Part shown: piece after piece, positions 1 to 64,000 of the stretch | How positions within the stretch are numbered: the stretch's first letter is position 1 | Layout: each line of letters begins with the position of its first letter | Assembly (NCBI RefSeq): GCF_916618885.1 | Contig: NZ_CAKAKH010000001.1 | Location: 186,001-250,000, forward strand | Source: Marinilactibacillus sp. Marseille-P9653 | Lineage (GTDB): Bacteria; Bacillota; Bacilli; Lactobacillales; Carnobacteriaceae_A | Length of the DNA stretch: 64,000 bases | Direction of reading: 5' to 3' | Program-made: the position numbers and the translations under genes | Notes under the pieces: generated by a model | Database searches by the model: none | What the model saw: only the letters and a program-made list of their open reading frames with translations | What the model was told of the DNA's origin: nothing

Positions 1-225
1 TATCTTTTAATTTCTTTTTATTAGTAGGCGTGATTGAAAGGTTCATGGAGCCTTTTTTTCTTTTTCCAATTCAGGTAAACTTGAGGGTTTCGTTATTTCG
101 GAAGGGCTCTTTGCTTCTTTTGGACTATTTTTTAATTGCGAACTACTTTTTTCTATTTCTTTTTTCTTAGCCTTTTTAGCTTTCTTTTCTTCTTTCTTTT
201 TGGCTTTATTTTTTTTCTTACCCAT
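1..225 (-). pseudogene. Lysine-rich ribbon-helix-helix-like protein, frameshifted copy, cut by window edge
   Basis: This is the reading frame beginning MGKKKNKAKKKEEKK, with a GGAG ribosome site just upstream. It is a diverged duplicate of the intact gene at 4951-5235. The run of C bases near 50-53 has one C fewer than the other copy, so after EKEKKAP the frame hits TGA. The DNA beyond the stop still matches the part of the other copy that encodes a ribbon-helix-helix-like domain. The most likely reading is a frameshifted pseudogene. A short Lys/Glu-rich peptide could still be made. The start is fixed by the ribosome site and by the promoter at 278-306. What lies left of the window is unknown. 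Confidence 0.6.
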
Positions 226-277
226 AATTCACTCTCCATTTTTTTATTATGTATAAGCGGTAACGTATGTTTTGTCA

Positions 278-306
278 ATTATGCTACGTACATATTACTC
301 AGTCAA
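278..306 (-). promoter_or_regulatory. Sigma-A promoter of the frameshifted RHH copy
   Basis: On the minus strand TTGACT (301-306) is followed, after 17 bases, by CATAAT (278-283). The same boxes with the same spacing occur upstream of the other copy (5282-5310) although the spacer has diverged, so the elements look conserved. Confidence 0.6.
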
Positions 307-496
307 GTGATAGTTCCGAGGCTTTAGCCTGTTTTAATAAGGCAGTGATCTTTTTTATTGTAAAAAGATACTATCGCTTCATTTTTTCAAAATAGAGATA
401 AAGATTAATGATTAAGGATAACTGTGGTTTCTTGAATTCTTATTGTGCTATAGTTTGAATAGAAGGACCATCAAACCAATGAGGGAGAGCAGCGAT

Positions 497-849
497 ATGT
501 TTGCATGATCGGTTTAGGATTACTAGCAGGCTGTAGCTCAACGGACACTGAGGTAGAGGATGCTTTTAAAACAGCGACTGAAGAAAGCAATCTTCAAGAG
601 ACGTCAGAAGAAACTGCAGAGCCAAACCAAATATCTCAAGACGAAGTGGAATCAGTACAGGAAGAGATCCCTCGTTCTGTACTCTTGGACAAGACTTTCT
701 GGAGTTTTGATAAAGATGAAGAATACGATTTGACTGCAGAGGTTGGTTTGGTGCTTATAGAAGGAAACTATGCTATTTTATCTTATAAGGGGCTGGGAAA
801 AAACCAGCTTCTGACAAATAAAAAGAACAATGAAAACCGTCGGTTTTAG
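497..849 (+). pseudogene. Small lipoprotein gene, interrupted by the insertion sequence
   Basis: The frame from 505 encodes MIGLGLLAGCSS, a lipobox (LLAGC) followed by an acidic, Thr/Glu-rich stretch, typical of a small surface lipoprotein of unknown function. Two lesions are visible. The ribosome site GGGAG (483-487) is placed for the ATG at 497, but that frame stops after three codons (ATG TTT GCA TGA), and the lipobox frame begins at 505 without positively charged residues, which suggests a one-base frameshift in the signal peptide. At 789 the insertion sequence begins, so the last 20 or so residues to 849 are encoded by the element. Removing the element and one TTATAA gives SYNL and a TAG stop at 2630-2632, so only the last few residues were replaced. 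Confidence 0.6.
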
Positions 850-2472
850 ATGGTCTTCATTGTTCTTTTGTCTTTTTTCTGAAGGAGTAAAAGTATGCCC
901 TCCTTTTCTTCGGAGTTCAAGGATCAGTTTCGTTAAATTCATGCTCATAAACATCAAGCCAATGTCATTATGAACGGCTTGTTTCCCTCTGACATGAACG
1001 CGTCGCATGCCAAAGACACCTTTCATCCGACCAAAAATGGTTTCTACGTCAATCTTTCGTTGGGCGTAGATACGTCTTCCGTAGTCACTTTCCAGGTGTT
1101 CTTTCGCTTGATGTTTAAAGTATTCCCAATTGTAATTCACCGATGTTTGTCTCTGGTTCCCCTTCGGGGTTTTGGCTAGAGCATTCAGCCGGTCATCCAT
1201 TTGTTCTTTGTCTGCTGTGTATACTTTAAACTGACGTGTATACCCTTGCTTGTCCACACGTGTGCTGTAGTGGGTAAAGCTAAACCGCACGCCGTCTAGA
1301 TCGGTATAAGCATCTTCTTTTTCGTCATAGGACCAATTATCCCGTCGTTTCGGATCTCGTTTATATTTTTTCTTTTGTTCTGCGTGATACATGCCGTAAG
1401 GGATTAAAGGAACCTTTTCATAATCATCGATGATCGTTTCATAGTTCTCTTCGCTGCCATATCCGGCATCTGCGACAATATACTTGAACAAGTCCAGTGT
1501 GGAAATGGTTGATAAAAAAGGAAGCAGCGTTCGCGTATCCGTAGGATTTGAAAAAATATCATAGTCAATAACATATTGATTATTAGAAGCGACTTGAAGG
1601 TTATACCCGGGTTTCAATTCGCGGTTTTTCATGGGATCTTCTTTCATACACATGAACGTAGCGTCTTTATCCGTTTTGGAATAACTGTTTCGTCCATCAA
1701 AGGTTGCTCGGGCTTCTTCGTATGACTGTTTTCGCGGCAGGTAATCTTTGACACACTTGTTGCGGTGCTTTGTTAACAGACGACGACGTCGTTTGTGTAT
1801 AGAACCACCTTTGGGAATCTGTGTTTCTTCTTGGATAGATTCTTCAACCGCTTCTAGTGAGGTGTCAATCGCATCAATCAGCGTTTCAATGCCTTCTGAT
1901 GTGTCTAACTGCTCTTTTGAAAGGCAGATATTCACTTGTGACTGAATCATGGTTTCATACAATGCTTCGACATTCTCGTTCAGCTTTGCTTCATAACGAT
2001 CGATGGCTTTCTTCCAAGTGAAGGAGTAAATATTGGCATCGGCTTGAAGTTTTGTGCCGTCAATAAACAAGGCCTCTTCTTGAAGCAGGCCGTTCTCTTG
2101 GAGTAGTGACGTGAACAGGACGAAAGCGTATTTGATCAGGCGCTTGGCATGTTCACTCGAACGAAAATTATTGATTGTTTTATAGGTAACGGATGTGTCG
2201 CCGGTCAGCCATTTCATTGGAATGGACTCGTCATTCATGCGTTCAATCGTACGACCTGAAAAAGTAGAACGACTACAGGCAAATAAGCACATTTTAAGTA
2301 ACATGGCAGGGTGAAACGCAGGACGTCCCGTATGAGATGTTTCTTCCAGAAGAAATTCCGCAGGAATAGAATCAACGAAACGACTGATAAGACGTGCTTC
2401 GTGATCCTCGGGAATAGTGAAGTCTAGTTGTAGTGTTAAAGCAGTTTCCATTGTGTTATACTCTTGATACAA
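778..2472 (-). CDS. IS1182-family DDE transposase
   Basis: This transposase cuts and joins the ends of the surrounding insertion sequence. Recognisable blocks are the N-terminal GRPAFHPAMLLKM segment and the C-terminal block around ETIFGRMKGVFGMRRV, which carries the YREK-like/glutamate region of DDE transposases of this family. The start is taken as TTG at 2470-2472 because AAAGGAGG lies about eight bases upstream; an ATG at 2506-2508 lies before that ribosome site and is less likely. The frame has no stop inside the element: it runs through the left inverted repeat and the target duplication and ends at TAA 778-780 in host DNA. It appears intact and may be active. Confidence 0.85.
   Translation of the reverse strand: MYQEYNTMETALTLQLDFTIPEDHEARLISRFVDSIPAEFLLEETSHTGRPAFHPAMLLKMCLFACSRSTFSGRTIERMNDESIPMKWLTGDTSVTYKTINNFRSSEHAKRLIKYAFVLFTSLLQENGLLQEEALFIDGTKLQADANIYSFTWKKAIDRYEAKLNENVEALYETMIQSQVNICLSKEQLDTSEGIETLIDAIDTSLEAVEESIQEETQIPKGGSIHKRRRRLLTKHRNKCVKDYLPRKQSYEEARATFDGRNSYSKTDKDATFMCMKEDPMKNRELKPGYNLQVASNNQYVIDYDIFSNPTDTRTLLPFLSTISTLDLFKYIVADAGYGSEENYETIIDDYEKVPLIPYGMYHAEQKKKYKRDPKRRDNWSYDEKEDAYTDLDGVRFSFTHYSTRVDKQGYTRQFKVYTADKEQMDDRLNALAKTPKGNQRQTSVNYNWEYFKHQAKEHLESDYGRRIYAQRKIDVETIFGRMKGVFGMRRVHVRGKQAVHNDIGLMFMSMNLTKLILELRRKGGHTFTPSEKRQKNNEDHLKPTVFIVLFICQKLVFSQPLIR
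783..788. repeat. Target-site duplication of the IS, left copy (TTATAA)
   Basis: TTATAA directly precedes the left inverted repeat and recurs directly after the right one at 2620-2625. The site is its own reverse complement, in line with the palindromic target preference described for IS1182-type elements. Confidence 0.75.
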
Positions 2473-2619
2473 AGTGAGCCCCTCCTTTAATTGCTGTTGG
2501 TACTTCAATTATAGCCGGTGGGGCTCATTTTGTCTTTATAAAAGAAACATCCCTCGACCATTTTTTCTCAAAATTGGTCGAGGGATGTATTCATTTTAGG
2601 GGAGTTTTTTCCCAGCCCC
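789..2619 (-). mobile_element. IS1182-family insertion sequence, 1831 bp, complete
   Basis: The ends are inverted repeats: GGGGCTGGGAAAAAAC at 789-804, with its reverse complement at the right end finishing at 2619. Both ends are flanked by TTATAA. The element carries one transposase gene on the minus strand. It has subterminal hairpins: a perfect 14-bp stem at 2547-2588 upstream of the transposase, and nested repeats near 824-865 at its end (GAACAATGAA paired with TTCATTGTTC around AAAACC/GGTTTT). The boundaries are supported by the terminal repeats, the target duplication and the interrupted lipoprotein frame. Confidence 0.85.
2547..2588. terminator. Perfect palindrome inside the IS, upstream of the transposase
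   Basis: ACATCCCTCGACCA (2547-2560) pairs perfectly with 2575-2588, with a 14-base T-rich loop. It lies between the right end and the transposase start. It could stop transcription coming from host promoters, or hide the transposase ribosome site in read-through transcripts. The role is inferred. Confidence 0.55.
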
Positions 2620-2625
2620 TTATAA
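2620..2625. repeat. Target-site duplication of the IS, right copy (TTATAA)
   Basis: Pairs with 783-788. The lipoprotein frame resumes immediately after it, with CTT TAG at 2627-2632. Confidence 0.75.
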
Positions 2626-2697
2626 TCTTTAGAAAAGTTTTTATTAAGTTCAATTGGTTATTTGTGTATCATTGACTAGATAAAAGTCATTACTTAT

Positions 2698-2871
2698 TTA
2701 TCTACCGTATTGACCCAAGTCAAGAATATATTCCTCTTCTATGTTCTCAAAAATATCAAACTCAATTCTACGTATTTGAATACTATGATTCTCAGTATCT
2801 CTAAACCAATCAACTTTATTGTTACGGAAAAAAATGCTGATAGGTCGACTATTAGAGTATGTAACAATAGA
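2698..2871 (-). pseudogene. C-terminal remnant of an unrecognised gene
   Basis: The minus strand reads about 57 codons ending in a protein-like tail, RIEFDIFENIEEEYI then LDLGQYGR and TAA at 2698-2700. Composition and the well-formed terminus look like real coding sequence. There is no start codon or ribosome site: the frame is closed by TAG inside the palindrome at 2861-2888. It is most likely the 3' end of a gene whose 5' part was lost at that palindrome. I do not recognise the family; small immunity-type proteins often look like this, but that is a guess. Confidence 0.4.
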
Positions 2872-2888
2872 CTATACCCTATTGTTAC
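2861..2888. repeat. Inverted repeat with a 16-bp direct repeat partner at 4332
   Basis: GTAACAATAG (2861-2870) and CTATTGTTAC (2879-2888) form a perfect 10-bp inverted repeat. The right part, TATACCCTATTGTTAC (2873-2888), recurs exactly at 4332-4347. The two copies bracket the toxin/immunity genes. Confidence 0.65.
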
Positions 2889-3042
2889 AAATGAATGTGC
2901 AGACAATAAATTTAAGCTAAAAGAGTTTAGACACATTTTGTTCATTTTTTTGACTTTATTTTAATGATATTGAAATATATATGTAATACAATGCTACAAT
3001 CACCTTGTAATATCGTCATATAATAAAATGAAGAGGTGATTT

Positions 3043-3849
3043 ATGAAGATTTTAAAAAAATGCTTAATCTCACTGCTAACAATTATTATGATGTTTCAGA
3101 TTTTCGGAACTACAGGATTATATGTTTACGCTGCTGAAATTGATTCAGCAGATAGTACTACGGAAGATGAAATGGTAAATGATACTTATGAAGAAAACAC
3201 TTACGAAGAAGATATAACAGATAGCGATATTGAAAATGAACAAGCTGATGTTATATTATCAGAATATGGAATAAGCATAAATGGTACTTATTATACGCAA
3301 GAAGAATTTGGCGATTTACTTGAAACGGCTGTAGAAGTAGAAGTAGATGAATCTGACTTGCAAGATTTTGAAAAAGAAAGTGTGGAGTCAGAACCTGGAC
3401 AAATGTTTACTAGAGCTGCGCTTGCACCGGGGATAAAGTATACAGCGGTGGTTGCTGGTAAATGGGCTATTGCAGGAGTTGGTGCAGTTGTTATAACTCA
3501 AGCAGGCACTATTATTGTGGCTGGAGTTGCTATAGGTGTAGGATTTTGGGCGTACACAAAAATACGCGTTTATTTCACTGAAAGAGCATATAACAATCAT
3601 AAGAAAAACGGAACAAAAACTAACAATCACTCTTCTAAGCGCACAAAAGTAGGACAAAGAGACAACGCATTACCGTATACTGGTAGTGGTTTATCTTCTA
3701 AGGATTTACTCCAAGATGGTAAACTTAAACAAAGAAGGTATTATGATAAAAATGGTAAGGCCGACTTAGACATTGACTATTTCCATCCTGGAAAGCATAA
3801 ATTTCCCCACAGACATACTTTTCCAGGCGGCAATAGGACTGGACATTAA
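3043..3849 (+). CDS. Secreted polymorphic-toxin-like protein with C-terminal toxin domain
   Basis: The 268-residue protein has a signal peptide (residues 1-30, KK then a hydrophobic core, cut near YAAEI), an acidic Thr/Asp/Glu-rich region (35-75), a Gly/Ala/Val-rich hydrophobic segment (about 137-172) and a basic C-terminal domain (about 185-268). The last 50 residues carry KQRRYYDKNGKADLDIDYFH followed by PHRHTF, a His/Asp-rich pattern known from C-terminal domains of bacterial polymorphic toxins; I do not assign an exact toxin family. The signal peptide suggests export by Sec, and the hydrophobic segment may help entry into, or anchoring in, a membrane. AAGAGGTGAT precedes the ATG, and TATAAT at 3019-3024 is a possible -10 box. 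The next gene, 20 bases on, is the likely immunity gene. LPYTG near residue 212 is internal and is not a sortase signal. Confidence 0.6.
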   Translation: MKILKKCLISLLTIIMMFQIFGTTGLYVYAAEIDSADSTTEDEMVNDTYEENTYEEDITDSDIENEQADVILSEYGISINGTYYTQEEFGDLLETAVEVEVDESDLQDFEKESVESEPGQMFTRAALAPGIKYTAVVAGKWAIAGVGAVVITQAGTIIVAGVAIGVGFWAYTKIRVYFTERAYNNHKKNGTKTNNHSSKRTKVGQRDNALPYTGSGLSSKDLLQDGKLKQRRYYDKNGKADLDIDYFHPGKHKFPHRHTFPGGNRTGH

Positions 3850-3869
3850 CAAAGATAGGAGGAGGATCA

Positions 3870-4151
3870 GTGAATCTCGAAGATATTGAACATTCAACGG
3901 GTATAATGAATTTAGAAACCTTGATATTTTGTTTGACATGGGGAAGAGAAGTACAATTCGATTACCTTGGAAAAGAATACTTCCTTGATAGTGCTCACGG
4001 AGATAAACATGTATTATGGAAAGAAACAACTCAGATAGGTGAAGAATTTACAGATGTTACTGAAGAAAATTTAAGCAAATTATATATAGAAGGTAAAAGC
4101 GTTGCAGATATCTTTAAAGATGGCGAAGCTCTAGTAACACTTATATATTAG
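3870..4151 (+). CDS. Putative immunity protein for the adjacent toxin
   Basis: This is a 93-residue acidic, soluble protein with no signal peptide. It starts at GTG, with the strong site GGAGGAGG about ten bases upstream. It contains TLIFCLTWGREVQFDYLGKE followed by a Glu/Asp-rich second half. Size, acidity, cytoplasmic location and position directly after the toxin gene, before a terminator, are what is expected of an immunity protein that binds the basic toxin domain. The sequence alone does not identify a named immunity family, so the function rests on context. The pair probably forms one transcript. Confidence 0.5.
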   Translation: MNLEDIEHSTGIMNLETLIFCLTWGREVQFDYLGKEYFLDSAHGDKHVLWKETTQIGEEFTDVTEENLSKLYIEGKSVADIFKDGEALVTLIY

Positions 4152-4230
4152 TCAAACATGTAAATTAAAAAATATGACGGTATTATGTAATTGATAAATG
4201 CTATTACTTTAATCTGTATGAACAATAAAA

Positions 4231-4266
4231 AGAGCAAAATCTCACTCTGGATTTTGCTCTTTTTTG
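4231..4266 (+). terminator. Rho-independent terminator after the toxin/immunity pair
   Basis: An 11-bp perfect stem (AGAGCAAAATC with GATTTTGCTCT at 4250-4260) is followed by a T run. Confidence 0.85.
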
Positions 4267-4331
4267 TACTTTTCTCATATAAAAAATAGTAATTAGGTTG
4301 TCACTCGTCTCAAAGTATTGTAGTTCAATCG

Positions 4332-4347
4332 TATACCCTATTGTTAC
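4332..4347. repeat. Second copy of the 16-bp direct repeat
   Basis: TATACCCTATTGTTAC, identical to 2873-2888. Here only the right half of the inverted repeat is present. Confidence 0.65.
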
Positions 4348-4390
4348 TTTAGGTAAAGAAAATTAGTTAATGTTTTGATGTATAAAAAAA

Positions 4391-4495
4391 GTGAGAGAAG
4401 GATGTGATTTTGTAAGAGGAACATTCTATAAACAGTTTACTTATGAAGACGCTGGTAATATTGATTACTATTACAATGAAATATTCTTTAACTAA
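4391..4495 (+). pseudogene. Short coding remnant
   Basis: Codons from GTG 4391 give a protein-like string (GTFYKQFTYEDAGNIDYYYN) ending at TAA 4493-4495. A stop lies five codons upstream and there is no ribosome site, so this looks like the 3' end of a lost gene. The stop overlaps the next small frame as TAAATG. Confidence 0.3.
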
Positions 4496-4594
4496 ATGAT
4501 TTTCATCTTACCTTTTTTAGCAAGGATAATGTACTTTTTATCTGATTATGATCATTGGATTTTGAAACATAAAAAACACGAAAAAAGAGTATGA
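4496..4594 (+). CDS. Possible small protein or gene remnant, 32 residues
   Basis: The ATG directly follows the stop of the previous remnant. The product has a hydrophobic start (MIFILPFLARIMYFL) and a basic end (KHKKHEKRV). A terminator overlaps its stop codon. It could be translated by coupling or could be part of the same decayed gene. Support is weak. Confidence 0.25.
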   Translation: MIFILPFLARIMYFLSDYDHWILKHKKHEKRV

Positions 4595-4608
4595 TTCTAC
4601 TCTTTTTT
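4581..4608. terminator. Bidirectional terminator
   Basis: AAAAAAGAGTA (4581-4591) pairs with TACTCTTTTTT (4598-4608), so there is a T run on either strand. It separates the plus-strand remnants from the convergent DUF378 gene. Confidence 0.75.
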
Positions 4609-4633
4609 CATGTTTAGAAAATTAATATTCTTA

Positions 4634-4858
4634 TTAACGCTCATTACGTGTAGAGGTTGTATCAGAATTGATTAGAGGGAAGAATTTTAATGAATAAAGA
4701 GCACATACCCCAACAACAATATAAACTATTTTAGATAAGAGCGCTGTCTCTCCACCAAAAATCGTAGCTACTAAATCAAATTCAAAAAGACCTACTAAGA
4801 GCCAGTTCAAACCGCCAACAATTAAAAGAGCTAAAGCAATATTGTCTAATGTTTTCAT
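4634..4858 (-). CDS. DUF378 family membrane protein
   Basis: The 74-residue protein has two predicted membrane helices (about 5-27 and 38-60) and the family pattern LLIVGGLNWLLVGLF at the start, with IVYIVVGVCALYSL in the second helix. It matches the small DUF378/YuzA-like family of Firmicutes, whose function is not known. GGAGG lies well placed before the ATG. It is transcribed alone and ends at the bidirectional terminator at 4581-4608. The RHH-like gene upstream on the same strand is about 90 bases away, so co-transcription is possible. Confidence 0.8.
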   Translation of the reverse strand: MKTLDNIALALLIVGGLNWLLVGLFEFDLVATIFGGETALLSKIVYIVVGVCALYSLKFFPLINSDTTSTRNER

Positions 4859-4950
4859 ATCAACACCTCCTTCTTTAATATAATTTAAAGTATAAAGATA
4901 AAAGGATGAAAGTCTAACTTAAAGCCTTCTTCAGATTCTAAGTGTAAAGT

Positions 4951-5235
4951 TTATTCTTTTTGGTTATTGATCCAGTAAGCAATCAATTCGGAAGCGCTCA
5001 TATTGACTGATTGAGCCATATCCTTTAATTTCTTTTTATTAGTAGGAGTAATTGAAAGGTTCATGGAGCCCTTTTTTTCTTTTTCCAATTCGGGTAAACT
5101 TGAGAGTTTTGTTACTTCTGAAAGGCTCTTTGCTTCTATTGGATTCTTTTCTAAGGGTAAATCACTTTTTTCTTTTTCTTTTTTTCTAGCTTTCTTTTCT
5201 TCTTTCTTTTTGGCTTTATTCTTTTTCTTACCCAT
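4951..5235 (-). CDS. Lysine-rich protein with C-terminal ribbon-helix-helix-like domain
   Basis: The 94-residue protein starts at ATG 5233-5235, chosen because GGAG lies eight bases upstream and because the longer frame would begin inside the promoter. Residues 1-25 are almost all Lys/Glu/Ala, probably a basic coiled or disordered tail. A linker rich in Ser, Pro and Glu follows. Residues about 55-90 read MNLSITPTNKKKLKDMAQSV then NMSASELIAYWI, which fits a beta-strand followed by two helices as in CopG/Arc-type ribbon-helix-helix proteins. DNA binding is inferred from this pattern and the basic tail. A second, frameshifted copy lies at 1-225 with its own copy of the promoter. Confidence 0.6.
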   Translation of the reverse strand: MGKKKNKAKKKEEKKARKKEKEKSDLPLEKNPIEAKSLSEVTKLSSLPELEKEKKGSMNLSITPTNKKKLKDMAQSVNMSASELIAYWINNQKE

Positions 5236-5281
5236 AATCCACTCTCCATTCCGTACATCATTGGTAACATACGTTTTGTTA

Positions 5282-5310
5282 ATTATGCTACGTGTATTTT
5301 GCTCAGTCAA
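5282..5310 (-). promoter_or_regulatory. Sigma-A promoter of the RHH-like gene
   Basis: On the minus strand TTGACT (5305-5310), a 17-base spacer and CATAAT (5282-5287). It is duplicated at 278-306. Confidence 0.65.
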
Positions 5311-5393
5311 GCGAGAGCACTGAGGAGTGAGTTTAGTTTGGTAAAGTTACAGTAAGGAGAGTTATATTAAACAAAGCAAAAATGTATACGATA

Positions 5394-5442
5394 AAAAGAC
5401 CACCGAATGTTAGAGTGATGATCTAACGTTCAGTGGTTTTTT
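5394..5442. terminator. Terminator hairpin, both directions
   Basis: GACCACcgAATGTTAGA pairs with TCTAACGTTcaGTGGTT around a seven-base loop, with an A run before it and a T run after it. It can end transcripts of the carboxyethylornithine synthase-like gene on the minus strand. Confidence 0.75.
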
Positions 5443-5465
5443 ATAGTATTCACTACCATCACCAA

Positions 5466-5513
5466 GTGCCTATTCCAGGTAGTCAGATGGATATAACTAC
5501 TGGGAATAGGCAC
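5466..5513. repeat. Long hairpin without T run
   Basis: GTGCCTATTCCAGGTAGT (5466-5483) pairs with 5496-5513 with two mismatches around a 12-base loop. There is no adjacent T run, so it is not a standard terminator. It lies 50 bases downstream of the minus-strand gene at 5563 and may stabilise its transcript or be a small mobile repeat. Confidence 0.5.
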
Positions 5514-5562
5514 CTAATAACAATGGCCTTTATACTTTGTACGATTCTATTGAAAGTTAATT

Positions 5563-6588
5563 TTAGCTAAGTGAGGTAGAATCTTCTGTATCCAGTACAT
5601 TCATTTCTTCAGAGAGCGTTCTGTTCTGGTATTGATTGATGCGTTCGTCTATGATTAATCCGTTGTCGACAATCAGGGCATTATCTAAAATTTCATTGGG
5701 ACGATTTTCGACTAAATCATCTATATACTTGACTGTTTCAGTGGAGATAGCACTTGATGAAGAACGATAAAAAATAGTGGGTGTATGGTCGACTGCATAA
5801 TGGATGACATTATCTATTTCATAGATGGGATCTTCAAGAGAAGTAGGGACAGTGGTTTCAATGGCACCGTGCTCGTCGCAACTAACGTCAATCAACATCG
5901 TGCCGGGCTTGAATCGATTTAAATCAGATTGATAAATCAAATGATCTTCGCGTGACGTATCCCACAGTATGGCATTGACGATCACATCGAATTCTGTCAT
6001 TTCTTTCTGGAACAGTTTTTCTTGATTACGATTATATACTTTGATATCTGCGCCAAGGCTAGTCAGGATCCTTTGTGCTCCGCGAGCTGTATTACCGCGT
6101 CCTAAAATAGCGACTTTTGTATCATACGGCATAACACCATTGGACTGGTAAGCATGCATGACCGCAGCTTCTCCTGCAAGTTCATTATTCCGCCAATAAG
6201 AATGACGATTGTCCTCATACATATCTTCCCAGGCATAAGCAGAGAGCTTATTATCAATTAAAGTATCGGTTACTTCTTCACTTTGAACAGCATGAACCCA
6301 TCCAAATAAGGTTTGACCTGGAAGTAAGTCTTTAATAAAAGTCGAATCTCCAATTTTAGGATCACAGACGATATCTTGAGCTAAAGCAATTTCTCTAGGT
6401 ACGATTTGACAACCCAATTCAGAGTACTCCGAGTCAGTTATATTTAAATCGCTTCCATAACCTTCTTCAAAAAATAAGGCTTTTGTATGCTTGAGTTGCA
6501 CAATGTCTTTAGGTAATAGGGCAATGCGCTTTTCGCCGGATTTATGACTGTTCACAAATCCAATGGTTCTAACGGTTTCTTTTAGCAT
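5563..6588 (-). CDS. N5-(carboxyethyl)ornithine synthase-like dehydrogenase
   Basis: The 341-residue cytoplasmic protein has the two-domain fold pattern of the alanine dehydrogenase/transhydrogenase family. The N-terminal part has the substrate motif EKRIALLPKDI. The Rossmann domain starts near residue 155 with VAILGRGNTARGAQRIL, and H-Y-A-V-D-H-T-P lies near 265. Length and the RGNTARG nucleotide-binding loop fit N5-(carboxyethyl)ornithine synthase, which reductively condenses ornithine or lysine with pyruvate using NADPH, an enzyme characterised in Lactococcus. Alanine or saccharopine dehydrogenase-type activity cannot be excluded. CAGGAGG precedes the ATG. It is a single-gene transcript. 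The last 30 residues are acidic and probably a flexible tail. Confidence 0.7.
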   Translation of the reverse strand: MLKETVRTIGFVNSHKSGEKRIALLPKDIVQLKHTKALFFEEGYGSDLNITDSEYSELGCQIVPREIALAQDIVCDPKIGDSTFIKDLLPGQTLFGWVHAVQSEEVTDTLIDNKLSAYAWEDMYEDNRHSYWRNNELAGEAAVMHAYQSNGVMPYDTKVAILGRGNTARGAQRILTSLGADIKVYNRNQEKLFQKEMTEFDVIVNAILWDTSREDHLIYQSDLNRFKPGTMLIDVSCDEHGAIETTVPTSLEDPIYEIDNVIHYAVDHTPTIFYRSSSSAISTETVKYIDDLVENRPNEILDNALIVDNGLIIDERINQYQNRTLSEEMNVLDTEDSTSLS

Positions 6589-6936
6589 ATTTGCAACCTC
6601 CTGTTTTTAATAAAAATATACGGAAAAACTTTACATGATAACCTATTATGTCACTAATGGAAAGGGTTTACAAACAGTCAGATAAATAAAATCGTAATAA
6701 AATTAAAATTATCACTCCAAAGCTATGCTAGGTATAAGAATGAAGACGGATGCGGGCTCCACTTATTTATTTTTTTGAAATCAAAACTCATAGAAGCTAG
6801 AGAAAGTATGATCGTTTGAATTGCAAAAGTGGAAGCGGTTGTATTAAAGTTAAATTATTAAGAAATAGAATCTTACTGAGCACATAAGATTAATCGGCAG
6901 ATAAGGGACGTTAGGGTAATAAGAAAGGAGAATAAT
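6589..6936. other. Intergenic region between divergent genes
   Basis: This 348-base AT-rich region carries the control sites for the minus-strand dehydrogenase and the plus-strand ABC operon. I see the ribosome sites next to each start and one cre-like sequence at 6830-6843, but no convincing -35/-10 pair and no hairpin or open frame. Confidence 0.5.
6830..6843. promoter_or_regulatory. Possible cre (CcpA) site for the sugar ABC operon
   Basis: TGGAAGCGGTTGTA matches 11 of 14 positions of the cre consensus TGWAARCGNTNWCA, including the central AAGCG. The mismatches are at the outer right half, so the assignment is weak. Confidence 0.35.
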
Positions 6937-8262
6937 ATGTTAATACAGGATAATTTGACTAACGGTAGCAAAGTGTTTTTTGTAGGAACTTGTGCATTAC
7001 TTTTAGGGGCTTGTGGAAATGAGGATGGCGCTGGACCAGGTGGTATGGGGTCAAACGACGATTCAAGTGGCGAGACGATTCAACTGAATATCATGCAAGG
7101 GAAAGTTGAATTTAACACGCAGTTCAATGAATTAGCAGATCAATATATGGCAGAAAATGATAACGTTCAAATCGAGATCACTTCTGTAGGTGGAGGAACG
7201 GATTATTTCACACAACTCACGACAAGGTTTTCATCAGGGGACGAACCGGATATCTTTAGTGTTGCGGGTCCCAATGAAATTGAGCAATTCCAGGATACGA
7301 TGGCCGATATGTCTGACACAGATACAGCAGCGGCAGCCTTAGAAGGAACGATCGAAAATGTTACCCATGATGACGGAAGAATCGATGCGATTCCGTATAA
7401 CCTTGAGGGATACGGATTCGTCTACAATATGGAAGTGTTTGAACAAGCAGGAATTGACCCGGAAGCACTGTCGACTTATGAAGAGTTGAGAGATGCTGTA
7501 GAGACAATTGACAGTCAAAAAGAGACGCTGGGAATCGAAGCCGTATTTGCTTTACCGGGAGCTGAAAGCTGGGTTATGGGAGATCATTTGGCGAATGTTT
7601 ATTTATCTCCAGAACTGAACGAAAGTCCACTCGAAGCTTACAATGCAGAAACGCTGGCTTTTGAAAGAGCAGACGAGTTTCAGCAAATGCTAGATTTACA
7701 GGTGGATTATTCAATCGAACCCGTATTGAGTCTGGATTATTCTCAACAAGTTGAAGAGTATTTTTCATTGGGACAAGTTGCAATGATTCAACAAGGAAAC
7801 TGGATTTATCCGACGTTAGAACAAATGGATCCTGAATTTGCGGAGTCTAATGTAGGGATGATTCCGATTCCGTTAGAAGGGTACGAAGACCGTTTACCGG
7901 TAGGTGTTCCAAATTACTGGGCAGTGAATGATAATAATGATGATGCAACTGTTCAAGCTGCAAAAGACTTTTTAGACTGGATGTATTTATCCGATGTAGG
8001 AAAAGACTTTGTCGTATCAGAATTTAATTTCGTTCCAGCTTATGAAGGATACGAAGATCTGGAAATTAGTGATCCACTTTCTCAAATTGTTTATGACTAT
8101 TCTCAGAGTGGAGATACGTTAGGTTGGGTCTTTACTGGCTTCCCGACTGGGTATCAGTTAAATGAATTTGGACCGAACCTCCAAGCCTATATCGGCGGAG
8201 AAATGACGTGGGAAGAAGCTATTGAATCCTCAAAAGAAGCTTGGGAGTCGATGAGACAATAA
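6937..8262 (+). CDS. Sugar ABC transporter substrate-binding lipoprotein
   Basis: The 441-residue protein has a lipoprotein signal with lipobox LLGAC near residue 26, then a Gly/Asp-rich spacer. The rest follows the family 1 extracellular solute-binding pattern (MsmE/MalE type), with IDAIPYNLEGYGFVYNMEVF and GQVAMIQQGNWIYP typical of sugar binders. It would capture a mono- or oligosaccharide outside the membrane and deliver it to the two permeases that follow. AAAGGAG lies before the ATG. It is the first gene of the operon, separated from the permeases by a hairpin (8269-8314), a layout that usually allows more binding protein than permease. The sugar is unknown. Confidence 0.85.
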   Translation: MLIQDNLTNGSKVFFVGTCALLLGACGNEDGAGPGGMGSNDDSSGETIQLNIMQGKVEFNTQFNELADQYMAENDNVQIEITSVGGGTDYFTQLTTRFSSGDEPDIFSVAGPNEIEQFQDTMADMSDTDTAAAALEGTIENVTHDDGRIDAIPYNLEGYGFVYNMEVFEQAGIDPEALSTYEELRDAVETIDSQKETLGIEAVFALPGAESWVMGDHLANVYLSPELNESPLEAYNAETLAFERADEFQQMLDLQVDYSIEPVLSLDYSQQVEEYFSLGQVAMIQQGNWIYPTLEQMDPEFAESNVGMIPIPLEGYEDRLPVGVPNYWAVNDNNDDATVQAAKDFLDWMYLSDVGKDFVVSEFNFVPAYEGYEDLEISDPLSQIVYDYSQSGDTLGWVFTGFPTGYQLNEFGPNLQAYIGGEMTWEEAIESSKEAWESMRQ

Positions 8263-8268
8263 TAGGAT

Positions 8269-8314
8269 ATTGAAAGAGAGTCGTTTGGTACATTAAAAAA
8301 TGGCTCTTTTCAAT
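8269..8314 (+). terminator. Intercistronic hairpin after the binding-protein gene
   Basis: ATTGAAAGAG (8269-8278) pairs with CTCTTTTCAAT (8304-8314), one bulge, 25-base loop. It lies between the binding protein and permease genes and could attenuate transcription or protect the upstream mRNA. Confidence 0.5.
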
Positions 8315-8359
8315 TTAATCATCAGCTGAATGTATGATTGTTAGAAAGGAAGTCCTAAG

Positions 8360-9220
8360 ATGAAAAACAAAGAAATGACATTCTGGTTATTTATAACCCC
8401 TGTTCTACTTAGTTTATCACTAGTCGTTATTGTACCTGTCCTTATGGGCGTTTTCTATTCTTTTACGAATTGGGACGGATTAAATTTCACAGCATTCGTA
8501 GGAATAGATCATTACCGTAGATTGATTGGCGATGAGCAATTTTTGCAATCTCTCTGGTTTACAGTTCGATTCGCTTTAACAAGTATTATTTTACTGAACG
8601 TTATTGGCTTGGGACTGGCATTACTAGTAACGAGTAAGCTGAAAAGCCGCAATCTTTTAAGAACCATCTTTTTTATGCCGAATCTAATTGGTGGATTGAT
8701 TCTGGGATTTATTTGGCAATTTATCTTTATCCGCGTTTTTTCTACAATAGGAGATGTCATAGGTGCCGAAGTTCTGAAAGGTTGGTTGTCGACGCCGGCA
8801 ACGGGATTTTGGGGACTCGTGATTCTGACGGTATGGCAAATGGCAGGTTATATTATGATCATTTACATTGCCTACTTACAAGGCGTGCCCAAAGAATTAA
8901 TGGAGTCTGCAGAAATTGATGGGGCGACACCAGGTCAGAAATTCAGACACGTTATTTTTCCTTTGATTGCACCAGCATTTACCGTAACCATGTTTTTAAC
9001 GTTGTCCAATTCGTTTAAAATTTATGATCAGAATTTATCTTTAACAGGTGGAGGACCTTATAATTCCACTCAAATGGTTGCCATGAATATTGTAGATACT
9101 GCTTTTTCTGGAAATCAAATGGCTTACGGTCAATCAAAAGCCATTGTGTTTTTTGTCATTGTAGCAATCATTTCTCTGAGTCAAGTTTACTACAATAAGA
9201 AAAGAGAGGTGGACCTATAA
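8360..9220 (+). CDS. Sugar ABC transporter permease, MalF/MsmF type
   Basis: The 286-residue integral membrane protein has six predicted helices and the cytoplasmic EAA loop ELMESAEIDGATPGQKFRHV, which docks onto the ATPase. It belongs to the binding-protein-dependent sugar permease family and pairs with the next gene. GAAAGGAAG precedes the ATG. Its stop overlaps the start of the next gene (TAATG at 9218-9222), so the two are translationally coupled. No ATPase gene is in the operon, so a shared MsmX/MsmK-type ATPase encoded elsewhere is expected. Confidence 0.9.
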   Translation: MKNKEMTFWLFITPVLLSLSLVVIVPVLMGVFYSFTNWDGLNFTAFVGIDHYRRLIGDEQFLQSLWFTVRFALTSIILLNVIGLGLALLVTSKLKSRNLLRTIFFMPNLIGGLILGFIWQFIFIRVFSTIGDVIGAEVLKGWLSTPATGFWGLVILTVWQMAGYIMIIYIAYLQGVPKELMESAEIDGATPGQKFRHVIFPLIAPAFTVTMFLTLSNSFKIYDQNLSLTGGGPYNSTQMVAMNIVDTAFSGNQMAYGQSKAIVFFVIVAIISLSQVYYNKKREVDL

Positions 9221-10038
9221 TGAAAAAGAAAAAATGGTCGATTTATGTACTAGAAGTTTTCGGTCTTTTACTGGGATTCGTTTGGGTTTCTCCATTTTAT
9301 TTGATGATCGTGAATAGTTTCAAAGACCCAAGAGGAATTTTTTCAAATGTGTTGACCCCTCCTTCAGAATTGAATTTTGCGAATTACCAGCAAGCTTTTG
9401 AAGATTTACAGTTTGTGCGTTCATTTTTCAACTCGTTGATGATTACCGTAGCGAGTGTGGTCATTATCATTCTCTTTTCTTCAATGGCTGGATATGCACT
9501 AGCGAGAAATAAAAGTAAGTTGAGTAGCATGATTCTACTGCTATTCGTTGCGGCTATGCTAATTCCTTTTCAATCCGTTATGATTCCGTTGACCTCAAAC
9601 TTTGGTCAAATTGGCATGTTGAATCGCGTTGGACTAATCCATATGTATCTTGGTTTCGGTTGTAGTTTATCGATCTTTTTATATCACGGAGCGATGACAG
9701 GAATTTCCGTTACCCTAGATGAAGCAGCTAGAATGGATGGTGCTAATAAGCTACAGATTTTTTGGCGGATTATTTTCCCGTTACTTAAACCAATATCCGT
9801 AACAGTTGCGATTTTAAATGTTATCTGGATCTGGAATGACTACTTGCTTCCCTCACTAGTACTAGGAAACAGTAGTCAAACCATTCCGATTCGAATGTTT
9901 TATTTCTTCGGACAATATACAAGACAGTGGCATTTGGCCTTAGCGGGATTAACCATTGCAATCATCCCTGTAATTATTTTTTACTTCACTTCTCAAAAAC
10001 AGATTGTTGAAGGTGTAGCAGAAGGTGCGGTTAAATAG
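9220..10038 (+). CDS. Sugar ABC transporter permease, MalG/MsmG type
   Basis: This 272-residue membrane protein has six predicted helices, a conserved NSF motif after helix 1 (YLMIVNSFKDPRGIF) and the EAA loop LDEAARMDGANKLQIFWRII. It forms the heterodimeric channel with the upstream permease. It overlaps the preceding gene by one base. The C-terminus, QKQIVEGVAEGAVK, is the usual end for this family. The DUF624 gene follows 26 bases later and is probably in the same transcript. Confidence 0.9.
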   Translation: MKKKKWSIYVLEVFGLLLGFVWVSPFYLMIVNSFKDPRGIFSNVLTPPSELNFANYQQAFEDLQFVRSFFNSLMITVASVVIIILFSSMAGYALARNKSKLSSMILLLFVAAMLIPFQSVMIPLTSNFGQIGMLNRVGLIHMYLGFGCSLSIFLYHGAMTGISVTLDEAARMDGANKLQIFWRIIFPLLKPISVTVAILNVIWIWNDYLLPSLVLGNSSQTIPIRMFYFFGQYTRQWHLALAGLTIAIIPVIIFYFTSQKQIVEGVAEGAVK

Positions 10039-10064
10039 AGCAGCGCCAGTAAAGGAGTAAACGA

Positions 10065-10790
10065 ATGGCAAAAGGAAAATTCTATTTCACATTATATGAG
10101 CTTTCAGATAAGCTGACGACACTTTTTTTATTCAATTTATTCTGGTTAATGTTGAATATTCCAGTGATTCTATTGACTATGCAAATATTGGTCGTTACTC
10201 AGTTGGGTAGCTATTATATTTTAGGACCATTATTGATATGGACACTCCCGGTATTTTTCTATCCTAGTACGCAAGCCTTGTTCTGCGTTGTCAGAGATCT
10301 TATCTTAGACAAAGGAAGTTTAACGTTGAAATCTTTCTGGACCTACTTTATAACAAATTACAAAGAAAGTTTCTTGACGGGCATTATGCTTACAGGTGCA
10401 CTTGTTGGTGTAGGAGTAGGGTTATTTTATAGCTGGTCTATCAGTTTTATGATGTTCACGATCTTTCTGGTTTTACTTTTTTATGTCTTGACCATGATAA
10501 TCCAGTTATTCTCTTTTCAAGCACATTTTAATATGCCCGTTTGGTGGAAATTCAAACGAATGCATCAGCTAGTTTTTGCAAAAATCCTTTATTCTATCAG
10601 TTCTCTTTTAGTGGTTTTACTGATTCTCTATGCTACCTTTGAAATGAGTTTATTTATCTTTGTATTAGCAGCACCTGTTGCCAGTGTTTATAGTGCGTTT
10701 TTCTTGTTCAAAGTGCAATACAACAAGATGATGCGTTTGCGTAAACAGACCTCTAAAAGATTAGATACCAGCGAGTTCTTAGAGGTTTAG
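10065..10790 (+). CDS. DUF624 (YesL-like) membrane protein
   Basis: The 241-residue protein has five to six predicted membrane helices and the N-terminal pattern LFLFNLFWLMLNIPVILLTM, which resembles the DUF624/YesL family. These proteins are often encoded beside sugar ABC importers and YesMN-type two-component systems; their biochemical role is not known. AAAGGAG precedes the ATG. The position directly after the permease genes suggests a role in the same uptake system. A second member of the family is at 45284-45949 in the xyloglucan locus. Confidence 0.75.
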   Translation: MAKGKFYFTLYELSDKLTTLFLFNLFWLMLNIPVILLTMQILVVTQLGSYYILGPLLIWTLPVFFYPSTQALFCVVRDLILDKGSLTLKSFWTYFITNYKESFLTGIMLTGALVGVGVGLFYSWSISFMMFTIFLVLLFYVLTMIIQLFSFQAHFNMPVWWKFKRMHQLVFAKILYSISSLLVVLLILYATFEMSLFIFVLAAPVASVYSAFFLFKVQYNKMMRLRKQTSKRLDTSEFLEV

Positions 10791-10839
10791 CGCATAATTT
10801 GATACAATGGTAAATAAATAAAGTTAAAGGGGCGAGTGT

Positions 10840-11916
10840 GTGTCAGTGTTTGAGAATTGGATCGAATATTTAAATGACGTAGGATTATCGTACTGGCTAG
10901 GTGGAATCTTTGGCGTTATTGGAATATTTATTATCAGGCTTGTTTTAAAGCAAATTGGAGAACGATTGATTCAATCTGAAAGATTGGTCGCCTTATGGAA
11001 AACATTTCTCAACTGGAGTACGCTTTTTCTACTCATCATTTTCCTATTGAGTTACTTATCGAATACGCCTTGGCTCTACGATACGCTGTTTGTTTTCGGA
11101 GAGACGAACGTCTCAATTTTCTTGATTTTAGCTGTTTTGTTTGTTGTTGTGATTGCTGTCCGGTTTTCAAATGCAGTTAAACGCTACGTTCTCCCTACTC
11201 TATATTCTAAATACGAGTTAGATAGAGGCATGCAGGCAACATTCAATACATTATTTCAATATGTGGTCGTAGCGATTGCGATTCTAGTAGCTCTTTCTTC
11301 TTTAGGATTTAATCTAACAAGCCTGACCGTGGTCGTCAGTGTATTAGGAGTTGGGATTGGGTTTGGACTTCAAAATATTATGTCTAACTTTATTTCAGGT
11401 CTGATTATTTTGTTTGAGCGTCCAGTAAAAGTGGGCGACCGCATCATTATCGATGATACGATTGCGGACATTGAAGAAATTAAAATGCGTGCAACGATTG
11501 TACGGACAAGAGCGAACGAGCGTATGATCATTCCAAATTCATTTTTCTTAGAAGAAAAATTTATCAACCGTTCCTATGCGGATACTCGTTTAAGAATTTC
11601 CATACAGGTGGGCGTATCTTATGATAGTGACGTTAAACTAGTAAAAAGATTGCTAGAAGAATCTGTTGTAGAATTAAGAGAAGAGAAATGGCACAATATA
11701 TTAAACGACCCAAAACCAAGAGTGTTCTTCGAAGATTTTGGAGATTCCTCTTTGGATTTCAAGGTTTGGTTCTGGATCGACCAGCAGACGGACGAAAGAG
11801 AATTCCGTGTGCCAAGTGATTTGAGGTTCAAGATATTTGAAAAATTCAATGAACATGACATCGAAATTCCTTTCCCACAGAGAGATCTTCACATGATTGA
11901 ACCATCTAAAAGATAA
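10840..11916 (+). CDS. Small-conductance mechanosensitive channel, MscS family
   Basis: The 358-residue protein has several N-terminal helices, a pore helix with the small-residue pattern VSVLGVGIGFGLQNIMSNF (near residue 170) and the beta domain motif LFERPVKVGDRI that marks MscS channels. It releases solutes when membrane tension rises during osmotic downshock. The start is GTG at 10840, with AAAGGGG ten bases upstream. An extended -10 (TGATACAAT) sits near 10800-10808 in the gap after the DUF624 gene, so it may have its own promoter. A weak terminator follows. Confidence 0.85.
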   Translation: MSVFENWIEYLNDVGLSYWLGGIFGVIGIFIIRLVLKQIGERLIQSERLVALWKTFLNWSTLFLLIIFLLSYLSNTPWLYDTLFVFGETNVSIFLILAVLFVVVIAVRFSNAVKRYVLPTLYSKYELDRGMQATFNTLFQYVVVAIAILVALSSLGFNLTSLTVVVSVLGVGIGFGLQNIMSNFISGLIILFERPVKVGDRIIIDDTIADIEEIKMRATIVRTRANERMIIPNSFFLEEKFINRSYADTRLRISIQVGVSYDSDVKLVKRLLEESVVELREEKWHNILNDPKPRVFFEDFGDSSLDFKVWFWIDQQTDEREFRVPSDLRFKIFEKFNEHDIEIPFPQRDLHMIEPSKR

Positions 11917-11924
11917 AAAAGTTT

Positions 11925-11962
11925 CTAAAAATCTGACTCAATTGGTGGGTCAGGTTTTTTAT
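11925..11962 (+). terminator. Terminator after the MscS gene
   Basis: AAAAATCTGAC pairs with GTCAGGTTTTTT around an 11-base loop, ending in a T run. Confidence 0.65.
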
Positions 11963-12166
11963 TTTCAAAAATCATGAGTTATAAAAAAAGTCAGTGAAAA
12001 AAATAATCAGTCAATTACTTTGTAAGATTCATACAAGGAAACCAACTATACTATTCAATATCTCTTATATATTTCCAAAAAAAAGTATAGAAATGTCAGA
12101 TGAGCTTAGGTATAATGAGATTATTATAATTATATTTATATTACACAGGGAACGAGGCATCATGAC

Positions 12167-13033
12167 ATGAGATTAGGGGAGAAAATCAAAAGAAGAAGAA
12201 AAGAAATTGGCATGACACAAATCGATCTCGCTGAGGGTATCTGTACGCAAGCTATGGTTAGTCGACTTGAGAAACAAAAAGTCCGACCTAGTCGAGATCT
12301 GATGGAAAAACTTGCGGATAGAATGGATACACCTATGAGCTTCTTTTATGGAGAAGATTCCTTGGAAATCAGACATTCTCAAGTGAGTCAGTTAGGTAAA
12401 ATGATTCGACAACACCTTGACCGTAGAGAGTATGATTCGGTTGCGTACTTAGTGGAGACGAACCACGAGTTAATAGCGATATCTGTAGGGGATGATAAGC
12501 TATTTTTCGAGTGGATTAAAGGGCTGTTGTATACTCACAGAGATGGAGATTACAAAAAGGCGCTCAATCATCTGATCTCAATCGAAGAAGGCACGAAAAA
12601 AGGGGAATTACGTGTCGAAATCATTGATAGTATCGGAAACCAGTATCAAAGAATTCACGAATACAAGAAAGCGGAAGAATACTATCAAAAAGGATTCGAG
12701 TCTTTCTCAGAATGGATGGGACACGAGAAAAAAGCAAAATTATTATTAAACTATTCTTTATGCCTTTCCAAGCAAGAAAAAAATCGAGAGTCACTGGAGA
12801 AAGTATTGCAGGGACTTGAGTTGCTGATCCAAAACAATACACTCTTTTTACTGGGGGATTTCTTTTATCAAAAAGGGTATTGTTTAGAACATTTGGATCA
12901 AGTTCGCCAAGCGGTCGAATCGTATAAGAAAGCTGCATTTATATTCGATATTCAACAAAATGAACGATTCGTTACAATGGCAAATCTAGCAATCGATGAA
13001 TTGGCAGAAACGGAAGTAGAACAGAATGGATAA
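12167..13033 (+). CDS. Helix-turn-helix regulator with TPR-like repeats (RRNPP type)
   Basis: The 288-residue cytoplasmic protein has an N-terminal XRE/Cro helix-turn-helix (residues 1-60, GEKIKRRRKEIGMTQIDLAE) followed by helical repeats resembling tetratricopeptide repeats (about 70-285, with EYKKAEEYYQKGFESF and VRQAVESYKKAAFIF). This is the layout of RRNPP quorum-sensing receptors such as PlcR and Rgg, which bind short imported peptides. No small secreted-peptide gene is visible directly downstream, where a terminator follows at once, so the ligand is unknown. AACGAGG lies nine bases before the ATG. TATAAT at about 12111-12116 may be the -10 box. Confidence 0.75.
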   Translation: MRLGEKIKRRRKEIGMTQIDLAEGICTQAMVSRLEKQKVRPSRDLMEKLADRMDTPMSFFYGEDSLEIRHSQVSQLGKMIRQHLDRREYDSVAYLVETNHELIAISVGDDKLFFEWIKGLLYTHRDGDYKKALNHLISIEEGTKKGELRVEIIDSIGNQYQRIHEYKKAEEYYQKGFESFSEWMGHEKKAKLLLNYSLCLSKQEKNRESLEKVLQGLELLIQNNTLFLLGDFFYQKGYCLEHLDQVRQAVESYKKAAFIFDIQQNERFVTMANLAIDELAETEVEQNG

Positions 13034-13038
13034 CACAA

Positions 13039-13086
13039 AAAAGGCACAGTATCTGTCCCAGGAGGATCGATTCTGTGCCTTTTTTT
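13039..13086. terminator. Terminator between convergent genes
   Basis: AAAAGGCACAG pairs with CTGTGCCTTTT, loop about 23 bases, A run on the left and T run on the right, so it can serve both strands. Confidence 0.75.
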
Positions 13087-13142
13087 GTAGAGAAGCAAAT
13101 GAGACATCTAACTAAAAGAGAAGCAAATACTTTTTTATTACG

Positions 13143-14063
13143 TTAGCTTAATGGTGGTAAGTGATGTTCAATCAGTATTCTTTTTGACTCTAACCATTCA
13201 GGAAGCTGAAGCATTTCGCCTAACTGCTCTATAGGTTCATCGACAGAAAATCCAGGTGTATCTGTAGCGATTTCCATAATGATATCTCCATGTTCTTTGA
13301 AGTACATTGCTTTGAAATAATCACGATCTTTGATTTCGGTCGTTGGGTAACCATTATCCATTAAGAAGTTTTGCCATTCTAATTGATCCGCCTCATCTTT
13401 TGCGCGAAAAGCAATATGGTGAACAGTACCGACTCCGAAACTTCCAGTAACGGGTTCTACTTTTTTGATATCCAACGTATGCCCAACTTGTTCGCTAGCT
13501 TTGAATCTAGTATAGGTGGCAGACTCTGCTACTTGTTCAAACCCAAAAAATTGTTCGACCAATTCTGATGTTTTGTCTACATGCGTTGATAATAATTGAG
13601 CGCCTGCGAATCCTAAAATCTTTTTATCATCGGGAATGTCTGAAGATGCCCATGGATGAGCGAGGGATCCGGAACGTGCAATTAAACCTAAACTCAAGCC
13701 GTGCGGATCACTGAAGTAAAGTGTTTCTTCATCAAATACTGTTTCGCGAGCAACTTCAATATTAAAAGATTGGAGTCTCTCTAACCAGAAATCCAACGCT
13801 CTTGTATCCACTTGAAAGAAGGTCGTACCAACCTGTCCAGTCCCAACAGTTCCTTTATAAGCATTTGGCCATGGGAAAAAGGTCATGATCGTTCCAGGGC
13901 TTCCTGTTTCATCTCCGAAATATAAGTGATACGTTCCTGGATCGTCAAAGTTTACCGTTTTTTTGATCAATCGTAATCCAAGAACGGATGAATAGAAGGC
14001 GACAGTCTCTTTAGGATTACCAACAATTGCGGAGACGTGATGAATACTCGTTGTTTTTTTCAT
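13143..14063 (-). CDS. Ring-cleaving dioxygenase / glyoxalase family protein (MhqO-like)
   Basis: The 306-residue protein consists of two vicinal-oxygen-chelate modules (about 5-130 and 150-275). Likely metal ligands are the His in TTSIHHVSAIVGN at the start, the His in GTVHHIAFRAKD and the Glu in GDIIMEIATDTPG. It matches the extradiol dioxygenase-like group that includes MhqO of Bacillus, linked to quinone and catechol stress. The actual substrate is unknown. GGAGG precedes the ATG. It is transcribed alone, away from the mupG operon, with about 220 bases between the starts. No MarR-type regulator gene is next to it. Confidence 0.75.
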   Translation of the reverse strand: MKKTTSIHHVSAIVGNPKETVAFYSSVLGLRLIKKTVNFDDPGTYHLYFGDETGSPGTIMTFFPWPNAYKGTVGTGQVGTTFFQVDTRALDFWLERLQSFNIEVARETVFDEETLYFSDPHGLSLGLIARSGSLAHPWASSDIPDDKKILGFAGAQLLSTHVDKTSELVEQFFGFEQVAESATYTRFKASEQVGHTLDIKKVEPVTGSFGVGTVHHIAFRAKDEADQLEWQNFLMDNGYPTTEIKDRDYFKAMYFKEHGDIIMEIATDTPGFSVDEPIEQLGEMLQLPEWLESKRILIEHHLPPLS

Positions 14064-14214
14064 TTTTTACCCTCCTAATATTTACCTCATATAAATTTAT
14101 CTCTAATTCGTAATAATATTCATAAATGTATTCTATTCCTATCGGATAACAATGTCAACAGATCATCAAGTACATTTAAAATTAAAACAAATCACTAAAA
14201 TAGTAGTGTAAAAA

Positions 14215-14243
14215 TTGAAATATTATTTCATTTCATACATAAT
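14215..14243 (+). promoter_or_regulatory. Promoter of mupG-murQ-murR with overlapping palindromic operator
   Basis: TTGAAA (14215-14220), a 17-base spacer and CATAAT (14238-14243) form a good sigma-A promoter. TGAAATATTATTTCA (14216-14230), a perfect odd-length palindrome, covers the -35 box and the first part of the spacer. A repressor bound there would block RNA polymerase. The obvious candidate is MurR encoded at the end of the operon; the assignment is inferred. Confidence 0.65.
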
Positions 14244-14286
14244 AAAGTGGAAATGAACTATTGCGAAGCAGAGAGGATGTTCGATT

Positions 14287-15351
14287 ATGCTGGGAGCATC
14301 GATTTATTTGTCAGAGAGCGAAGAAATGAATCTTAAAATAATAGATATTTTACACATGAGAGGCATCAAAAAGCTATTCACCTCTCTTCATATACCAGAA
14401 GAGAATCCTAAACAAACCTTAATTGGACTTAAAAAGATTCTATCCAAAATCCAATTGAATCATATGACGCTTACGGTCGATGTTTCAGCAGGAACACTTG
14501 AGCAGTACGGTCTATCTAAAGAAGAAGCAACAGCTTTTTTTACAGATCTTGGCGTGACAAGTTTGAGAATGGATTATGGTTTTTCTCACAAAGAAATCAA
14601 ACAACTCAGTGACACTTTTGAGATTGTATTGAACGCCAGTACAATTACTGAAGAAACGTGCCAGTCCTTAATAGAAGCTGGTTTGGATCTCACCAATATT
14701 ACGGTATGCCACAATTACTATCCTAGAGAAAACACAGGATTGGACTTGGCCTTTTTTCTCAGAAGAAATCAGTTTTTAAAAGAAAAAGGATTCACTATTC
14801 AAGCTTTTATTCCAGGTGATTTAAAGAAAAGAGGTCCGATTTATGCTGGACTACCAACATTGGAAGCACATAGAGAAACGGATCCTTTACTTGCTTATCT
14901 AGAACTAAAGGAACATTACCTTGTAGATGAAGTTTTGATTGGAGACATCATGATGACCGAAAATGCTCTGGATAGAATCGTTAAATGGGAAAAAGAAGGT
15001 TTAATGATTCTTCCTGTTCAATTATTGTCGAAGGAGCTTCCAGAAAACTTTTATGCTATCCATCAAAATAGACAAGACGTGGCTAGAGATGTGATTCGCT
15101 CAGAAGATTCTCGCATTGTACTGAAAACAAAGAGCATTCAACCAAGTGTTGTGAAGGATCGACCAATTGGAACTGTAACACTGGATAACGATTTATATGG
15201 AAGATATAAGGGCGAACTACAGATCACAAAAAGAGCGCTACCTACAGATGATAAAGTCAATGTACTCGCAAGAATTCAAGAGAACTCAGTGGGATTACTT
15301 GAGTACATTACTGAAGGCGTAAAATTTCAATTTATGGAGGAATCAGAGTAA
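14287..15351 (+). CDS. mupG: 6-phospho-N-acetylmuramidase, DUF871/MupG family
   Basis: The 354-residue protein starts with LGASIYLSESEEMNLKIID and has the TIM-barrel followed by a small C-terminal domain (RPIGTVTLDNDLYGRYKGEL) that is typical of the DUF871 family. The characterised member, MupG of Staphylococcus aureus, cleaves the GlcNAc-MurNAc-6-phosphate disaccharide taken up during cell wall recycling. Its product is the substrate of MurQ, encoded next with no gap (TAAATG). AGAGAGGATG lies before the ATG. No PTS transporter gene (murP) is in this operon, so uptake must be encoded elsewhere. Confidence 0.85.
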   Translation: MLGASIYLSESEEMNLKIIDILHMRGIKKLFTSLHIPEENPKQTLIGLKKILSKIQLNHMTLTVDVSAGTLEQYGLSKEEATAFFTDLGVTSLRMDYGFSHKEIKQLSDTFEIVLNASTITEETCQSLIEAGLDLTNITVCHNYYPRENTGLDLAFFLRRNQFLKEKGFTIQAFIPGDLKKRGPIYAGLPTLEAHRETDPLLAYLELKEHYLVDEVLIGDIMMTENALDRIVKWEKEGLMILPVQLLSKELPENFYAIHQNRQDVARDVIRSEDSRIVLKTKSIQPSVVKDRPIGTVTLDNDLYGRYKGELQITKRALPTDDKVNVLARIQENSVGLLEYITEGVKFQFMEESE

Positions 15352-16233
15352 ATGAGTACAGAAAATAGAAATCAAAAGTCAATGGAATTGGACCGCTTAT
15401 CTATAAAAGAAATGACGCAATTGATGAATGAAGAAGATGCGACTGTTCCAACTGTCATCCAGGAGAATCTTGATGCAATCAACCAATTGATTGAAGCGGT
15501 ATTCGAACGTATGGAAAAAGGTGGACGCTTATTTTATATTGGCGCTGGAACAAGTGGGCGTTTAGGGATACTAGATGCAGCAGAATGTGTTCCGACTTTT
15601 GGTATTTCACCTGAATGGGTGCAAGGCATCATAGCCGGTGGAGAAAAAGCAGTCGTAGAAGCGGTAGAAGGAGCAGAAGATTCTTCAGAATTGGCCGAAG
15701 AAGATTTGAAACGTGTCAGATTGAGCGAAAAAGATGTCGTGATCGGTATTGCCGCAAGTGGAAGAACGCCTTACGTAAAAGGGGCACTTCGTTATGCGCA
15801 TTCCGTTGGTGCTCAAACTGGTTCCATTTCCAATAACGCAGATGCAGCCATCAGTGAGCTGGCAAACTTCCCTGTAGAAGTCGCAACTGGCCCAGAAGTA
15901 TTAACTGGATCTACGAGACTAAAAGCTGGGACGGCTCAGAAACTTGTGCTGAATATGATCTCTACAGTGACTATGGTAAAATTGGGTAAAGCTTACGAGA
16001 ATTTGATGGTCGATGTTCAGGCGACAAATGAAAAATTGGTTGATCGTTCCAAAAGAATCATTATGGAAGCGACAGAGTGCTCATTTGAAGAAGCTGAAAA
16101 GTACTACCAAGAATCCGGTTCTGTCAAAACAGCCATCGTTCAGATTCTAGCCAACACAACCGTGGAAAATGCAAATGCGCTGCTAGAAAAACATAATGGT
16201 CGCGTACGTCAGTCCATTCAATCAACACAATAA
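15352..16233 (+). CDS. murQ: N-acetylmuramic acid 6-phosphate etherase
   Basis: The 293-residue SIS-domain protein removes the lactyl ether from MurNAc-6-phosphate to give GlcNAc-6-phosphate and D-lactate. The family signature FYIGAGTSGRLGILDAAECV (near residue 60) and the block VATGPEVLTGSTRLKAGTAQ are complete. Length is normal for the family. Its ATG directly follows the mupG stop, and GGAGG lies within the end of mupG, so translation is probably coupled. Together with mupG and murR it forms a muramic acid recycling operon. Confidence 0.93.
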   Translation: MSTENRNQKSMELDRLSIKEMTQLMNEEDATVPTVIQENLDAINQLIEAVFERMEKGGRLFYIGAGTSGRLGILDAAECVPTFGISPEWVQGIIAGGEKAVVEAVEGAEDSSELAEEDLKRVRLSEKDVVIGIAASGRTPYVKGALRYAHSVGAQTGSISNNADAAISELANFPVEVATGPEVLTGSTRLKAGTAQKLVLNMISTVTMVKLGKAYENLMVDVQATNEKLVDRSKRIIMEATECSFEEAEKYYQESGSVKTAIVQILANTTVENANALLEKHNGRVRQSIQSTQ

Positions 16234-16269
16234 AAGCTAGTTCACTAGAAGCATCAAAGGACGGATCAT

Positions 16270-17121
16270 ATGACGGAGAAAAACATTTTAGGAAGAATCA
16301 ATAGTATTGCAGACCAACTACCCAAAGCGGAAAAGAAAATTGCTCAGTTTATTTTAGATAAGCCAGAAGAAGTCGTGAACATGACGGCTTCCAAGTTAGG
16401 AAAAGCTTCTGATTCGAGTGCTGCTACCGTTATCAGGTTGTGTAAGCGAGTAGATATCTCAAGTTTCACTCAGCTCAAGGTGCTGATTTCAAGAGAAGTC
16501 ACACAAAGCAATCCGGTCGGTTATTCAGATATCACGCCAGACGAACCGCTGGAAGATATTATGGATAAGTTGCTTGGAAACGCGTTTCAAACGATGCAAG
16601 ATACGGTTTCTGTTATTCAAGAGCAACCTTTACTGGAAGCGGTAGAAGTTATGAAAGCTTCTTCCATCATCTATCTATTTGGAATCGGTGCTTCGAGCTT
16701 GGTAGCAGAAAATATTGCGCACAAATGGAGTAGAATCGGAAAAACATGTATCAGTTTCAAAGATCCACATGCCTTGCTTGCAGCAATGTCTTCTACAAAA
16801 AAAGGGCAGGTTTTTATTGGGATTTCCAATTCAGGAGAGACAAAGGAAATTGTCAAAATCATGGAATTGGCTAAAGAAAATGGGAGTCAAACGATTGCAC
16901 TAACCCAGTTTGGTAAAAATAGTTTAACGAAAAAGGCAGACATCTCACTACAACACGTTAGAGCACAAGAAGGAGCCGTCAGAAGTGCCGCGACCAGTTC
17001 TTTACACGCTCAGTTTATTTTAGTAGATATCTTATTCTATGCGTATGCTTCAAAAAACTATGATAAAATTATTGATCAAATAAAATATTCAAGAGAGCAA
17101 ATCGAGCATTATAGTTCGTAA
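16270..17121 (+). CDS. murR: RpiR/MurR-family transcriptional regulator
   Basis: The 283-residue protein has an N-terminal HTH_6 domain (1-77, with LPKAEKKIAQFILDKPEEVV and TASKLGKASDSSAATVIRLC) and a C-terminal SIS domain (about 125-260, YLFGIGASSLVAENIAHKW). Members of this family sense phosphosugars. Because it is the third gene after mupG and murQ, its ligand is probably MurNAc-6-phosphate and its target the palindrome at 14216-14230. The symbol rests on this context. A terminator follows. Confidence 0.8.
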   Translation: MTEKNILGRINSIADQLPKAEKKIAQFILDKPEEVVNMTASKLGKASDSSAATVIRLCKRVDISSFTQLKVLISREVTQSNPVGYSDITPDEPLEDIMDKLLGNAFQTMQDTVSVIQEQPLLEAVEVMKASSIIYLFGIGASSLVAENIAHKWSRIGKTCISFKDPHALLAAMSSTKKGQVFIGISNSGETKEIVKIMELAKENGSQTIALTQFGKNSLTKKADISLQHVRAQEGAVRSAATSSLHAQFILVDILFYAYASKNYDKIIDQIKYSREQIEHYSS

Positions 17122-17169
17122 ATTTTTTACGTCGTGTGAAACCGTAAAACAATTCAAATAACGCACAAT

Positions 17170-17222
17170 AAGCCAACTTACTTACAGTGGATTGAAATCT
17201 GACGTGAACGGTTGGCTTTTTT
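17170..17222 (+). terminator. Terminator after murR
   Basis: AAGCCAAC (17170-17177) pairs with GTTGGCTT (17211-17218), followed by a T run. The loop is long, about 33 bases. Confidence 0.6.
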
Positions 17223-17262
17223 GTATTTGTTCTATTCGTTACGACAAACTGGAGGGATTGTT

Positions 17263-17778
17263 GTGAAAAAGTATAATTCGATAAACTGGAGTATTAGATT
17301 GAAAGAATTGGTAGTAGATTATGTAGCAATCCTAGTCTATCTAATAGGATTATTGATCGTAAATTTGATTATTTATTTTTTCGTACTAGATGGTGTACCT
17401 AACTTTACAATGGATCAAGCAAAAATCGTTGCGACGGTAGAGTCAGTTATTCCGATTGTTATTTGGTTTACGGTCATGGACTATAAGAAGCCTTTTGGAA
17501 CATTTGGTAAGCGAAAAGCAAAGCTTGAAGTGGTGTATATGAACCGATCGTTCTGGAGAAGCTTAATTCGAAATGTTGTTAAGTTTCTTCCTTGGCAACT
17601 TGCACACTTAGGTGTCATTGAAGGAATCTACACAGAATTTGAAACGATTGGTTCAATTCTGTTGACCAATGCGGGTATTCTTCTAGGATTGATATTATTC
17701 GGGATGGGATTTTTTCGGAAAGACCGACGTCATTTAGGAGATCTTTTGGCTGGAACACAGGTTACCTCGAAAAAATAG
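17263..17778 (+). CDS. RDD family membrane protein
   Basis: The 171-residue protein starts at GTG 17263, chosen because GGAGGG lies six bases upstream; a longer frame from 17212 would begin inside the terminator. It has three to four predicted membrane helices and the C-terminal segment KDRRHLGDLLAGTQV, the hallmark of RDD proteins, with the matching N-terminal RLKELVVDYVAIL. RDD proteins are widespread and mostly uncharacterised; some may be ion transporters. It is followed closely by a convergent gene. Confidence 0.75.
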   Translation: MKKYNSINWSIRLKELVVDYVAILVYLIGLLIVNLIIYFFVLDGVPNFTMDQAKIVATVESVIPIVIWFTVMDYKKPFGTFGKRKAKLEVVYMNRSFWRSLIRNVVKFLPWQLAHLGVIEGIYTEFETIGSILLTNAGILLGLILFGMGFFRKDRRHLGDLLAGTQVTSKK

Positions 17779-17792
17779 AGAAATTGCCAACG

Positions 17793-18392
17793 TTAATTTG
17801 TATATTGACTATCATACTCCATTTGTTTGGCGGTTTCTTTGGCTGTAGAAGCACCTAAAATTTTACCGACAAGGTAAAGGGATAATTCAATGCCCGCACT
17901 AATGCCTGCAGATGTTAGGATGTGACCTTCATCTACAAATTTTGTGTTTCGTTTTACGTTAAGCGAGGGGAAGTTATCCGCTAGCCTGTCTAAAGCACTA
18001 AAATGCGTCGTTACTGTTTTATTTTCAAGTAGCCCCGCTTTCGCTAGTAGGAATGCACCGGTACAGACAGAAGTCGTATAGTCCGTTTTTTGATCTTGTT
18101 CTTTTAGCCATTGATGTAAGTCTTGATTATGTAGTTCAATTTCACGTGCTCCATATCCACCGGGGACGACAAGAATATCCAAATCTGGATGACTCTCAAA
18201 GCTGTAATCAGGTAGTACGCGAAGGCCGTTTCTAGCTTTAATCATCTGGCCATCTTGAGAAATCGTAACAACCTTAAAAGGTTTATCTTTTTCAGAATGA
18301 TCTTCTGTAACGGAGAAGACTTCAAAAGGTCCTGCGAAATCTAGCACTTCAACTTCATTAAACAAAAGAATGCCAACGATTTTCTGTTTCAT
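17793..18392 (-). CDS. DJ-1/PfpI family protein
   Basis: The 199-residue protein has the class I glutamine amidotransferase-like fold of the DJ-1/PfpI superfamily. The nucleophile elbow is TTSVCTGAFLLAKAGLL, with the reactive Cys near residue 110, and VVPGGYGAREIE supplies the glycine-rich loop. The partner His is probably in VTTHFSALDRL. The closest type is the group annotated as transcription regulator-like DJ-1 proteins or isonitrile hydratase-like, but there is no DNA-binding domain here. The function is unknown. AAAGGAGCG precedes the ATG. It is a single-gene unit. Confidence 0.75.
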   Translation of the reverse strand: MKQKIVGILLFNEVEVLDFAGPFEVFSVTEDHSEKDKPFKVVTISQDGQMIKARNGLRVLPDYSFESHPDLDILVVPGGYGAREIELHNQDLHQWLKEQDQKTDYTTSVCTGAFLLAKAGLLENKTVTTHFSALDRLADNFPSLNVKRNTKFVDEGHILTSAGISAGIELSLYLVGKILGASTAKETAKQMEYDSQYTN

Positions 18393-18437
18393 TATGAACG
18401 CTCCTTTTTATATTCAAGCATATTTCTATAGTAGTAT

Positions 18438-18480
18438 AAAAAAACCATCCAAATGGGGGCAACCCAGTTGGATGGTTTTA
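18438..18480 (-). terminator. Terminator after the YtxH gene
   Basis: AAAACCATCCAA (18441-18452) pairs with 18468-18479; on the minus strand the hairpin ends in a T run. Confidence 0.8.
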
Positions 18481-18497
18481 ATTTCAGACTAAAAAGA

Positions 18498-18869
18498 TTA
18501 GTTGTTGTTAGAGTTGTTAGATGCTTTATCGACTTCTTTTGAAACGTCGTTTGCAGCTTGTTTTGTTGTTGATTTTACATCTTCAGAAGCACTTACAGCT
18601 TCAGATTTGATATCTTCAGATGCAGAATGCAATTGTTCTTTAAGATCTTGTGCTGTTTTAGCTAAAGTAATCTTGATGTTTTCTGTTGCTTCACTTGCTG
18701 CATGAGAAACTTCTTCTGATTTTCCTTTAGCCATGCTTGCATAGTCATTTGCCATGTCTTTTTTCTCGTTCATCATTTTAGAAATGTCTCCACGTGTTTC
18801 TTTACCGCTTTTAGGTGCGAATAATAAAGCTACTACTGCACCAAATAGTGCGCCTTTGATAAATTTCAT
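18498..18869 (-). CDS. YtxH domain-containing protein
   Basis: The 123-residue protein begins MKFIKGALFGAVVALLFAPK then SGKETR, the membrane-anchored YtxH domain. The rest (about 30-115) is a Lys/Glu/Ala/Ser-rich helical repeat region and ends in an Asn-rich tail (SNNSNNN). Such proteins are linked to general stress regulons in Firmicutes. The second of two in-frame ATGs is preferred because AGGAGG is only two bases from the first but eight from the second. Confidence 0.75.
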   Translation of the reverse strand: MKFIKGALFGAVVALLFAPKSGKETRGDISKMMNEKKDMANDYASMAKGKSEEVSHAASEATENIKITLAKTAQDLKEQLHSASEDIKSEAVSASEDVKSTTKQAANDVSKEVDKASNNSNNN

Positions 18870-19130
18870 AGTCATTTCCTCCTAATATCTAATTGCATTA
18901 ATAGTTCTTTCTCCTCATTATAGCGAATGTTATCGAACTTTCAAACAAGAAGCACTTACAAATTCAAAAATACAAAAGGTAAGAAGATGAAATCTTCTAA
19001 TTTATACTACTCTAAACTAAATAACATCCGTCTAAAAAAACTAGCCGAAATCTAAAAGCTTGTTTCTAAAATGGGTAAAAATAGAGGACAAGATAAGAAT
19101 TCGTTACGATTGAGTTGATTTGACAAGGGG

Positions 19131-19145
19131 GCAACGAATCGTTGC
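19131..19145. promoter_or_regulatory. Perfect palindrome, possible operator
   Basis: GCAACGAATCGTTGC is a perfect 7+1+7 palindrome. It follows TTGACA (19119-19124) by six bases. No recognisable regulator gene is adjacent, so what binds it is unknown. Confidence 0.4.
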
Positions 19146-19269
19146 TCATTGTTTTGAGTTAAATAGCGTATAGTGTTTACATAAGATACAAGAAAAACAT
19201 TATTTAGTGATGTTCAATGATAGGTATGATTTACCTGTTAAATATGTTCGGTTTCTATTTAGAAGAACA

Positions 19270-19298
19270 TTGTTATGTTATTGAGGTTTTGGTACAAT
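19270..19298 (+). promoter_or_regulatory. Possible promoter of the export operon
   Basis: TTGTTA (19270-19275), a 17-base spacer and TACAAT (19293-19298). Confidence 0.45.
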
Positions 19299-19487
19299 TT
19301 TAATAGTTCGAGACTTTGTACGTTGAAACACATGATGATCGTTTTATTCAATTATTTTAAGCATATTTTCTCATCGAGAATCAGCTGTACAATAAAAGTC
19401 AAAAAGGAGTGTTGATTGGGAGACGAATGACGATTTATGGATAAGTTGTGGAAAAAATAGATCATTAAATTTAAAGGAGCATACTTA

Positions 19488-20027
19488 ATGAATGAAGAAG
19501 TAACCGTTAATCAAAGCAAGACCTTTCCATGGGGGGCGCTAGCAATATACGTAGTCGTTGTACTTGGAATAGCAGTATATGAAGTGTTTCTGACAGATTC
19601 AATGATTCCAGAAGGTATTGATACAGAATCTCTGGCTGCTTTTGGAGTCATTGGCGCAATAGTTGGTGTAATTTTCTTGGTCATTGCTACAGCAATTCAA
19701 TACGCCTTTATAAAATTTCCAACTCAATGGGTCTCAAAAGAAGAATATGTTTATAAATATGACATCTGGTCTGCGCTATTTTATTCAGGTGCAATTGGAG
19801 CGGTCATCAACTTTATAGTCGGACAGCTTGGATATGCAGAAAACTTAATTTTGGGGTCTGTAGTCAGTGTAATAACGACTGTGGTATTTTTACTATTTTA
19901 TTTCTCAGGTGAAGAAAAAGAAAGTCACATCAAACGTGCCATCATAATTGTTCGAGTAGCATGGTTGGTTATTGGAATTGTCTTGGCGATTGCCATTCAA
20001 ACCATCGGAAACAATATTTTACTTTAA
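19488..20027 (+). CDS. Small membrane protein of the export operon (YknW-like by position)
   Basis: The 179-residue protein has four to five predicted membrane helices (about 14-32, 48-72, 90-115, 120-135, 150-175) and no signal peptide. I do not recognise the family from sequence alone. It is the first gene before an adaptor, ATPase and permease set, the place taken in Bacillus by YknW, a Yip1-type membrane protein needed for assembly of the YknXYZ exporter. That role is inferred from position. AAAGGAG lies before the ATG. Confidence 0.55.
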   Translation: MNEEVTVNQSKTFPWGALAIYVVVVLGIAVYEVFLTDSMIPEGIDTESLAAFGVIGAIVGVIFLVIATAIQYAFIKFPTQWVSKEEYVYKYDIWSALFYSGAIGAVINFIVGQLGYAENLILGSVVSVITTVVFLLFYFSGEEKESHIKRAIIIVRVAWLVIGIVLAIAIQTIGNNILL

Positions 20028-20047
20028 TTGAAAGAAGGACAGAAAAA

Positions 20048-21310
20048 TTGAAAAAATCTACTAAACCAACACCTACTCGCTCTTTTTCTAAGCGGGTTGG
20101 TGATAAAAAGGGGTTAATTACAGTAGGCATCATTGCTGTATTGATTGCCATCTTTTTTATCGTTCAAGCTTTTCAGGGTTCTGCTATTGGGACTGAAACA
20201 GAACAGTTTTATTCTATTTATACCGTTAGAGAAGAAGATCCAGTATTATTTGATGGGATCGTTCAAGCATCCGAAGTTCAAGAAGAATATTACGATGCGT
20301 CAAACGGAGTTATTGGTGAACTACTCGTCGAAAACGGTCAAGAAGTAGAAGAAGGCACAGACTTATTTACATATACAAATGAAGAAAATCAGCAATTATT
20401 AAATGAACAAAATCGTCAGTATAGTCGATTAGAAAAAAGGCGTTCTGAAGCTGAAACCGAACTGGCTAACGCGCGTAAAGCATCCGAAACAGCGGACGCA
20501 AATATCACTAAAAGTAACCGTACAATTGAATCTGCCGGACAAAGTCAATTAGACCAGGTAGACGAAGAAAGTGAACAGTTTACGGTGAATACAGAACTAG
20601 ACACAGCTCAAAATGATCTTTTGCGTTACGAGTCGGATAAAGCGGAAGCAGACGCTACAGTTGATTCTGCTCAAATGTCTATAAGAGATTTGAACGAACA
20701 GATGGAAGATATAGAATTTGAAATCGAGCGGTTACGTGGAGATATTACAACAACGGTTCAAGCGAATTTTGATGGGATTATCGAGTTGAATCAACCGAAC
20801 ATTTCAAGTATTCAAGCAAGTGAGGAACCAGTTATTCGTTTGATGTCAAAAGAACAGAAAATCGATGCATCTGTTTCTGAGTATGATTACGACAAAATCA
20901 CTTTAGAGGATACAGTGGAAATCAGTTTGATCACTTCAGATAGAGTTTTAGGCGGTACCGTTACAAAACTGAGTACGTTGCCCATGCAAGCAAGTAGTGA
21001 AGGAGGTTCTTCTTCTTCCAGATATCCTTTTACTGTTATTCCAGAAGAATCTATTCAATACGGCTTTTCTGTTCAAATCGGAGTGGATGAAGGGATCGTT
21101 TACTTACCGCAGTCGGTCGTAATCGAAGAAGAAGAAGGGACTATTGTCTTTGTTCATAATGAAGGTATTGTAGAACGCCGCGAGGTTCAAGTCACTGAGG
21201 ATGGAAGCTTGTATATCCTAGAATCCGGTCTTGAAATGGATGAAGAAGTGATTATGGATCCGGATATGGAACTGGCTGATGGAGACGAAGTCGGTGTGTT
21301 TTATGATTAA
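20048..21310 (+). CDS. Membrane-fusion (HlyD/MacA-like) adaptor subunit of ABC exporter
   Basis: The 420-residue protein starts at TTG 20048 with AGAAGGAC upstream. A cytoplasmic basic N-terminus is followed by one membrane helix (about 20-42), a lipoyl-like strand pair (GVIGELLVENGQEVEEGTDL), a long Gln/Glu/Ala coiled coil (about 115-230) and beta-rich C-terminal domains. This is the layout of MacA and YknX adaptors. In Gram-positive cells such adaptors sit outside the membrane and couple to a MacB-type permease. Its stop lies eight bases inside the ATPase gene (ATGATTAA), a coupled overlap. Confidence 0.8.
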   Translation: MKKSTKPTPTRSFSKRVGDKKGLITVGIIAVLIAIFFIVQAFQGSAIGTETEQFYSIYTVREEDPVLFDGIVQASEVQEEYYDASNGVIGELLVENGQEVEEGTDLFTYTNEENQQLLNEQNRQYSRLEKRRSEAETELANARKASETADANITKSNRTIESAGQSQLDQVDEESEQFTVNTELDTAQNDLLRYESDKAEADATVDSAQMSIRDLNEQMEDIEFEIERLRGDITTTVQANFDGIIELNQPNISSIQASEEPVIRLMSKEQKIDASVSEYDYDKITLEDTVEISLITSDRVLGGTVTKLSTLPMQASSEGGSSSSRYPFTVIPEESIQYGFSVQIGVDEGIVYLPQSVVIEEEEGTIVFVHNEGIVERREVQVTEDGSLYILESGLEMDEEVIMDPDMELADGDEVGVFYD

Positions 21311-21977
21311 GCTGGAAAAAATTCGTAAAGCGTACAAAGCAGATAACGACTGGATTCCGGTATTAAAAGATGTGGATCTTGAAGTGAGGGAAAAAGACTT
21401 TCTAGCGATCATGGGACCTTCTGGTTCTGGGAAATCAACTTTACTCAATTTGATTGGTTTTGTGGACCGTCATTATTTAGGGAATTACAACCTTGAAGGA
21501 GAAATTGTGACGTCTAAAGGAGACGCAGATCTATCTCACTTACGAAATCAGCGGGTAGGATTTGTTTTTCAACAATTTAATTTAATTGAGACCTTAACGA
21601 TTGAAGAAAATGTTGAATTACCGTTACTTTATGATGGCTGGAATTATTCTCAGACTAAAAGTAAAGTTCAAGAACTCCTTGAGAAATTAGGAATAGGAGA
21701 CAAGGGTAAGAAATATCCAAAACAATTGTCCGGTGGCCAGCAACAAAGAGCTGCAATCGCGCGTGCAATCATCAATGATCCGGATTTCATATTAGCAGAT
21801 GAACCAACAGGTGCGTTAGATACACAGACATCCAGTGACATTATGAACGTATTCAAAACATTAAATGAAGAAGAAGGCGTGACCATTATTTTAGTCACGC
21901 ATGATCCTTCTACGGTCGAGTACTGTAACAGAGTCGTTCATATGCAGGATGGCGTATTGACCGAAGAAGTGAGGTAA
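21303..21977 (+). CDS. ABC exporter ATPase, MacB/LolD type
   Basis: The 224-residue ATPase has Walker A GPSGSGKST, the signature LSGGQQQR, Walker B FILADEPTGALD and the switch His in LVTHD. It belongs to the LolD/MacB/YknY group that powers FtsX-like permeases. The start at 21303 overlaps the adaptor gene by eight bases; an in-frame ATG at 21279 would add eight residues and is less likely because the shorter start matches the family. The permease follows after four bases. Confidence 0.9.
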   Translation: MIKLEKIRKAYKADNDWIPVLKDVDLEVREKDFLAIMGPSGSGKSTLLNLIGFVDRHYLGNYNLEGEIVTSKGDADLSHLRNQRVGFVFQQFNLIETLTIEENVELPLLYDGWNYSQTKSKVQELLEKLGIGDKGKKYPKQLSGGQQQRAAIARAIINDPDFILADEPTGALDTQTSSDIMNVFKTLNEEEGVTIILVTHDPSTVEYCNRVVHMQDGVLTEEVR

Positions 21978-21981
21978 GAAA

Positions 21982-23187
21982 ATGAAGCCTATTGTATTTT
22001 TTAAAGGCGCGTGGAACGCGCTACTTAGAAATAAGAAACGTAGTTTTTTAACGATGATCGGAATTGTCATCGGGATTGCGGCGGTTAGTACAATCATGTC
22101 TATCGGTAGAGGATTTGAGAATTATGTTCTGGACTCTTTAAATCCTGACGAAGGAGAACTGTTAACTGTCAATATTCAATTTCAGTCAACTGATCCAGAA
22201 TGGATGTACGAGACAAATGAACCTTTATATTCTGATATGGATTTGCAATCCATTCGCTATCTTCCAGGGGTGAATGATGTAGAAGTCGTGAACACGGATT
22301 ATATGTATGCCTCTTTAGATACAATGATTGATGGAGAAGAAGGTTATGCAGATGCTACGCTGACAGAAGAGCAAGGAAGACCAGTAATAGCAGGTAGATC
22401 GCTGGATTCTATTGATAATGATCGAGAAAAAAGAGTGACCGTTGTACCTTTTTCACTAATTCAAGACGTATATAGTACAGAAGAAGATGCGATTGGAAAA
22501 GGATTAACGCTAGGCGGTCAATTGTACACGATTGTTGGTGTGCACGGAGATGAAATTGATACATCAGGTTTTTTAGGTGGCTTTATGTCTGAAGAAATCG
22601 AAATTCCTTTAAACACCTATAAACGTTATCATGATCAGTTTTCTGTAGGAAATGAAATCAGTATTACAGTCGACCGAGGCTACCTTCCTTCAGAAATAGC
22701 GGATGAGACAGTGTTCCTTTTAGAAGAAGATGGAACGATGCGTAATATGGGAAGTTACGAGTATTTCGATATGTCTGCTTTGGATGATGGTCTTTCTCAA
22801 GTATTGAGAGGTATCACCTTGTTTGTTGCAAGTGTGGCTGGTATTTCACTATTTATAGCTGGAATCGGCGTTATGAATATGATGTATATTTCTGTATCTG
22901 AACGCACAAAAGAAATCGGGATTCGACGTGCACTAGGTGCTTCTCAGAAAAGTATTCGAGCACAATTCGTTCTAGAAGGCGTGATGATGACGAGTATTGG
23001 TGGCATTGTGGGCTATTTGCTAGGATGGTTTTTCTCCGGCATCGCCTCAGTTTTCTTACCTTTTTCAACGGGAATAGATGTATTGACGATTGTTATCTGT
23101 ATCGGCGTTTCCGCTCTGGTCGGTCTGATTTTCAGTTATGCACCAGCGAATGCTGCAAGCAAAAAGGAAATCATCGAGATTCTTTAA
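21982..23187 (+). CDS. ABC exporter permease, MacB/FtsX type
   Basis: The 401-residue protein has helix 1 near residues 18-40 (KKRSFLTMIGIVIGIAAVST), a large extracellular MacB_PCD domain (about 45-260) and three C-terminal helices with SERTKEIGIRRALGASQKSI, the FtsX signature. With the upstream ATPase and adaptor it forms a mechanotransmission-type exporter. In Bacillus the related YknWXYZ protects against the SdpC toxin; similar systems handle peptides such as bacteriocins. The substrate here is unknown. Confidence 0.9.
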   Translation: MKPIVFFKGAWNALLRNKKRSFLTMIGIVIGIAAVSTIMSIGRGFENYVLDSLNPDEGELLTVNIQFQSTDPEWMYETNEPLYSDMDLQSIRYLPGVNDVEVVNTDYMYASLDTMIDGEEGYADATLTEEQGRPVIAGRSLDSIDNDREKRVTVVPFSLIQDVYSTEEDAIGKGLTLGGQLYTIVGVHGDEIDTSGFLGGFMSEEIEIPLNTYKRYHDQFSVGNEISITVDRGYLPSEIADETVFLLEEDGTMRNMGSYEYFDMSALDDGLSQVLRGITLFVASVAGISLFIAGIGVMNMMYISVSERTKEIGIRRALGASQKSIRAQFVLEGVMMTSIGGIVGYLLGWFFSGIASVFLPFSTGIDVLTIVICIGVSALVGLIFSYAPANAASKKEIIEIL

Positions 23188-23209
23188 GACTGAGGGGACG
23201 TTAGACTAG

Positions 23210-23431
23210 ATGAATCGATATGTTACATTCACCAAACATAAATTTTTTGAAGATAAGTGTAATCAGCAAAAGCAACTCGTATTCTTAGTGATTTTCTTGA
23301 TTCTTTTGTTCTTATTAAGAGATCGTCTAGATCTTTTCTTAATCACTTACACTGTAATTTACCCTATAAGTTATCTCTTAAATTGTGTAGTGCAGTTCAA
23401 AAATCAAGATAGTGAAGTACCGATAGAGTAA
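23210..23431 (+). CDS. Small hydrophobic protein, unknown
   Basis: The 73-residue protein has a basic N-terminus, two predicted membrane helices (about 23-38 and 42-60) and an acidic tail. The ribosome site is weak (GAGGGG about 14 bases upstream). It lies 22 bases after the exporter permease and before a strong terminator, so it is probably the last gene of the operon. I do not recognise it. Confidence 0.5.
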   Translation: MNRYVTFTKHKFFEDKCNQQKQLVFLVIFLILLFLLRDRLDLFLITYTVIYPISYLLNCVVQFKNQDSEVPIE

Positions 23432-23435
23432 CAGT

Positions 23436-23477
23436 AAAAACTCGAGCAAAAGAGGATATTCCTTTGCTCGAGTTTTT
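23436..23477 (+). terminator. Terminator of the export operon
   Basis: AAAAACTCGAGCAAA pairs perfectly with TTTGCTCGAGTTTTT around a 12-base loop. Confidence 0.9.
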
Positions 23478-23572
23478 ATCATTTTACTACTATGCTTTAC
23501 AACTTAGATTAGATAAAGTAAGATGATGTTAACTACTAAGCAATACAACCTAGTGAAGATTAAGGTGATGGA

Positions 23573-23887
23573 ATGAAGAAGACTCAATTATTAAAAGGTG
23601 TCCTAGAAGGATGCGTTTTATTGATTATTAAAGAAAAAGAAGTCTATGGATACGAACTGGTACAGCAACTTGAAAAATCTGGATTTGAAGACATTGTTGG
23701 TGGGACAGTTTATCCAATTTTACAAAAACTCGAAAAAAATCAATTGACGACAAGTGTCAAAAAACCGTCATCAGATGGACCAGACCGAAAATACTATCAG
23801 ATAACCGAGAAAGGCAGAGACTATTGTGACGACTTCGTTCAGAGCTGGAAAGAGCTGGAAAGCAGCGTTCATCATTTGATAGATTAA
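23573..23887 (+). CDS. PadR-family transcriptional regulator
   Basis: The 104-residue winged-helix protein has the PadR pattern KGVLEGCVLLIIKEKEVYGYE in the first helix region, GGTVYPILQKLEKNQL in the recognition helix and RKYYQITEKGRDY in the wing. PadR repressors commonly control adjacent membrane or transport genes and respond to small molecules or membrane stress. The gene sits 13 bases before the first DUF1129-like gene, so it probably controls its own operon. AAGGTGATGG precedes the ATG. Confidence 0.9.
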   Translation: MKKTQLLKGVLEGCVLLIIKEKEVYGYELVQQLEKSGFEDIVGGTVYPILQKLEKNQLTTSVKKPSSDGPDRKYYQITEKGRDYCDDFVQSWKELESSVHHLID

Positions 23888-23900
23888 AGGAGGAGATAAT

Positions 23901-24608
23901 ATGAATGATACTAAATTAGTGATCCAGCAAAATAATGAACTTAGAGAAGAACTGACTGAAGAAAACAAAGCATATTACGAAGAAATGCTTGTTTATATGA
24001 GGGTTAGAAGCTGGCTTAAGGATGAAGAAAAAGTAGAAGAAATATTGATGCAGGTTCTTCAAGACCTAATCAGTGCCCAAGGAGAAGGTGTCACGGCTGA
24101 GGCATACTTCGGAAAAGACCCAAGATCTCATGCAAATCAGATACTCACTAACTTAGAACGAAATTGGGTAGATCATTTGCAGTTAGGCTCTTGGATCGTT
24201 GGTTTTACACTAGTCCTCAATATATTAAATAATATTATCACTATGGCTACACGTTTAAATCTGGTTACGGTACTATCTAGATCATTCCTCATTTATGTAG
24301 CTGTTTTTGCAGTCTTTAAGTGGATTGAAATGGATAGCTTTACGAAGACCTCCTCAAAATGGAAAGACGGTCTATTTATGGTAATCATTCTCAGCATATT
24401 TGCTCTGGGCATGATTGCTGAAACGATGCTACCTTATCAGTTGCTTCTTAACGTACCTCTTACGGTATCTTGGGGGATTTTGATTATATGTTTAATAGGC
24501 ACTATATGGAAATTTTTTATGTTACCCAGAGAAGAACGTAAAGCGTGGGTGTTACCTCTTTTATTTTTAGTGGCATCTTCAATTATCGGTTTAATTAAAT
24601 TTCTCTAA
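23901..24608 (+). CDS. DUF1129-like membrane protein, paralogue 1
   Basis: The 235-residue protein has a helical cytoplasmic N-terminal domain (1-95, LREELTEENKAYYEEM, and LISAQGEGVTAEAYFGKDPR) and five to six predicted membrane helices (about 100-233). This matches the DUF1129 layout found in Lactobacillales. The function is unknown. GGAGG precedes the ATG. Two paralogues with the same N-terminal motif follow in tandem, the last one broken. The set lies behind a PadR regulator. Confidence 0.6.
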   Translation: MNDTKLVIQQNNELREELTEENKAYYEEMLVYMRVRSWLKDEEKVEEILMQVLQDLISAQGEGVTAEAYFGKDPRSHANQILTNLERNWVDHLQLGSWIVGFTLVLNILNNIITMATRLNLVTVLSRSFLIYVAVFAVFKWIEMDSFTKTSSKWKDGLFMVIILSIFALGMIAETMLPYQLLLNVPLTVSWGILIICLIGTIWKFFMLPREERKAWVLPLLFLVASSIIGLIKFL

Positions 24609-24654
24609 ATGTTAGTACGAAAAAGTTGTCTAAATACTCTTAGGAGGAGATTCA

Positions 24655-25350
24655 GTGAAACATACAGAAATACATGAAAAAAATGAGCAATTCAAGAAAA
24701 GACTCACAGAAGAAAACAAAAAACAATTTGCTAAGATTGAAAGCTATATTCAATTCGGAAATACATTTAAAAACCCGATGGAATTAGAGACTAAACTGAA
24801 TGGCTTTCTTCACGAATTGATTGAAGCACAAAAAGATGGAGAGACTGTTAACGAATATGTAAACAATCAGCCCAAAGAATTTGCAATTAACTTTTTATCC
24901 AAGCTAAAAAATAGACCGCAAGAACTTCTAAAAACAGTTGGTGTTTATTTGTATGTTGTATTCTTAATCAATTTTGCTTTAAACAGATTTTCAATAGATA
25001 TCGTTGATCTTATTACGCTAACCGTGCAAACAGCTGTCTTCTGGGGGATCATGAAAAAGTTGCTTCAGTGGGACGTTTTTAGTGAAATGGATACATTGTT
25101 GAGACTCCTTGCTGGAGGTGCGTTAGCTGGTATAGCATTCGCACTAGTAGGGATTTTAAGAGATCAGATAGAATTTTTAACATGGACAATTGAAATTCCT
25201 TTTGCTATTTTTGCGGGTATAGTATTTGTGGTTGCTTTAGGAGTGACGATTTTGATGTTTGTTTACAAAAATGAGAGCAAAGTAGACTGGCTTGTGGCCA
25301 TGGTTCTATTATGGGGTTCTTTAATAATCGGAACACTGAATTACCTGTAG
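24655..25350 (+). CDS. DUF1129-like membrane protein, paralogue 2
   Basis: The 231-residue protein starts at GTG with AGGAGG eight bases upstream. It has the same layout as its neighbour: an N-terminal helical domain with FKKRLTEENKKQFAKIESYI and LIEAQKDGETVNEYV, then five to six predicted helices ending in a short tail. The motif around the usual EAYFGKDP is changed to NEYVNNQP, so it is the most diverged of the three. Probably co-transcribed with the PadR gene. Confidence 0.6.
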   Translation: MKHTEIHEKNEQFKKRLTEENKKQFAKIESYIQFGNTFKNPMELETKLNGFLHELIEAQKDGETVNEYVNNQPKEFAINFLSKLKNRPQELLKTVGVYLYVVFLINFALNRFSIDIVDLITLTVQTAVFWGIMKKLLQWDVFSEMDTLLRLLAGGALAGIAFALVGILRDQIEFLTWTIEIPFAIFAGIVFVVALGVTILMFVYKNESKVDWLVAMVLLWGSLIIGTLNYL

Positions 25351-25390
25351 TAAAACTCATGAATGACGGTCGAATAGAAAGAGGCGAACC

Positions 25391-26118
25391 ATGAAAAAGA
25401 CAGAAAGTGTCAAAGCGTTAGTTGAACGCAATGAAGAGATTAGTAAAACTTTGTACATAGAAAATCAAAAATATTATCAAAAATTAGCAGATTACGTTAG
25501 ATACGGTAGTTATTTCAAAAATGAAAAAGAAATAGAAGAATTCTTACTGCAAGTACTAGAGGATACACTTAAAGCTCAAAAAGAAGGTGTATCAGCAGAA
25601 AGTTACTTTGGCAAAGATCCAAAGTTATCGGCAGATGAATTGTTAGCTACCTTAAGATTTGATTGGCTAGGAGTCTTGAAAATGCTTGGGGTTGTATTTA
25701 GCTTCTACTTTTTCTTCACTTTCGCAGTAGGAAATTCAAGTGTTGATGTTGTCAGTTTTGTGGTTCGGATTGTGGGGATTGCGGTTGCTGTAGGAATGAT
25801 ATTCAATATTTTACAAAAGGCATCTATGCAAAACAGACTTCCAGAAAAGACCGCCTACTTTCTAAAATGCTTATAGGGCTAATCCTTTTACCGATTATAC
25901 TATTAGAGTTTTTCTTTAAAACAAATTTATTTCTGATTCAGTTTCCGTACGTATTAGTAACCAGTTTAGTCTTCATTGCAGCGTTAATGATTACGTGGAA
26001 ATGAGTTAAAACACCTAAAGAAAAACGGGATGTCTGGTCGATTTTTATGATGGCAACCTGGATTTCATTTTTTATGGGAATCATCAATCACGTCTTGCTG
26101 CCTATGATCAGTAGATAA
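25391..26118 (+). pseudogene. DUF1129-like membrane protein, paralogue 3, broken
   Basis: The gene starts at ATG 25391 with GAGGCG upstream and encodes the family N-terminus (NEEISKTLYIENQKYYQKL, AESYFGKDPK) and the first helices. The first frame stops at 25874-25876. A second frame continues the membrane domain, reading DRLLSKMLIGLILLPIILLE and further helices, so one A has probably been lost in the run near 25850-25856. That frame has an in-frame TGA at 26002-26004 just where paralogue 1 continues (MITWK, stop, VKTPKEKRDVW), and it ends at TAA 26116-26118. Two independent lesions make it a pseudogene. A shortened 161-residue product may still be made. Confidence 0.75.
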
Positions 26119-26374
26119 CGAGCTTAGAAAATAGAGTTTAATCTTGTACGCTTCTTTAACCAGCAGGATAATTTATAGTTTTTGAGCATATAATACTAAT
26201 TAGAGGTATTTCCTATGTTACGATATAATTGAGAAAATTCATCTGATAGAAGTTGACCACATAACAAGTAATGCGCTTTTATAATTCTTAACTCTTTTTT
26301 TAAGAAGCTCCTTTATAATAGAGGCAAGATGATAAATACGATGCATAAAAAAGGAAACGTAGGAGGACGATCGT

Positions 26375-27544
26375 TTGGAAATCGGAATAGATAAAATCGG
26401 GTTTTATACCCCTGAATTTTTTATAGATATGGAAAAGCTGGCTGAGGTTAGAGGTGTCGAACCGGCTAAGTATACGATCGGAATTGGTCAAGAAAAAATG
26501 GCTGTAGCGCCATTGTCTCAAGATGCGGTAACCATGGCTGCGAATGCAGCACTTGAAGTTTTGGATGAAGAAGATAGAGAAGCTATTGATTTTGTCTTAT
26601 TAGGAACAGAATCTGGCGTGGATCATTCAAAATCTGGGGCTGTGTGGGTACACCGTTTAACTGACATTCAAAAGTATGCACGTTCAGTTGAATTGAAACA
26701 AGCTTGTTATAGCGCAACAGCTGCGATTACTATGGCCATGGGACACATTTCATTGCATCCTGAACGCAAAGTGCTTGTATTAGGAACAGATATTGCAAAA
26801 TATGGTTTAAATACTGGCGGAGAACCAACACAAGGTGCAGGTGCTGTCGCAATGGTCTTATCTGCTAATCCTCGCATTTTAGCACTGGATACGGATAGTG
26901 TATCTATGTCAGAAGATATTTCGGATTTCTGGCGTCCATTACACTCGGACTATGCCATAGTAGATGGTAAATTCTCGAATCAAGCTTACCTAAACTTCTT
27001 AACAGATGTTTGGGGTGAGTACAAAGAAAGAAACAACCGCGACCTTAGTGATTTTGAAGCATTATGCTTCCATGTACCGTACACTAAAATGGGCAAAAAG
27101 GCATTAAAAGCTTTAACGGAAAACGCTTCCGAAGAAGATGCTGCTCGTCTGATGGGATATTATGAGCCAAGCATTTCTTACAACAAAGCAGTAGGAAACA
27201 TTTATACAGGATCTCTTTATTTAAGCTTGTTATCTTTACTAGAACAAGGACCTCAACTTCCAGAAAACGCACGTATCGGTTTATTCAGCTATGGTTCTGG
27301 TGGGGTTGGAGAATTCTTTAGTGGAAAAGTTAAAACTGGATACAAAGAACACATGTTGAAAGATGAACACGAAGCGTTACTGAGTAATCGTCGTGAATTA
27401 TCTATAGAAGAGTACGAAAATATTTTACAACAAGCCTTACCAAAAGATGAAACAGACATCGAATTAGACGTTCTAGAAACAACTTCTGGTACGGTTGTAC
27501 TGAAAGGTGTTCAAGCGAACATTCGTCATTATGGTAAAAACTAA
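26375..27544 (+). CDS. mvaS: Hydroxymethylglutaryl-CoA synthase
   Basis: The 389-residue enzyme condenses acetyl-CoA with acetoacetyl-CoA in the mevalonate pathway. It begins IGIDKIGFYTPEFFIDM, carries the catalytic Cys in VELKQACYSATAAI (near residue 111), the catalytic Glu in the LGTESGVDHSKS region and His in ALCFHVPYTKMG. Length is as expected. The start is TTG 26375, with AGGAGG eight bases upstream. The thiolase that makes its substrate follows 60 bases later. TATAAT at 26314-26319 is a possible -10 box. Confidence 0.95.
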   Translation: MEIGIDKIGFYTPEFFIDMEKLAEVRGVEPAKYTIGIGQEKMAVAPLSQDAVTMAANAALEVLDEEDREAIDFVLLGTESGVDHSKSGAVWVHRLTDIQKYARSVELKQACYSATAAITMAMGHISLHPERKVLVLGTDIAKYGLNTGGEPTQGAGAVAMVLSANPRILALDTDSVSMSEDISDFWRPLHSDYAIVDGKFSNQAYLNFLTDVWGEYKERNNRDLSDFEALCFHVPYTKMGKKALKALTENASEEDAARLMGYYEPSISYNKAVGNIYTGSLYLSLLSLLEQGPQLPENARIGLFSYGSGGVGEFFSGKVKTGYKEHMLKDEHEALLSNRRELSIEEYENILQQALPKDETDIELDVLETTSGTVVLKGVQANIRHYGKN

Positions 27545-27604
27545 CCAGGCGGCTGAACAGTGTGAACTTAAAAGTTAACTTTAAATAAAGGAGACGTTTC
27601 TTTT

Positions 27605-28822
27605 ATGCAAAAAGTATATATAGCAGGTGCTAAACGTACACCAATCGGTTCATTTTTGGGTGCTTTAAAAGACGTATCTGCTTCAGATTTAGGAAAAACG
27701 GCTATTGAAGGTGTATTAAGTCAAAGTGGCATCAATCCTTCAGAGGTCAATGAAGTGTCTTTAGGAAACGTTTTGTCCGCCGGTCAAGGTCAAGGTGTAG
27801 CGAGACAAGCGTCGATTAAAGCTGGAATACCGGAAACGACTCCTGCTTACAGTACGAATATGGTCTGCGGTAGTGGACTCAAAACGGTCATGAATGCTTT
27901 CACAGGTATTCGCGCAGAAGAATATGATGTGGTTGTAGCAGGTGGAACCGAATCGATGAGTCAAGCACCTTATTTGCTGCCAGGGCGTACACGTGACGGA
28001 ATCAAGATGGGGAACTTCCAGACTATTGATCACATGGTTCATGACGGCCTAACAGACGCATTTGAAGGTTATCACATGGGTATAACAGCTGAAAATATTG
28101 CAGAACAATACGAAATATCTCGTGAAGATCAAGATGCTTTCGCATATGATTCTCAACAAAGAGCATTGACTGCACTGGATGAAGGCACATTTAATGATGA
28201 AGTTGTACCCGTCAGTTGGACTTCAAGACGCAAGAAAGAAATCACTGTAGATACAGATGAATATCCAAATCGCAATGCGAATCTTGAAAAGATGCAGTCT
28301 TTGAGACCAGCATTCAAGAAAGACGGTACAGTAACCGCAGCAAATGCTTCTGGTTTAAACGATGGCGCAAGCGCGACGGTCATCGTGAGCGAAGACTATT
28401 TGGCGCAGCACGACATCCAGCCGCTAGCTGAAATTGTAGCAATCGGTCAAGGTGGCGTCGATCCTTCTATTATGGGGATGGGACCAGTACCTGCAGTAAA
28501 ACAAGCGTTGAAGAAATCGGGTCTGTCTTTTGAAGATATCGATCTGCTAGAGTTGAATGAAGCTTTTGCCTCACAGAGTCTAGCCGTGATTCAGGAATTG
28601 TCTGAAGCTTTTGAAGTAGATAAAGAAGCGTTAAAACGAAAAACCAATCTCCATGGTGGCGCAATTGCTTTAGGCCATCCAATTGGTGCAAGCGGCAACC
28701 GCATCTTAGTGACTTTGTTATATACATTGAAGCGCAAAGGACTAAAATACGGGATCGCTTCACTTTGTATCGGTGGCGGAATGGGTGCTGCTGTAATCAT
28801 TAGAAACACAGATGTTGATTAA
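27605..28822 (+). CDS. Acetyl-CoA C-acetyltransferase (thiolase)
   Basis: The 405-residue enzyme joins two acetyl-CoA to acetoacetyl-CoA. The nucleophile Cys is in NMVCGSGLK (near residue 88), the His in [18 protein letters not shown] and the second Cys in [12 protein letters not shown]. In Enterococcus this enzyme is the N-terminal half of MvaE, fused to HMG-CoA reductase. Here it ends normally and the reductase is a separate gene at 59398-60687. TAAAGGAG precedes the ATG. It forms an operon with mvaS. Confidence 0.93.
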
Positions 28823-28828
28823 ACAGAT

Positions 28829-28869
28829 AAAGGAAAACTTTCAAAAATGAAGGTTTTTCTTTTTTTGTT
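28829..28869 (+). terminator. Terminator after the thiolase gene
   Basis: An imperfect stem (AAAACTTTCA with TGAAGGTTTT) is followed by a long T run. Confidence 0.65.
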
Positions 28870-28963
28870 TTTAAATGGATTTTTATGGTGACGTTTATCA
28901 ATGGTTTCAATATAATCAAGGTATCGAATAGATTCCAAAATAAGCTTTGATGAGGAGAAAACC

Positions 28964-29371
28964 ATGAGAATAGGTAAATGGATGATCTTGTCCTTGTTTT
29001 TAATGGGATGTAGTAGTCCAGAAACAAATGAGACAGTCGAACCAGTAGAAGAAACGAATGAAATTATTAGTGTAGTCATAACAGAAACAGACGATATTGA
29101 TCAAAAGTACTTATATGGTTCTTCAAATGAAAGTGAACTAGAAATCGTAAACTCGATGTTGTCTACTGCAACTCAGATGGATGGAATTGTAGACATGATA
29201 GATCCGAACTATAAGATGGTTGTTGAATGGGAAGATGATGAATCTGAAACCTATTCTATTTGGTGGCAAGAAGATCCAACTCAGCTCTCTTTAATGAATT
29301 GGGTAGATACACATACGGTCTTCAGGCTCGAAGGAGAGTCTGCTCGTCAGTTTAAAGAACTGATAAAGTAA
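28964..29371 (+). CDS. Small lipoprotein, unknown function
   Basis: The 135-residue protein has a lipoprotein signal (MRIGKWMILSLFLMGCSS, Cys near residue 16), a Thr/Glu/Val-rich spacer and a C-terminal domain with KMVVEWEDDESETYSIWWQE. It would be tethered outside the membrane. I do not recognise the domain. TGAGGAG precedes the ATG. It stands alone before a bidirectional terminator. Confidence 0.7.
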   Translation: MRIGKWMILSLFLMGCSSPETNETVEPVEETNEIISVVITETDDIDQKYLYGSSNESELEIVNSMLSTATQMDGIVDMIDPNYKMVVEWEDDESETYSIWWQEDPTQLSLMNWVDTHTVFRLEGESARQFKELIK

Positions 29372-29376
29372 AAAAC

Positions 29377-29422
29377 AAAAATAGAAGGTCCTCTAAAACT
29401 AGATTAGAGGACCTTCTATTTT
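29377..29422. terminator. Bidirectional terminator
   Basis: A near-perfect stem of about 19 bases (AAAATAGAAGGTCCTCTAA and its complement at 29404-29422) has A and T runs at the ends. It serves the lipoprotein gene and mscL. Confidence 0.9.
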
Positions 29423-29424
29423 AA

Positions 29425-29811
29425 TTAGTCTGTATCTTTTTTAGCTAGTAAATCTCTAATATCTTCCAATAACTCTTCTACCGTAGGTGCTTCTACAGGT
29501 GTCTCTTCTGGTTCCGGTTTGATTCTACGTGATAGTGTGTTAACAAATTTGATTATAAAAAAGAGTACGAGGGCCACCAAGAAAAAATTGATAACGGCTT
29601 GTATGAACTCTCCATATTGTAAACTCGCTTTACCAATATCCATAGATAAATCTTCGATTTTTGCCTCACCTGTCAAAGCAACTATGATAGGTGTAATAAT
29701 GAACTCTACGAGTGAATTAACAATAGCAGTAAAGGCAGACCCCATTACAAGACCAACAGCGAGATCTAGTACATTTCCTCTAGCAATAAATTCTTTGAAT
29801 TCTTTGATCAT
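29425..29811 (-). CDS. mscL: Large-conductance mechanosensitive channel
   Basis: The 128-residue protein has the MscL N-terminal signature FIARGNVLDLAVGLVMGSAF, two membrane helices (about 14-40 and 68-92) and an acidic C-terminal helix (VEELLEDIRDLLAKK) that bundles in the pentamer. It opens at high membrane tension to release solutes. It is complete, transcribed alone, and ends at the bidirectional terminator. The MscS channel at 10840-11916 is the second osmotic valve in the window. Confidence 0.95.
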   Translation of the reverse strand: MIKEFKEFIARGNVLDLAVGLVMGSAFTAIVNSLVEFIITPIIVALTGEAKIEDLSMDIGKASLQYGEFIQAVINFFLVALVLFFIIKFVNTLSRRIKPEPEETPVEAPTVEELLEDIRDLLAKKDTD

Positions 29812-30172
29812 AGGTAATTAAAATCCTTTCTATAAATAAAATTGCAAATACGCCTTTTCATTCTACTGAAGAATGAGCAGATTTTCAAATTTCACTATTT
29901 TTCTTTACGCGATTTTTACATAAAATTGATAGAAAGGTTCTTTAAAAAAAGGGTATACTAAATCTCCAGAAAAGGGAATTTGTACAAATTGCAGTAGTTT
30001 GTCATAAAAGCAGGCTCGATTGTTCGTGTTTTAATATGCGTTTATAGAAAAATATTCACAAAATTGAGTAGACTTTTGTAATATCGAATGTTACTATTCT
30101 AAAGGGACAAGAAATATGCATATTTGAAATAATTGTAAAGTTGTACTTAGTTAAAACTAGGAGGAAAAAATT
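29812..30172. other. 360-base intergenic region between mscL and the PhnD-like gene
   Basis: This AT-rich region holds the divergent control regions. A possible promoter for the PhnD-like gene is TAGACT (30069-30074), 17 bases, TACTAT (30092-30097), about 75 bases before the start. No open frame, riboswitch or clear operator is seen. Confidence 0.4.
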
Positions 30173-31234
30173 TTGTCTAATAAATGGTTAAAAGGTTTAG
30201 GAATTACTTTTGCTTCAACTTTAGTACTAGCAGCATGTGGAAATGGTGGCGACGACAACTCAGCTTCTGAAGAAACAAACGAAGATGGAAACGTAGCAAT
30301 TGAAGAGCTTTCTGTTCAATTCGTACCTTCACGTGATCCAGAAGAAATCGTAGCTGCAACTGCACCCTTAGAAGACATCCTTAAAGACGAGATGGCTGAC
30401 TTAGGATACGAAATTGGCAACGTTAAAATCGATGTCGGAACTGACTATGAAGCTGTTGGAGAAGCAATGTCTGCAGGTTCTGTAGATGTAGGATTCTTAC
30501 CTGGTGGAACTTATGTCCTTTACGATGACGGAGCAGATGTTATCTTAACCTCAACTCGTGCAGGCTTAAGCAATGATTCTGAAGACCCTGCTGAATGGAA
30601 TGCAAATAAACCAACTGACCCAACGGATGAACAAGTAACTTACTACCGTTCAATCCTAGTAGCAGGCCCTTCTGCAAAAGGCCGTGAATTAGCAGACAAA
30701 GTAAATAATGGCGAAGAATTAACGTGGGAAGATTTAGACTCTGCTTCTTGGAGTGTTATGAGTTCTTCTTCTTCAGCTGGATACATTTATCCAACAATTT
30801 GGATGCAAGAAAATTACGAACAGTCTCTATCTGACTTGAGCCAAATCTCTCAAGCAGATTCATATGGAACTTCAGTATCTCGTCTTGCGACTGAACAAGC
30901 AGACGTTGCAGTAATGTATGCAGATGCTCGTCGTGACTATGTTGAAGACTGGGAAGGTACTTTCGGTGGAGAAGACACAATTTGGGATTCTACAGACGTA
31001 ATTGGCGTAACACCTGGTATCTATAACGATACAATTAGTGTAAGTAAAAACTCTGATATTATGACAGATGATTTAAAAGCAGCATTACAAGATGCATTCA
31101 TCAACATTGCAAACACAGATGAAGGTAAAGAAATTATCGCTATCTACTCTCACGAAGGATACGAAAAATCTGAGAGTTCAGATTATGATGTTGAGCGTGA
31201 AGCACAACAAATCCTTAGAGATCTAACAAACTAA
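30173..31234 (+). CDS. PhnD-type substrate-binding lipoprotein (phosphonate/phosphite family)
   Basis: The 353-residue protein starts at TTG with AGGAGG upstream. It has a lipobox (VLAACG, Cys near residue 22) and the PhnD family pattern LSVQFVPSRDPEEIVAATAP, AMSAGSVDVGFLPGGTYVLY and a serine-rich ligand loop MSSSSSAGYIYPTIWM. The family binds phosphonates, phosphite and similar oxyanions, and some members bind other compounds. No C-P lyase or phosphonatase gene is in the window, so the substrate is open. It is the first gene of a four-gene importer operon and is followed by a hairpin before the ATPase gene. Confidence 0.85.
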   Translation: MSNKWLKGLGITFASTLVLAACGNGGDDNSASEETNEDGNVAIEELSVQFVPSRDPEEIVAATAPLEDILKDEMADLGYEIGNVKIDVGTDYEAVGEAMSAGSVDVGFLPGGTYVLYDDGADVILTSTRAGLSNDSEDPAEWNANKPTDPTDEQVTYYRSILVAGPSAKGRELADKVNNGEELTWEDLDSASWSVMSSSSSAGYIYPTIWMQENYEQSLSDLSQISQADSYGTSVSRLATEQADVAVMYADARRDYVEDWEGTFGGEDTIWDSTDVIGVTPGIYNDTISVSKNSDIMTDDLKAALQDAFINIANTDEGKEIIAIYSHEGYEKSESSDYDVEREAQQILRDLTN

Positions 31235-31277
31235 TCAATAGAAGTCATTAAACTTAATACTCAATACCCAAAGATCA

Positions 31278-31311
31278 AGCTAGGAGACTCAATCTCCTGG
31301 CTTTCTTTTTG
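31278..31311 (+). terminator. Intercistronic hairpin/terminator after the PhnD-like gene
   Basis: AGCTAGGAGA pairs with TCTCCTGGCT (one mismatch) around five bases, followed by TTCTTTTT. It could partly terminate transcription and so lower permease and ATPase expression relative to the binding protein. Confidence 0.6.
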
Positions 31312-31340
31312 AGTATGTCTTAGAAAGGACAACGTGAATT

Positions 31341-32120
31341 ATGATTGAATTTATTAATGTAAATAAAACCTATCCAAATGGGGTTACTGCATTAAAAGAC
31401 GTAAACCTGAAGATTGAACAAGGAGAATTTGTAGCGATTATCGGCTTGTCTGGAGCAGGTAAATCTACTTTGATCCGTTGTATTAATCGTATGCATGAAA
31501 TCAATGAAGGTACATTAAATGTAGACGGAGTAAATGTAAGTAATTTAAGAGGAAAACAAGTTAGGGACTTCCGCCGTAAAATCGGTATGATTTTCCAATC
31601 TTTCAACCTTGTAACGAGAACGACTGTATTAAATAATGTGCTGGTTTCTTCTGTTCCAGAATTGTCTTTTTGGAGAAAAACATTAGGATTATTTCCTAAA
31701 GATAAAAAGATTGCAGCTCTTGAAGCATTGGATAAAGTCGGTATCTTAGATAAAGCTTACAACCGTGTAGATCAATTATCTGGTGGACAACAACAACGTG
31801 TAGCGCTCGCGCGTACATTAGCTCAGAACCCTTCAATCATCTTAGCAGATGAGCCTGTAGCTTCTTTAGATCCGGTAACGGCAAAAGTTGTTATGGACGA
31901 TTTCAAACGTATCAATCAGGAAATGGAAATGTCTATTTTGATCAATATTCACCACGTTGAATTAGCTTTGGAATACGCAGACCGCGTTATCGGCGTTCGT
32001 AAAGGTGAAGTCGTTTATGACGGGAAATCAGAAGATGTGACACAAGATGTGTTGAACAACATCTATGGTAGTTTGACTGAAGTTCCGCACATGGATGATC
32101 CTGAAGAAGCAAAAGTGTAA
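31341..32120 (+). CDS. phnC: PhnC-type ABC transporter ATPase
   Basis: The 259-residue ATPase has Walker A GLSGAGKST, the signature LSGGQQQR, Walker B IILADEPVASLD and the switch His in NIHHVELALEYADRVIGVRK. The sequence around SLDPVTAKVVMDDFKRIN is typical of PhnC. It drives the importer with the two following permeases. AGAAAGGAC precedes the ATG. The symbol reflects the family; the transported compound is not shown by the sequence. Confidence 0.9.
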   Translation: MIEFINVNKTYPNGVTALKDVNLKIEQGEFVAIIGLSGAGKSTLIRCINRMHEINEGTLNVDGVNVSNLRGKQVRDFRRKIGMIFQSFNLVTRTTVLNNVLVSSVPELSFWRKTLGLFPKDKKIAALEALDKVGILDKAYNRVDQLSGGQQQRVALARTLAQNPSIILADEPVASLDPVTAKVVMDDFKRINQEMEMSILINIHHVELALEYADRVIGVRKGEVVYDGKSEDVTQDVLNNIYGSLTEVPHMDDPEEAKV

Positions 32121-32132
32121 GGAGGAGAAACA

Positions 32133-32960
32133 TTGGAAGAAACAGTTTACGATAAGATTTTCAAGCCGAAAACTTACACATTGGAAAATGGTAAAACAGT
32201 CAAACAAAGAGCTTCTAGAACGCCACTGATTCTCTTGCTTGTGCTGATTGCTACGTATGCTTCATTTAGAACGACCGGTGCAGACTTATCTTTACTATTA
32301 AAACGTGGTAACCAGTTTTTTGTTATTATTATTGGAATGTTCCCACCTAACTTTGAGTTTCTTTCAAACATTTGGGGACCCTTATTCGATACCATTCAAA
32401 TGTCTTTATTAGGATCGCTTGCTGGTGCTCTAGTAGCTGTACCACTAGCCTTACTTTCATCTAGCAACATTATTAAGAATGCATTCGTTAATGGATTTTT
32501 CAAATTCTTCTTAAGTATTTTAAGAACTTTACCAACATTGGTTCTGGCATTAATTTTCACCTTTTTATTCGGATTAGGGACAATGGCAGGGATGTTATCC
32601 ATTTTCATCTTTACCTCTTCTTATGTCGGAAAACTAATGTATGAACATATTGAAAATGTCGACATGGGCGCTTTTGAAGCAAACGAATCGATGGGATTAT
32701 CGAAGGTAGAAGCTTTCAGATATGCGATTATTCCAGAAGTATTGCCGACATACTTGTCAGTATCACTGTATGCATTTGAAGGAAACGTTAGATACGCGGC
32801 AATTTTAGGATATGTAGGTGCTGGTGGTATCGGTCTAGTTCTTAATGAGCGTCTGGGCTGGAGAGACTATCCTAGTGTAGGAATGGTTCTTTTAGTCTTA
32901 ATGATTGTAGTGTTCATTATTGAACGTATCAGTGAATACTTCAGACGTAAATTGTCTTAG
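32133..32960 (+). CDS. phnE: PhnE-type ABC permease, first copy
   Basis: The 275-residue membrane protein starts at TTG, with AAGGAGGAG upstream. It has about six helices and the PhnE pattern FNLILRTLPT-like FFLSILRTLPTLVLALIFTF, with the coupling loop MGAFEANESMGLSKVEAFRY. It probably pairs with the next permease as a heterodimer. The gap to the ATPase gene is 12 bases. Confidence 0.88.
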   Translation: MEETVYDKIFKPKTYTLENGKTVKQRASRTPLILLLVLIATYASFRTTGADLSLLLKRGNQFFVIIIGMFPPNFEFLSNIWGPLFDTIQMSLLGSLAGALVAVPLALLSSSNIIKNAFVNGFFKFFLSILRTLPTLVLALIFTFLFGLGTMAGMLSIFIFTSSYVGKLMYEHIENVDMGAFEANESMGLSKVEAFRYAIIPEVLPTYLSVSLYAFEGNVRYAAILGYVGAGGIGLVLNERLGWRDYPSVGMVLLVLMIVVFIIERISEYFRRKLS

Positions 32961-32974
32961 AGAGGAAGAGTTAA

Positions 32975-33790
32975 ATGAACGAAGCAATTCAAACACAATA
33001 TAACAAAGCTCCAAACCGTAAATTGTACTTTGTGACAATATCCATCATTATATTGGCTCTTCTAATCTGGTCATTTATAGGGGTCGATATTACAGGCTTA
33101 GATCAAAAAGGAACAGGCCTTGCAGTCAACATTGTCAGAGGGATTGTAACGCCGGATTTAGAATTTTTATTCGACTTTTCAACGCAAGGTGTACCTTATC
33201 TATTGTATGAGACAATTGCGATCGCTTTACTGGGAACAGTATTTGGTTCTTTACTAGCTATTCCAATTTCATTTTTGATGGCGCCAAGTGTAGTTAGTGG
33301 ACCAGTGGCTTATATCACAAGACTGGTTGTGATCTTTATTCGTACGATTCCTTCGCTGGTTTACGGGATTATGTTTATCCGTGTAACAGGTCCAGGTGCT
33401 TACGCAGGGGTACTCACAATGTCGATCACTTCGATTGGTATGATTTCTAGACTGTACGTCGACGTTATTGAAAATCTAGACCGCGGTGTACTAGAAGCGA
33501 TGACTTCAATGGGTTGTACTACGTATCAGAAAATTCGTTATGGTATTTTACCTCAACTATTCTCAAGCTTCCTATCAACAACCATTTATCGTTTCGATAT
33601 GAACTTGCGTGATGCGACGATTTTAGGGTTGGTTGGTGCCGGTGGTATCGGTGCACCATTGATTTTTGCCATGAGATCTTACCGTTGGAACCAAGTTGGA
33701 TCTATTCTGATTGGGTTAGTCGTACTCATTCTTTTAGTGGAACTATTCTCAAACAAACTAAGATCTAGATTAGTTAGCGGAACAAAATAA
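32975..33790 (+). CDS. phnE: PhnE-type ABC permease, second copy
   Basis: The 271-residue membrane protein has RLVVIFIRTIPSLVYGIMFI and the coupling loop RGVLEAMTSMGCTTYQKIRY, both typical of PhnE. Two tandem phnE genes after phnC are common in Firmicutes. AGAGGAAGAG precedes the ATG; the gap to the previous gene is 14 bases. A terminator follows. Confidence 0.88.
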   Translation: MNEAIQTQYNKAPNRKLYFVTISIIILALLIWSFIGVDITGLDQKGTGLAVNIVRGIVTPDLEFLFDFSTQGVPYLLYETIAIALLGTVFGSLLAIPISFLMAPSVVSGPVAYITRLVVIFIRTIPSLVYGIMFIRVTGPGAYAGVLTMSITSIGMISRLYVDVIENLDRGVLEAMTSMGCTTYQKIRYGILPQLFSSFLSTTIYRFDMNLRDATILGLVGAGGIGAPLIFAMRSYRWNQVGSILIGLVVLILLVELFSNKLRSRLVSGTK

Positions 33791-33807
33791 AATATAGTAT
33801 ACTCGAG

Positions 33808-33841
33808 AAGTTGCATCTTGGAAAAGATGCAGCTTTTTATT
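33808..33841 (+). terminator. Terminator of the PhnCDEE-type operon
   Basis: AAGTTGCATCTT pairs with AAGATGCAGCTT around four bases, followed by TTTTATT. Confidence 0.85.
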
Positions 33842-33894
33842 ATAAGTGGAAAGCGCCGGTTGAGAATAATTAAACCGTGCTGCGGAGGGTTTAA

Positions 33895-35223
33895 ATGAAT
33901 ACCAATAAATTATTTTTCAAATATGTCAGCTTAAATGTTTTAGGTATGATCGGAATTTCTTTATATATTCTAGCGGATACTTTTTTTATCGCACAAGCTC
34001 TGGGCTCCAACGGGATCGCTTCTTTGAATTTAAGTATACCGGCTTATGGCGTGATTCACGGTATCGGGCTGATGCTGGGACTAGGTGGTGCTTCGCGCTT
34101 TAGTATACTGAATGCACAGCGAAAGACCAAAGAAGCCCAAAGTGTTTACACACAATCTCTTCTATTTGGTGTGATTGTGGGAATTGTGTTTTCTGTTATA
34201 GGTGTCATAGGAGCGGACAATATTGCACATATGCTTGGTGCTAACAACGAAACATTCGCGAATACATCTATCTACCTGAGAACACTACTATTCTTTTCTC
34301 CATTTTTTATTTTGAATAATGCCATGCAATCTTTTGTTAGAAATGATGGAGACCCGTCACTAGCAATGTACGGCATGTTACTGGGCAGTTTCTTGAATAT
34401 TGTTTTGGACTATATTTTTATTTTCCCATTAGATATGGGAATGTTTGGAGCAGCTCTAGCAACGAGTATTGCACCAATTAGTAGTTTGGCTATCTTAAGC
34501 ATTCACTTTAGACGTCCGACGAATCAGCTGAAATTTGTTTTCCAAGGGATTCAACTAAAAGTAATGAAAGATATCTGTTACTTAGGTGCAGCTGGATTTA
34601 TCAATGAAATTGCGGCAGCGGTTGTTATGTTTTCCTTTAATACCATTATTTTTATGCTTGAAGGAAATCTAGGGTTAGCCGCTTACGGGATTGTTGCCAA
34701 CATCTCCTTTGTTGTATTATCGTTGTTTACAGGGGTCGCACAAGGAGCACAGCCGCTTTTAAGTGATAGCTACGGGCTCAAAGACTTGGACAAGATGAAA
34801 CACGTATTAACACTCTCAATAGCCACAGCACTCTCTATTAGCACACTGATTTATGTCTCGACTTTTATATTTAGAGACGGTATTATTTCTGCTTTTAATA
34901 GTGACCAGAATCTCCACGTAAAAGAGATGGCGATTGTGGGTCTTTTGATATACTTTATCGGATTTTTCTTCGCAGGAGCCAATACAATTTTGACGACGTA
35001 TTTCAGTGCAACAGATCAACCAAGGCTAGCATTATTCTTTTCCTTGCTTAGAGGTGGGTTTATTATTATTCCAGCTGTATTATTATTAAGCCATCTTTAC
35101 GGGATGACCGGTGTATGGTCCTCTTATGTAGTGGCGGAAGCCGTAGTTATTGGCTGTATCATGATCAAAATGAATCCGAAAAAACGGATTAAGCAAAAAA
35201 AGGTTCCGCAAAAAGAAATTTAA
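33895..35223 (+). CDS. MATE family efflux transporter
   Basis: The 442-residue protein has about twelve predicted helices in two similar halves. ADTFFIAQALGSNGIASLNL at the start and FFFAGANTILTTYFSATDQP in the second half are typical of the DinF/MepA-like MATE group. It exports cationic drugs or metabolites in exchange for sodium or protons. The substrate is unknown. GCGGAGGG lies before the ATG. It is transcribed alone. The last 20 residues are basic. Confidence 0.88.
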   Translation: MNTNKLFFKYVSLNVLGMIGISLYILADTFFIAQALGSNGIASLNLSIPAYGVIHGIGLMLGLGGASRFSILNAQRKTKEAQSVYTQSLLFGVIVGIVFSVIGVIGADNIAHMLGANNETFANTSIYLRTLLFFSPFFILNNAMQSFVRNDGDPSLAMYGMLLGSFLNIVLDYIFIFPLDMGMFGAALATSIAPISSLAILSIHFRRPTNQLKFVFQGIQLKVMKDICYLGAAGFINEIAAAVVMFSFNTIIFMLEGNLGLAAYGIVANISFVVLSLFTGVAQGAQPLLSDSYGLKDLDKMKHVLTLSIATALSISTLIYVSTFIFRDGIISAFNSDQNLHVKEMAIVGLLIYFIGFFFAGANTILTTYFSATDQPRLALFFSLLRGGFIIIPAVLLLSHLYGMTGVWSSYVVAEAVVIGCIMIKMNPKKRIKQKKVPQKEI

Positions 35224-35649
35224 AAAAGCAATAAACTTTTTTGCTTAATGATAACCGCTAGTTTGTTCTGTAATGGAACAAATTAATGGTTATTTTTATA
35301 GGGTAACGGTTCTTAGAGACTTGTTATGTTAACCAAACGCATTAAGAAAAATAAGCGTATAATAAAAGCTATCATATAATCGGTAACTTTTAGTAGAGAA
35401 TTGAGTGATTTTCAAATTTATTATGATATGTGGAAATTTACAAATCTTTCTAAAACTTAAATAGGTTAAATACACGAATCGATCCTAATCATTGAATATC
35501 AATTTTGGAATTTAAATGCATTTCTAAGTATCTATTCAAAAAGACTTGGTAGACATCAAACATTCGTATTATGGACTGTAATGGTGGAAATGATTAATAA
35601 ATAATTAGCTTTTTTAAAAGTGGAGATGTTTATACAAAGAAAAAAATTA
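35224..35649. other. Intergenic region between the MATE gene and the rib promoter
   Basis: About 425 AT-rich bases. Short dyads are present near 35260-35290 (GTTTGTTCTGTAATGGAACAAA), but there is no terminator with a clear T run and no supported open frame. Confidence 0.4.
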
Positions 35650-35678
35650 TTGACAAAAGATTTTTGACTCTTTATTCT
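35650..35678 (+). promoter_or_regulatory. Sigma-A promoter of the rib operon
   Basis: TTGACA (35650-35655), a 17-base spacer and TATTCT (35673-35678). Transcription would start just before the riboswitch. Confidence 0.8.
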
Positions 35679-35697
35679 TAGACTTACAAAAGTGAAT

Positions 35698-35806
35698 AGT
35701 CTTCAGGGCAGGGTGAAAGTCCCTACCGGTGGTAAAGCCCACGAGCCGCAAGGCAGATTCGGTTAAATTCCGAAGCCGACAGTATAGTCTGGATGAAAGA
35801 AGACAT
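35698..35806 (+). ncRNA. FMN riboswitch (RFN element)
   Basis: The conserved RFN core is readable: CTTCAGGGCAGGGTGAAAGT, then CCCTACCGGTGGT, AGCCCACGAGCCGC, GATTCGGTTAAATTCCGAAG, GCCGACAGTATAGTC and GGATGAAAGAAGA. The two outer strands (GTCTTC and GAAGAC) form P1. FMN binding is expected to favour termination downstream and shut off riboflavin synthesis and uptake genes. Confidence 0.95.
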
Positions 35807-35880
35807 TGAATGATATAGTGAATATTCTGAGAGTCTGTAATTTTTGACTTTTAGGATAAGAGCTAGTTGTATTCAGAATG

Positions 35881-35909
35881 CCCTGGGAAATTTTTTTTCC
35901 AGGGTTTTT
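35881..35909 (+). terminator. Riboswitch-controlled terminator
   Basis: CCCTGG pairs with CCAGGG around a T-rich loop, followed by TTTTT. An upstream dyad ATTCTGA (about 35823-35830) with TCAGAAT just before this stem could belong to the antiterminator. Confidence 0.7.
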
Positions 35910-35982
35910 AGCGTTCTCTACTGTATAGGAGCAATCGTATACTAGGAGTCTGTTTATTTGAATACCATTAATTTCAAAAGCC

Positions 35983-36018
35983 AAGCCCTGAATCTCATAA
36001 AGATTTGGGGCTTTTTTT
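35983..36018 (+). terminator. Second terminator in the rib leader
   Basis: AAGCCCTGAATCT pairs with AGATTTGGGGCTT (one mismatch) around five bases, followed by seven T. It ends only 18 bases before ribD, so it also has to be bypassed for expression. Confidence 0.75.
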
Positions 36019-36036
36019 GATGGAAGGAGAATCTAT

Positions 36037-37119
36037 ATGGACAGATTCTATATGAGAATCGCATTGATGTTAGCAGAAAAAGGTAGGGGACAAACCTCAC
36101 CAAATCCGCTCGTTGGGGCGGTTATTGTTAAAGAAGGAAGAGTCATAGGTCATGGATATCATGAACAATACGGGAGACCGCACGCTGAAGTTAACGCTAT
36201 TAAAAACGCAACTGAACCGGTGGAAGGTGCAACCATTTACGTCACACTTGAACCTTGCGTACATTTCGGGAAAACGCCGCCCTGTACGGATTTAATTATT
36301 GAAAGCAAGATAAAAAAAGTTGTCGTAGCTGCAAAGGATCCCAATCCATTGGTAGCCGGTAAAGGCATTCAACTTCTCCAAGAAGCAGGTATTGAAGTAA
36401 GAGAAGGCGTACTTCGAGAAGAAAGTGAAAAGTTAAACGAGGTATTCAATAAATTTATTACAACTAAAAAACCCTTTGTCATTATGAAGTATGCAATGAC
36501 GTTGGATGGGAAAATTGCTACTGAATCAGGAGAATCCAAATGGATTTCATCTGAAAAATCTAGAAATCATACGCATAAAATTAGAGGAAAGGTAGCTGCA
36601 ATATTAATAGGGATTGGAACAGTACTTAAAGATAATCCGCTACTAACCTGTCGCATTGAAGGATTGTCGAATCCTATAAGGGTTGTGTTAGATAAGAACT
36701 TGAATATACCAGAGTCATCAAATATTCTTCGGACTTTAGATCTAGCGCCTACGATTATTGTTACATCCGAGTCAGCTTGTGCTGAGAAAATAGATCGACT
36801 GAAGCAGAAGGGTGTGCAGGTTTTATTAATGCAGTTAGATGACGGAACATTCGACTTCAAAAAACTAATGACGCTTTTAGTGGAAGCTGGTATCGATAGT
36901 CTACTAATTGAAGGCGGGGCTTCAACTCATGCAGCAGCATTTGAAGCTGGTGTGGTAGATAAAGTTGCCGTGTACATTGCACCTAAAATATTTGGAGGTC
37001 AAAACGCCTTATCGCCTATTGGAGGGAAAGGTATTCAGAAAATCAGCGCAGCTTTGGAACTTAAAACGTATGAGCTAAGCCAACTAGGAGAAGATATTTT
37101 GGTAGAAGGATATTTGTAA
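36037..37119 (+). CDS. ribD: Riboflavin biosynthesis deaminase/reductase
   Basis: The 360-residue bifunctional enzyme carries out the second and third steps after GTP cyclohydrolase. The N-terminal deaminase (1-145) has the zinc ligands in HAEVNAI and TLEPCVHFGKTPPCTDLI. The C-terminal reductase (about 148-360) has MKYAMTLDGKIATESGESKW and IEGGASTHAAAFEAG. AAGGAG precedes the ATG. It is the first gene behind the FMN riboswitch; ribE follows after 14 bases. Confidence 0.96.
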   Translation: MDRFYMRIALMLAEKGRGQTSPNPLVGAVIVKEGRVIGHGYHEQYGRPHAEVNAIKNATEPVEGATIYVTLEPCVHFGKTPPCTDLIIESKIKKVVVAAKDPNPLVAGKGIQLLQEAGIEVREGVLREESEKLNEVFNKFITTKKPFVIMKYAMTLDGKIATESGESKWISSEKSRNHTHKIRGKVAAILIGIGTVLKDNPLLTCRIEGLSNPIRVVLDKNLNIPESSNILRTLDLAPTIIVTSESACAEKIDRLKQKGVQVLLMQLDDGTFDFKKLMTLLVEAGIDSLLIEGGASTHAAAFEAGVVDKVAVYIAPKIFGGQNALSPIGGKGIQKISAALELKTYELSQLGEDILVEGYL

Positions 37120-37133
37120 GAGGAGGAATTGAG

Positions 37134-37787
37134 GTGTTCACAGGAATAGTTGAAGAAATTGGAACAGTGACAAACATCAGAAAGTCTCAAAAATCTAGCC
37201 GAATAACCATTAGTGCGAGTAAAACCTTACAAGGAACAAAAATCGGGGACAGCATTATGGTTCAAGGCGTTTGTTTGACCGTAGAAAAGATGACTGCGCA
37301 AGCCTTTGAAGCAGATGTCATGGCTGAAACAATAACTAGAACAAATTTTCAACAGTTAATGAATCTATCTCCTGTAAATTTAGAACGTGCATTAACTTTA
37401 GAAACAAGGTTAGGTGGTCATATGGTCAGTGGACACATTGACGGAACGGGCATCATTAAAAGCTATCGCCAGGAAGAAAATGCAGTTTGGGTAACCATAG
37501 AAACTGGACTCGAAATTCTCAAGTATATAATCGAAAAAGGGTCAATTGCTCTAGACGGCATTAGCTTGACTGTCGTTTCAGTAACAAACACGGCCTTTTC
37601 TGTATCCATCATTCCACATACTGCTGAAGAAACTACATTGCTTAAACATAGCGTTGGTGATTTGGTTAATTTAGAATGTGACCTTATTGGGAAATACGTA
37701 GAAAAACTGCTGAAAGTATCAAGTGAAAAAGCAACAAATCAGTCTTCAATAACAGAGAGTGTTTTATTGAATGCTGGATTTATTTAG
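37134..37787 (+). CDS. ribE: Riboflavin synthase, alpha subunit
   Basis: The 217-residue enzyme dismutates two molecules of dimethylribityllumazine into riboflavin. It begins at GTG with GAGGAGG upstream, giving the family start MFTGIVEEIGTV. The two lumazine-binding repeats are visible, with GGHMVSGHIDGTG in the first linker and SIIPHTAEETTL in the second. It is slightly longer than usual because of a Ser-rich C-terminal tail. Confidence 0.95.
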   Translation: MFTGIVEEIGTVTNIRKSQKSSRITISASKTLQGTKIGDSIMVQGVCLTVEKMTAQAFEADVMAETITRTNFQQLMNLSPVNLERALTLETRLGGHMVSGHIDGTGIIKSYRQEENAVWVTIETGLEILKYIIEKGSIALDGISLTVVSVTNTAFSVSIIPHTAEETTLLKHSVGDLVNLECDLIGKYVEKLLKVSSEKATNQSSITESVLLNAGFI

Positions 37788-37801
37788 ACGGAGGTACACG
37801 T

Positions 37802-38989
37802 ATGTTTAATGATATAGAAGAACTAATTGAAGATATCAAAAACGGAAAAAACGTCATTATCGTAGATGACGAAAATAGAGAAAATGAAGGAGATATTATT
37901 TGTGCAGCAGAATTTGCAACGCCAGAAAATGTTAACTTTATGGCTAAATATGCTAGAGGACTCATCTGTATTCCTATGACACGAGAATATACAAATAAGT
38001 TCGACTTATCTCAAATGGTTAATCGAAACACGGATGACCATGGTACTGCCTTTACCGTTTCAATCGATTTTAAAGATACAACTACAGGAATATCAGCTTA
38101 TGAAAGATCGATCACAGCATTGAAGCTTGTGGAAGAAAAAACAGAAGCTAAAGATTTCAAGCATCCGGGTCATATGTTTCCACTTGAAGCAGTAAAAGGA
38201 GGTGTTCTAAAAAGAATTGGGCATACAGAAGCGACAGTCGACCTCGCTCGTCTTGCCGGCTTAAAGCCAGTTGGATTGTGTTGTGAAATCATGAATGAGG
38301 ATGGAACAATGGCAAGAAGGGATGACCTAATCAGTTTCGCGTCTGAGCATGGGTTGAAAATTGGTACGATCAAAGATTTAGTGGAGTATCGAAAGAAAAC
38401 GGAACAAGTAATGAGTAAGGATTCTGTTGCGAAATTGCCAACGAAGTACGGAGAATTTACGATACACTCTTATCAGCATGCTTATACGAATGAGCATCAT
38501 ATCGCGCTTGTAATGGGAGATGTCAGTGACGGAGAGCCGGTGTTGTGTAGAGTGCACTCGGAATGTCTGACAGGAGATGTTTTTGCATCGAAAAAGTGTG
38601 ATTGTGGAGAACAACTAGAATTAGCCATGAAGAAGATTGCAGATGAAGGTAGAGGGATTCTACTATATATGAGACAAGAGGGTAGAGGCATAGGCTTGAT
38701 CAATAAAATTAGAGCATATGCTCTACAAGATCAAGGTCACGATACGATTCAAGCCAATATACTATTAGGATTACCAGTCGATGCTAGAGAGTATCATGAG
38801 TGTAAACAAATTTTCGATGATTTGAGAGTCAATCGACTAAATTTGATGACAAATAATCCTTTAAAAGTATCTAGTTTAAAAGCCTATGGATTAACGATTG
38901 AAAATAGAGTACCTATCAGTATAGAATCAAATATCTATGACCAGGCTTATCTACGAACAAAAAAAGAAGAAATGGGTCATTACTTATAA
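37802..38989 (+). CDS. ribBA: Bifunctional DHBP synthase / GTP cyclohydrolase II
   Basis: The 395-residue protein makes both precursors of riboflavin. The N-terminal DHBP synthase (1-200) has [20 protein letters not shown] and [20 protein letters not shown]. The C-terminal GTP cyclohydrolase II (about 205-395) has the zinc-binding [20 protein letters not shown] and [10 protein letters not shown]. Both parts look complete. GGAGG precedes the ATG, 14 bases after ribE. Confidence 0.96.
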
Positions 38990-39014
38990 TGATACCTTTT
39001 ATGGAGGAAAAAAT

Positions 39015-39476
39015 ATGAAAGTATTAGAAGGAAATTTGATTGCAGAAGATTTGAAAATTGGAATTGTCATTGCTCGATTTAATGAATTTATCGGGTCCAA
39101 ATTATTGGACGGGGCAGTAGATGCACTCATTAGACATGGTATGAAAGAAACGGACATTGATGTTGCATGGGTACCGGGGGCGTATGAAATTCCTTTGGTG
39201 GCTAAAAAGATGGCGGCTACAGGTCAGTATGATGCAGTCATTACACTTGGTGCGGTTATTAAAGGATCAACTTCACACTATGATCATGTTTGTGCTGAAG
39301 TATCAAAAGGCGTGGCTTCAGCTTCTGACAGTACAGGCGTACCCGTGTTATTCGGCGTACTCACAACGTATACAATCGAACAAGCGATTGAAAGAGCGGG
39401 AACCAAAGCAGGAAATAAAGGCTTTGAAGTAGCTACAGGAGCGATTGAAATGGCTAACTTGATGAAACAATTTTAA
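39015..39476 (+). CDS. ribH: 6,7-dimethyl-8-ribityllumazine synthase
   Basis: The 153-residue enzyme condenses the RibB product with the RibD pathway product. [44 protein letters not shown] (with the catalytic His) and [17 protein letters not shown] are all present. The start at 39015 is chosen because GGAGG lies eight bases upstream and the family begins there; a longer frame from 38937 overlaps ribBA. Last gene of the rib operon. Confidence 0.96.
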
Positions 39477-39528
39477 GATGAACATGGAAAGAAAAACGGG
39501 ATAAAATAGGCAATATTTGGTTAAAATA

Positions 39529-39567
39529 AAAAGAGTGAAATCTGCTATAAGATTTCACTCTTCTTTT
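39529..39567 (+). terminator. Terminator of the rib operon
   Basis: AAGAGTGAAATC (39531-39542) pairs perfectly with 39551-39562 around eight bases, followed by CTTTT. Confidence 0.88.
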
Positions 39568-39683
39568 ACATAAAATGACGATAATTACATAAATTTTTAA
39601 AAAAAATTGACAATCACTGTGACGAATTGTATCCATCAAGATAAAGGGGATAATGAAATTATCTATAAACGCCTGAAATTGTA

Positions 39684-39692
39684 TGTTATAAT
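39684..39692 (+). promoter_or_regulatory. Extended -10 promoter of the xyloglucan locus
   Basis: TGTTATAAT is a perfect extended -10 (TGN before TATAAT). The -35 region is poor, as is common with extended -10 promoters that need an activator, here perhaps the response regulator at 43794. Confidence 0.55.
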
Positions 39693-39701
39693 TCTATAAA
39701 A

Positions 39702-39715
39702 ATTAAGCGGTTACA
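39702..39715. promoter_or_regulatory. Likely cre (CcpA) site at the transcription start
   Basis: ATTAAGCGGTTACA matches 12 of 14 positions of the cre consensus TGWAARCGNTNWCA. It lies just downstream of the -10 box, a position that allows catabolite repression. Confidence 0.55.
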
Positions 39716-39732
39716 TATAAGGGGCGGTTAGA

Positions 39733-42009
39733 TTGACGGATTTTTTAACTAAAGGTGTTTGGAGTACGAAGCCAGCTGAGAAGTGGGAAGACGGTTATAT
39801 CGTTGGGAATGGTGCTTTGGGCGGCATATTATTTGGTTCGCCAAATGTATTCAGCTTAGTCGCAAACCACCACACATTATTTCTAAAACAAAATAAGATG
39901 AACAACATTCCAGATATGTCAGATCACTTGGACTCGCTTAGAGCGGTCATTGAAGCAGAAGGTTATCAAAAAGGTGTCGAATACTTTGAAAAAGTCGCTT
40001 TAGAAAAAGGCTATCAAGGGTTAACGATGAGTGATCCTTACCATCCGGGCAGTGAGATTCAGTTAGAGATAGAAGTAGACGGAAAATTTGTTACTGACTT
40101 TCAGCGACAACTAGACTATGAAAAAGGTCTAGCGATTGAGACTTTTGAGGCAAAAAAGCAACGATTCAAAAAGACACTCTTTTGTTCCAAAGCAAACGGA
40201 GCGTTGTATTTAAAAATTGAATCGAATGATCCTTTCGATGTATCTTTTTCGCTGAAAGATTATCAGAACCCTGAGCTGAATCAGGAAATCGTTCAAATGA
40301 CAGAATGTAGACTCGTTCAAAAATCGACCTATCTTGATCAAACTAGTTACGTCTCTAGCTTGGACTGGACCATTTCAGAAGGAACCGTTGCTGTTCATCA
40401 AAATCAAGTTGAAATCAATCAGACAAGATCCGTCTGTTTTGCTTTATCTATCCATCCGGAAGCTATAACCAATAGTGTGGATGATTTTGACCAGATTCAG
40501 CGAGTGCACCTTCAGGAATTCCAAGCAACTTACAATCAAGTTTCATTAACGCTTGTTAATGATGAAGAGAGAAGAAAGTCTTTGAAAGAAATTGTTGAAG
40601 AGATGCGCGAAACGCATACTGTTCCTTTGGTGCTGTATGAGAAACTGTACGATGCAAGTCGTTATGTCATCCAATCTATGACTGGGGAAGCTCTGCCAAA
40701 CCTTCAAGGGATTTGGGGCGGAGACTTTTCGCCTGCCTGGAGTGGGGATTACACCTTGGACACCAACGTTCAGCTTGCTATTGCTTCTTTAGCTAGTCTT
40801 GGATTGTTTGAACAGTTTGATGGCTTGTTCAACAAAATGGCAGACTATGACGAGGATTTCAAAGAGAATGCTGCTCGTTATTATGGATGTCGCGGATACC
40901 TAATGCCTGTTCATGCAAGTACACGTGCGCTCCATGTGCATTGGAATAGCGAATGGCCGATGGTTCTATGGACTGCCGGGGCGGGTTGGATGAGTCACTT
41001 TTACGATGAGTATTTTGAATATACACAAGACAAGATTTTTCTAAAAGAAGTTACGATACCTTTTTATATTGAAACACTCTTGTTCTACGAGGATTTCTTA
41101 ACGATTCAAAAGGGAAAAGTCCATTTGCGACCAAGCTACTCCGCTGAGAATGGAATGGGGGATACGGCGACAATGGATATCGCCGTCATCAAAGAAACGA
41201 TTTGGAATCTACAAAAAGCTTATCAGCTACTTGATGAACCAGTCCCTGAAAAATATGAGGTATTATTGACCCAGCTACCGGATTACATGATGGATTCGGA
41301 TGGTATTTTAAAAGAATGGATTGATGAAACCAAGGCCGAGCACTTTAATCATCGTCATTTTTCTAATTTGTATCCTGTATTTCAAAGCAAAGAAATTGAC
41401 CGTAAATCACCTATTTTATGGGAAGCAGCGAATAAAGCATTCGATAAACGAATCGAAGCTTGGTTGTTGAGTGAAGATGGCGATACAAGTTCTTCTCACG
41501 GTAGAATTCATGCAGCAATGTGTGGAATTGCGCTTGAAAGACCCAATGAAGTGGAAGCTGCGTTGCGCGAACTCGTTATCAATGAATCTTTTTTCCCGTC
41601 GCTTGCGACAGCTCACTATAACCAAGCTCATGTGTTCAATGTGGATGCAAATGGCTCTTTCCCTAAAGTCCTTCATGATGCTCTGATCTATTCAGAGGCA
41701 GATGACGTTTTGACATTATTTAAAGCAACACCGAGTTGGTTGAATAAGGGATCTTTAAAAGGGATTCGCTTGCCCAAAAATATACGCGTGGAAAAACTGG
41801 ATTGGGATTTAGTAGGGAAAGAAAAAACCTGCCGTTTAACCTTACAGTCGGACCTAGACCAGACGGTTTCAGTTCAGTTGCAGCAGCAATATACTCAGAG
41901 AAAAACAAATATAGATGACATACAAGTCGTTTTGACCAATCAAAAAGCGCAAACGATTGACTTACAGTTCACCACGCTAGAGGATGTGTCTGATGGAGAA
42001 ACCAACTAA
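39733..42009 (+). CDS. GH95-family glycosidase, probable alpha-L-fucosidase
   Basis: The 758-residue protein has no signal peptide, so it acts in the cytoplasm. The N-terminal beta domain (about 5-260) has GYIVGNGALGGILFGSP. The (alpha/alpha)6 barrel (about 300-680) has EALPNLQGIWGGDFSPAWSG, HVHWNSEWPMVLW, LRPSYSAENG and HFNHRHFSNLYPVF, as in GH95. GH95 contains alpha-1,2-L-fucosidases and alpha-L-galactosidases. In the locus it would remove the terminal fucose or galactose of imported xyloglucan oligosaccharides. One difference: the N-I-N motif that holds the catalytic water in characterised fucosidases reads D-T-N here (TLDTNVQLA), so it is a divergent subgroup and activity is uncertain. 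Start TTG with GGGGCGG upstream. Its end overlaps the kinase gene by 17 bases. Confidence 0.7.
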   Translation: MTDFLTKGVWSTKPAEKWEDGYIVGNGALGGILFGSPNVFSLVANHHTLFLKQNKMNNIPDMSDHLDSLRAVIEAEGYQKGVEYFEKVALEKGYQGLTMSDPYHPGSEIQLEIEVDGKFVTDFQRQLDYEKGLAIETFEAKKQRFKKTLFCSKANGALYLKIESNDPFDVSFSLKDYQNPELNQEIVQMTECRLVQKSTYLDQTSYVSSLDWTISEGTVAVHQNQVEINQTRSVCFALSIHPEAITNSVDDFDQIQRVHLQEFQATYNQVSLTLVNDEERRKSLKEIVEEMRETHTVPLVLYEKLYDASRYVIQSMTGEALPNLQGIWGGDFSPAWSGDYTLDTNVQLAIASLASLGLFEQFDGLFNKMADYDEDFKENAARYYGCRGYLMPVHASTRALHVHWNSEWPMVLWTAGAGWMSHFYDEYFEYTQDKIFLKEVTIPFYIETLLFYEDFLTIQKGKVHLRPSYSAENGMGDTATMDIAVIKETIWNLQKAYQLLDEPVPEKYEVLLTQLPDYMMDSDGILKEWIDETKAEHFNHRHFSNLYPVFQSKEIDRKSPILWEAANKAFDKRIEAWLLSEDGDTSSSHGRIHAAMCGIALERPNEVEAALRELVINESFFPSLATAHYNQAHVFNVDANGSFPKVLHDALIYSEADDVLTLFKATPSWLNKGSLKGIRLPKNIRVEKLDWDLVGKEKTCRLTLQSDLDQTVSVQLQQQYTQRKTNIDDIQVVLTNQKAQTIDLQFTTLEDVSDGETN

Positions 42010-43792
42010 ACAAGGACGTTACATTTCGATCAAGCAAAAATTACTTGGTTCTTATTTCATCATGCTGATTATTCCAATTTTGCTTGTTGGCATTTATTTG
42101 ACAGCTAGTATCCGAACCAATCTGATCAACAATAAAATGGCGGAGATTGAAAATAACAACGAGCGGATCCAAATGGACTATGTAACGCTTTTGTCGTCCG
42201 TCACGAATGTTTCTGACTGGATTTATCAGGATGGAGACTTAGCTGATCTTGTTCAAACGCAATACGCAAATCCTTTTGATGTATACGAAGCTTACCAGCG
42301 CTACCAGATGTTTGAAGATTATTTGCGATACTATGATGAAATTGAGCACATTCGCTTTTACGTTGATAATGACACACTGACAAGTACGACAGGCATTTAT
42401 AACGCTAACGAAACCATCAAAAATACCGATTGGTACCAAAGCAGTGTAAGTGGAAATGGTGGCATCGAATGGCTCGTTTTGGAAGACGGGATTACAAAAG
42501 ATCAGCATTTGAACCTGATTCGTTCGGTCTATCGAAACTACGAGCTAGTCGGTGTGCTGACGATTGCAGTAAATGAGAACATGGTCAAAAGTCTGCTAGC
42601 TGATTCAGCGAGTACCGTCTTTATCACATTGAACAACCAAACCCCGCTTTACAGCTATCCTGAATATGACAATATTCAGGATACGTATAACCAATATAGA
42701 CCCGTTCTAGACGCCGTTGAAGACACAGAAGGCAATTATGAAGCACTCGACTCTCAGCGGTATGACCGAGAATTTACCTTGAACATTCGAGACGTTCACA
42801 TTCCTAAAACCTTAGATTCTCAAATGCAGGTCGTGGGTGTCGTACCTACGGATAGTATATTGCAGGATGTGAATAGAAATTTACGATTAGCCTACATGAT
42901 CATTTTAGCGGTTTTAAGTATGAGCATATTGATGCTGGCGATTTTCATTCGAACCTTTAACAAACGGATCATCAAATTGAAAAACGCAATGACAATGGTG
43001 GCTGCCGGACAATTTACGATTCCGCCTTCCATCAAAGGTAATGACGAGTTATCTGATGTATACAAACATTTGGTGATGACAACGAGAAGTATCGAAGACC
43101 TGATGAAACTGAATGCGGAACATATTGTGAATGAGAAAGACTGGGAGCTGCAAGTAAAAGACGCACAGTTCAAAATGCTCGCAAGTCAGATCAATCCCCA
43201 TTTCTTGTATAACACACTCGAAATGATTCGAATGAAAGCACTAAGAAATCAGGACCGAGAAGTCGCGGAAATTGTCATGATTCTCAGTAAACTGATGCGA
43301 AAATCATTGGAAAGAAAACAGAAAGAAACGAAATTGAGTGAAGAGCTCGAATTCACTGAACTGTATTTACAAATTCAAAAACTGAGATTCGGTGAACATA
43401 TTGATTACGAAATCGAAAATACTACCCAACACGACTACACGATCGTACCATTGATCATTCAGCCACTTGTGGAAAATTCCTTTATTCATGGGATTGAACC
43501 AAAGATTGATAAAGGGAATATTAAGATTAAAGTAGTAGAAGTAGACGGTTACCTTGAGATCACAGTAAAAGATAATGGAATTGGAATGAAGTTAGATCAG
43601 TTGGAACAGATTCGAGCGCTATTGGCCTCTAATGGGGATAGTAGTCATCTAGGGGTTTACAATGTACACCAGCGTATACGGTTCACCTATGGTCCAAGTT
43701 CTGGATTATCTATCGATAGCGTTGAAGGAGAAGGCACAGTAGCGAAGATCAGATTACCTATACAAGAACACCTTAATCGACAGGAGGAATAA
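41993..43792 (+). CDS. Sensor histidine kinase, YesM type
   Basis: The 599-residue membrane kinase has two membrane helices (about 15-37 and 295-318) around a large extracellular dCache-like sensor, a HAMP domain (about 320-370), the phospho-accepting His in QINPHFLYNTLEMIRM (near residue 396) and ATP-binding boxes PLVENSFIHGIEP and DNGIGM. This is the HPK7/YesM group that works with AraC-type response regulators and senses plant oligosaccharides outside the cell. ATG 41993 is preferred over 41984 because AGAGG lies about eight bases before it. It overlaps the GH95 gene and is followed one base later by the response regulator gene. Confidence 0.9.
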   Translation: MEKPTKQGRYISIKQKLLGSYFIMLIIPILLVGIYLTASIRTNLINNKMAEIENNNERIQMDYVTLLSSVTNVSDWIYQDGDLADLVQTQYANPFDVYEAYQRYQMFEDYLRYYDEIEHIRFYVDNDTLTSTTGIYNANETIKNTDWYQSSVSGNGGIEWLVLEDGITKDQHLNLIRSVYRNYELVGVLTIAVNENMVKSLLADSASTVFITLNNQTPLYSYPEYDNIQDTYNQYRPVLDAVEDTEGNYEALDSQRYDREFTLNIRDVHIPKTLDSQMQVVGVVPTDSILQDVNRNLRLAYMIILAVLSMSILMLAIFIRTFNKRIIKLKNAMTMVAAGQFTIPPSIKGNDELSDVYKHLVMTTRSIEDLMKLNAEHIVNEKDWELQVKDAQFKMLASQINPHFLYNTLEMIRMKALRNQDREVAEIVMILSKLMRKSLERKQKETKLSEELEFTELYLQIQKLRFGEHIDYEIENTTQHDYTIVPLIIQPLVENSFIHGIEPKIDKGNIKIKVVEVDGYLEITVKDNGIGMKLDQLEQIRALLASNGDSSHLGVYNVHQRIRFTYGPSSGLSIDSVEGEGTVAKIRLPIQEHLNRQEE

Positions 43793-43793
43793 C

Positions 43794-45287
43794 ATGTACA
43801 CGGTTGTTTTAGTGGACGATGAACCGATTGTAAGAGAAGGCATGGCGTATATTATTGATTGGAAAAAAGAAGGGTTTCAAATTATCGATTCTGTAGATAA
43901 TGGTGTAGCAGGACTGGATGTTATTGAAGAAAAAAAGCCAGATCTAGTGATCACAGATATTAGAATGCCAGGATTAAATGGTCTAGAGATGGTCGAAGCA
44001 GCAAAAAAGCGTCAACTACATTCGAAATTCATTGTATTATCGGGCTATTCAGATTTTGAGTATGCACAAAAATCTGTGTCCTTAGGGGCGCTCCATTATT
44101 TACTGAAGCCAATCGATGATGTGCAGCTCACAGAAATTTTGAGAAAAATCAAATCGCAAATTGAAGAAGAGCAAACGAGAAAGACAGAACGTACACATGT
44201 AGAGAAATACTTGTTTGCAAATCAATTATTCTCTTACATCATGTATAGAGAAAAAGCATTTGATCTAAGTCTCTTAAATCGATATCAGACATTTCGATTG
44301 ATGAAAATTTCTAGTAGTGAAGCCCGTGTCGATCTGCAGGTGCTGTTGGATTTTGAAAAAACATTGATTGGAGAAGAACACTTTTATACGTATACTGATG
44401 GCAGAACAATCTTATTGCTGATCTGTAGCGAAGAACAGCATCAATTCGAGCGTGTCGTGAGACGTTTCAGCGAAGTAGAAAGTGTTCAGTTGAAGATCAG
44501 CTCAGTGACCGAAAAAAGTGAAGAACTGCCGGTCCTTTATGACGAAATCAGAGGACTGGATAACTTATCTTATATTTTTCCGAATGAACAAATACTACTC
44601 AGCTCTCTTTTAAAAAAGAAAGCGGCTTATCCACTCTCGGTCAATCAGTTACTGACAAAACTCAAAAAAGCGATCAAAGATAACAATAAAAAACAAATCG
44701 AGAGCGTATTAGATGAATGTGTCGCGTTCTTTCAACATTCAAACAAATCAGTTGAAGAAGTTAAAAGAGATTGGTCATATATTTTTATTGAATGTGTTGA
44801 ATTTCTAGAAGAAAGTATGCATAAACCAGTCAAGGAAATTGAAAAAGATAAAATCTTATCTATTATCTGGAAAGAGTCTTCTATTGACCAGACAGCTCAC
44901 TTCTTGAAATTCACTTTCTACGATTTTGGCAGATTTTTCTACGAAGCTTTCGAAAAACAAGATATCGTAGAAGAGATCAAACGATATACAAGGAAAAATT
45001 ATCATTTAAATTTGAATTTAAAAGAATTGGCACAATATTTTAACTACAGTCAATCTTATTTAGGGAAGAAATTCAAAGCAGATATGAAAGTCAGTTACCA
45101 TGACTATCTGGATACAATCAGACTTAATAAAGCGAAGCAGTTTCTAGAAGAAGGTTCACTGTACGTTTACGAAATTGCCAAGATGGTTGGGTATTCCAAT
45201 TATGATTATTTCCATAAGAAATTCAAAAAACAGTTTGGGGTTAGTCCAAAAGGCTACCAGAAAAACCAGCAGGAGGAAGTTGAATGA
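43794..45287 (+). CDS. AraC-type response regulator, YesN type
   Basis: The 497-residue protein has an N-terminal receiver (1-125) with the acidic pair VDDEP and the phospho-accepting Asp in LVITDIRMPGLNG (near residue 55), a poorly conserved middle region, and a C-terminal AraC double helix-turn-helix (about 400-495, LNLKELAQYFNYSQSYLGKK and IAKMVGYSNYDYFHKKFKKQ). It should activate the xyloglucan genes when the kinase detects oligosaccharide. GGAGG precedes the ATG. Its stop overlaps the next start (ATGA). Confidence 0.92.
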   Translation: MYTVVLVDDEPIVREGMAYIIDWKKEGFQIIDSVDNGVAGLDVIEEKKPDLVITDIRMPGLNGLEMVEAAKKRQLHSKFIVLSGYSDFEYAQKSVSLGALHYLLKPIDDVQLTEILRKIKSQIEEEQTRKTERTHVEKYLFANQLFSYIMYREKAFDLSLLNRYQTFRLMKISSSEARVDLQVLLDFEKTLIGEEHFYTYTDGRTILLLICSEEQHQFERVVRRFSEVESVQLKISSVTEKSEELPVLYDEIRGLDNLSYIFPNEQILLSSLLKKKAAYPLSVNQLLTKLKKAIKDNNKKQIESVLDECVAFFQHSNKSVEEVKRDWSYIFIECVEFLEESMHKPVKEIEKDKILSIIWKESSIDQTAHFLKFTFYDFGRFFYEAFEKQDIVEEIKRYTRKNYHLNLNLKELAQYFNYSQSYLGKKFKADMKVSYHDYLDTIRLNKAKQFLEEGSLYVYEIAKMVGYSNYDYFHKKFKKQFGVSPKGYQKNQQEEVE

Positions 45288-45949
45288 AAGAGAAAAGTTC
45301 CACAGACACACTTTTTTATAAGGTTACTCAGCACATCTACTACTTTTTATTAACGAATGCCTATTTTCTAGTCAGCAATACACTGATCCTACTGGCGCTT
45401 ATTCTATTACCGCTGAGTATTTCTAATGTACTCATTTACGGGGTGGCACTGATTCCAACTGGTGCGAGCTTGACTGCGCTTTTTTATGCGATGGGGAAAC
45501 TCTACAGAGAAAAGACGATTCAGCCCACAAAGGACTACTGGAAAGCCTACCTAGATAACTTCAAGGAAAGCACGAAGTATTGGTTGATTATGATTGCTTT
45601 ACTTATCGTTTTAAGCGTAGATATCTTATACGTACTAGAACGCGGGTGGATTTTTTTAACGGTCGTTAGCTTGATTGTATTAGCGATTATGATGGTGACC
45701 ATGATTTATGCTTTCTCAATTCTAGCGCGCTTTGAAGTGACCACTAAAAATCTTATGATTTTTTCCATCCTACTACTCTTCAGAAATAAACTAAACTCAC
45801 TGTCTTTATTGTTTTTACTTGTCGCTTTTATAGTGATCCTTTATGGATTCGCTGGCTATGCGCTATTGTGCTTGTTTGCGATCGCCAGCTATTACTTTAT
45901 GCGAAGCAATCATAAAGTACTGGAAAAGCTGATGCATGATTTTCAATGA
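45284..45949 (+). CDS. DUF624 (YesL-like) membrane protein
   Basis: The 221-residue protein has five predicted helices and the DUF624 N-terminal pattern FLLTNAYFLVSNTLILLALI. It overlaps the response regulator gene by four bases, so it is translated with it. The same three-gene arrangement (YesL, YesM, YesN) occurs in pectin-degradation loci of Bacillus. Its molecular role is unknown. It resembles the protein at 10065-10790. GGAGG lies within the end of the upstream gene. Confidence 0.75.
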   Translation: MKEKSSTDTLFYKVTQHIYYFLLTNAYFLVSNTLILLALILLPLSISNVLIYGVALIPTGASLTALFYAMGKLYREKTIQPTKDYWKAYLDNFKESTKYWLIMIALLIVLSVDILYVLERGWIFLTVVSLIVLAIMMVTMIYAFSILARFEVTTKNLMIFSILLLFRNKLNSLSLLFLLVAFIVILYGFAGYALLCLFAIASYYFMRSNHKVLEKLMHDFQ

Positions 45950-45965
45950 GTTGAATAGGTTATCC

Positions 45966-46006
45966 GTAAAAAATGGTTACTTTTTGATAAAGTGTCCATT
46001 TTTTAC
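45966..46006 (+). terminator. Hairpin after the two-component genes
   Basis: GTAAAAAATGG (45966-45976) pairs perfectly with CCATTTTTTAC (45996-46006). The T run is inside the stem's right arm, so it can terminate in both directions. Confidence 0.65.
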
Positions 46007-46037
46007 TATGTTGAGGGCTGAATAGTACTATATTAAT

Positions 46038-46051
46038 TGTAAGCGTTATCA
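46038..46051. promoter_or_regulatory. cre (CcpA) site before the LplABC-type operon
   Basis: TGTAAGCGTTATCA matches the cre consensus TGWAARCGNTNWCA at all 14 positions. It lies 43 bases before the first importer gene and should give catabolite repression of import and of the enzymes downstream. Confidence 0.85.
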
Positions 46052-46093
46052 ATTATTATAAGGATAAGAAATAAAACAAAGAGGGTGGTATAG

Positions 46094-47074
46094 ATGGAAT
46101 CTTCCAAAGTAATGGACGTGGAGAAGCAGGGATTGGTCAAATCTAGGCCAAGAAAAATACCGAAAAAAAGAATTACATGGGCAGCTATTAAACGACAAAA
46201 ACTATTAATCTTAATGACCTTACCATTTGTTATCTGGTTATTGATTTTCGCTTATACACCACTGATTGGGTGGTTGGTAGCCTTTCAGGAATACAGACCG
46301 CAAAACGGATTTTTCGGATCTGATTGGGTAGGGCTCAAGCAATTCACGGCACTATTCAATGACTCACTATTTTACACAGCATTAAAAAACACATTAGGCA
46401 TGGGTGGATTAGGACTCATATTCGGAACAGGTACAGCTATCTCGTTTTCTCTATTACTGAATGAATTAAGATTTTCAAGGTTCAAAAAGTTCACACAAAC
46501 AATTTCCTATTTACCACATTTCGTATCTTGGGTTGTTGTAGCAAACTTAGTCACAACCGTTCTAGCCAATACAGGTGTCGTCAATGAGCTATTACAATTC
46601 TTAAACATTACAAGTTCGCCCATTAACTTTATGGCTAAACCGAATATGTTCTGGGGAATTGTAACAGGTGCAGATGTTTGGAAGTCAACAGGCTGGAATG
46701 CCATCATTTACTTATCAGCGATGACAAGTATTGATCAGGAAATGTACGAAGCCGCTCATGTGGATGGGGCAAGTCGTCTCCAGAAAATGTGGCACATCAC
46801 GTTACCATCAATAAAAGGGATTATCGTGATTCTGATGATTATGAATATCGGAAATGTTATCAATATCGGATTTGAACGACAAATGCTTTTAGGAAATAAC
46901 ATTGTAGCAGATGCAGCGATTGTTATCGAAAAATATGCGTTAGATTACGGTATCGGAATGTTTAGGTACTCTTACGGTACAGCGATTGGGATCTTCAAAT
47001 CTGTTATCTCTATTGCCTTGATTTTCACCTTTAATTCAATTGCTAAGAAAACCAGCGACATTTCAATTATGTAG
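46094..47074 (+). CDS. Oligosaccharide ABC transporter permease, LplB type
   Basis: The 326-residue permease has a long basic N-terminus (1-35), six predicted helices and the family pattern LMTLPFVIWLLIFAYTPLIG with the EAA loop MYEAAHVDGASRLQKMWHIT. LplB-type permeases import plant cell-wall oligosaccharides in Gram-positive bacteria. GAGGGTGG precedes the ATG. First gene behind the cre site; the partner permease follows after 14 bases. No ATPase is encoded. Confidence 0.9.
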   Translation: MESSKVMDVEKQGLVKSRPRKIPKKRITWAAIKRQKLLILMTLPFVIWLLIFAYTPLIGWLVAFQEYRPQNGFFGSDWVGLKQFTALFNDSLFYTALKNTLGMGGLGLIFGTGTAISFSLLLNELRFSRFKKFTQTISYLPHFVSWVVVANLVTTVLANTGVVNELLQFLNITSSPINFMAKPNMFWGIVTGADVWKSTGWNAIIYLSAMTSIDQEMYEAAHVDGASRLQKMWHITLPSIKGIIVILMIMNIGNVINIGFERQMLLGNNIVADAAIVIEKYALDYGIGMFRYSYGTAIGIFKSVISIALIFTFNSIAKKTSDISIM

Positions 47075-47088
47075 AAAGGAGGGTCAAT

Positions 47089-48021
47089 ATGGATACACCA
47101 ATGAAAAAAGTTGTGACAAAGAAAAAGAAGAAAAAATGGAGCGACCGCGCAACCCCACTAGATTATGCGATTGCAGTACTGATGGTTATCGTTGTCATCG
47201 TGACACTTTATCCTTTCCTACACGTACTTGCAATTTCTTTCAATAGTTCTGTAGATACAGCAAGAGGGGGGCTAACGATTTTCCCGAGAGAATTCACTTT
47301 ACAGAATTATCGGGAGGTATTTGGTTCTAATAATAATCTATTGATTGCGTTTAGGAATTCCGTATTAAGAACCGTTCTTGGAACGATTTCAGCAACATTT
47401 TGTTGTGCGGTATTAGCCTATATTTTAAGTAGAAAAAGCTATGTATTAAGAAGACCACTGGGTATTCTACTTGTTTTAACGATGTATGTAAGTGGAGGCT
47501 TGATTCCAACTTACTTGGTTATTAGAGGTTTAGGGCTGGTCAATACATTTTCTGTATACATTATCCCAGGACTAATTAATGCTTTCAATGTCATAGTGAT
47601 AAGATCCTTTATTGATGGCTTACCAGAAGCACTGGAAGAATCCGCTAAAATGGATGGCGCAAACGAGATTACAATTTTCTCTAAAATCATCATGCCGCTT
47701 TGTGTACCAGTACTTGCGACCGTTGCCTTGTTCGTAGCTGTTGGGCAGTGGAATAACTGGTTCGATACTTATCTTTATGCAGGGGCCAATGTCAATTTGA
47801 CAACCTTGCAGTATGAATTGATGCAGATTCTGAACAATGCCTCTTCTATGAGAGCCGCGGATGTTAGTGGTCTAAGTCAAACAGGAGGAACCGCCATACG
47901 AGTCAATCCTGAATCCATTAGAATGGCCATCACGATCATCGTAACCTTCCCGATTGTCTGTGTATATCCATTCCTCCAGAAATACTTCGTATCTGGACTA
48001 ACGCTTGGCGCAGTAAAATAA
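47089..48021 (+). CDS. Oligosaccharide ABC transporter permease, LplC/YtcP type
   Basis: The 310-residue permease has a Lys-rich N-terminus, six predicted helices, TLYPFLHVLAISFNSSVDTA after helix 1 and the EAA loop LEESAKMDGANEITIFSKII. It ends KYFVSGLTLGAVK, the common ending of LplC proteins. AAGGAGG precedes the ATG. It forms the channel with the LplB-type protein. Confidence 0.92.
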   Translation: MDTPMKKVVTKKKKKKWSDRATPLDYAIAVLMVIVVIVTLYPFLHVLAISFNSSVDTARGGLTIFPREFTLQNYREVFGSNNNLLIAFRNSVLRTVLGTISATFCCAVLAYILSRKSYVLRRPLGILLVLTMYVSGGLIPTYLVIRGLGLVNTFSVYIIPGLINAFNVIVIRSFIDGLPEALEESAKMDGANEITIFSKIIMPLCVPVLATVALFVAVGQWNNWFDTYLYAGANVNLTTLQYELMQILNNASSMRAADVSGLSQTGGTAIRVNPESIRMAITIIVTFPIVCVYPFLQKYFVSGLTLGAVK

Positions 48022-48071
48022 TCAATGAGCTTGAGCAGTTTTAAAAAAGAAGAGGAAAAGAGGAGAAAATA

Positions 48072-49748
48072 ATGAAAGCACTTACGTTAAAAAGCACAAT
48101 TATGTTGTCCAGTTTATTCTTGTTAGCAGCTTGTGGTAATGGTAACAGTGATGGTGAAGGCAATTCAGGATCAGCTGATGGTGATGATGACGTACTGACA
48201 CTCACTATGTTCAGTGCAGATATGAGTCAAAATGACCCATTCGATAATGCTGTGGCACAAGAAATTCTTGAAAAAACAGGTGTGAAACTCGAATTTTCTT
48301 ATCCAGTTGGGGGAGATGACCAAGAAGCTGTTGCACTGATGATTGCCAGTGGGGATTATCCAGACTTGATTTATGGAAAAGGGGGAATCAATCAACTAAT
48401 TGATTCTGGTGGTGTGATTCCTTTAGAAGATATGATCGAAGAAAAGGGAGACAATATTAAAGCCATGTACGGCGATCAGTTAGATCGTTTAAGACGTAGT
48501 TCAGATGATCCAAGTATTTACCATGTAGGAACTGCTGGTGTTGAAAATATGTATCTAGAAACAAGTGGTACTTTGAGACTTCAAATGGAAGTTTTAAAGG
48601 AGCTTGGTTATCCAGAAATCAATACGCTTGAAGATTACGAAAATGCCTTAACAGAATATATAGAAATGCATCCAACTAATGAAGAAGGCGAACCATGGAT
48701 TCCACTGTCTCTTTCTGGTAGTGACTGGCGTTGGTTGATTACAGTTGGAGATCCAGCAAGTGCAGTAGGCGGTATTGAAGGTGATGGTCAATGGTATGTA
48801 GCAGATGACGGAGAAGCAACGTATAAATTCCAGCGTCCAGAGTTAAAACAATACTTTGAATGGTTGAACGGCATGAATGCGAAGGGCATGTTGGATGAAG
48901 AGTCATTCACACATACAAATGACACATACGTATCTAAACTTTCTTCTGGTAATGTACTTGGTATTGCCGATCAGGACTGGAACTTCACAGAAGCAGAAGC
49001 AGCACTCAGAGCAGATGAAGATGAGTGGTCTTTATGGGCACCACTACCTGTAGGTTTGGACGAAGATACTGAAGTTCAAACATTGAAAGATTATGGCTTC
49101 ACAGGGATGACAGGTGTGTCTATTACATCTGGATCAGAACATCAAGAAGAAGCTTTTGAGTTCTTAGATTGGTTTGCAACAGAAGAAGCTCAGATCTTAA
49201 TGAACTGGGGTGTTGAAGGCGTCCATTATGAAATCGTAGACGGCAAACGCGTTCAATTAGAAGAAGACCTTAAAAATGCTCAAACGAATCCAAACTATTC
49301 AATCGAATCAGGAGTTGGAGCTTATATCCACCCGTTCCCACAATGGGGTTCTGCAGCAGAAGATTCTAACGGACAAACAATCGGTAGAATGGGCGCAGAT
49401 GACATTATCGCACAGTATTCTGAACCTGAAAAAGAAGCACTGGAAGGATATGGGGTTGATCTTTGGGTAGATTTATTCCCAGCAACTGAAGACCTTGAAA
49501 CACCGAAACATGGTCGTGCTTGGGAGATCGCTTTACCGACAGGAAGTAACGTTAATGTGATTCAACAAAGAGCAGATGACTACACAACTCAAAAAATCAC
49601 AGAAGCTATCCTAGCAAATCCAGCAGATTTTGATGGTATCTGGGAAGAAATGCAAGCTGAATTGGAATCAATGGGTATTGAAGATGCAAATGCTGAAATG
49701 ACGGAAATCATTAGAGGTAGACTAGAACTATGGGGAGAAACTGAATAA
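48072..49748 (+). CDS. Oligosaccharide-binding lipoprotein, LplA/YtcQ type
   Basis: The 558-residue lipoprotein has a lipobox (LFLLAACG, Cys near residue 22) and a Gly/Ser/Asp spacer. The long solute-binding domain is typical of the LplA group, which binds larger oligosaccharides. Markers are EILEKTGVKLEFSYPVGGDD, LMIASGDYPDLIYG and FEFLDWFATEEAQILMNWGV. In this locus the ligand is most likely a xyloglucan oligosaccharide released by the anchored GH5. AGAGGAG precedes the ATG. A strong hairpin follows, before the enzyme genes. Confidence 0.9.
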   Translation: MKALTLKSTIMLSSLFLLAACGNGNSDGEGNSGSADGDDDVLTLTMFSADMSQNDPFDNAVAQEILEKTGVKLEFSYPVGGDDQEAVALMIASGDYPDLIYGKGGINQLIDSGGVIPLEDMIEEKGDNIKAMYGDQLDRLRRSSDDPSIYHVGTAGVENMYLETSGTLRLQMEVLKELGYPEINTLEDYENALTEYIEMHPTNEEGEPWIPLSLSGSDWRWLITVGDPASAVGGIEGDGQWYVADDGEATYKFQRPELKQYFEWLNGMNAKGMLDEESFTHTNDTYVSKLSSGNVLGIADQDWNFTEAEAALRADEDEWSLWAPLPVGLDEDTEVQTLKDYGFTGMTGVSITSGSEHQEEAFEFLDWFATEEAQILMNWGVEGVHYEIVDGKRVQLEEDLKNAQTNPNYSIESGVGAYIHPFPQWGSAAEDSNGQTIGRMGADDIIAQYSEPEKEALEGYGVDLWVDLFPATEDLETPKHGRAWEIALPTGSNVNVIQQRADDYTTQKITEAILANPADFDGIWEEMQAELESMGIEDANAEMTEIIRGRLELWGETE

Positions 49749-49760
49749 CTTGTTCAACCA

Positions 49761-49817
49761 GATGAAAAGTATATATCCTCCTTTTATAGGAACATATACT
49801 TTTCATCTCTTTTTTTA
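49761..49817 (+). terminator. Terminator/attenuator between binding protein and enzyme genes
   Basis: GATGAAAAGTATAT (49761-49774) pairs with ATATACTTTTCATC (49794-49807), followed by a run of T. The ROK gene starts 25 bases later without a clear new promoter, so partial read-through is likely. Confidence 0.8.
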
Positions 49818-49841
49818 TCAGACTGTGAAGGAGCATGAACG

Positions 49842-50753
49842 ATGGCCTATATTTGTTTTGACATCGGTGGTACCAACTGTAAGCACGCTTTAATCAATGA
49901 TAAGGGCGATATTTTAAAACAAGGATTTTTTCCAACAATTCATACTAATACAGAAAATTTTGTCGCATCGATGGTTAATCAGATCCTCTTGTATGAAAAA
50001 ACAAAGACCATTCAAGGAGTAGGCGTGAGTATTCCTGGCGTAGTGGAAAGAGGTACAGGGAAACTGATTACAGCTGGAGCAATTTTACATTTGTATGGAA
50101 AAAACATACAAGAATTGTTGCTTCAGTACATATCGTATCCAATTTTTGTGGAGAACGATGCAAAATGTGCATTAATGGCTGAGCTAACATTTGGTGCAGC
50201 CGAAGGACTGAGAGATGTTGTCTTGATGACCGTAGGGACAGGAATCGGAGGCGCCGTTGCTTATGACCAAAATATTTTGTATGGAAATGAGTACAAAATC
50301 GGAGAGTTTGGCATGATGCGTATGGGGATTGACCAACACCCCGACAAAACGATGCATGAATACGCTTCTACTGCCGCTTTGATTCGAGAATATAAAGCAC
50401 TGAAAAATGTTTCACAAGAAACATTGGTGGATGCTCGAACGATTTTAGAAGAGATGAATACGGATAATGAAGTTAACGCGCTCGTTGATCGCTGGACGTA
50501 TTACCTAGCGACAGGCCTATTCAATGTTTCAGTCTCGTTTAATCCACAAAGAATCGTTATCGGCGGTGGGATTAGTGCGAATCCTAAACTGCTTCCAATC
50601 CTCAAAAAGCAATTGGAAAAAAATATTCACTGGGATGACCACCGCACAGAAATCGAAACAGCAGTTTATAGAAACGATGCGGGTATTATTGGAGCGTGGA
50701 TCTTTTTAATAGATAAAATCAATACAAAAATAAGCGAAGAAAAAGGAGCCTAA
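49842..50753 (+). CDS. ROK-family sugar kinase, BglK-like (probable beta-glucoside kinase)
   Basis: The 303-residue kinase has the ATP phosphate loop FDIGGTNCKHALIND, the catalytic Asp in FVENDAKCALMAE (near residue 105) and MTVGTGIGGAV. The zinc motif with three Cys found in most ROK glucokinases and repressors is absent; after GEFG the sequence reads MMRMGIDQHPDKTMHEYAST. This zinc-free form, together with GAILHLYGKNIQELL, resembles BglK, which phosphorylates cellobiose and other beta-glucosides at the non-reducing glucose using ATP. The next gene, one base away, encodes a GH1 enzyme with phosphate-binding residues, which supports this role. A simple hexokinase role is the alternative. GAAGGAG precedes the ATG. 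Confidence 0.75.
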   Translation: MAYICFDIGGTNCKHALINDKGDILKQGFFPTIHTNTENFVASMVNQILLYEKTKTIQGVGVSIPGVVERGTGKLITAGAILHLYGKNIQELLLQYISYPIFVENDAKCALMAELTFGAAEGLRDVVLMTVGTGIGGAVAYDQNILYGNEYKIGEFGMMRMGIDQHPDKTMHEYASTAALIREYKALKNVSQETLVDARTILEEMNTDNEVNALVDRWTYYLATGLFNVSVSFNPQRIVIGGGISANPKLLPILKKQLEKNIHWDDHRTEIETAVYRNDAGIIGAWIFLIDKINTKISEEKGA

Positions 50754-50754
50754 C

Positions 50755-52224
50755 ATGTATCAAGAGAAACTAGATGCATTCCCGTCATCTTTTTTATGGG
50801 GAGCAGCTTCGGCGGCTTACCAGATAGAAGGGGCGTATGATACAGATGGAAAGGGACCGTCTATCTGGGATGAATTCACTAAAATAGAAGGCAAGACGTA
50901 CGAAGGTACCAATGGAGATGTGGCAATCGATCACTACAACCGCTACAAAGAAGACGTCAAACTGATGACGGATATGGGATTAAAAGCTTACCGTTTCTCC
51001 GTGTCATGGGCTAGAATATTGCCGGATGGAGAAGGTCAGGTTAACGAAGAAGGATTAGCTTTCTACGAAAATCTAGTAGATGAACTGAACAAATACGGAA
51101 TTGAACCGGTGTTGACTTTATATCACTGGGATTTACCGCTTGCACTTCAAGAAAAATATAATGGCTGGGAATCTAGAGAGACGATTTCGGCTTTCAAAGA
51201 ATATTGTAAAGTGCTTTATGAACGATTAGGAGAAAAGGTGCGTTATTGGGTTACTTTTAATGAACAGAATGTCTTTACAAGCATGGGCTATAGATGGGCA
51301 ACACATCCGCCAAATGTAACGGATACGAAGCGGATGTTTGAAGCCAATCACATTATCAATCTGGCGAATGCAGAAGCTATTGTTTTATTCAAAGAAATGG
51401 TTTCTAATGGAAAGATTGGTCCAAGCTTCGGTTACGGCCCGGTTTATCCACTGACTGCAGATCCAAGTGATGTGCTAGCAGCAGAAAATGCGCATGAATT
51501 TAGCAATAGTTGGTGGCTAGATGTTTATTGTAAAGGGAGATATCCAGTAGCGGTCTTCAAACAGCTGGAGCGCAAAGGTATCGCACCGACTGTAACACCA
51601 GAAGACAAGGAACTACTAAAAAAAGCAAAACCAGACTTTCTTGGAATCAATTATTATCACGGTGGAACGGTTAAGCAGAATAAGATTGAAAAGCCTGCGC
51701 AGGATAATGAACAGGATAAGAAATTCTCGTCAACGGATCCTTACTTGATGCAACCAAAAGAAGAACAATCGCAAAGTCCTGAGATTCCAATGTATCAATC
51801 ACTTGATAATCCATATCTTGAAAAAACAGAATGGGGCTGGGAAATCGATCCAGTTGGTTTCCGTTTAGCACTTAGACAAGTTTACGCAAGATATGGCCTT
51901 CCGATTTTCGTAACAGAGAACGGCTTAGGTGCAAAGGATATGCTGACAGAAGAAGGCGAGATCAATGACGATTACCGCATTGATTACCTTAATCAACACG
52001 TTGTCGAGATGAAAAAAGCCATTACAGATGGCGTAGAAATGATTGGCTATTGTGCTTGGTCGTTCACGGATCTACTAAGCTGGTTGAATGGCTACAAGAA
52101 ACGCTATGGTTTTGTTTTCGTCAACCGAACAGAACAAGATGAAAAAGATTTGAAGAGAATACCGAAGAAAAGCTATTTCTGGTACAAAGATGTCATCGAA
52201 CAAAATGGCGAAAATATAAAATAG
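50755..52224 (+). CDS. GH1 6-phospho-beta-glucosidase (by signature)
   Basis: The 489-residue enzyme has the GH1 start FLWGAASAAYQIEGAYDTDG, the acid/base Glu in VTFNEQNVFTSMG (near 165) and the nucleophile Glu in IFVTENGLGAKD (near 387). The aglycone/glycone loop reads SWLNGYKKRYGF: the Ser, the Lys at +7 and the Tyr at +9 are the phosphate-binding residues of 6-phospho-beta-glycosidases, whereas enzymes for unphosphorylated sugars have Glu at the Ser position. PTS genes, which normally supply phosphorylated substrates, are absent; the adjacent ROK kinase could supply them. NEQ replaces the usual NEP. An acidic insertion (about 305-350) is unusual. AAAGGAG lies before the ATG. Confidence 0.8.
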   Translation: MYQEKLDAFPSSFLWGAASAAYQIEGAYDTDGKGPSIWDEFTKIEGKTYEGTNGDVAIDHYNRYKEDVKLMTDMGLKAYRFSVSWARILPDGEGQVNEEGLAFYENLVDELNKYGIEPVLTLYHWDLPLALQEKYNGWESRETISAFKEYCKVLYERLGEKVRYWVTFNEQNVFTSMGYRWATHPPNVTDTKRMFEANHIINLANAEAIVLFKEMVSNGKIGPSFGYGPVYPLTADPSDVLAAENAHEFSNSWWLDVYCKGRYPVAVFKQLERKGIAPTVTPEDKELLKKAKPDFLGINYYHGGTVKQNKIEKPAQDNEQDKKFSSTDPYLMQPKEEQSQSPEIPMYQSLDNPYLEKTEWGWEIDPVGFRLALRQVYARYGLPIFVTENGLGAKDMLTEEGEINDDYRIDYLNQHVVEMKKAITDGVEMIGYCAWSFTDLLSWLNGYKKRYGFVFVNRTEQDEKDLKRIPKKSYFWYKDVIEQNGENIK

Positions 52225-52234
52225 GAGTGACAGG

Positions 52235-54550
52235 ATGAAGTTTCTAGACGGAGGATGGCTGGTTAAAGAAGGATACGAAGTTGATTACCCAGCCCATGTA
52301 TATGCAACAAGAAAAACAGATAAAAAACTAACCGTGTATGCACCATTCAGACATATCGCAGATAAAGGTGGTACGTTGGATGGAGGCATGATGACGGTAG
52401 AACTGAGTTCACCACACGAAAATATTATAGGTGTCAAAGTTTATCATCACAAAGGATCTGTTGCAGTAGGCCCATCATTTGAACTGAATAAACAAAATCC
52501 TTCTGTTGAAATTACGGATGGAGAAACAGAAGCTTCACTGAAAAGTGGCGCACTTTCTGCTCACGTTAAAAAAGGCAATCAATTTGAAATTAGTTTTGAA
52601 AAAGACGGAGAAGTGTTAACCTCCAGTAAATCTAGAGGGCAAGCGTATATTCGCAAGCCACTTGAAAATCAATCTTATATCAGTGAACAACTAACCATCG
52701 ACGTAGGTGAACTGGTTTATGGACTAGGCGAACGTTTTACTTCTTTCGTTAAAAATGGCCAGACAGTCGATATCTGGAATGCAGATGGTGGAACAGGAAC
52801 AGAACAAGCCTATAAAAATATTCCTTTTTATATGACAAATAGAGGCTACGGCATATTCGTCAACAGTCCTAAAAAAGTCAGTTACGAAATCGGGAGTGAA
52901 AAAGTATCTCGCGTGCAATTCAGCGTGCCTGGAGAAGAAATGGAGTACTTTATCATTGCAGGTGACTCGATGAAAGAAGTGCTTGAAAATTACACGAATT
53001 TGACCGGTAAGCCGGCACTTCCACCAGCTTGGTCATTTGGGTTATGGATGAGTACCTCTTTCTTGACGGATTACGATGAAGCAACGGTCAATCACTTTGT
53101 CGATGGCATGATTGACCGAGACATTCCTTTGGAAGTTTTCCATTTCGACTGCCTGTGGATGGAAGAATATGAATGGGTCAACTTTGAATGGGACAAGCGT
53201 ACATTCCCAGAACCACAGAAAATGCTGACAAGACTTAAGGAAAAAGGGCTTAAAATTTGTGTCTGGATCAATCCGTATGTTGGGCAAAAATCACCATTAT
53301 TTGACGAAGGAATGGAAAAAGGCTACTTTATCAAACGACCTAATGGAGACGTTTGGCAGTGGGATAAATGGCAAGCAGGACTAGCGATTATTGATTTTAC
53401 CAATCCAGAAGCCGTTACGTGGTATCAAAATCACCTAGCGAAATTGATGGATATGGGTGTCGATTCGTTTAAAACCGATTTTGGTGAACGGATTCCAGTA
53501 GATGCTGTCTACTATGATGGATCAGATCCTGAACGGATGCACAACTATTACACACAATTGTACAATCAAATTGTTTTTGACTTATCAAAATCTAAAAACG
53601 AAAACAACGAAGCGGTTGTCTTTGCTCGCTCTGCGACAGTAGGGGGACAGAAATTCCCAGTCCACTGGGGCGGAGATAGTACGTCAGATTATCCATCCAT
53701 GGCAGAGTCATTAAGAGCGGGCTTATCCTTTGGTATGAGCGGATTTGGTTATTGGAGTCATGACATTGGTGGATTTGAAGAAGGGTGTACACCTGACTTG
53801 TACAAGCGCTGGACACAATTTGGCCTACTTTCTTCTCATAGTCGGTACCATGGTAGTAAAGAATACAAAGTGCCTTGGATCTACGATGAAGAAGCAGTAG
53901 ATGTCACACGTAGCTTTACAAAACTGAAATTGAGCTTGATGCCGTACTTGATGAATCAAGCCGTTGTAGCGACTGAAGGAATACCAATGATGCGCTCGAT
54001 GGTTCTTGAATTCCCAGAAGACATGACGAGCCATACGCTCGATAGACAATTTATGTTGGGTGATTCTTTATTAGTAGCGCCAATTTTTAATGATAAGGGA
54101 ACGGTTAGTTATTACGTACCTGAAGGCACATGGACGAACTATTTGACGAATGAGAAAATCGAAGGTGGAAAATGGCATAACGAAACACACGGCTATGATA
54201 GATTGCCACTACTCGCTAGACCGAATAGTATTATTGTTGAAGGAAATCAAAATACACAAGCAGAATATAACTATGCCGAAGCCGTTACTTTGCATGTCTT
54301 TGAATTGTCTGTTGGTGCAATAGCCAAAACGCGTATTGTAGACCGTTCAGGTAAAGTCATCGGAACAGCACACGTTCAATTTTCTGAAGGTGCTTATACA
54401 GTTAATGCTGAAAACATAGATGTAAAAGCTGTTTTATTCCATAATGTTCATGATGTAGATTCAGTTGAAAGTGGCAAGATGGAAGCGACTGATTTGGGTA
54501 CAATGGTTTATCTAGATGGATCAGAATGTAAGATTCAGTTAACGAAATAA
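52235..54550 (+). CDS. GH31 alpha-xylosidase, YicI type
   Basis: The 771-residue enzyme has the same length as YicI of Escherichia coli and its key motifs: HFDCLWMEEYEWVNFEWD, the nucleophile Asp in FKTDFGERIPVDAVYYDGSD (near residue 413), the acid/base Asp in HWGGDSTSDYPSMAESL (near 480), and GYWSHDIGGFEEG and LLSSHSRYHGSK. No signal peptide, so it acts inside. It removes alpha-1,6-xylose from the non-reducing end of xyloglucan oligosaccharides (isoprimeverose units). This is the most diagnostic enzyme of the locus. GGAGTGACAGG precedes the ATG, ten bases after the GH1 gene. Confidence 0.92.
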   Translation: MKFLDGGWLVKEGYEVDYPAHVYATRKTDKKLTVYAPFRHIADKGGTLDGGMMTVELSSPHENIIGVKVYHHKGSVAVGPSFELNKQNPSVEITDGETEASLKSGALSAHVKKGNQFEISFEKDGEVLTSSKSRGQAYIRKPLENQSYISEQLTIDVGELVYGLGERFTSFVKNGQTVDIWNADGGTGTEQAYKNIPFYMTNRGYGIFVNSPKKVSYEIGSEKVSRVQFSVPGEEMEYFIIAGDSMKEVLENYTNLTGKPALPPAWSFGLWMSTSFLTDYDEATVNHFVDGMIDRDIPLEVFHFDCLWMEEYEWVNFEWDKRTFPEPQKMLTRLKEKGLKICVWINPYVGQKSPLFDEGMEKGYFIKRPNGDVWQWDKWQAGLAIIDFTNPEAVTWYQNHLAKLMDMGVDSFKTDFGERIPVDAVYYDGSDPERMHNYYTQLYNQIVFDLSKSKNENNEAVVFARSATVGGQKFPVHWGGDSTSDYPSMAESLRAGLSFGMSGFGYWSHDIGGFEEGCTPDLYKRWTQFGLLSSHSRYHGSKEYKVPWIYDEEAVDVTRSFTKLKLSLMPYLMNQAVVATEGIPMMRSMVLEFPEDMTSHTLDRQFMLGDSLLVAPIFNDKGTVSYYVPEGTWTNYLTNEKIEGGKWHNETHGYDRLPLLARPNSIIVEGNQNTQAEYNYAEAVTLHVFELSVGAIAKTRIVDRSGKVIGTAHVQFSEGAYTVNAENIDVKAVLFHNVHDVDSVESGKMEATDLGTMVYLDGSECKIQLTK

Positions 54551-54570
54551 GATATTTCAGGAGGGCATCA

Positions 54571-56595
54571 ATGAGTAAACAATTGTTTGACCGCATGCTA
54601 TACGGAGGAGACTATAATCCAGAACAATGGCCAAAAGAAATTTGGGACGAAGACCTCCGTATGTTTAAAAAAGCCCATATCAATTCAGCGACGATCAACG
54701 TCTTTTCATGGGCGAAACTACAGCCATCTGAAGAAGAATATCATTTTGAAGAGCTGGATGAAATCGTTGAAAGACTCTCAAATGATGGCGTGGATATTGT
54801 ATTAGCGACTTCTACAGCGGCTTTGCCAGCTTGGATGTGTAGAAAATATCCTGACGTTACTCGAGTAGATTTCGAAGGTAGAAAACATGGATTCGGACAT
54901 CGACACAATCATTGTCCGAACAGCCCAAACTTCAAGCGATTCGCTAGTGAACTGGTCTATAAACTCGCTAAGCGGTATGGAGAGCATCCAAGTATCAAAC
55001 TTTGGCACATTTCCAATGAATATGGTGGCGAATGTTACTGTGACAACTGTGCAAAAGCTTTCCGTGTTTGGGTAAAAAACAAATACGGTTCTATCGAAGC
55101 AGTTAATGAAGCATGGAACATGCATTTTTGGGGCCACACACTCTATAGTTTTGACGACATTATTCCTCCAAACTATTTAGGTGATGGGATCAGCGATACA
55201 GCCGCAGCCTTTGCAGGATTGTCGATTGATTATCGTCGATTCAATTCGGATGGTCTGCTGGATAATTACAAGATGGAACGAGATATTATTCGCTTGTTTG
55301 ACGAGGAAACACCCGCAACAACGAATCTGATGGGAAGCTACAAGGGGCTTGATTACTTTAAGTGGGCAAAAGAGTTGGACATTGTTTCTTGGGATAATTA
55401 TCCAAGTCACAATACCCCCCTTAGTCATGTAGCGATGAATCATGATTTAATGCGTGGACTGAAAGATGGACAAAGTTTCATGTTGATGGAACAAACGCCA
55501 AGCCAACAAAACTGGCAACCTTATAATTCATTAAAACGTCCTGGTAAGATGCGTGCGCAAAGTTACCAGACAATTGCTCATGGCGCTGATACGATTCAAT
55601 TCTTCCAGCTTCGCCGCTCAAAAGGTGCCGTAGAAAAATTCCATGGCGCTGTTATTGAACATGCGGGATATGAAAATACGCGTGTCTTTAGAGAAGTCAC
55701 GGCGCTTGGAAAAGAATTGGAACAACTGGGTGATCAGTTGATTGGTGCAGAAACGAAAGCCAAAGTAGGGATCTATTTTGACTGGGATACCTACTGGGCT
55801 TTAGAGTATACAAGTGGTCCGACGGTTGATCTGCGTTATGTTGAACAAATCCAGCACTATTACGACGCATGCTACGCTAAACAAGTAGCGGTCGATATGC
55901 TTCATGAAGGGTCCGATTTTAGTCAGTACGACGTCGTTCTTGCGCCTGTTTTATATATGGTAAAAGAAGGACTGACAGAAAAATTTGAGCAGTTTGTTGA
56001 AGCAGGCGGGACTTTTGTTACGACCTTTATGAGTGGAATTGTGGATCAAAGTGACAATGTTCATTTAGGCGGATATCCAGGTCCACTAAGAAATGTACTA
56101 GGTATCTGGGCAGAAGAAATCGATGCTTTAGCACCTGACCAAACGAATGCTGTGCATACACAATCAGAATTTTTCAAACAATCGACTTATACGTGTCGGA
56201 TGTTATGTGTTCTCATTCATCCAGAAGCTGCAGAGGTCGTGGCGGAATACGGCTCCGATTTCTACAAAGGAATGCCGGCTGTAACGAAAAATGTATTTGG
56301 CAAAGGTGAAGCTTGGTATGTTGCGACCGTACCGGAACAAGGTTTGCTGAATGAATTGATTGGACATATACTAAATGAGAAAGCCATTGAAGGTTTTGAT
56401 GATCTACCAGAAGGGGTAGAAATTGCTTGTCGCGTAAAAGAAGAGAAACACTATTACTTTGTGATGAATCATACTGAAACACGTCACGAGATCGATCTTC
56501 CATTCGAAGGATACAAGAACCTGCTGAATGATGAGACCGTGGAGAAGACGGTAACGCTTGAACCTTTTGCGGTAAACTTGCTTATCGCACCATAA
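54571..56595 (+). CDS. GH42 beta-galactosidase
   Basis: The 674-residue enzyme has the GH42 opening MLYGGDYNPEQWPKEIWDED, the acid/base Glu in KLWHISNEYGGECYCDNC (near 150) with the zinc-site Cys residues, and the nucleophile Glu in FMLMEQTPSQQNWQ (near 310). The trimerisation domain (about 395-600) and small C-terminal beta domain follow. It is cytoplasmic. In this locus it would remove beta-1,2-galactose from xyloglucan side chains after defucosylation. GGAGGGC precedes the ATG. Confidence 0.93.
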   Translation: MSKQLFDRMLYGGDYNPEQWPKEIWDEDLRMFKKAHINSATINVFSWAKLQPSEEEYHFEELDEIVERLSNDGVDIVLATSTAALPAWMCRKYPDVTRVDFEGRKHGFGHRHNHCPNSPNFKRFASELVYKLAKRYGEHPSIKLWHISNEYGGECYCDNCAKAFRVWVKNKYGSIEAVNEAWNMHFWGHTLYSFDDIIPPNYLGDGISDTAAAFAGLSIDYRRFNSDGLLDNYKMERDIIRLFDEETPATTNLMGSYKGLDYFKWAKELDIVSWDNYPSHNTPLSHVAMNHDLMRGLKDGQSFMLMEQTPSQQNWQPYNSLKRPGKMRAQSYQTIAHGADTIQFFQLRRSKGAVEKFHGAVIEHAGYENTRVFREVTALGKELEQLGDQLIGAETKAKVGIYFDWDTYWALEYTSGPTVDLRYVEQIQHYYDACYAKQVAVDMLHEGSDFSQYDVVLAPVLYMVKEGLTEKFEQFVEAGGTFVTTFMSGIVDQSDNVHLGGYPGPLRNVLGIWAEEIDALAPDQTNAVHTQSEFFKQSTYTCRMLCVLIHPEAAEVVAEYGSDFYKGMPAVTKNVFGKGEAWYVATVPEQGLLNELIGHILNEKAIEGFDDLPEGVEIACRVKEEKHYYFVMNHTETRHEIDLPFEGYKNLLNDETVEKTVTLEPFAVNLLIAP

Positions 56596-56658
56596 TCAGA
56601 CGAATCATTTAGAACGACATCCGATGTTTTTACTGCTAAAAAACCGGGAGGACAGTCA

Positions 56659-58869
56659 ATGATGAAAAGATTGATGGCAATACTCGCTACTTTAATGGTC
56701 GTGATACCTTGGGCTTCAACGAAGAAAGTTCATGCAGCAGAAGATACGCCGTCTCAGCGTTATGTAGAGGCGATGGGTAGTGGATGGAATCTAGGAAATA
56801 CGTTTGATGGCTTTGATGAAGCGGGGGATACCGGCGAAACATCTTGGTCTAACCCAGTTGTGACAAGAGAACTGATTAGCAGCGTGAAAGACAAAGGTTA
56901 CGACAGTATTCGACTGCCGTTCACGGCCCATATGCGCGTTGGAGGAGCGGAGTCTGATTATCAACTAGACGAAGCCTTCCTTGATCGCTATGAAGAAGTT
57001 GTCAACTGGGCATTGGAAGAGGATCTGTATGTCATGGTCAATGTGCACCATGATTCGTGGATTTGGCTAGCAGATTGGGATGGTAGTACAGAATCAGAAG
57101 ACTATACGAAATACGTTCGAATCTGGGAACAGTTGGCAGATCATTTTAAAGACTATGACGAACGTGTCATGTTTGAATCGATTAACGAACCACAATTCTA
57201 TACAGATGATGAAGCGACTGCTTTAAGTCATCTTGAAACAATCAACGATTCGTTCCATACGATCGTTCGAAACTCAGGTGGACAAAATGCAGAAAGAATG
57301 CTCGTTTTACCCACATTAGTGACTGATGCAGCGCAAAATAGATTGGATGCTTTGTACCAACAAATCATTGAATTTGAAGATGAGAATATTATTGCGACGA
57401 TTCATTATTATAGTGAGTGGGTATTCAGTGCAAACTTGGGAACAACGGAGTTTGACGAAGAATTGTGGGATGGTGTCACTGCCAGAACCAGTTTGATCAG
57501 TGTGTTTGACCGCATTGCTGCGACCTTTACGGAAAATGGAATTGGTGTAGTGGTCGGAGAGTACGGTTTACTAGGTTATGATAAAGGTGACGAGGTAAAC
57601 CAGTTAGGTGAAACGCTGAAATTCTTGGAGTTTATCAATTTCTATGCTGAGGAAAAAGGATTCAACCTGATTCTTTGGGATAATGGTCAGCATATCGATC
57701 GATATACGTACGAATGGAAAAATGCGTTATTTGGGAATATGATTGAAGCTTCAATGGAGGGGCGTTCTGCTTATTCAGAAGGATTGGATACAATATTCTT
57801 GAATCCTACAGACCTTGAAAGCGGTGTGAGTATTCCGCTGACATTGAATGGACGAGCACTGGAAGTGATTAGTGAAGGCGATACTGCCTTAACAGAAGGT
57901 GTGGATTACACGATTCAAGGAACGACGCTTCAACTAACAGAAGCTTATCTAAATCAATTGCTAGAAAGAACCAGTGGTGTGACAGGAAGCGAAACAAGCC
58001 TTAGAATGCAATTCAACGGTGGCGCAGACTGGTATCAAACGCTCGTTTATAGCGAAGCACCGGTGATGTCTGAAGCACAAGGCACGGTCAGCGAAGGCAT
58101 CCGTATCCCAACAGCATTCAATGGAAGCCAACTGAAGTCAGTGGTTTCTCAAAATGAAGCAGGAGCCATTGTTTCAAATAACAACTGGTGGGGATTCCTA
58201 GAACACAGTAGTGAATTTTTACCCAATGAAGAGGAAAATACAGTGGATATGCTGGCAAGATATACGTCAATTCTGTCAGATGACCTGTATACTTTAACTT
58301 TTACTTATTATGATGGAACAGTGATTGAGTATCAATTGACCGTTCAAGATGGTGTGATCAGTGGCCAAGCTATAACGGCAGTGGATGTACCGGAAGAAGA
58401 ACCGGAAGTCGTGCCAGATCCAGAGATAGAACCGGAACCAGAGACAGAGCTTCCAGTAGAGGAAGTGCCTGAAGCACCGGTTGAAGCAGTACCTGGAGAA
58501 GGGATTGACCCAGAAGTGCCCGTTGAAGAAGAACCAGCGACACAACCAGACGAAGAGGTTACCGTACCTGAAACGGAAAGTCCAACGGTAACGGAACCGG
58601 AAACAAGTCCGGAAGCTGTCGATGAAGACACTTCAGAGGATTTAAATGAAGAAGCAACTGAAGGCAGGAGTGAAGCTATTTCTAGTAGCGAAGGAGCTCA
58701 TCATGTACGATTAACGGAGGAACCCACACGTTCTCACGGAAAAGAGGATGTGACTAAAGCACAGATGCTACCTAAAACAGGAATGGCGGTCCCGATTACC
58801 GGATTAGTCGGATCCCTATTTTTAAGTAGTGGCTTAGGTATGTTTTTCTGGAATAAAAAAAGAAAATAA
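56659..58869 (+). CDS. Cell-wall-anchored GH5 endoglucanase with X2 and CBM46-like modules
   Basis: The 736-residue protein has a signal peptide (1-28, cut after VHAA) and a GH5 domain, subfamily 4-like (about 33-375), with GSGWNLGNTFDG, the acid/base Glu in FESINEPQF and the nucleophile Glu in VVVGEYGLLGYD. An X2/Ig-like module (about 376-475, LNPTDLESGVSIPLTLNGRA) is followed by a CBM46-like module (about 476-575, NNWWGFLEHSSEFLPN), a Pro/Glu/Val linker (about 575-690) and the sortase signal LPKTG (near 704), hydrophobic helix and KKRK. The GH5-X2-CBM46 order is that of BhCel5B, which is active on xyloglucan and mixed-linkage glucan. It should be the only extracellular enzyme of the locus. 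GGGAGG precedes the double ATG. Confidence 0.88.
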   Translation: MMKRLMAILATLMVVIPWASTKKVHAAEDTPSQRYVEAMGSGWNLGNTFDGFDEAGDTGETSWSNPVVTRELISSVKDKGYDSIRLPFTAHMRVGGAESDYQLDEAFLDRYEEVVNWALEEDLYVMVNVHHDSWIWLADWDGSTESEDYTKYVRIWEQLADHFKDYDERVMFESINEPQFYTDDEATALSHLETINDSFHTIVRNSGGQNAERMLVLPTLVTDAAQNRLDALYQQIIEFEDENIIATIHYYSEWVFSANLGTTEFDEELWDGVTARTSLISVFDRIAATFTENGIGVVVGEYGLLGYDKGDEVNQLGETLKFLEFINFYAEEKGFNLILWDNGQHIDRYTYEWKNALFGNMIEASMEGRSAYSEGLDTIFLNPTDLESGVSIPLTLNGRALEVISEGDTALTEGVDYTIQGTTLQLTEAYLNQLLERTSGVTGSETSLRMQFNGGADWYQTLVYSEAPVMSEAQGTVSEGIRIPTAFNGSQLKSVVSQNEAGAIVSNNNWWGFLEHSSEFLPNEEENTVDMLARYTSILSDDLYTLTFTYYDGTVIEYQLTVQDGVISGQAITAVDVPEEEPEVVPDPEIEPEPETELPVEEVPEAPVEAVPGEGIDPEVPVEEEPATQPDEEVTVPETESPTVTEPETSPEAVDEDTSEDLNEEATEGRSEAISSSEGAHHVRLTEEPTRSHGKEDVTKAQMLPKTGMAVPITGLVGSLFLSSGLGMFFWNKKRK

Positions 58870-58873
58870 AGCG

Positions 58874-58910
58874 AAAGACGCTGTGAGAAAAATCTCCTAG
58901 CGTCTTTTTG
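58874..58910 (+). terminator. Terminator at the end of the xyloglucan locus
   Basis: AAAGACGCT pairs with AGCGTCTTT around 16 bases, followed by TTG after a T run. Confidence 0.85.
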
Positions 58911-58993
58911 TTGAAAAGCGATAAAAAAGATCATTGAAAAAGTCTGGACAGTTCTCTACCATAAAGTGTAAATAACAGTAGGGAGCGATTTTT

Positions 58994-59326
58994 ATGGCAA
59001 ACATTGACGACTTTCAATCATTGGATATCAGAGTCGGAACGATACTAGAAGCGACGTTTTTTGAAGAAGCCAGAAAACCTGCTTATAAAGTACGCATTGA
59101 TTTCGGCGATGAGTTAGGCGTTAAACAGAGTTCTGCACAAATTACAGATCGGTACGAATCCGAACAGCTTGTGGGAAAACAAGTCGTAGCGGTCACCAAT
59201 TTCCCGCCTATGCGGATTGCGGGCTATAAATCTGAAGTATTGATTCTCGGAGGGGTACTCGCAAACGAACAAGTCGTCTTATTGAATCTGGATGAAGCAG
59301 TACCCAATGGGACGAAAATTAGTTGA
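58994..59326 (+). CDS. csaA: CsaA-like tRNA-binding domain protein
   Basis: The 110-residue protein is a stand-alone tRNA-binding OB-fold domain: FQSLDIRVGTILEATFFEEA, AYKVRIDFGDELGVKQSSAQ, VVAVTNFPPMRIAGYKSEVL and the C-terminal NGTKI. CsaA has been described as a secretion-related chaperone in Bacillus and binds tRNA-like ligands. The exact role is not settled. TAGGGAGCG precedes the ATG. Monocistronic, ending at a bidirectional terminator. Confidence 0.9.
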   Translation: MANIDDFQSLDIRVGTILEATFFEEARKPAYKVRIDFGDELGVKQSSAQITDRYESEQLVGKQVVAVTNFPPMRIAGYKSEVLILGGVLANEQVVLLNLDEAVPNGTKIS

Positions 59327-59336
59327 TACAACAAAT

Positions 59337-59385
59337 AAAAAACGACCAAATAGCAGAAACGTGATCTGCGGTTCGGTCGTTTTTT
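59337..59385. terminator. Bidirectional terminator between csaA and mvaA
   Basis: AAAAACGACC pairs with GGTCGTTTTT, with an inner CAGA/TCTG stem, and A and T runs at the two ends. Confidence 0.88.
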
Positions 59386-59397
59386 AGTGCATCCTGT

Positions 59398-60687
59398 TTA
59401 CGTTAACTCTTTTAAAAAGTCTCTTGCTGTTTGTAAATTCATGTGCGGTGCTTGCTTCAGTTGTTCCGCAACCTTTTCGACCTGTGGACCTTTAGCGCCA
59501 GCACTGATTGCAAGTGAACGAGCATGTAATCCCATATGTCCTTTTTGAATACCATCCGTAACCAGTGCTCTAACGGCAGCGAAGTTCTGAGCAAGACCTA
59601 CGGATACTAAAATGCTTTCTAATCTTTTAGCATCGGGATCCATCATGATTTTTCGAGCTAATTTAGCACCAGGATGAATACTGATCGAACCACCAACGGT
59701 TCCAACCGCAAGCGGTAAAGTCAGTGTCCCAACTAAATCTCCTTGATCGTTGGCATGCCACTTAGAAAGTGCACGATATTGTCCAGAACGAGCGGCATAG
59801 GCGTGACTACCGGCTTCGATAGCTCTCCAGTCATTTCCAGACGCGATGACGACTGCATCGACGCCATTCATGATGCCTTTATTATGTGTGACCGCTCGGT
59901 AAGGATCCGCCCAGGATACTTGAGCCGCCTCAATAATCCGATCACGCACGTCTTCTCCAGAATACGTACCGGTTTTTAATTTGTGAGCCGGAATGGTACA
60001 AGTTGCTGTTGCCAAGCACTCAGTCGCATAGTTGGAAAGAATGCGTAATAATGCTTTGCCACCAGTTAGCTCTTCGATGTAAGGCGCAATACCTTCCATT
60101 ATCGTGTTGACGATGTTGGCACCCATTGCTTCTTGTGTATCGATGTGAAGGTGAACGACTAAAAAGCTTGGCGTTCCTTCTTCAGGATCCGCTTCAAGTA
60201 CGCGTGTTTCAATTGATTTTGCCCCACCACCACGCTTGACAATAGAAGGATGCGCTTCGTTAGCACGTTCCAAAATCGTTTGTTCAGCTTTCTTGATTTC
60301 AGAAATAGCATTTTCTATATGCTGAACGTTCTTCAAAGTCACTTGACCAATCATTAAACGATCGGTCACTGCAGTGGTAAAGCCACCAGCAGATCCAATC
60401 ATCTTCGCCGCAAAACTAGCCGCTGCGATGACCGATGGTTCTTCGATTGCCATCGGCACAAGAACCTCTTCGTCATCGATTACAAAATTAGTTGAAACTC
60501 CTAAAGGAAGAGAGTAATTTCCAATATAGTTTTCAATCATATGCTCGCCAACTGAGGGATCTAAATCCAGACCTTCTTCAGTTAATAGAGTGGCTTCCTC
60601 TAAAGAAATCACACCTGCCTCTTTAAGTGCCACAACTTTTTCTTCATGTATTTTTTTATAGAATTTCGTTAACTTGCTCGTATCCAT
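59398..60687 (-). CDS. mvaA: Hydroxymethylglutaryl-CoA reductase, class II
   Basis: The 429-residue enzyme reduces HMG-CoA to mevalonate. Class II markers are MIENYIGNYSLPLGVSTNFV, the catalytic Lys in GLMNGVDAVVIASGND-type segment NKGIMNGVDAVVIASGND, QEAMGANIVNTIMEG and LAVGTVGGSISIHPGAK; the catalytic His is in GHMGLHARSLA near the end. It is not fused to a thiolase, unlike MvaE of enterococci, and lies about 31 kb from mvaS. The ribosome site is AGAAGGGAC before ATG 60685-60687. Confidence 0.95.
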   Translation of the reverse strand: MDTSKLTKFYKKIHEEKVVALKEAGVISLEEATLLTEEGLDLDPSVGEHMIENYIGNYSLPLGVSTNFVIDDEEVLVPMAIEEPSVIAAASFAAKMIGSAGGFTTAVTDRLMIGQVTLKNVQHIENAISEIKKAEQTILERANEAHPSIVKRGGGAKSIETRVLEADPEEGTPSFLVVHLHIDTQEAMGANIVNTIMEGIAPYIEELTGGKALLRILSNYATECLATATCTIPAHKLKTGTYSGEDVRDRIIEAAQVSWADPYRAVTHNKGIMNGVDAVVIASGNDWRAIEAGSHAYAARSGQYRALSKWHANDQGDLVGTLTLPLAVGTVGGSISIHPGAKLARKIMMDPDAKRLESILVSVGLAQNFAAVRALVTDGIQKGHMGLHARSLAISAGAKGPQVEKVAEQLKQAPHMNLQTARDFLKELT

Positions 60688-60778
60688 CTGGTTCTGTCCC
60701 TTCTGAATTTCGTTACTCTCATTATGAGGTACAAAGCAGAAAAAGAAAAGGATTGAATCTTTTTAACTTAAGTGAATC

Positions 60779-60807
60779 TTTACAAGCATCATAAAAAGAA
60801 GTATACT
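60779..60807 (+). promoter_or_regulatory. Promoter of tRNA-Val
   Basis: TTTACA (60779-60784), a 17-base spacer and TATACT (60802-60807), 18 bases before the tRNA. Confidence 0.85.
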
Positions 60808-60825
60808 AATAAAGTACGAAAAAAA

Positions 60826-60898
60826 GGTTCCTTAGCTCAGTTGGGAGAGCACTACCTCGACAAGGTAGGGGTCACTGGTTCGAGCCCAGTAGGGACCA
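60826..60898 (+). tRNA. tRNA-Val (anticodon GAC)
   Basis: A full cloverleaf can be drawn. The acceptor stem is GGTTCCT with AGGGACC, the D arm GCTC/GAGC, and the anticodon stem CTACC/GGTAG with loop TCGACAA (anticodon GAC at 60859-60861). The variable region is GGGTC, and the T arm is ACTGG/CCAGT with loop TTCGAGC. The discriminator base is A and CCA is not encoded. A tyrosine-recombinase gene begins about 70 bases downstream, so the 3' end is the likely attachment site. Confidence 0.96.
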
Positions 60899-60938
60899 CT
60901 AGATATAACAGCATTTGTAAGAGTCCTTTGTTTAAAAA

Positions 60939-60967
60939 GTACCTCGCGGGTACGACATAGGGTACGA
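60939..60967. repeat. Direct repeats and small palindrome between tRNA-Val and integrase
   Basis: GTACC and GGTAC (60939-60943, 60949-60953) form a small hairpin. GGGTACGA occurs twice, 12 bases apart (60948-60955, 60960-60967). They are close to the expected element end, so they may be integrase arm sites. Not confirmed. Confidence 0.4.
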
Positions 60968-60968
60968 T

Positions 60969-62039
60969 TTATTTTTTCGTCAAAAAATCAGAAAAAGAAT
61001 TCGCCGATTGTTTATGAGAGGTATCTTGAACATGGGTGTACACGTCCAAAGTCATACGGACATCAGCGTGCCCCAATCTCTCTTGAACAATTCGCGGATT
61101 TTTTTCAATTTGAGATAAGAGAGTGGCATGGGTATGTCGCAAATCATGAAACCTGATTTTCTTTACCCCGGATTTTTTACATATAGTTTCCATTGCTCGA
61201 CGAACATTACGATGCATCATATAGCTCCCAACTTTAGATGCACACACAATTTCTGTATCTATTGTCTGAGAAACTTTGTGCTCTTTTAATATATTTATCT
61301 GACTTTTTGACAGGTAAATATATCGCTCTGAAGCTTTTGTTTTTAAAGACGTTCTTTTTCCTGTCCGTCGATCTAATCCTTCGGTAAGGTCAATATATTT
61401 TTCGTGAAAATTAATATCTGACCAATGAAGGCCAAGAATTTCTCCTAATCGCATCCCAGTATTTATAGCTAACCAAAAGACTATATATGAATGGTAGCCT
61501 TCTGCTTGGTTAAGAAATTTCGTGATTTCCTTTTTAGTCCAAGTATCAAAGCGCTTATACTTAATCTTAGGTTTATCTACTCTATCCATAGGATTAAATT
61601 TCATAAACTCCCATGATTGAGCTTGTTTGAACACTTTATTCATAATCAGACACATACGCACGACATAACTATTGGCATATGTTTTTTCTTTTGTAGCAAG
61701 CCATTTTTGTATCTCAATTGGCTTAATTGAAGTAATTTTTCTTGAGCCAAAAGTAGGCGCAATATGTTTTTGATATAAAGACCATTCATTATACAAATTT
61801 GTTTCATTCATATTTCTGGGAGCAATTAGAGAAAAGTAATCCTCTGTTATCTCACTAAATAATTTAGATGTCTTCTTAACAAAGAGACCTTCGGACAGTT
61901 CCTTAGTCAAAACTGCCTCATCATATTTAGCTTGATTATTAAGCTTGTGCCAATCCCCCTTTATTCTATCTCCTAGATGGTAAACACTTGCTCTGTATCT
62001 TTTCTCTCCATTTTTTAATTTCTTCTGTTCAATTGCCAT
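60969..62039 (-). CDS. int: Tyrosine-recombinase integrase of the integrative element
   Basis: The 356-residue integrase has an N-terminal arm-binding domain (GEKRYRASVYHLGDRIKGDW), a core-binding helical domain (about 60-160) and the catalytic domain with Arg in NTGMRLGEILGLHW, HDLRHTHATLL, and the nucleophile Tyr in HADVRMTLDVYTHV. This is the Tn916/phage Int type. ATG 62037-62039 is chosen because AAAGGAG lies eight bases upstream. It points toward and ends next to tRNA-Val, the usual layout at one end of a tRNA-integrated element. Confidence 0.9.
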   Translation of the reverse strand: MAIEQKKLKNGEKRYRASVYHLGDRIKGDWHKLNNQAKYDEAVLTKELSEGLFVKKTSKLFSEITEDYFSLIAPRNMNETNLYNEWSLYQKHIAPTFGSRKITSIKPIEIQKWLATKEKTYANSYVVRMCLIMNKVFKQAQSWEFMKFNPMDRVDKPKIKYKRFDTWTKKEITKFLNQAEGYHSYIVFWLAINTGMRLGEILGLHWSDINFHEKYIDLTEGLDRRTGKRTSLKTKASERYIYLSKSQINILKEHKVSQTIDTEIVCASKVGSYMMHRNVRRAMETICKKSGVKKIRFHDLRHTHATLLSQIEKNPRIVQERLGHADVRMTLDVYTHVQDTSHKQSANSFSDFLTKK

Positions 62040-62066
62040 AATTGTTTCTCCTTTCAAGAATGAAAG

Positions 62067-62105
62067 AAGAACAACCTACATACTGTAAGTATATAAGCTG
62101 TTCTT
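62067..62105 (-). terminator. Hairpin between the Xis-like and integrase genes
   Basis: AAGAACA pairs with TGTTCTT, with an inner ATACT/AGTAT stem. It could regulate read-through into the integrase gene. Confidence 0.4.
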
Positions 62106-62112
62106 TGTAATT

Positions 62113-62409
62113 TCAATGATGAGGCTGCTCTTTTATCCACTCTAACAAGAAAGATTGTGTCTCTTTGACAGGGAACAACCACTTCCTACCAATTTTCCTA
62201 CGTATTTTTTCGAACCGAGAGTCATGGAAGAATGTTTTATCAATAAATCCTTTGCTCATACCAGTAATTTGTTGTAAGTCATTAAACGTATAAAAGACTT
62301 TTTCAGTACCAATTGCTTCTAGTTTTTTCTGAATTTGATCTTTAACATGATTTTCTATAATCCTGTCGTCAATTTTGATTTGGAGAAAGGGTTTTTCTTC
62401 TATAGACAT
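62113..62409 (-). CDS. Excisionase-like helix-turn-helix protein
   Basis: The 98-residue protein has a helix-turn-helix of the excisionase/MerR-like type (TFNDLQQITGMSKGFIDKTF, then GRKWLFPVKETQSFLLEWI). It lies directly upstream of the integrase gene, as Xis does in Tn916-type elements, and probably directs excision or controls int. It is longer than Tn916 Xis. GAAAGGAC lies before the ATG. Confidence 0.65.
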   Translation of the reverse strand: MSIEEKPFLQIKIDDRIIENHVKDQIQKKLEAIGTEKVFYTFNDLQQITGMSKGFIDKTFFHDSRFEKIRRKIGRKWLFPVKETQSFLLEWIKEQPHH

Positions 62410-62518
62410 AATATAATCTGTCCTTTCGTGGAATTATTTTAAGAAGGGAATATATAATGTGGGAGAGTAAAAACGTTGTAGTCAGAGTATCAATTTTCTA
62501 TTTTATAAAAACCAGTAT

Positions 62519-63442
62519 TTACTCGATAATTTTCCATGTACTATTCTTTATTAATAGAAAGTCGTATTGAGATAGCTGATTAGATTGTGTAATATCATCT
62601 TGATACCGTACTGTGACCGTAGCTCGAACATTTTCATCTTCTTGTACATAAACAGGATCAATTAATTCTAAGAATATATACTCTCTATCTATTGCGGGTA
62701 AAATATTGTCCTCAATATAGTAAGACAATTCGCTTTGACTCGCAGTTGGGTACAGGGTGAAGAAGGACGAGAGGAACTCGTCAATTTCTTCTCGTGTGTC
62801 AGAGTCGATCGAATTATCATTTTCTAAGGGAGTGGGTTGATATAGAGATTTTGAAGGAATAGTAGTGAGAGTTGGGTTATTAACAATCACTAGATCTCCT
62901 TGTTCATCGACATGCACTCTGATTTCAAAAGCGGTATGAATGGTTTCTTCTTCGTCCTCTTCTGTTTCTTCTGTAATTCGTTGTGTGACTGAAAACGTCA
63001 CGTCAAAGTCATTATCTGTTTGTTGGTCAATTGACCAAATTTGAACATTTCGGATGGAGGAAGTAGTTGTGATGTCACTGTCTAACATAATACTATTAAG
63101 AGAAAGCAAGTCTTCCGGTAAATAGTTTTCCAATGCTTCCTGTCTTTCTTCCAACTCGTCTTCATTTCCATTCCATGCATAATACACTTTCACAAATTCA
63201 CAGACGAAATTTTCAATACTGTTGGTATCTCTAAGTTCACGCTCCACTATTGTGTTTTCATGAATGGTATGGGTATCGATTGCTGTAAAATGCTTATAAA
63301 TCGCAAAGGAAAAACTTATCCCTAATAAAATCCACAATGAAAGTACGAGTTTCTTTCTAGGATTGATAGTCAGTTGTTTTGCCTTTTTCTCTTTTACTTT
63401 TACTTTTTTATTTTTCTTATTCTTCTTAAAGAACATAATCAT
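62519..63442 (-). CDS. TcpC/Orf13-family conjugative transfer protein
   Basis: The 307-residue protein has a Lys-rich cytoplasmic N-terminus (1-30), one membrane helix (about 32-50) and two extracellular NTF2-like domains (about 70-190 and 205-307, ending YDFLLIKNSTWKII). This matches TcpC of pCW3 and Orf13 of Tn916, structural proteins of the transfer channel. AAGGGATAA precedes the ATG. The gene is intact although its neighbours upstream are truncated. Confidence 0.8.
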   Translation of the reverse strand: MIMFFKKNKKNKKVKVKEKKAKQLTINPRKKLVLSLWILLGISFSFAIYKHFTAIDTHTIHENTIVERELRDTNSIENFVCEFVKVYYAWNGNEDELEERQEALENYLPEDLLSLNSIMLDSDITTTSSIRNVQIWSIDQQTDNDFDVTFSVTQRITEETEEDEEETIHTAFEIRVHVDEQGDLVIVNNPTLTTIPSKSLYQPTPLENDNSIDSDTREEIDEFLSSFFTLYPTASQSELSYYIEDNILPAIDREYIFLELIDPVYVQEDENVRATVTVRYQDDITQSNQLSQYDFLLIKNSTWKIIE

Positions 63443-63467
63443 TTATCCCTTCTTCCGTGATTTAAGT

Positions 63468-63604
63468 TAGAGTCCGATATATGGAGCGGGGTCGACATGT
63501 TCCCCATTAAGCATAATTTTAAAATCTAAATGCACTCCTGTAGAGGTTCCTGTTGTTCCCATGGTGCCAATCCGTTGCCCTTGAGAAACGCTGTCACCAA
63601 ATAG
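63468..63604 (-). pseudogene. C-terminal remnant of an M23-type peptidase gene
   Basis: The minus strand reads GDSVSQGQRIGTMGTTGTST then GVHLDFKIMLNGEHVDPAPY and IGL with TAA at 63468-63470. This is the end of a LytM/M23 peptidoglycan endopeptidase domain (G-x-V-xx-G-Q-x-IG-x-x-G-x-TG, STG-x-HL). In related elements such a cell-wall hydrolase gene (orf14 position) precedes orf13. Everything before the GDSV segment is missing, and another gene is joined there. Confidence 0.75.
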
Positions 63605-64000
63605 GAATCTTTCAGTTCTTTTTCGACCAATTCACAGTAAAGCCCACTTTCTAATTTCTTTTCTAAATGAAGTAGTTGGTCTTGGTATTTTCCTAAGATA
63701 ATTTCTACTCGAATATGAATGAGTCCATCTTTTAATTTGTAGTAAAGTTTTGGAAAGTGCGTAATCTTTTCTTTGGTCTTTTGACTGCTTTTATCAAACA
63801 AGGTTTCTTTTTTCACTTGTTCAGACTCGTACCATTTGTTTTCCAGTAACATGCGAGCCAGTTTTTGACGATGATAGAGTTGTTTGACTCGGTCTCTTTG
63901 AAAATAAATAAACAGTAACGTAACGAGTAAACAAAAGAATAAAGCGATCCCCACAGAAAAGAGGAGAGAAGAAAGGTAGGGGGGGAGATTTCCTCTTTGT
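63526..64000 (-). pseudogene. N-terminal part of a TcpA/Orf21 (FtsK-like) coupling protein gene, truncated
   Basis: The frame is open to the window edge, so its start lies outside; an internal GTG is at 63954. It reads a membrane segment (SVGIALFFCLLVTLLFIYF), then VKQLYHRQKLARMLLENKWY, GKYQDQLLHLEKKLESGLYC and ELVEKELKDSY, which closely resembles the N-terminal part of Orf21 of Tn916. After KDSY the expected sequence and the ATPase domain are absent: the frame runs out of phase through the peptidase remnant and stops at 63526-63528. A deletion joined the two genes near 63599-63609. The product would lack the motor domain. Confidence 0.8.

Follow-up and report, generated by a model that had tools for sequence, protein, structure and literature searches.

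What does a lactic acid bacterium do with a multimodular endo-glycanase that carries a cell wall sorting signal and is encoded beside a sugar importer? The question is raised by a locus in the window analyzed here, a 64,000-nucleotide stretch of the Marinilactibacillus sp. Marseille-P9653 genome (contig NZ_CAKAKH010000001.1), whose coordinates are used throughout. A preliminary description made from the letters of this stretch had proposed a sortase-anchored GH5-X2-CBM46 endoglucanase, derived from the type of Bacillus halodurans BhCel5B by addition of a spacer and an anchor, and held close to its importer for selfish capture of oligosaccharides. We therefore asked how far architecture, substrate, location, and history of the enzyme agree with this proposal.

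A GH5-X2-CBM46 enzyme with a cell wall sorting signal

Positions 56,659–58,869 (plus strand) correspond exactly to an open reading frame of 736 amino acids, with an ATG start, no internal stop, and a ribosome-binding-site-like stretch (GGGAGGA) just upstream. The sequence reads as a signal peptide at residues 1–27 (56,659–56,739, ending in VHAAE, hydropathy peak 2.96 within the first 35 amino acids), followed by a GH5 catalytic domain at residues 59–345 (56,833–57,693; Pfam PF00150, Cellulase, E 5.7e-46), an Ig-like X2 module at residues 388–458 (57,820–58,032; PF03442, CBM_X2, E 1.6e-15, 57.4 bits for a cut-off of 28.9), and a CBM46 at residues 467–569 (58,057–58,365; PF18448, E 7.7e-15, 55.5 bits for a cut-off of 26.5). 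All three matches lie well over the Pfam gathering cut-offs, and the X2 and CBM46 assignments, on which the preliminary description had staked its reading beforehand, hold in these profile searches.

The C-terminal part likewise bears out that description. CBM46 is followed by an acidic Glu/Pro-rich spacer, recognized by composition (residues 572–703, 58,372–58,767), of 132 amino acids with ~27% Glu, ~14% Pro, and a net charge of about −38; in two congeners the spacer measures 103 and 107 residues, with its composition kept and its sequence hardly so. The protein ends in LPKTG, a hydrophobic stretch, and the basic tail KKRK (residues 704–736, 58,768–58,866), scoring 17.2 bits against the LPXTG model TIGR01167 (cut-off 15.9). 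Because this model exceeds its cut-off at just three sites across the whole 2.55-Mb genome, the GH5 protein being one of them, LPKTG is more than a chance match. The protein thus has a signal peptide, LPXTG, a hydrophobic stretch, and a basic tail, in line with a predicted wall-anchored enzyme.

The predicted fold is that of BhCel5B without its W181 loop

BhCel5B of Halalkalibacterium halodurans (PDB 4v2x) aligns with residues 6–571 (E 9e-123, ~40% identity), and its three modules are those of the window enzyme, arranged identically. For the mature modules (residues 28–572), an AlphaFold2 model computed with a 33-row alignment reached a pLDDT of 92.3 and a pTM of 0.90; it replaced a poor earlier model of the full-length protein based on 5 sequences (pLDDT 57.8). 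Foldseek searches of the PDB with this model ranked 5e09 and 4v2x first, with TM scores of 0.91/0.93, and X2 and CBM46 follow the predicted catalytic domain packed as in 4v2x. The module order claimed earlier is hence found in alignment and predicted fold alike. BlCel5B and the Aspergillus oryzae xyloglucanase Xeg5A, the latter with one entry containing XXLG, took the next ranks; the best fold matches outside the trimodular group are to a xyloglucanase solved with XXLG (9l3o). The solved structures nearest to the window enzyme are described as GH5_4, which is its candidate subfamily. Glu177 (acid/base, in NEP) and Glu301 (nucleophile, in GEYG) are invariant throughout the 33-row alignment.

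One feature of BhCel5B is missing. An Asp occupies the position of W181, and the respective loop, which deepens the cleft in BhCel5B, is three residues shorter. As BlCel5B is also devoid of the W181 loop (PMC4817029), this loop is a feature of BhCel5B and does not define the family. With the loop missing, the activity of BhCel5B is not simply transferable to the window enzyme. BlCel5B, lacking the loop, relies wholly on its ancillary modules (PMC4817029); by analogy, a strong dependence on CBM46 is predicted for the window enzyme.

The GH5 gene closes a twelve-gene locus

The GH5 gene is the last of twelve genes that lie on one strand (plus) within 19 kb (39,733–58,869). The locus begins with a GH95 family protein, a putative alpha-1,2-fucosidase (39,733–42,009; PF22124, E 4.5e-59), followed by a sensor histidine kinase of the His_kinase family (41,984–43,792; PF06580), an AraC-type response regulator (43,794–45,287; Pfam), and a DUF624 membrane protein (45,284–45,949; PF04854). 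Two ABC importer permeases (46,094–47,074 and 47,089–48,021; both PF00528) and a substrate-binding lipoprotein (48,072–49,748) come next. The remaining genes encode a ROK-family sugar kinase (49,842–50,753; Pfam E 4.6e-45), which reached no equivalog cut-off in the profile search, a GH1 beta-glucosidase (50,755–52,224; Pfam E 4.5e-176; 469 bits against TIGR03356, slightly below the cut-off of 478.5), a GH31 alpha-xylosidase of the YicI type (52,235–54,550), and a GH42 beta-galactosidase (54,571–56,595; Pfam E 2.1e-150) upstream of GH5. Enzyme and importer are accordingly encoded together in an operon-like arrangement, as had been proposed.

All intergenic gaps but one are shorter than 100 bases. 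The largest, of 144 bases, precedes the first permease gene and holds the sole perfect cre-like site (CcpA) of the 64 kb (46,037–46,051, plus strand, exact match; 0.12 expected), and M. kalidii, Alkalibacterium pelagium, and G215, a genome of another Lactobacillales family, each have a perfect site in the equivalent position. Directly downstream of the GH5 gene lies an intrinsic terminator (58,870–58,912, plus strand; folding energy −20.4 kcal/mol, z −6.65, with a T run). Gene spacing, the gap with the cre site, and the strong terminator together argue for a unit, made as one or two transcripts, with the gene of the anchored enzyme at its end. A further cre-like site upstream of the GH95 gene, spotted by eye, was dropped, as it fails the consensus at one mismatch, and promoter-like matches were no commoner than in shuffled sequence.

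The gene order is common to M. kalidii, M. piezotolerans, A. pelagium, and G215. Between the DUF624 and first permease genes, M. piezotolerans, A. pelagium, and G215 harbor an additional lipoprotein-like open reading frame of ~440 amino acids (L010:15353-16714, L097:6290-7630, L090:4989-6302), where the window has only the 144-base gap with its cre site. Further downstream in the window (60,826–62,409), a tRNA-Val adjoins a tyrosine integrase gene (60,969–62,057, minus strand) and a small open reading frame, probably the edge of an integrated element near the locus.

Neighboring genes point to xyloglucan

The substrate is where the preliminary description needs amending: a GH5 endo-enzyme with both catalytic Glu residues stands, whereas the notion of an endoglucanase acting on cellulose was dropped once the neighboring genes were annotated. 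The GH31 protein scores 1241 bits against the alpha-xylosidase equivalog NF007940, about twice the cut-off of 606, and aligns end to end with E. coli YicI (PDB, E 1.5e-281). In Ruminiclostridium cellulolyticum, a GH42 enzyme strips galactose side chains from xyloglucan oligosaccharides (PMC4780118). The best PDB match of the importer lipoprotein is 9PMY (E 2.1e-108, 38.2% identity over 511 amino acids), the Anaerocellum bescii protein Athe_2052, whose Kd for XXXG is 14 nM (PMC12710961). Ligand contacts of Athe_2052 were taken from the modeling in that paper, whose numbering equals the chain numbering plus 15; all ten mapped residues agree by letter. Y109, K111, W226, W311, and W494 are all conserved in the window receptor; E56D, I162T, D167N, N234D, and N436S are changed, and Q88 is opposite a gap. 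In receptors of the syntenic loci, the aromatic residues and the Lys of the groove are mostly conserved, with Phe or Tyr in places; in receptors of 21–29% identity encoded beside other GH5 genes they are not. Kinship and groove residues therefore point to a receptor of the xyloglucan-oligosaccharide type.

The fucose step of the pathway is doubtful. The GH95 catalytic motif is D-x-N instead of the usual N-x-N in all four relatives read (39,733–42,009 of the window; L075, L076, and L096:5379-7628), and no fucose isomerase (PF07881) was found in the genome. We discarded the idea that D-x-N marks a dead enzyme or a new specificity: the solved GH95 protein 8zbv, named an alpha-L-fucosidase, aligns with D-x-N too, so that the motif is only a caution.

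Taken together, the GH31 alpha-xylosidase, GH42, GH95, the xyloglucan-type receptor, and a xylose isomerase gene (xylA) present in the genome argue for xyloglucan as substrate, and the GH5 protein is probably better called an endo-xyloglucanase. Xyloglucan need not be its sole substrate, since GH5_4 enzymes of the same architecture such as BlCel5B also cut beta-1,3-1,4-glucan and CMC (PMC4817029). Taken further, the anchored enzyme could act mainly on mixed-linkage beta-glucan or soluble cellulose chains, with xyloglucan as one of several substrates. The activity of BlCel5B, which like the window enzyme lacks W181, is indeed highest on beta-glucan (100, compared with 45 on xyloglucan), BhCel5B requires its CBM46 for beta-glucan (PMC4817029), and the GH1 enzyme could process cello-oligosaccharides. 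Unbranched glucans, however, call for no GH31 alpha-xylosidase, GH42, GH95, or XXXG-type receptor, all of which the locus encodes, and we regard a mainly beta-glucan-directed enzyme as quite unlikely. Counting against the xyloglucan reading, the stretches surrounding related GH5-X2-CBM46 genes in Gracilibacillus and Paenibacillus contain no GH31 relative, and three of the changed receptor residues (D167N, N234D, N436S) are polar contacts to the ligand.

A proposed route: cutting outside, importing, and finishing inside

Among the hydrolases of the locus, only GH5 bears an export signal; GH95, GH1, GH31, and GH42 have no evident signal peptide, and the receptor carries a lipoprotein signal. This distribution suggests that the polysaccharide is cut outside, imported, and finished inside the cell. 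The locus contains no ATPase gene for the importer, and two MalK/MsmK-type ATPases are encoded elsewhere in the genome. A single sortase was found (TIGR01076 over cut-off), which appears class-A-like by similarity, its best named PDB matches being of class A. The sortase gene is convergent with a 162-amino-acid open reading frame ending in the LPXTG-like LPQTS (L014:8904-10180), the strongest anchor match of the genome.

Modules, sorting signal, gene set, receptor kinship, and synteny can be read from sequence; from these we infer which substrate is used, that the enzyme sits on the wall, in what order the steps proceed, how the genes are regulated, and that the producer retains the products. 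We consider it likely that the enzyme is an anchored BhCel5B-type endo-xyloglucanase, joined to the wall by sortase via LPKTG, and that, within a xyloglucan utilization locus, it is the one hydrolase to face outward. Once the GH5 enzyme is exported, the single sortase (class-A-like) would attach it to the cell wall, with the spacer taking it through the wall. Tethered there, it would cut xyloglucan into oligosaccharides of the XXXG type with their side chains, which the lipoprotein and the two permeases would import whole, powered by a shared MsmK-type ATPase. Inside, GH95 (if a fucosidase), GH42, GH31, and GH1 would take off fucose, galactose, xylose, and glucose, and the two-component system and the cre site may switch the genes.

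A second locus of the genome resembles this arrangement. Another of the three clear LPXTG proteins is a GH53 endo-galactanase (Pfam E 5e-137) with an LPQTG signal, whose gene comes after those of a LacI regulator, an ABC importer, and a GH42 enzyme on the same strand. This locus spans L084:3068-12367 (G000:C1:343067-352366), and the GH53 protein has bacterial Ig-like domains. It also ranks first among the further PF00150 matches of the genome; one lies in a GH1 gene, and the others are weak. Thus GH5 and GH53, both polysaccharide-cutting enzymes, make up two of the genome's three clear sortase substrates. The GH53 locus lends independent support to the view that this organism follows a scheme of an anchored cutter, an importer, and enzymes acting inside the cell. 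The preliminary description placed the enzyme on the wall near its importer and suggested selfish capture, which would fit both the export of GH5 as the only hydrolase of its locus and a second importer locus ending in an anchored GH53.

Anchors recur on the same catalytic core

GH5-X2-CBM46 enzymes are rare in Lactobacillales (8 of 398 genomes, in 5 genera). The three Marinilactibacillus species carry LPKTG, LPATG, and LPQTG signals; G215 combines an LPNAG anchor with a syntenic locus, and the enzyme of G313 has an LPQTG anchor outside such a locus. Alkalibacterium has the locus and no anchor. A. pelagium contains two tandem GH5 copies (L012:14940-18469): one lacks an evident signal peptide, and the second has a broken reading frame and, in place of LPXTG, a hydrophobic stretch at its C-terminus. 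The Paenibacillus and Halalkalibacterium homologs are unanchored as well. Such homologs leave room for a sorting signal that is used inefficiently, with most of the enzyme released to act in the medium. We judge this very unlikely, given that the signal is kept in three Marinilactibacillus species despite an unconserved spacer sequence, that G215 keeps LPNAG, and that the genome has a sortase.

Outside Lactobacillales, the same core ends in LPKTG in Clostridium sp. D53t1, in LPDTA in five Gracilibacillus, in SLH-like repeats in G. oryzae and a LysM-like end in a Lachnoclostridium (both read by eye), and in a C-terminal hydrophobic anchor in a Lachnospiraceae MAG. That different types of retention module recur on one core would also suit an anchor serving adhesion to plant fibers, in which the cell would hold on to xyloglucan surfaces through CBM46 and X2, with product capture of lesser importance; the long acidic spacer and the reported increase of BhCel5B action on plant cell walls by CBM46 (PMC4817029) agree with this. 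Yet the GH5 gene shares its locus with genes for an importer and for cytoplasmic exo-enzymes, and the catalytic residues of the enzyme are intact. Adhesion as the main role seems unlikely, and adhesion and capture are compatible with each other.

When the core is placed in a tree, BhCel5B and the window enzyme fall into separate clades, each well supported; anchored members are found in both halves of the tree, and the nearest relatives of BhCel5B (Gracilibacillus) carry LPDTA. We therefore rejected the account of a BhCel5B to which spacer and anchor had been added, and it is further weakened by a CBM46-GH5 protein with LPXTA already reported in B. cellulosilyticus (PMC3617157). The sortase label requires five changes on this tree, indicating that tethering was gained or lost repeatedly.

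Discussion

Each half of this arrangement has precedents. BhCel5B shares the modules of the window enzyme and differs in having the W181 loop, in lacking spacer and sorting signal, and in its clade. Bcell_1191 of Bacillus cellulosilyticus also combines GH5, CBM46, and a sortase signal; most of the activity with which this organism degrades polysaccharides was associated with the cell wall, and a GH53 protein with an LPXTA anchor is encoded too (PMC3617157). Bcell_1191 relies on LPXTA and class D sortases, in contrast to LPXTG and a class-A-like sortase here, and the excerpt of PMC3617157 used here does not present it as a member of a xyloglucan locus.

The R. cellulolyticum locus Ccel_2451-2458 shares GH31, GH42, a beta-glucosidase, a sensor with an AraC-type regulator, and an ABC importer, including a family 1 binding protein and the absence of an ATPase gene, and related clusters include alpha-fucosidase genes (PMC4780118, Figure 12). 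Its receptor binds XXXG with an affinity of 3.65 nM, and disruption of the receptor gene stops growth on xyloglucan (PMC4780118). There, extracellular cutting is performed by cellulosomal enzymes encoded outside the locus, and a GH3 enzyme stands where the window has GH1 (PMC4780118). The A. bescii importer Athe_2052-2054, with the same aromatic groove in its receptor and likewise no ATPase in its locus, is served by the extracellular CelF (GH74-CBM3-CBM3-GH48), encoded outside the locus and described with no mention of a sortase anchor (PMC12710961). The Gram-positive polysaccharide utilization loci (gpPULs) of Roseburia bring the enzyme for degradation together with a transporter and a regulator, as in the window, but were described in Lachnospiraceae, and none of 10 tested strains grew on xyloglucan (PMC5320581).

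GH5-CBM46 enzymes with an anchor are therefore already known, from B. cellulosilyticus (LPXTA), and so are xyloglucan loci of Gram-positive bacteria, from Ruminiclostridium and Anaerocellum; what appears new is their union in one locus of lactic acid bacteria, with a parallel anchored-GH53 galactan locus in the same genome. Literature searches on sortase with xyloglucanase and on LPXTG with xyloglucan utilization, covering mostly titles and abstracts, did not return this combination, and we claim no priority. R. cellulolyticum and A. bescii, whose systems are the Gram-positive ones for xyloglucan described so far, make the first cut with cellulosomal or extracellular enzymes encoded elsewhere in the genome, whereas here a single, predicted wall-anchored enzyme is encoded alongside its importer, in salt-loving lactic acid bacteria known more from sea, salt, and cheese than from the breakdown of plant fiber.

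The same locus with an anchor in Marinilactibacillus and without one in Alkalibacterium constitutes a natural pair, which could be used to test if tethering to the wall keeps products for the producer, a point usually argued from Bacteroides. We put forward only tentatively the more general proposal that Carnobacteriaceae and at least one other family of lactic acid bacteria use plant polysaccharides by equipping each importer locus with a single endo-enzyme anchored by sortase, GH5-X2-CBM46 where xyloglucan is the substrate and GH53 where it is galactan, with the wall as a zone of selfish digestion. If true, this plan would make the wall of these bacteria comparable to the outer membrane of Bacteroides.
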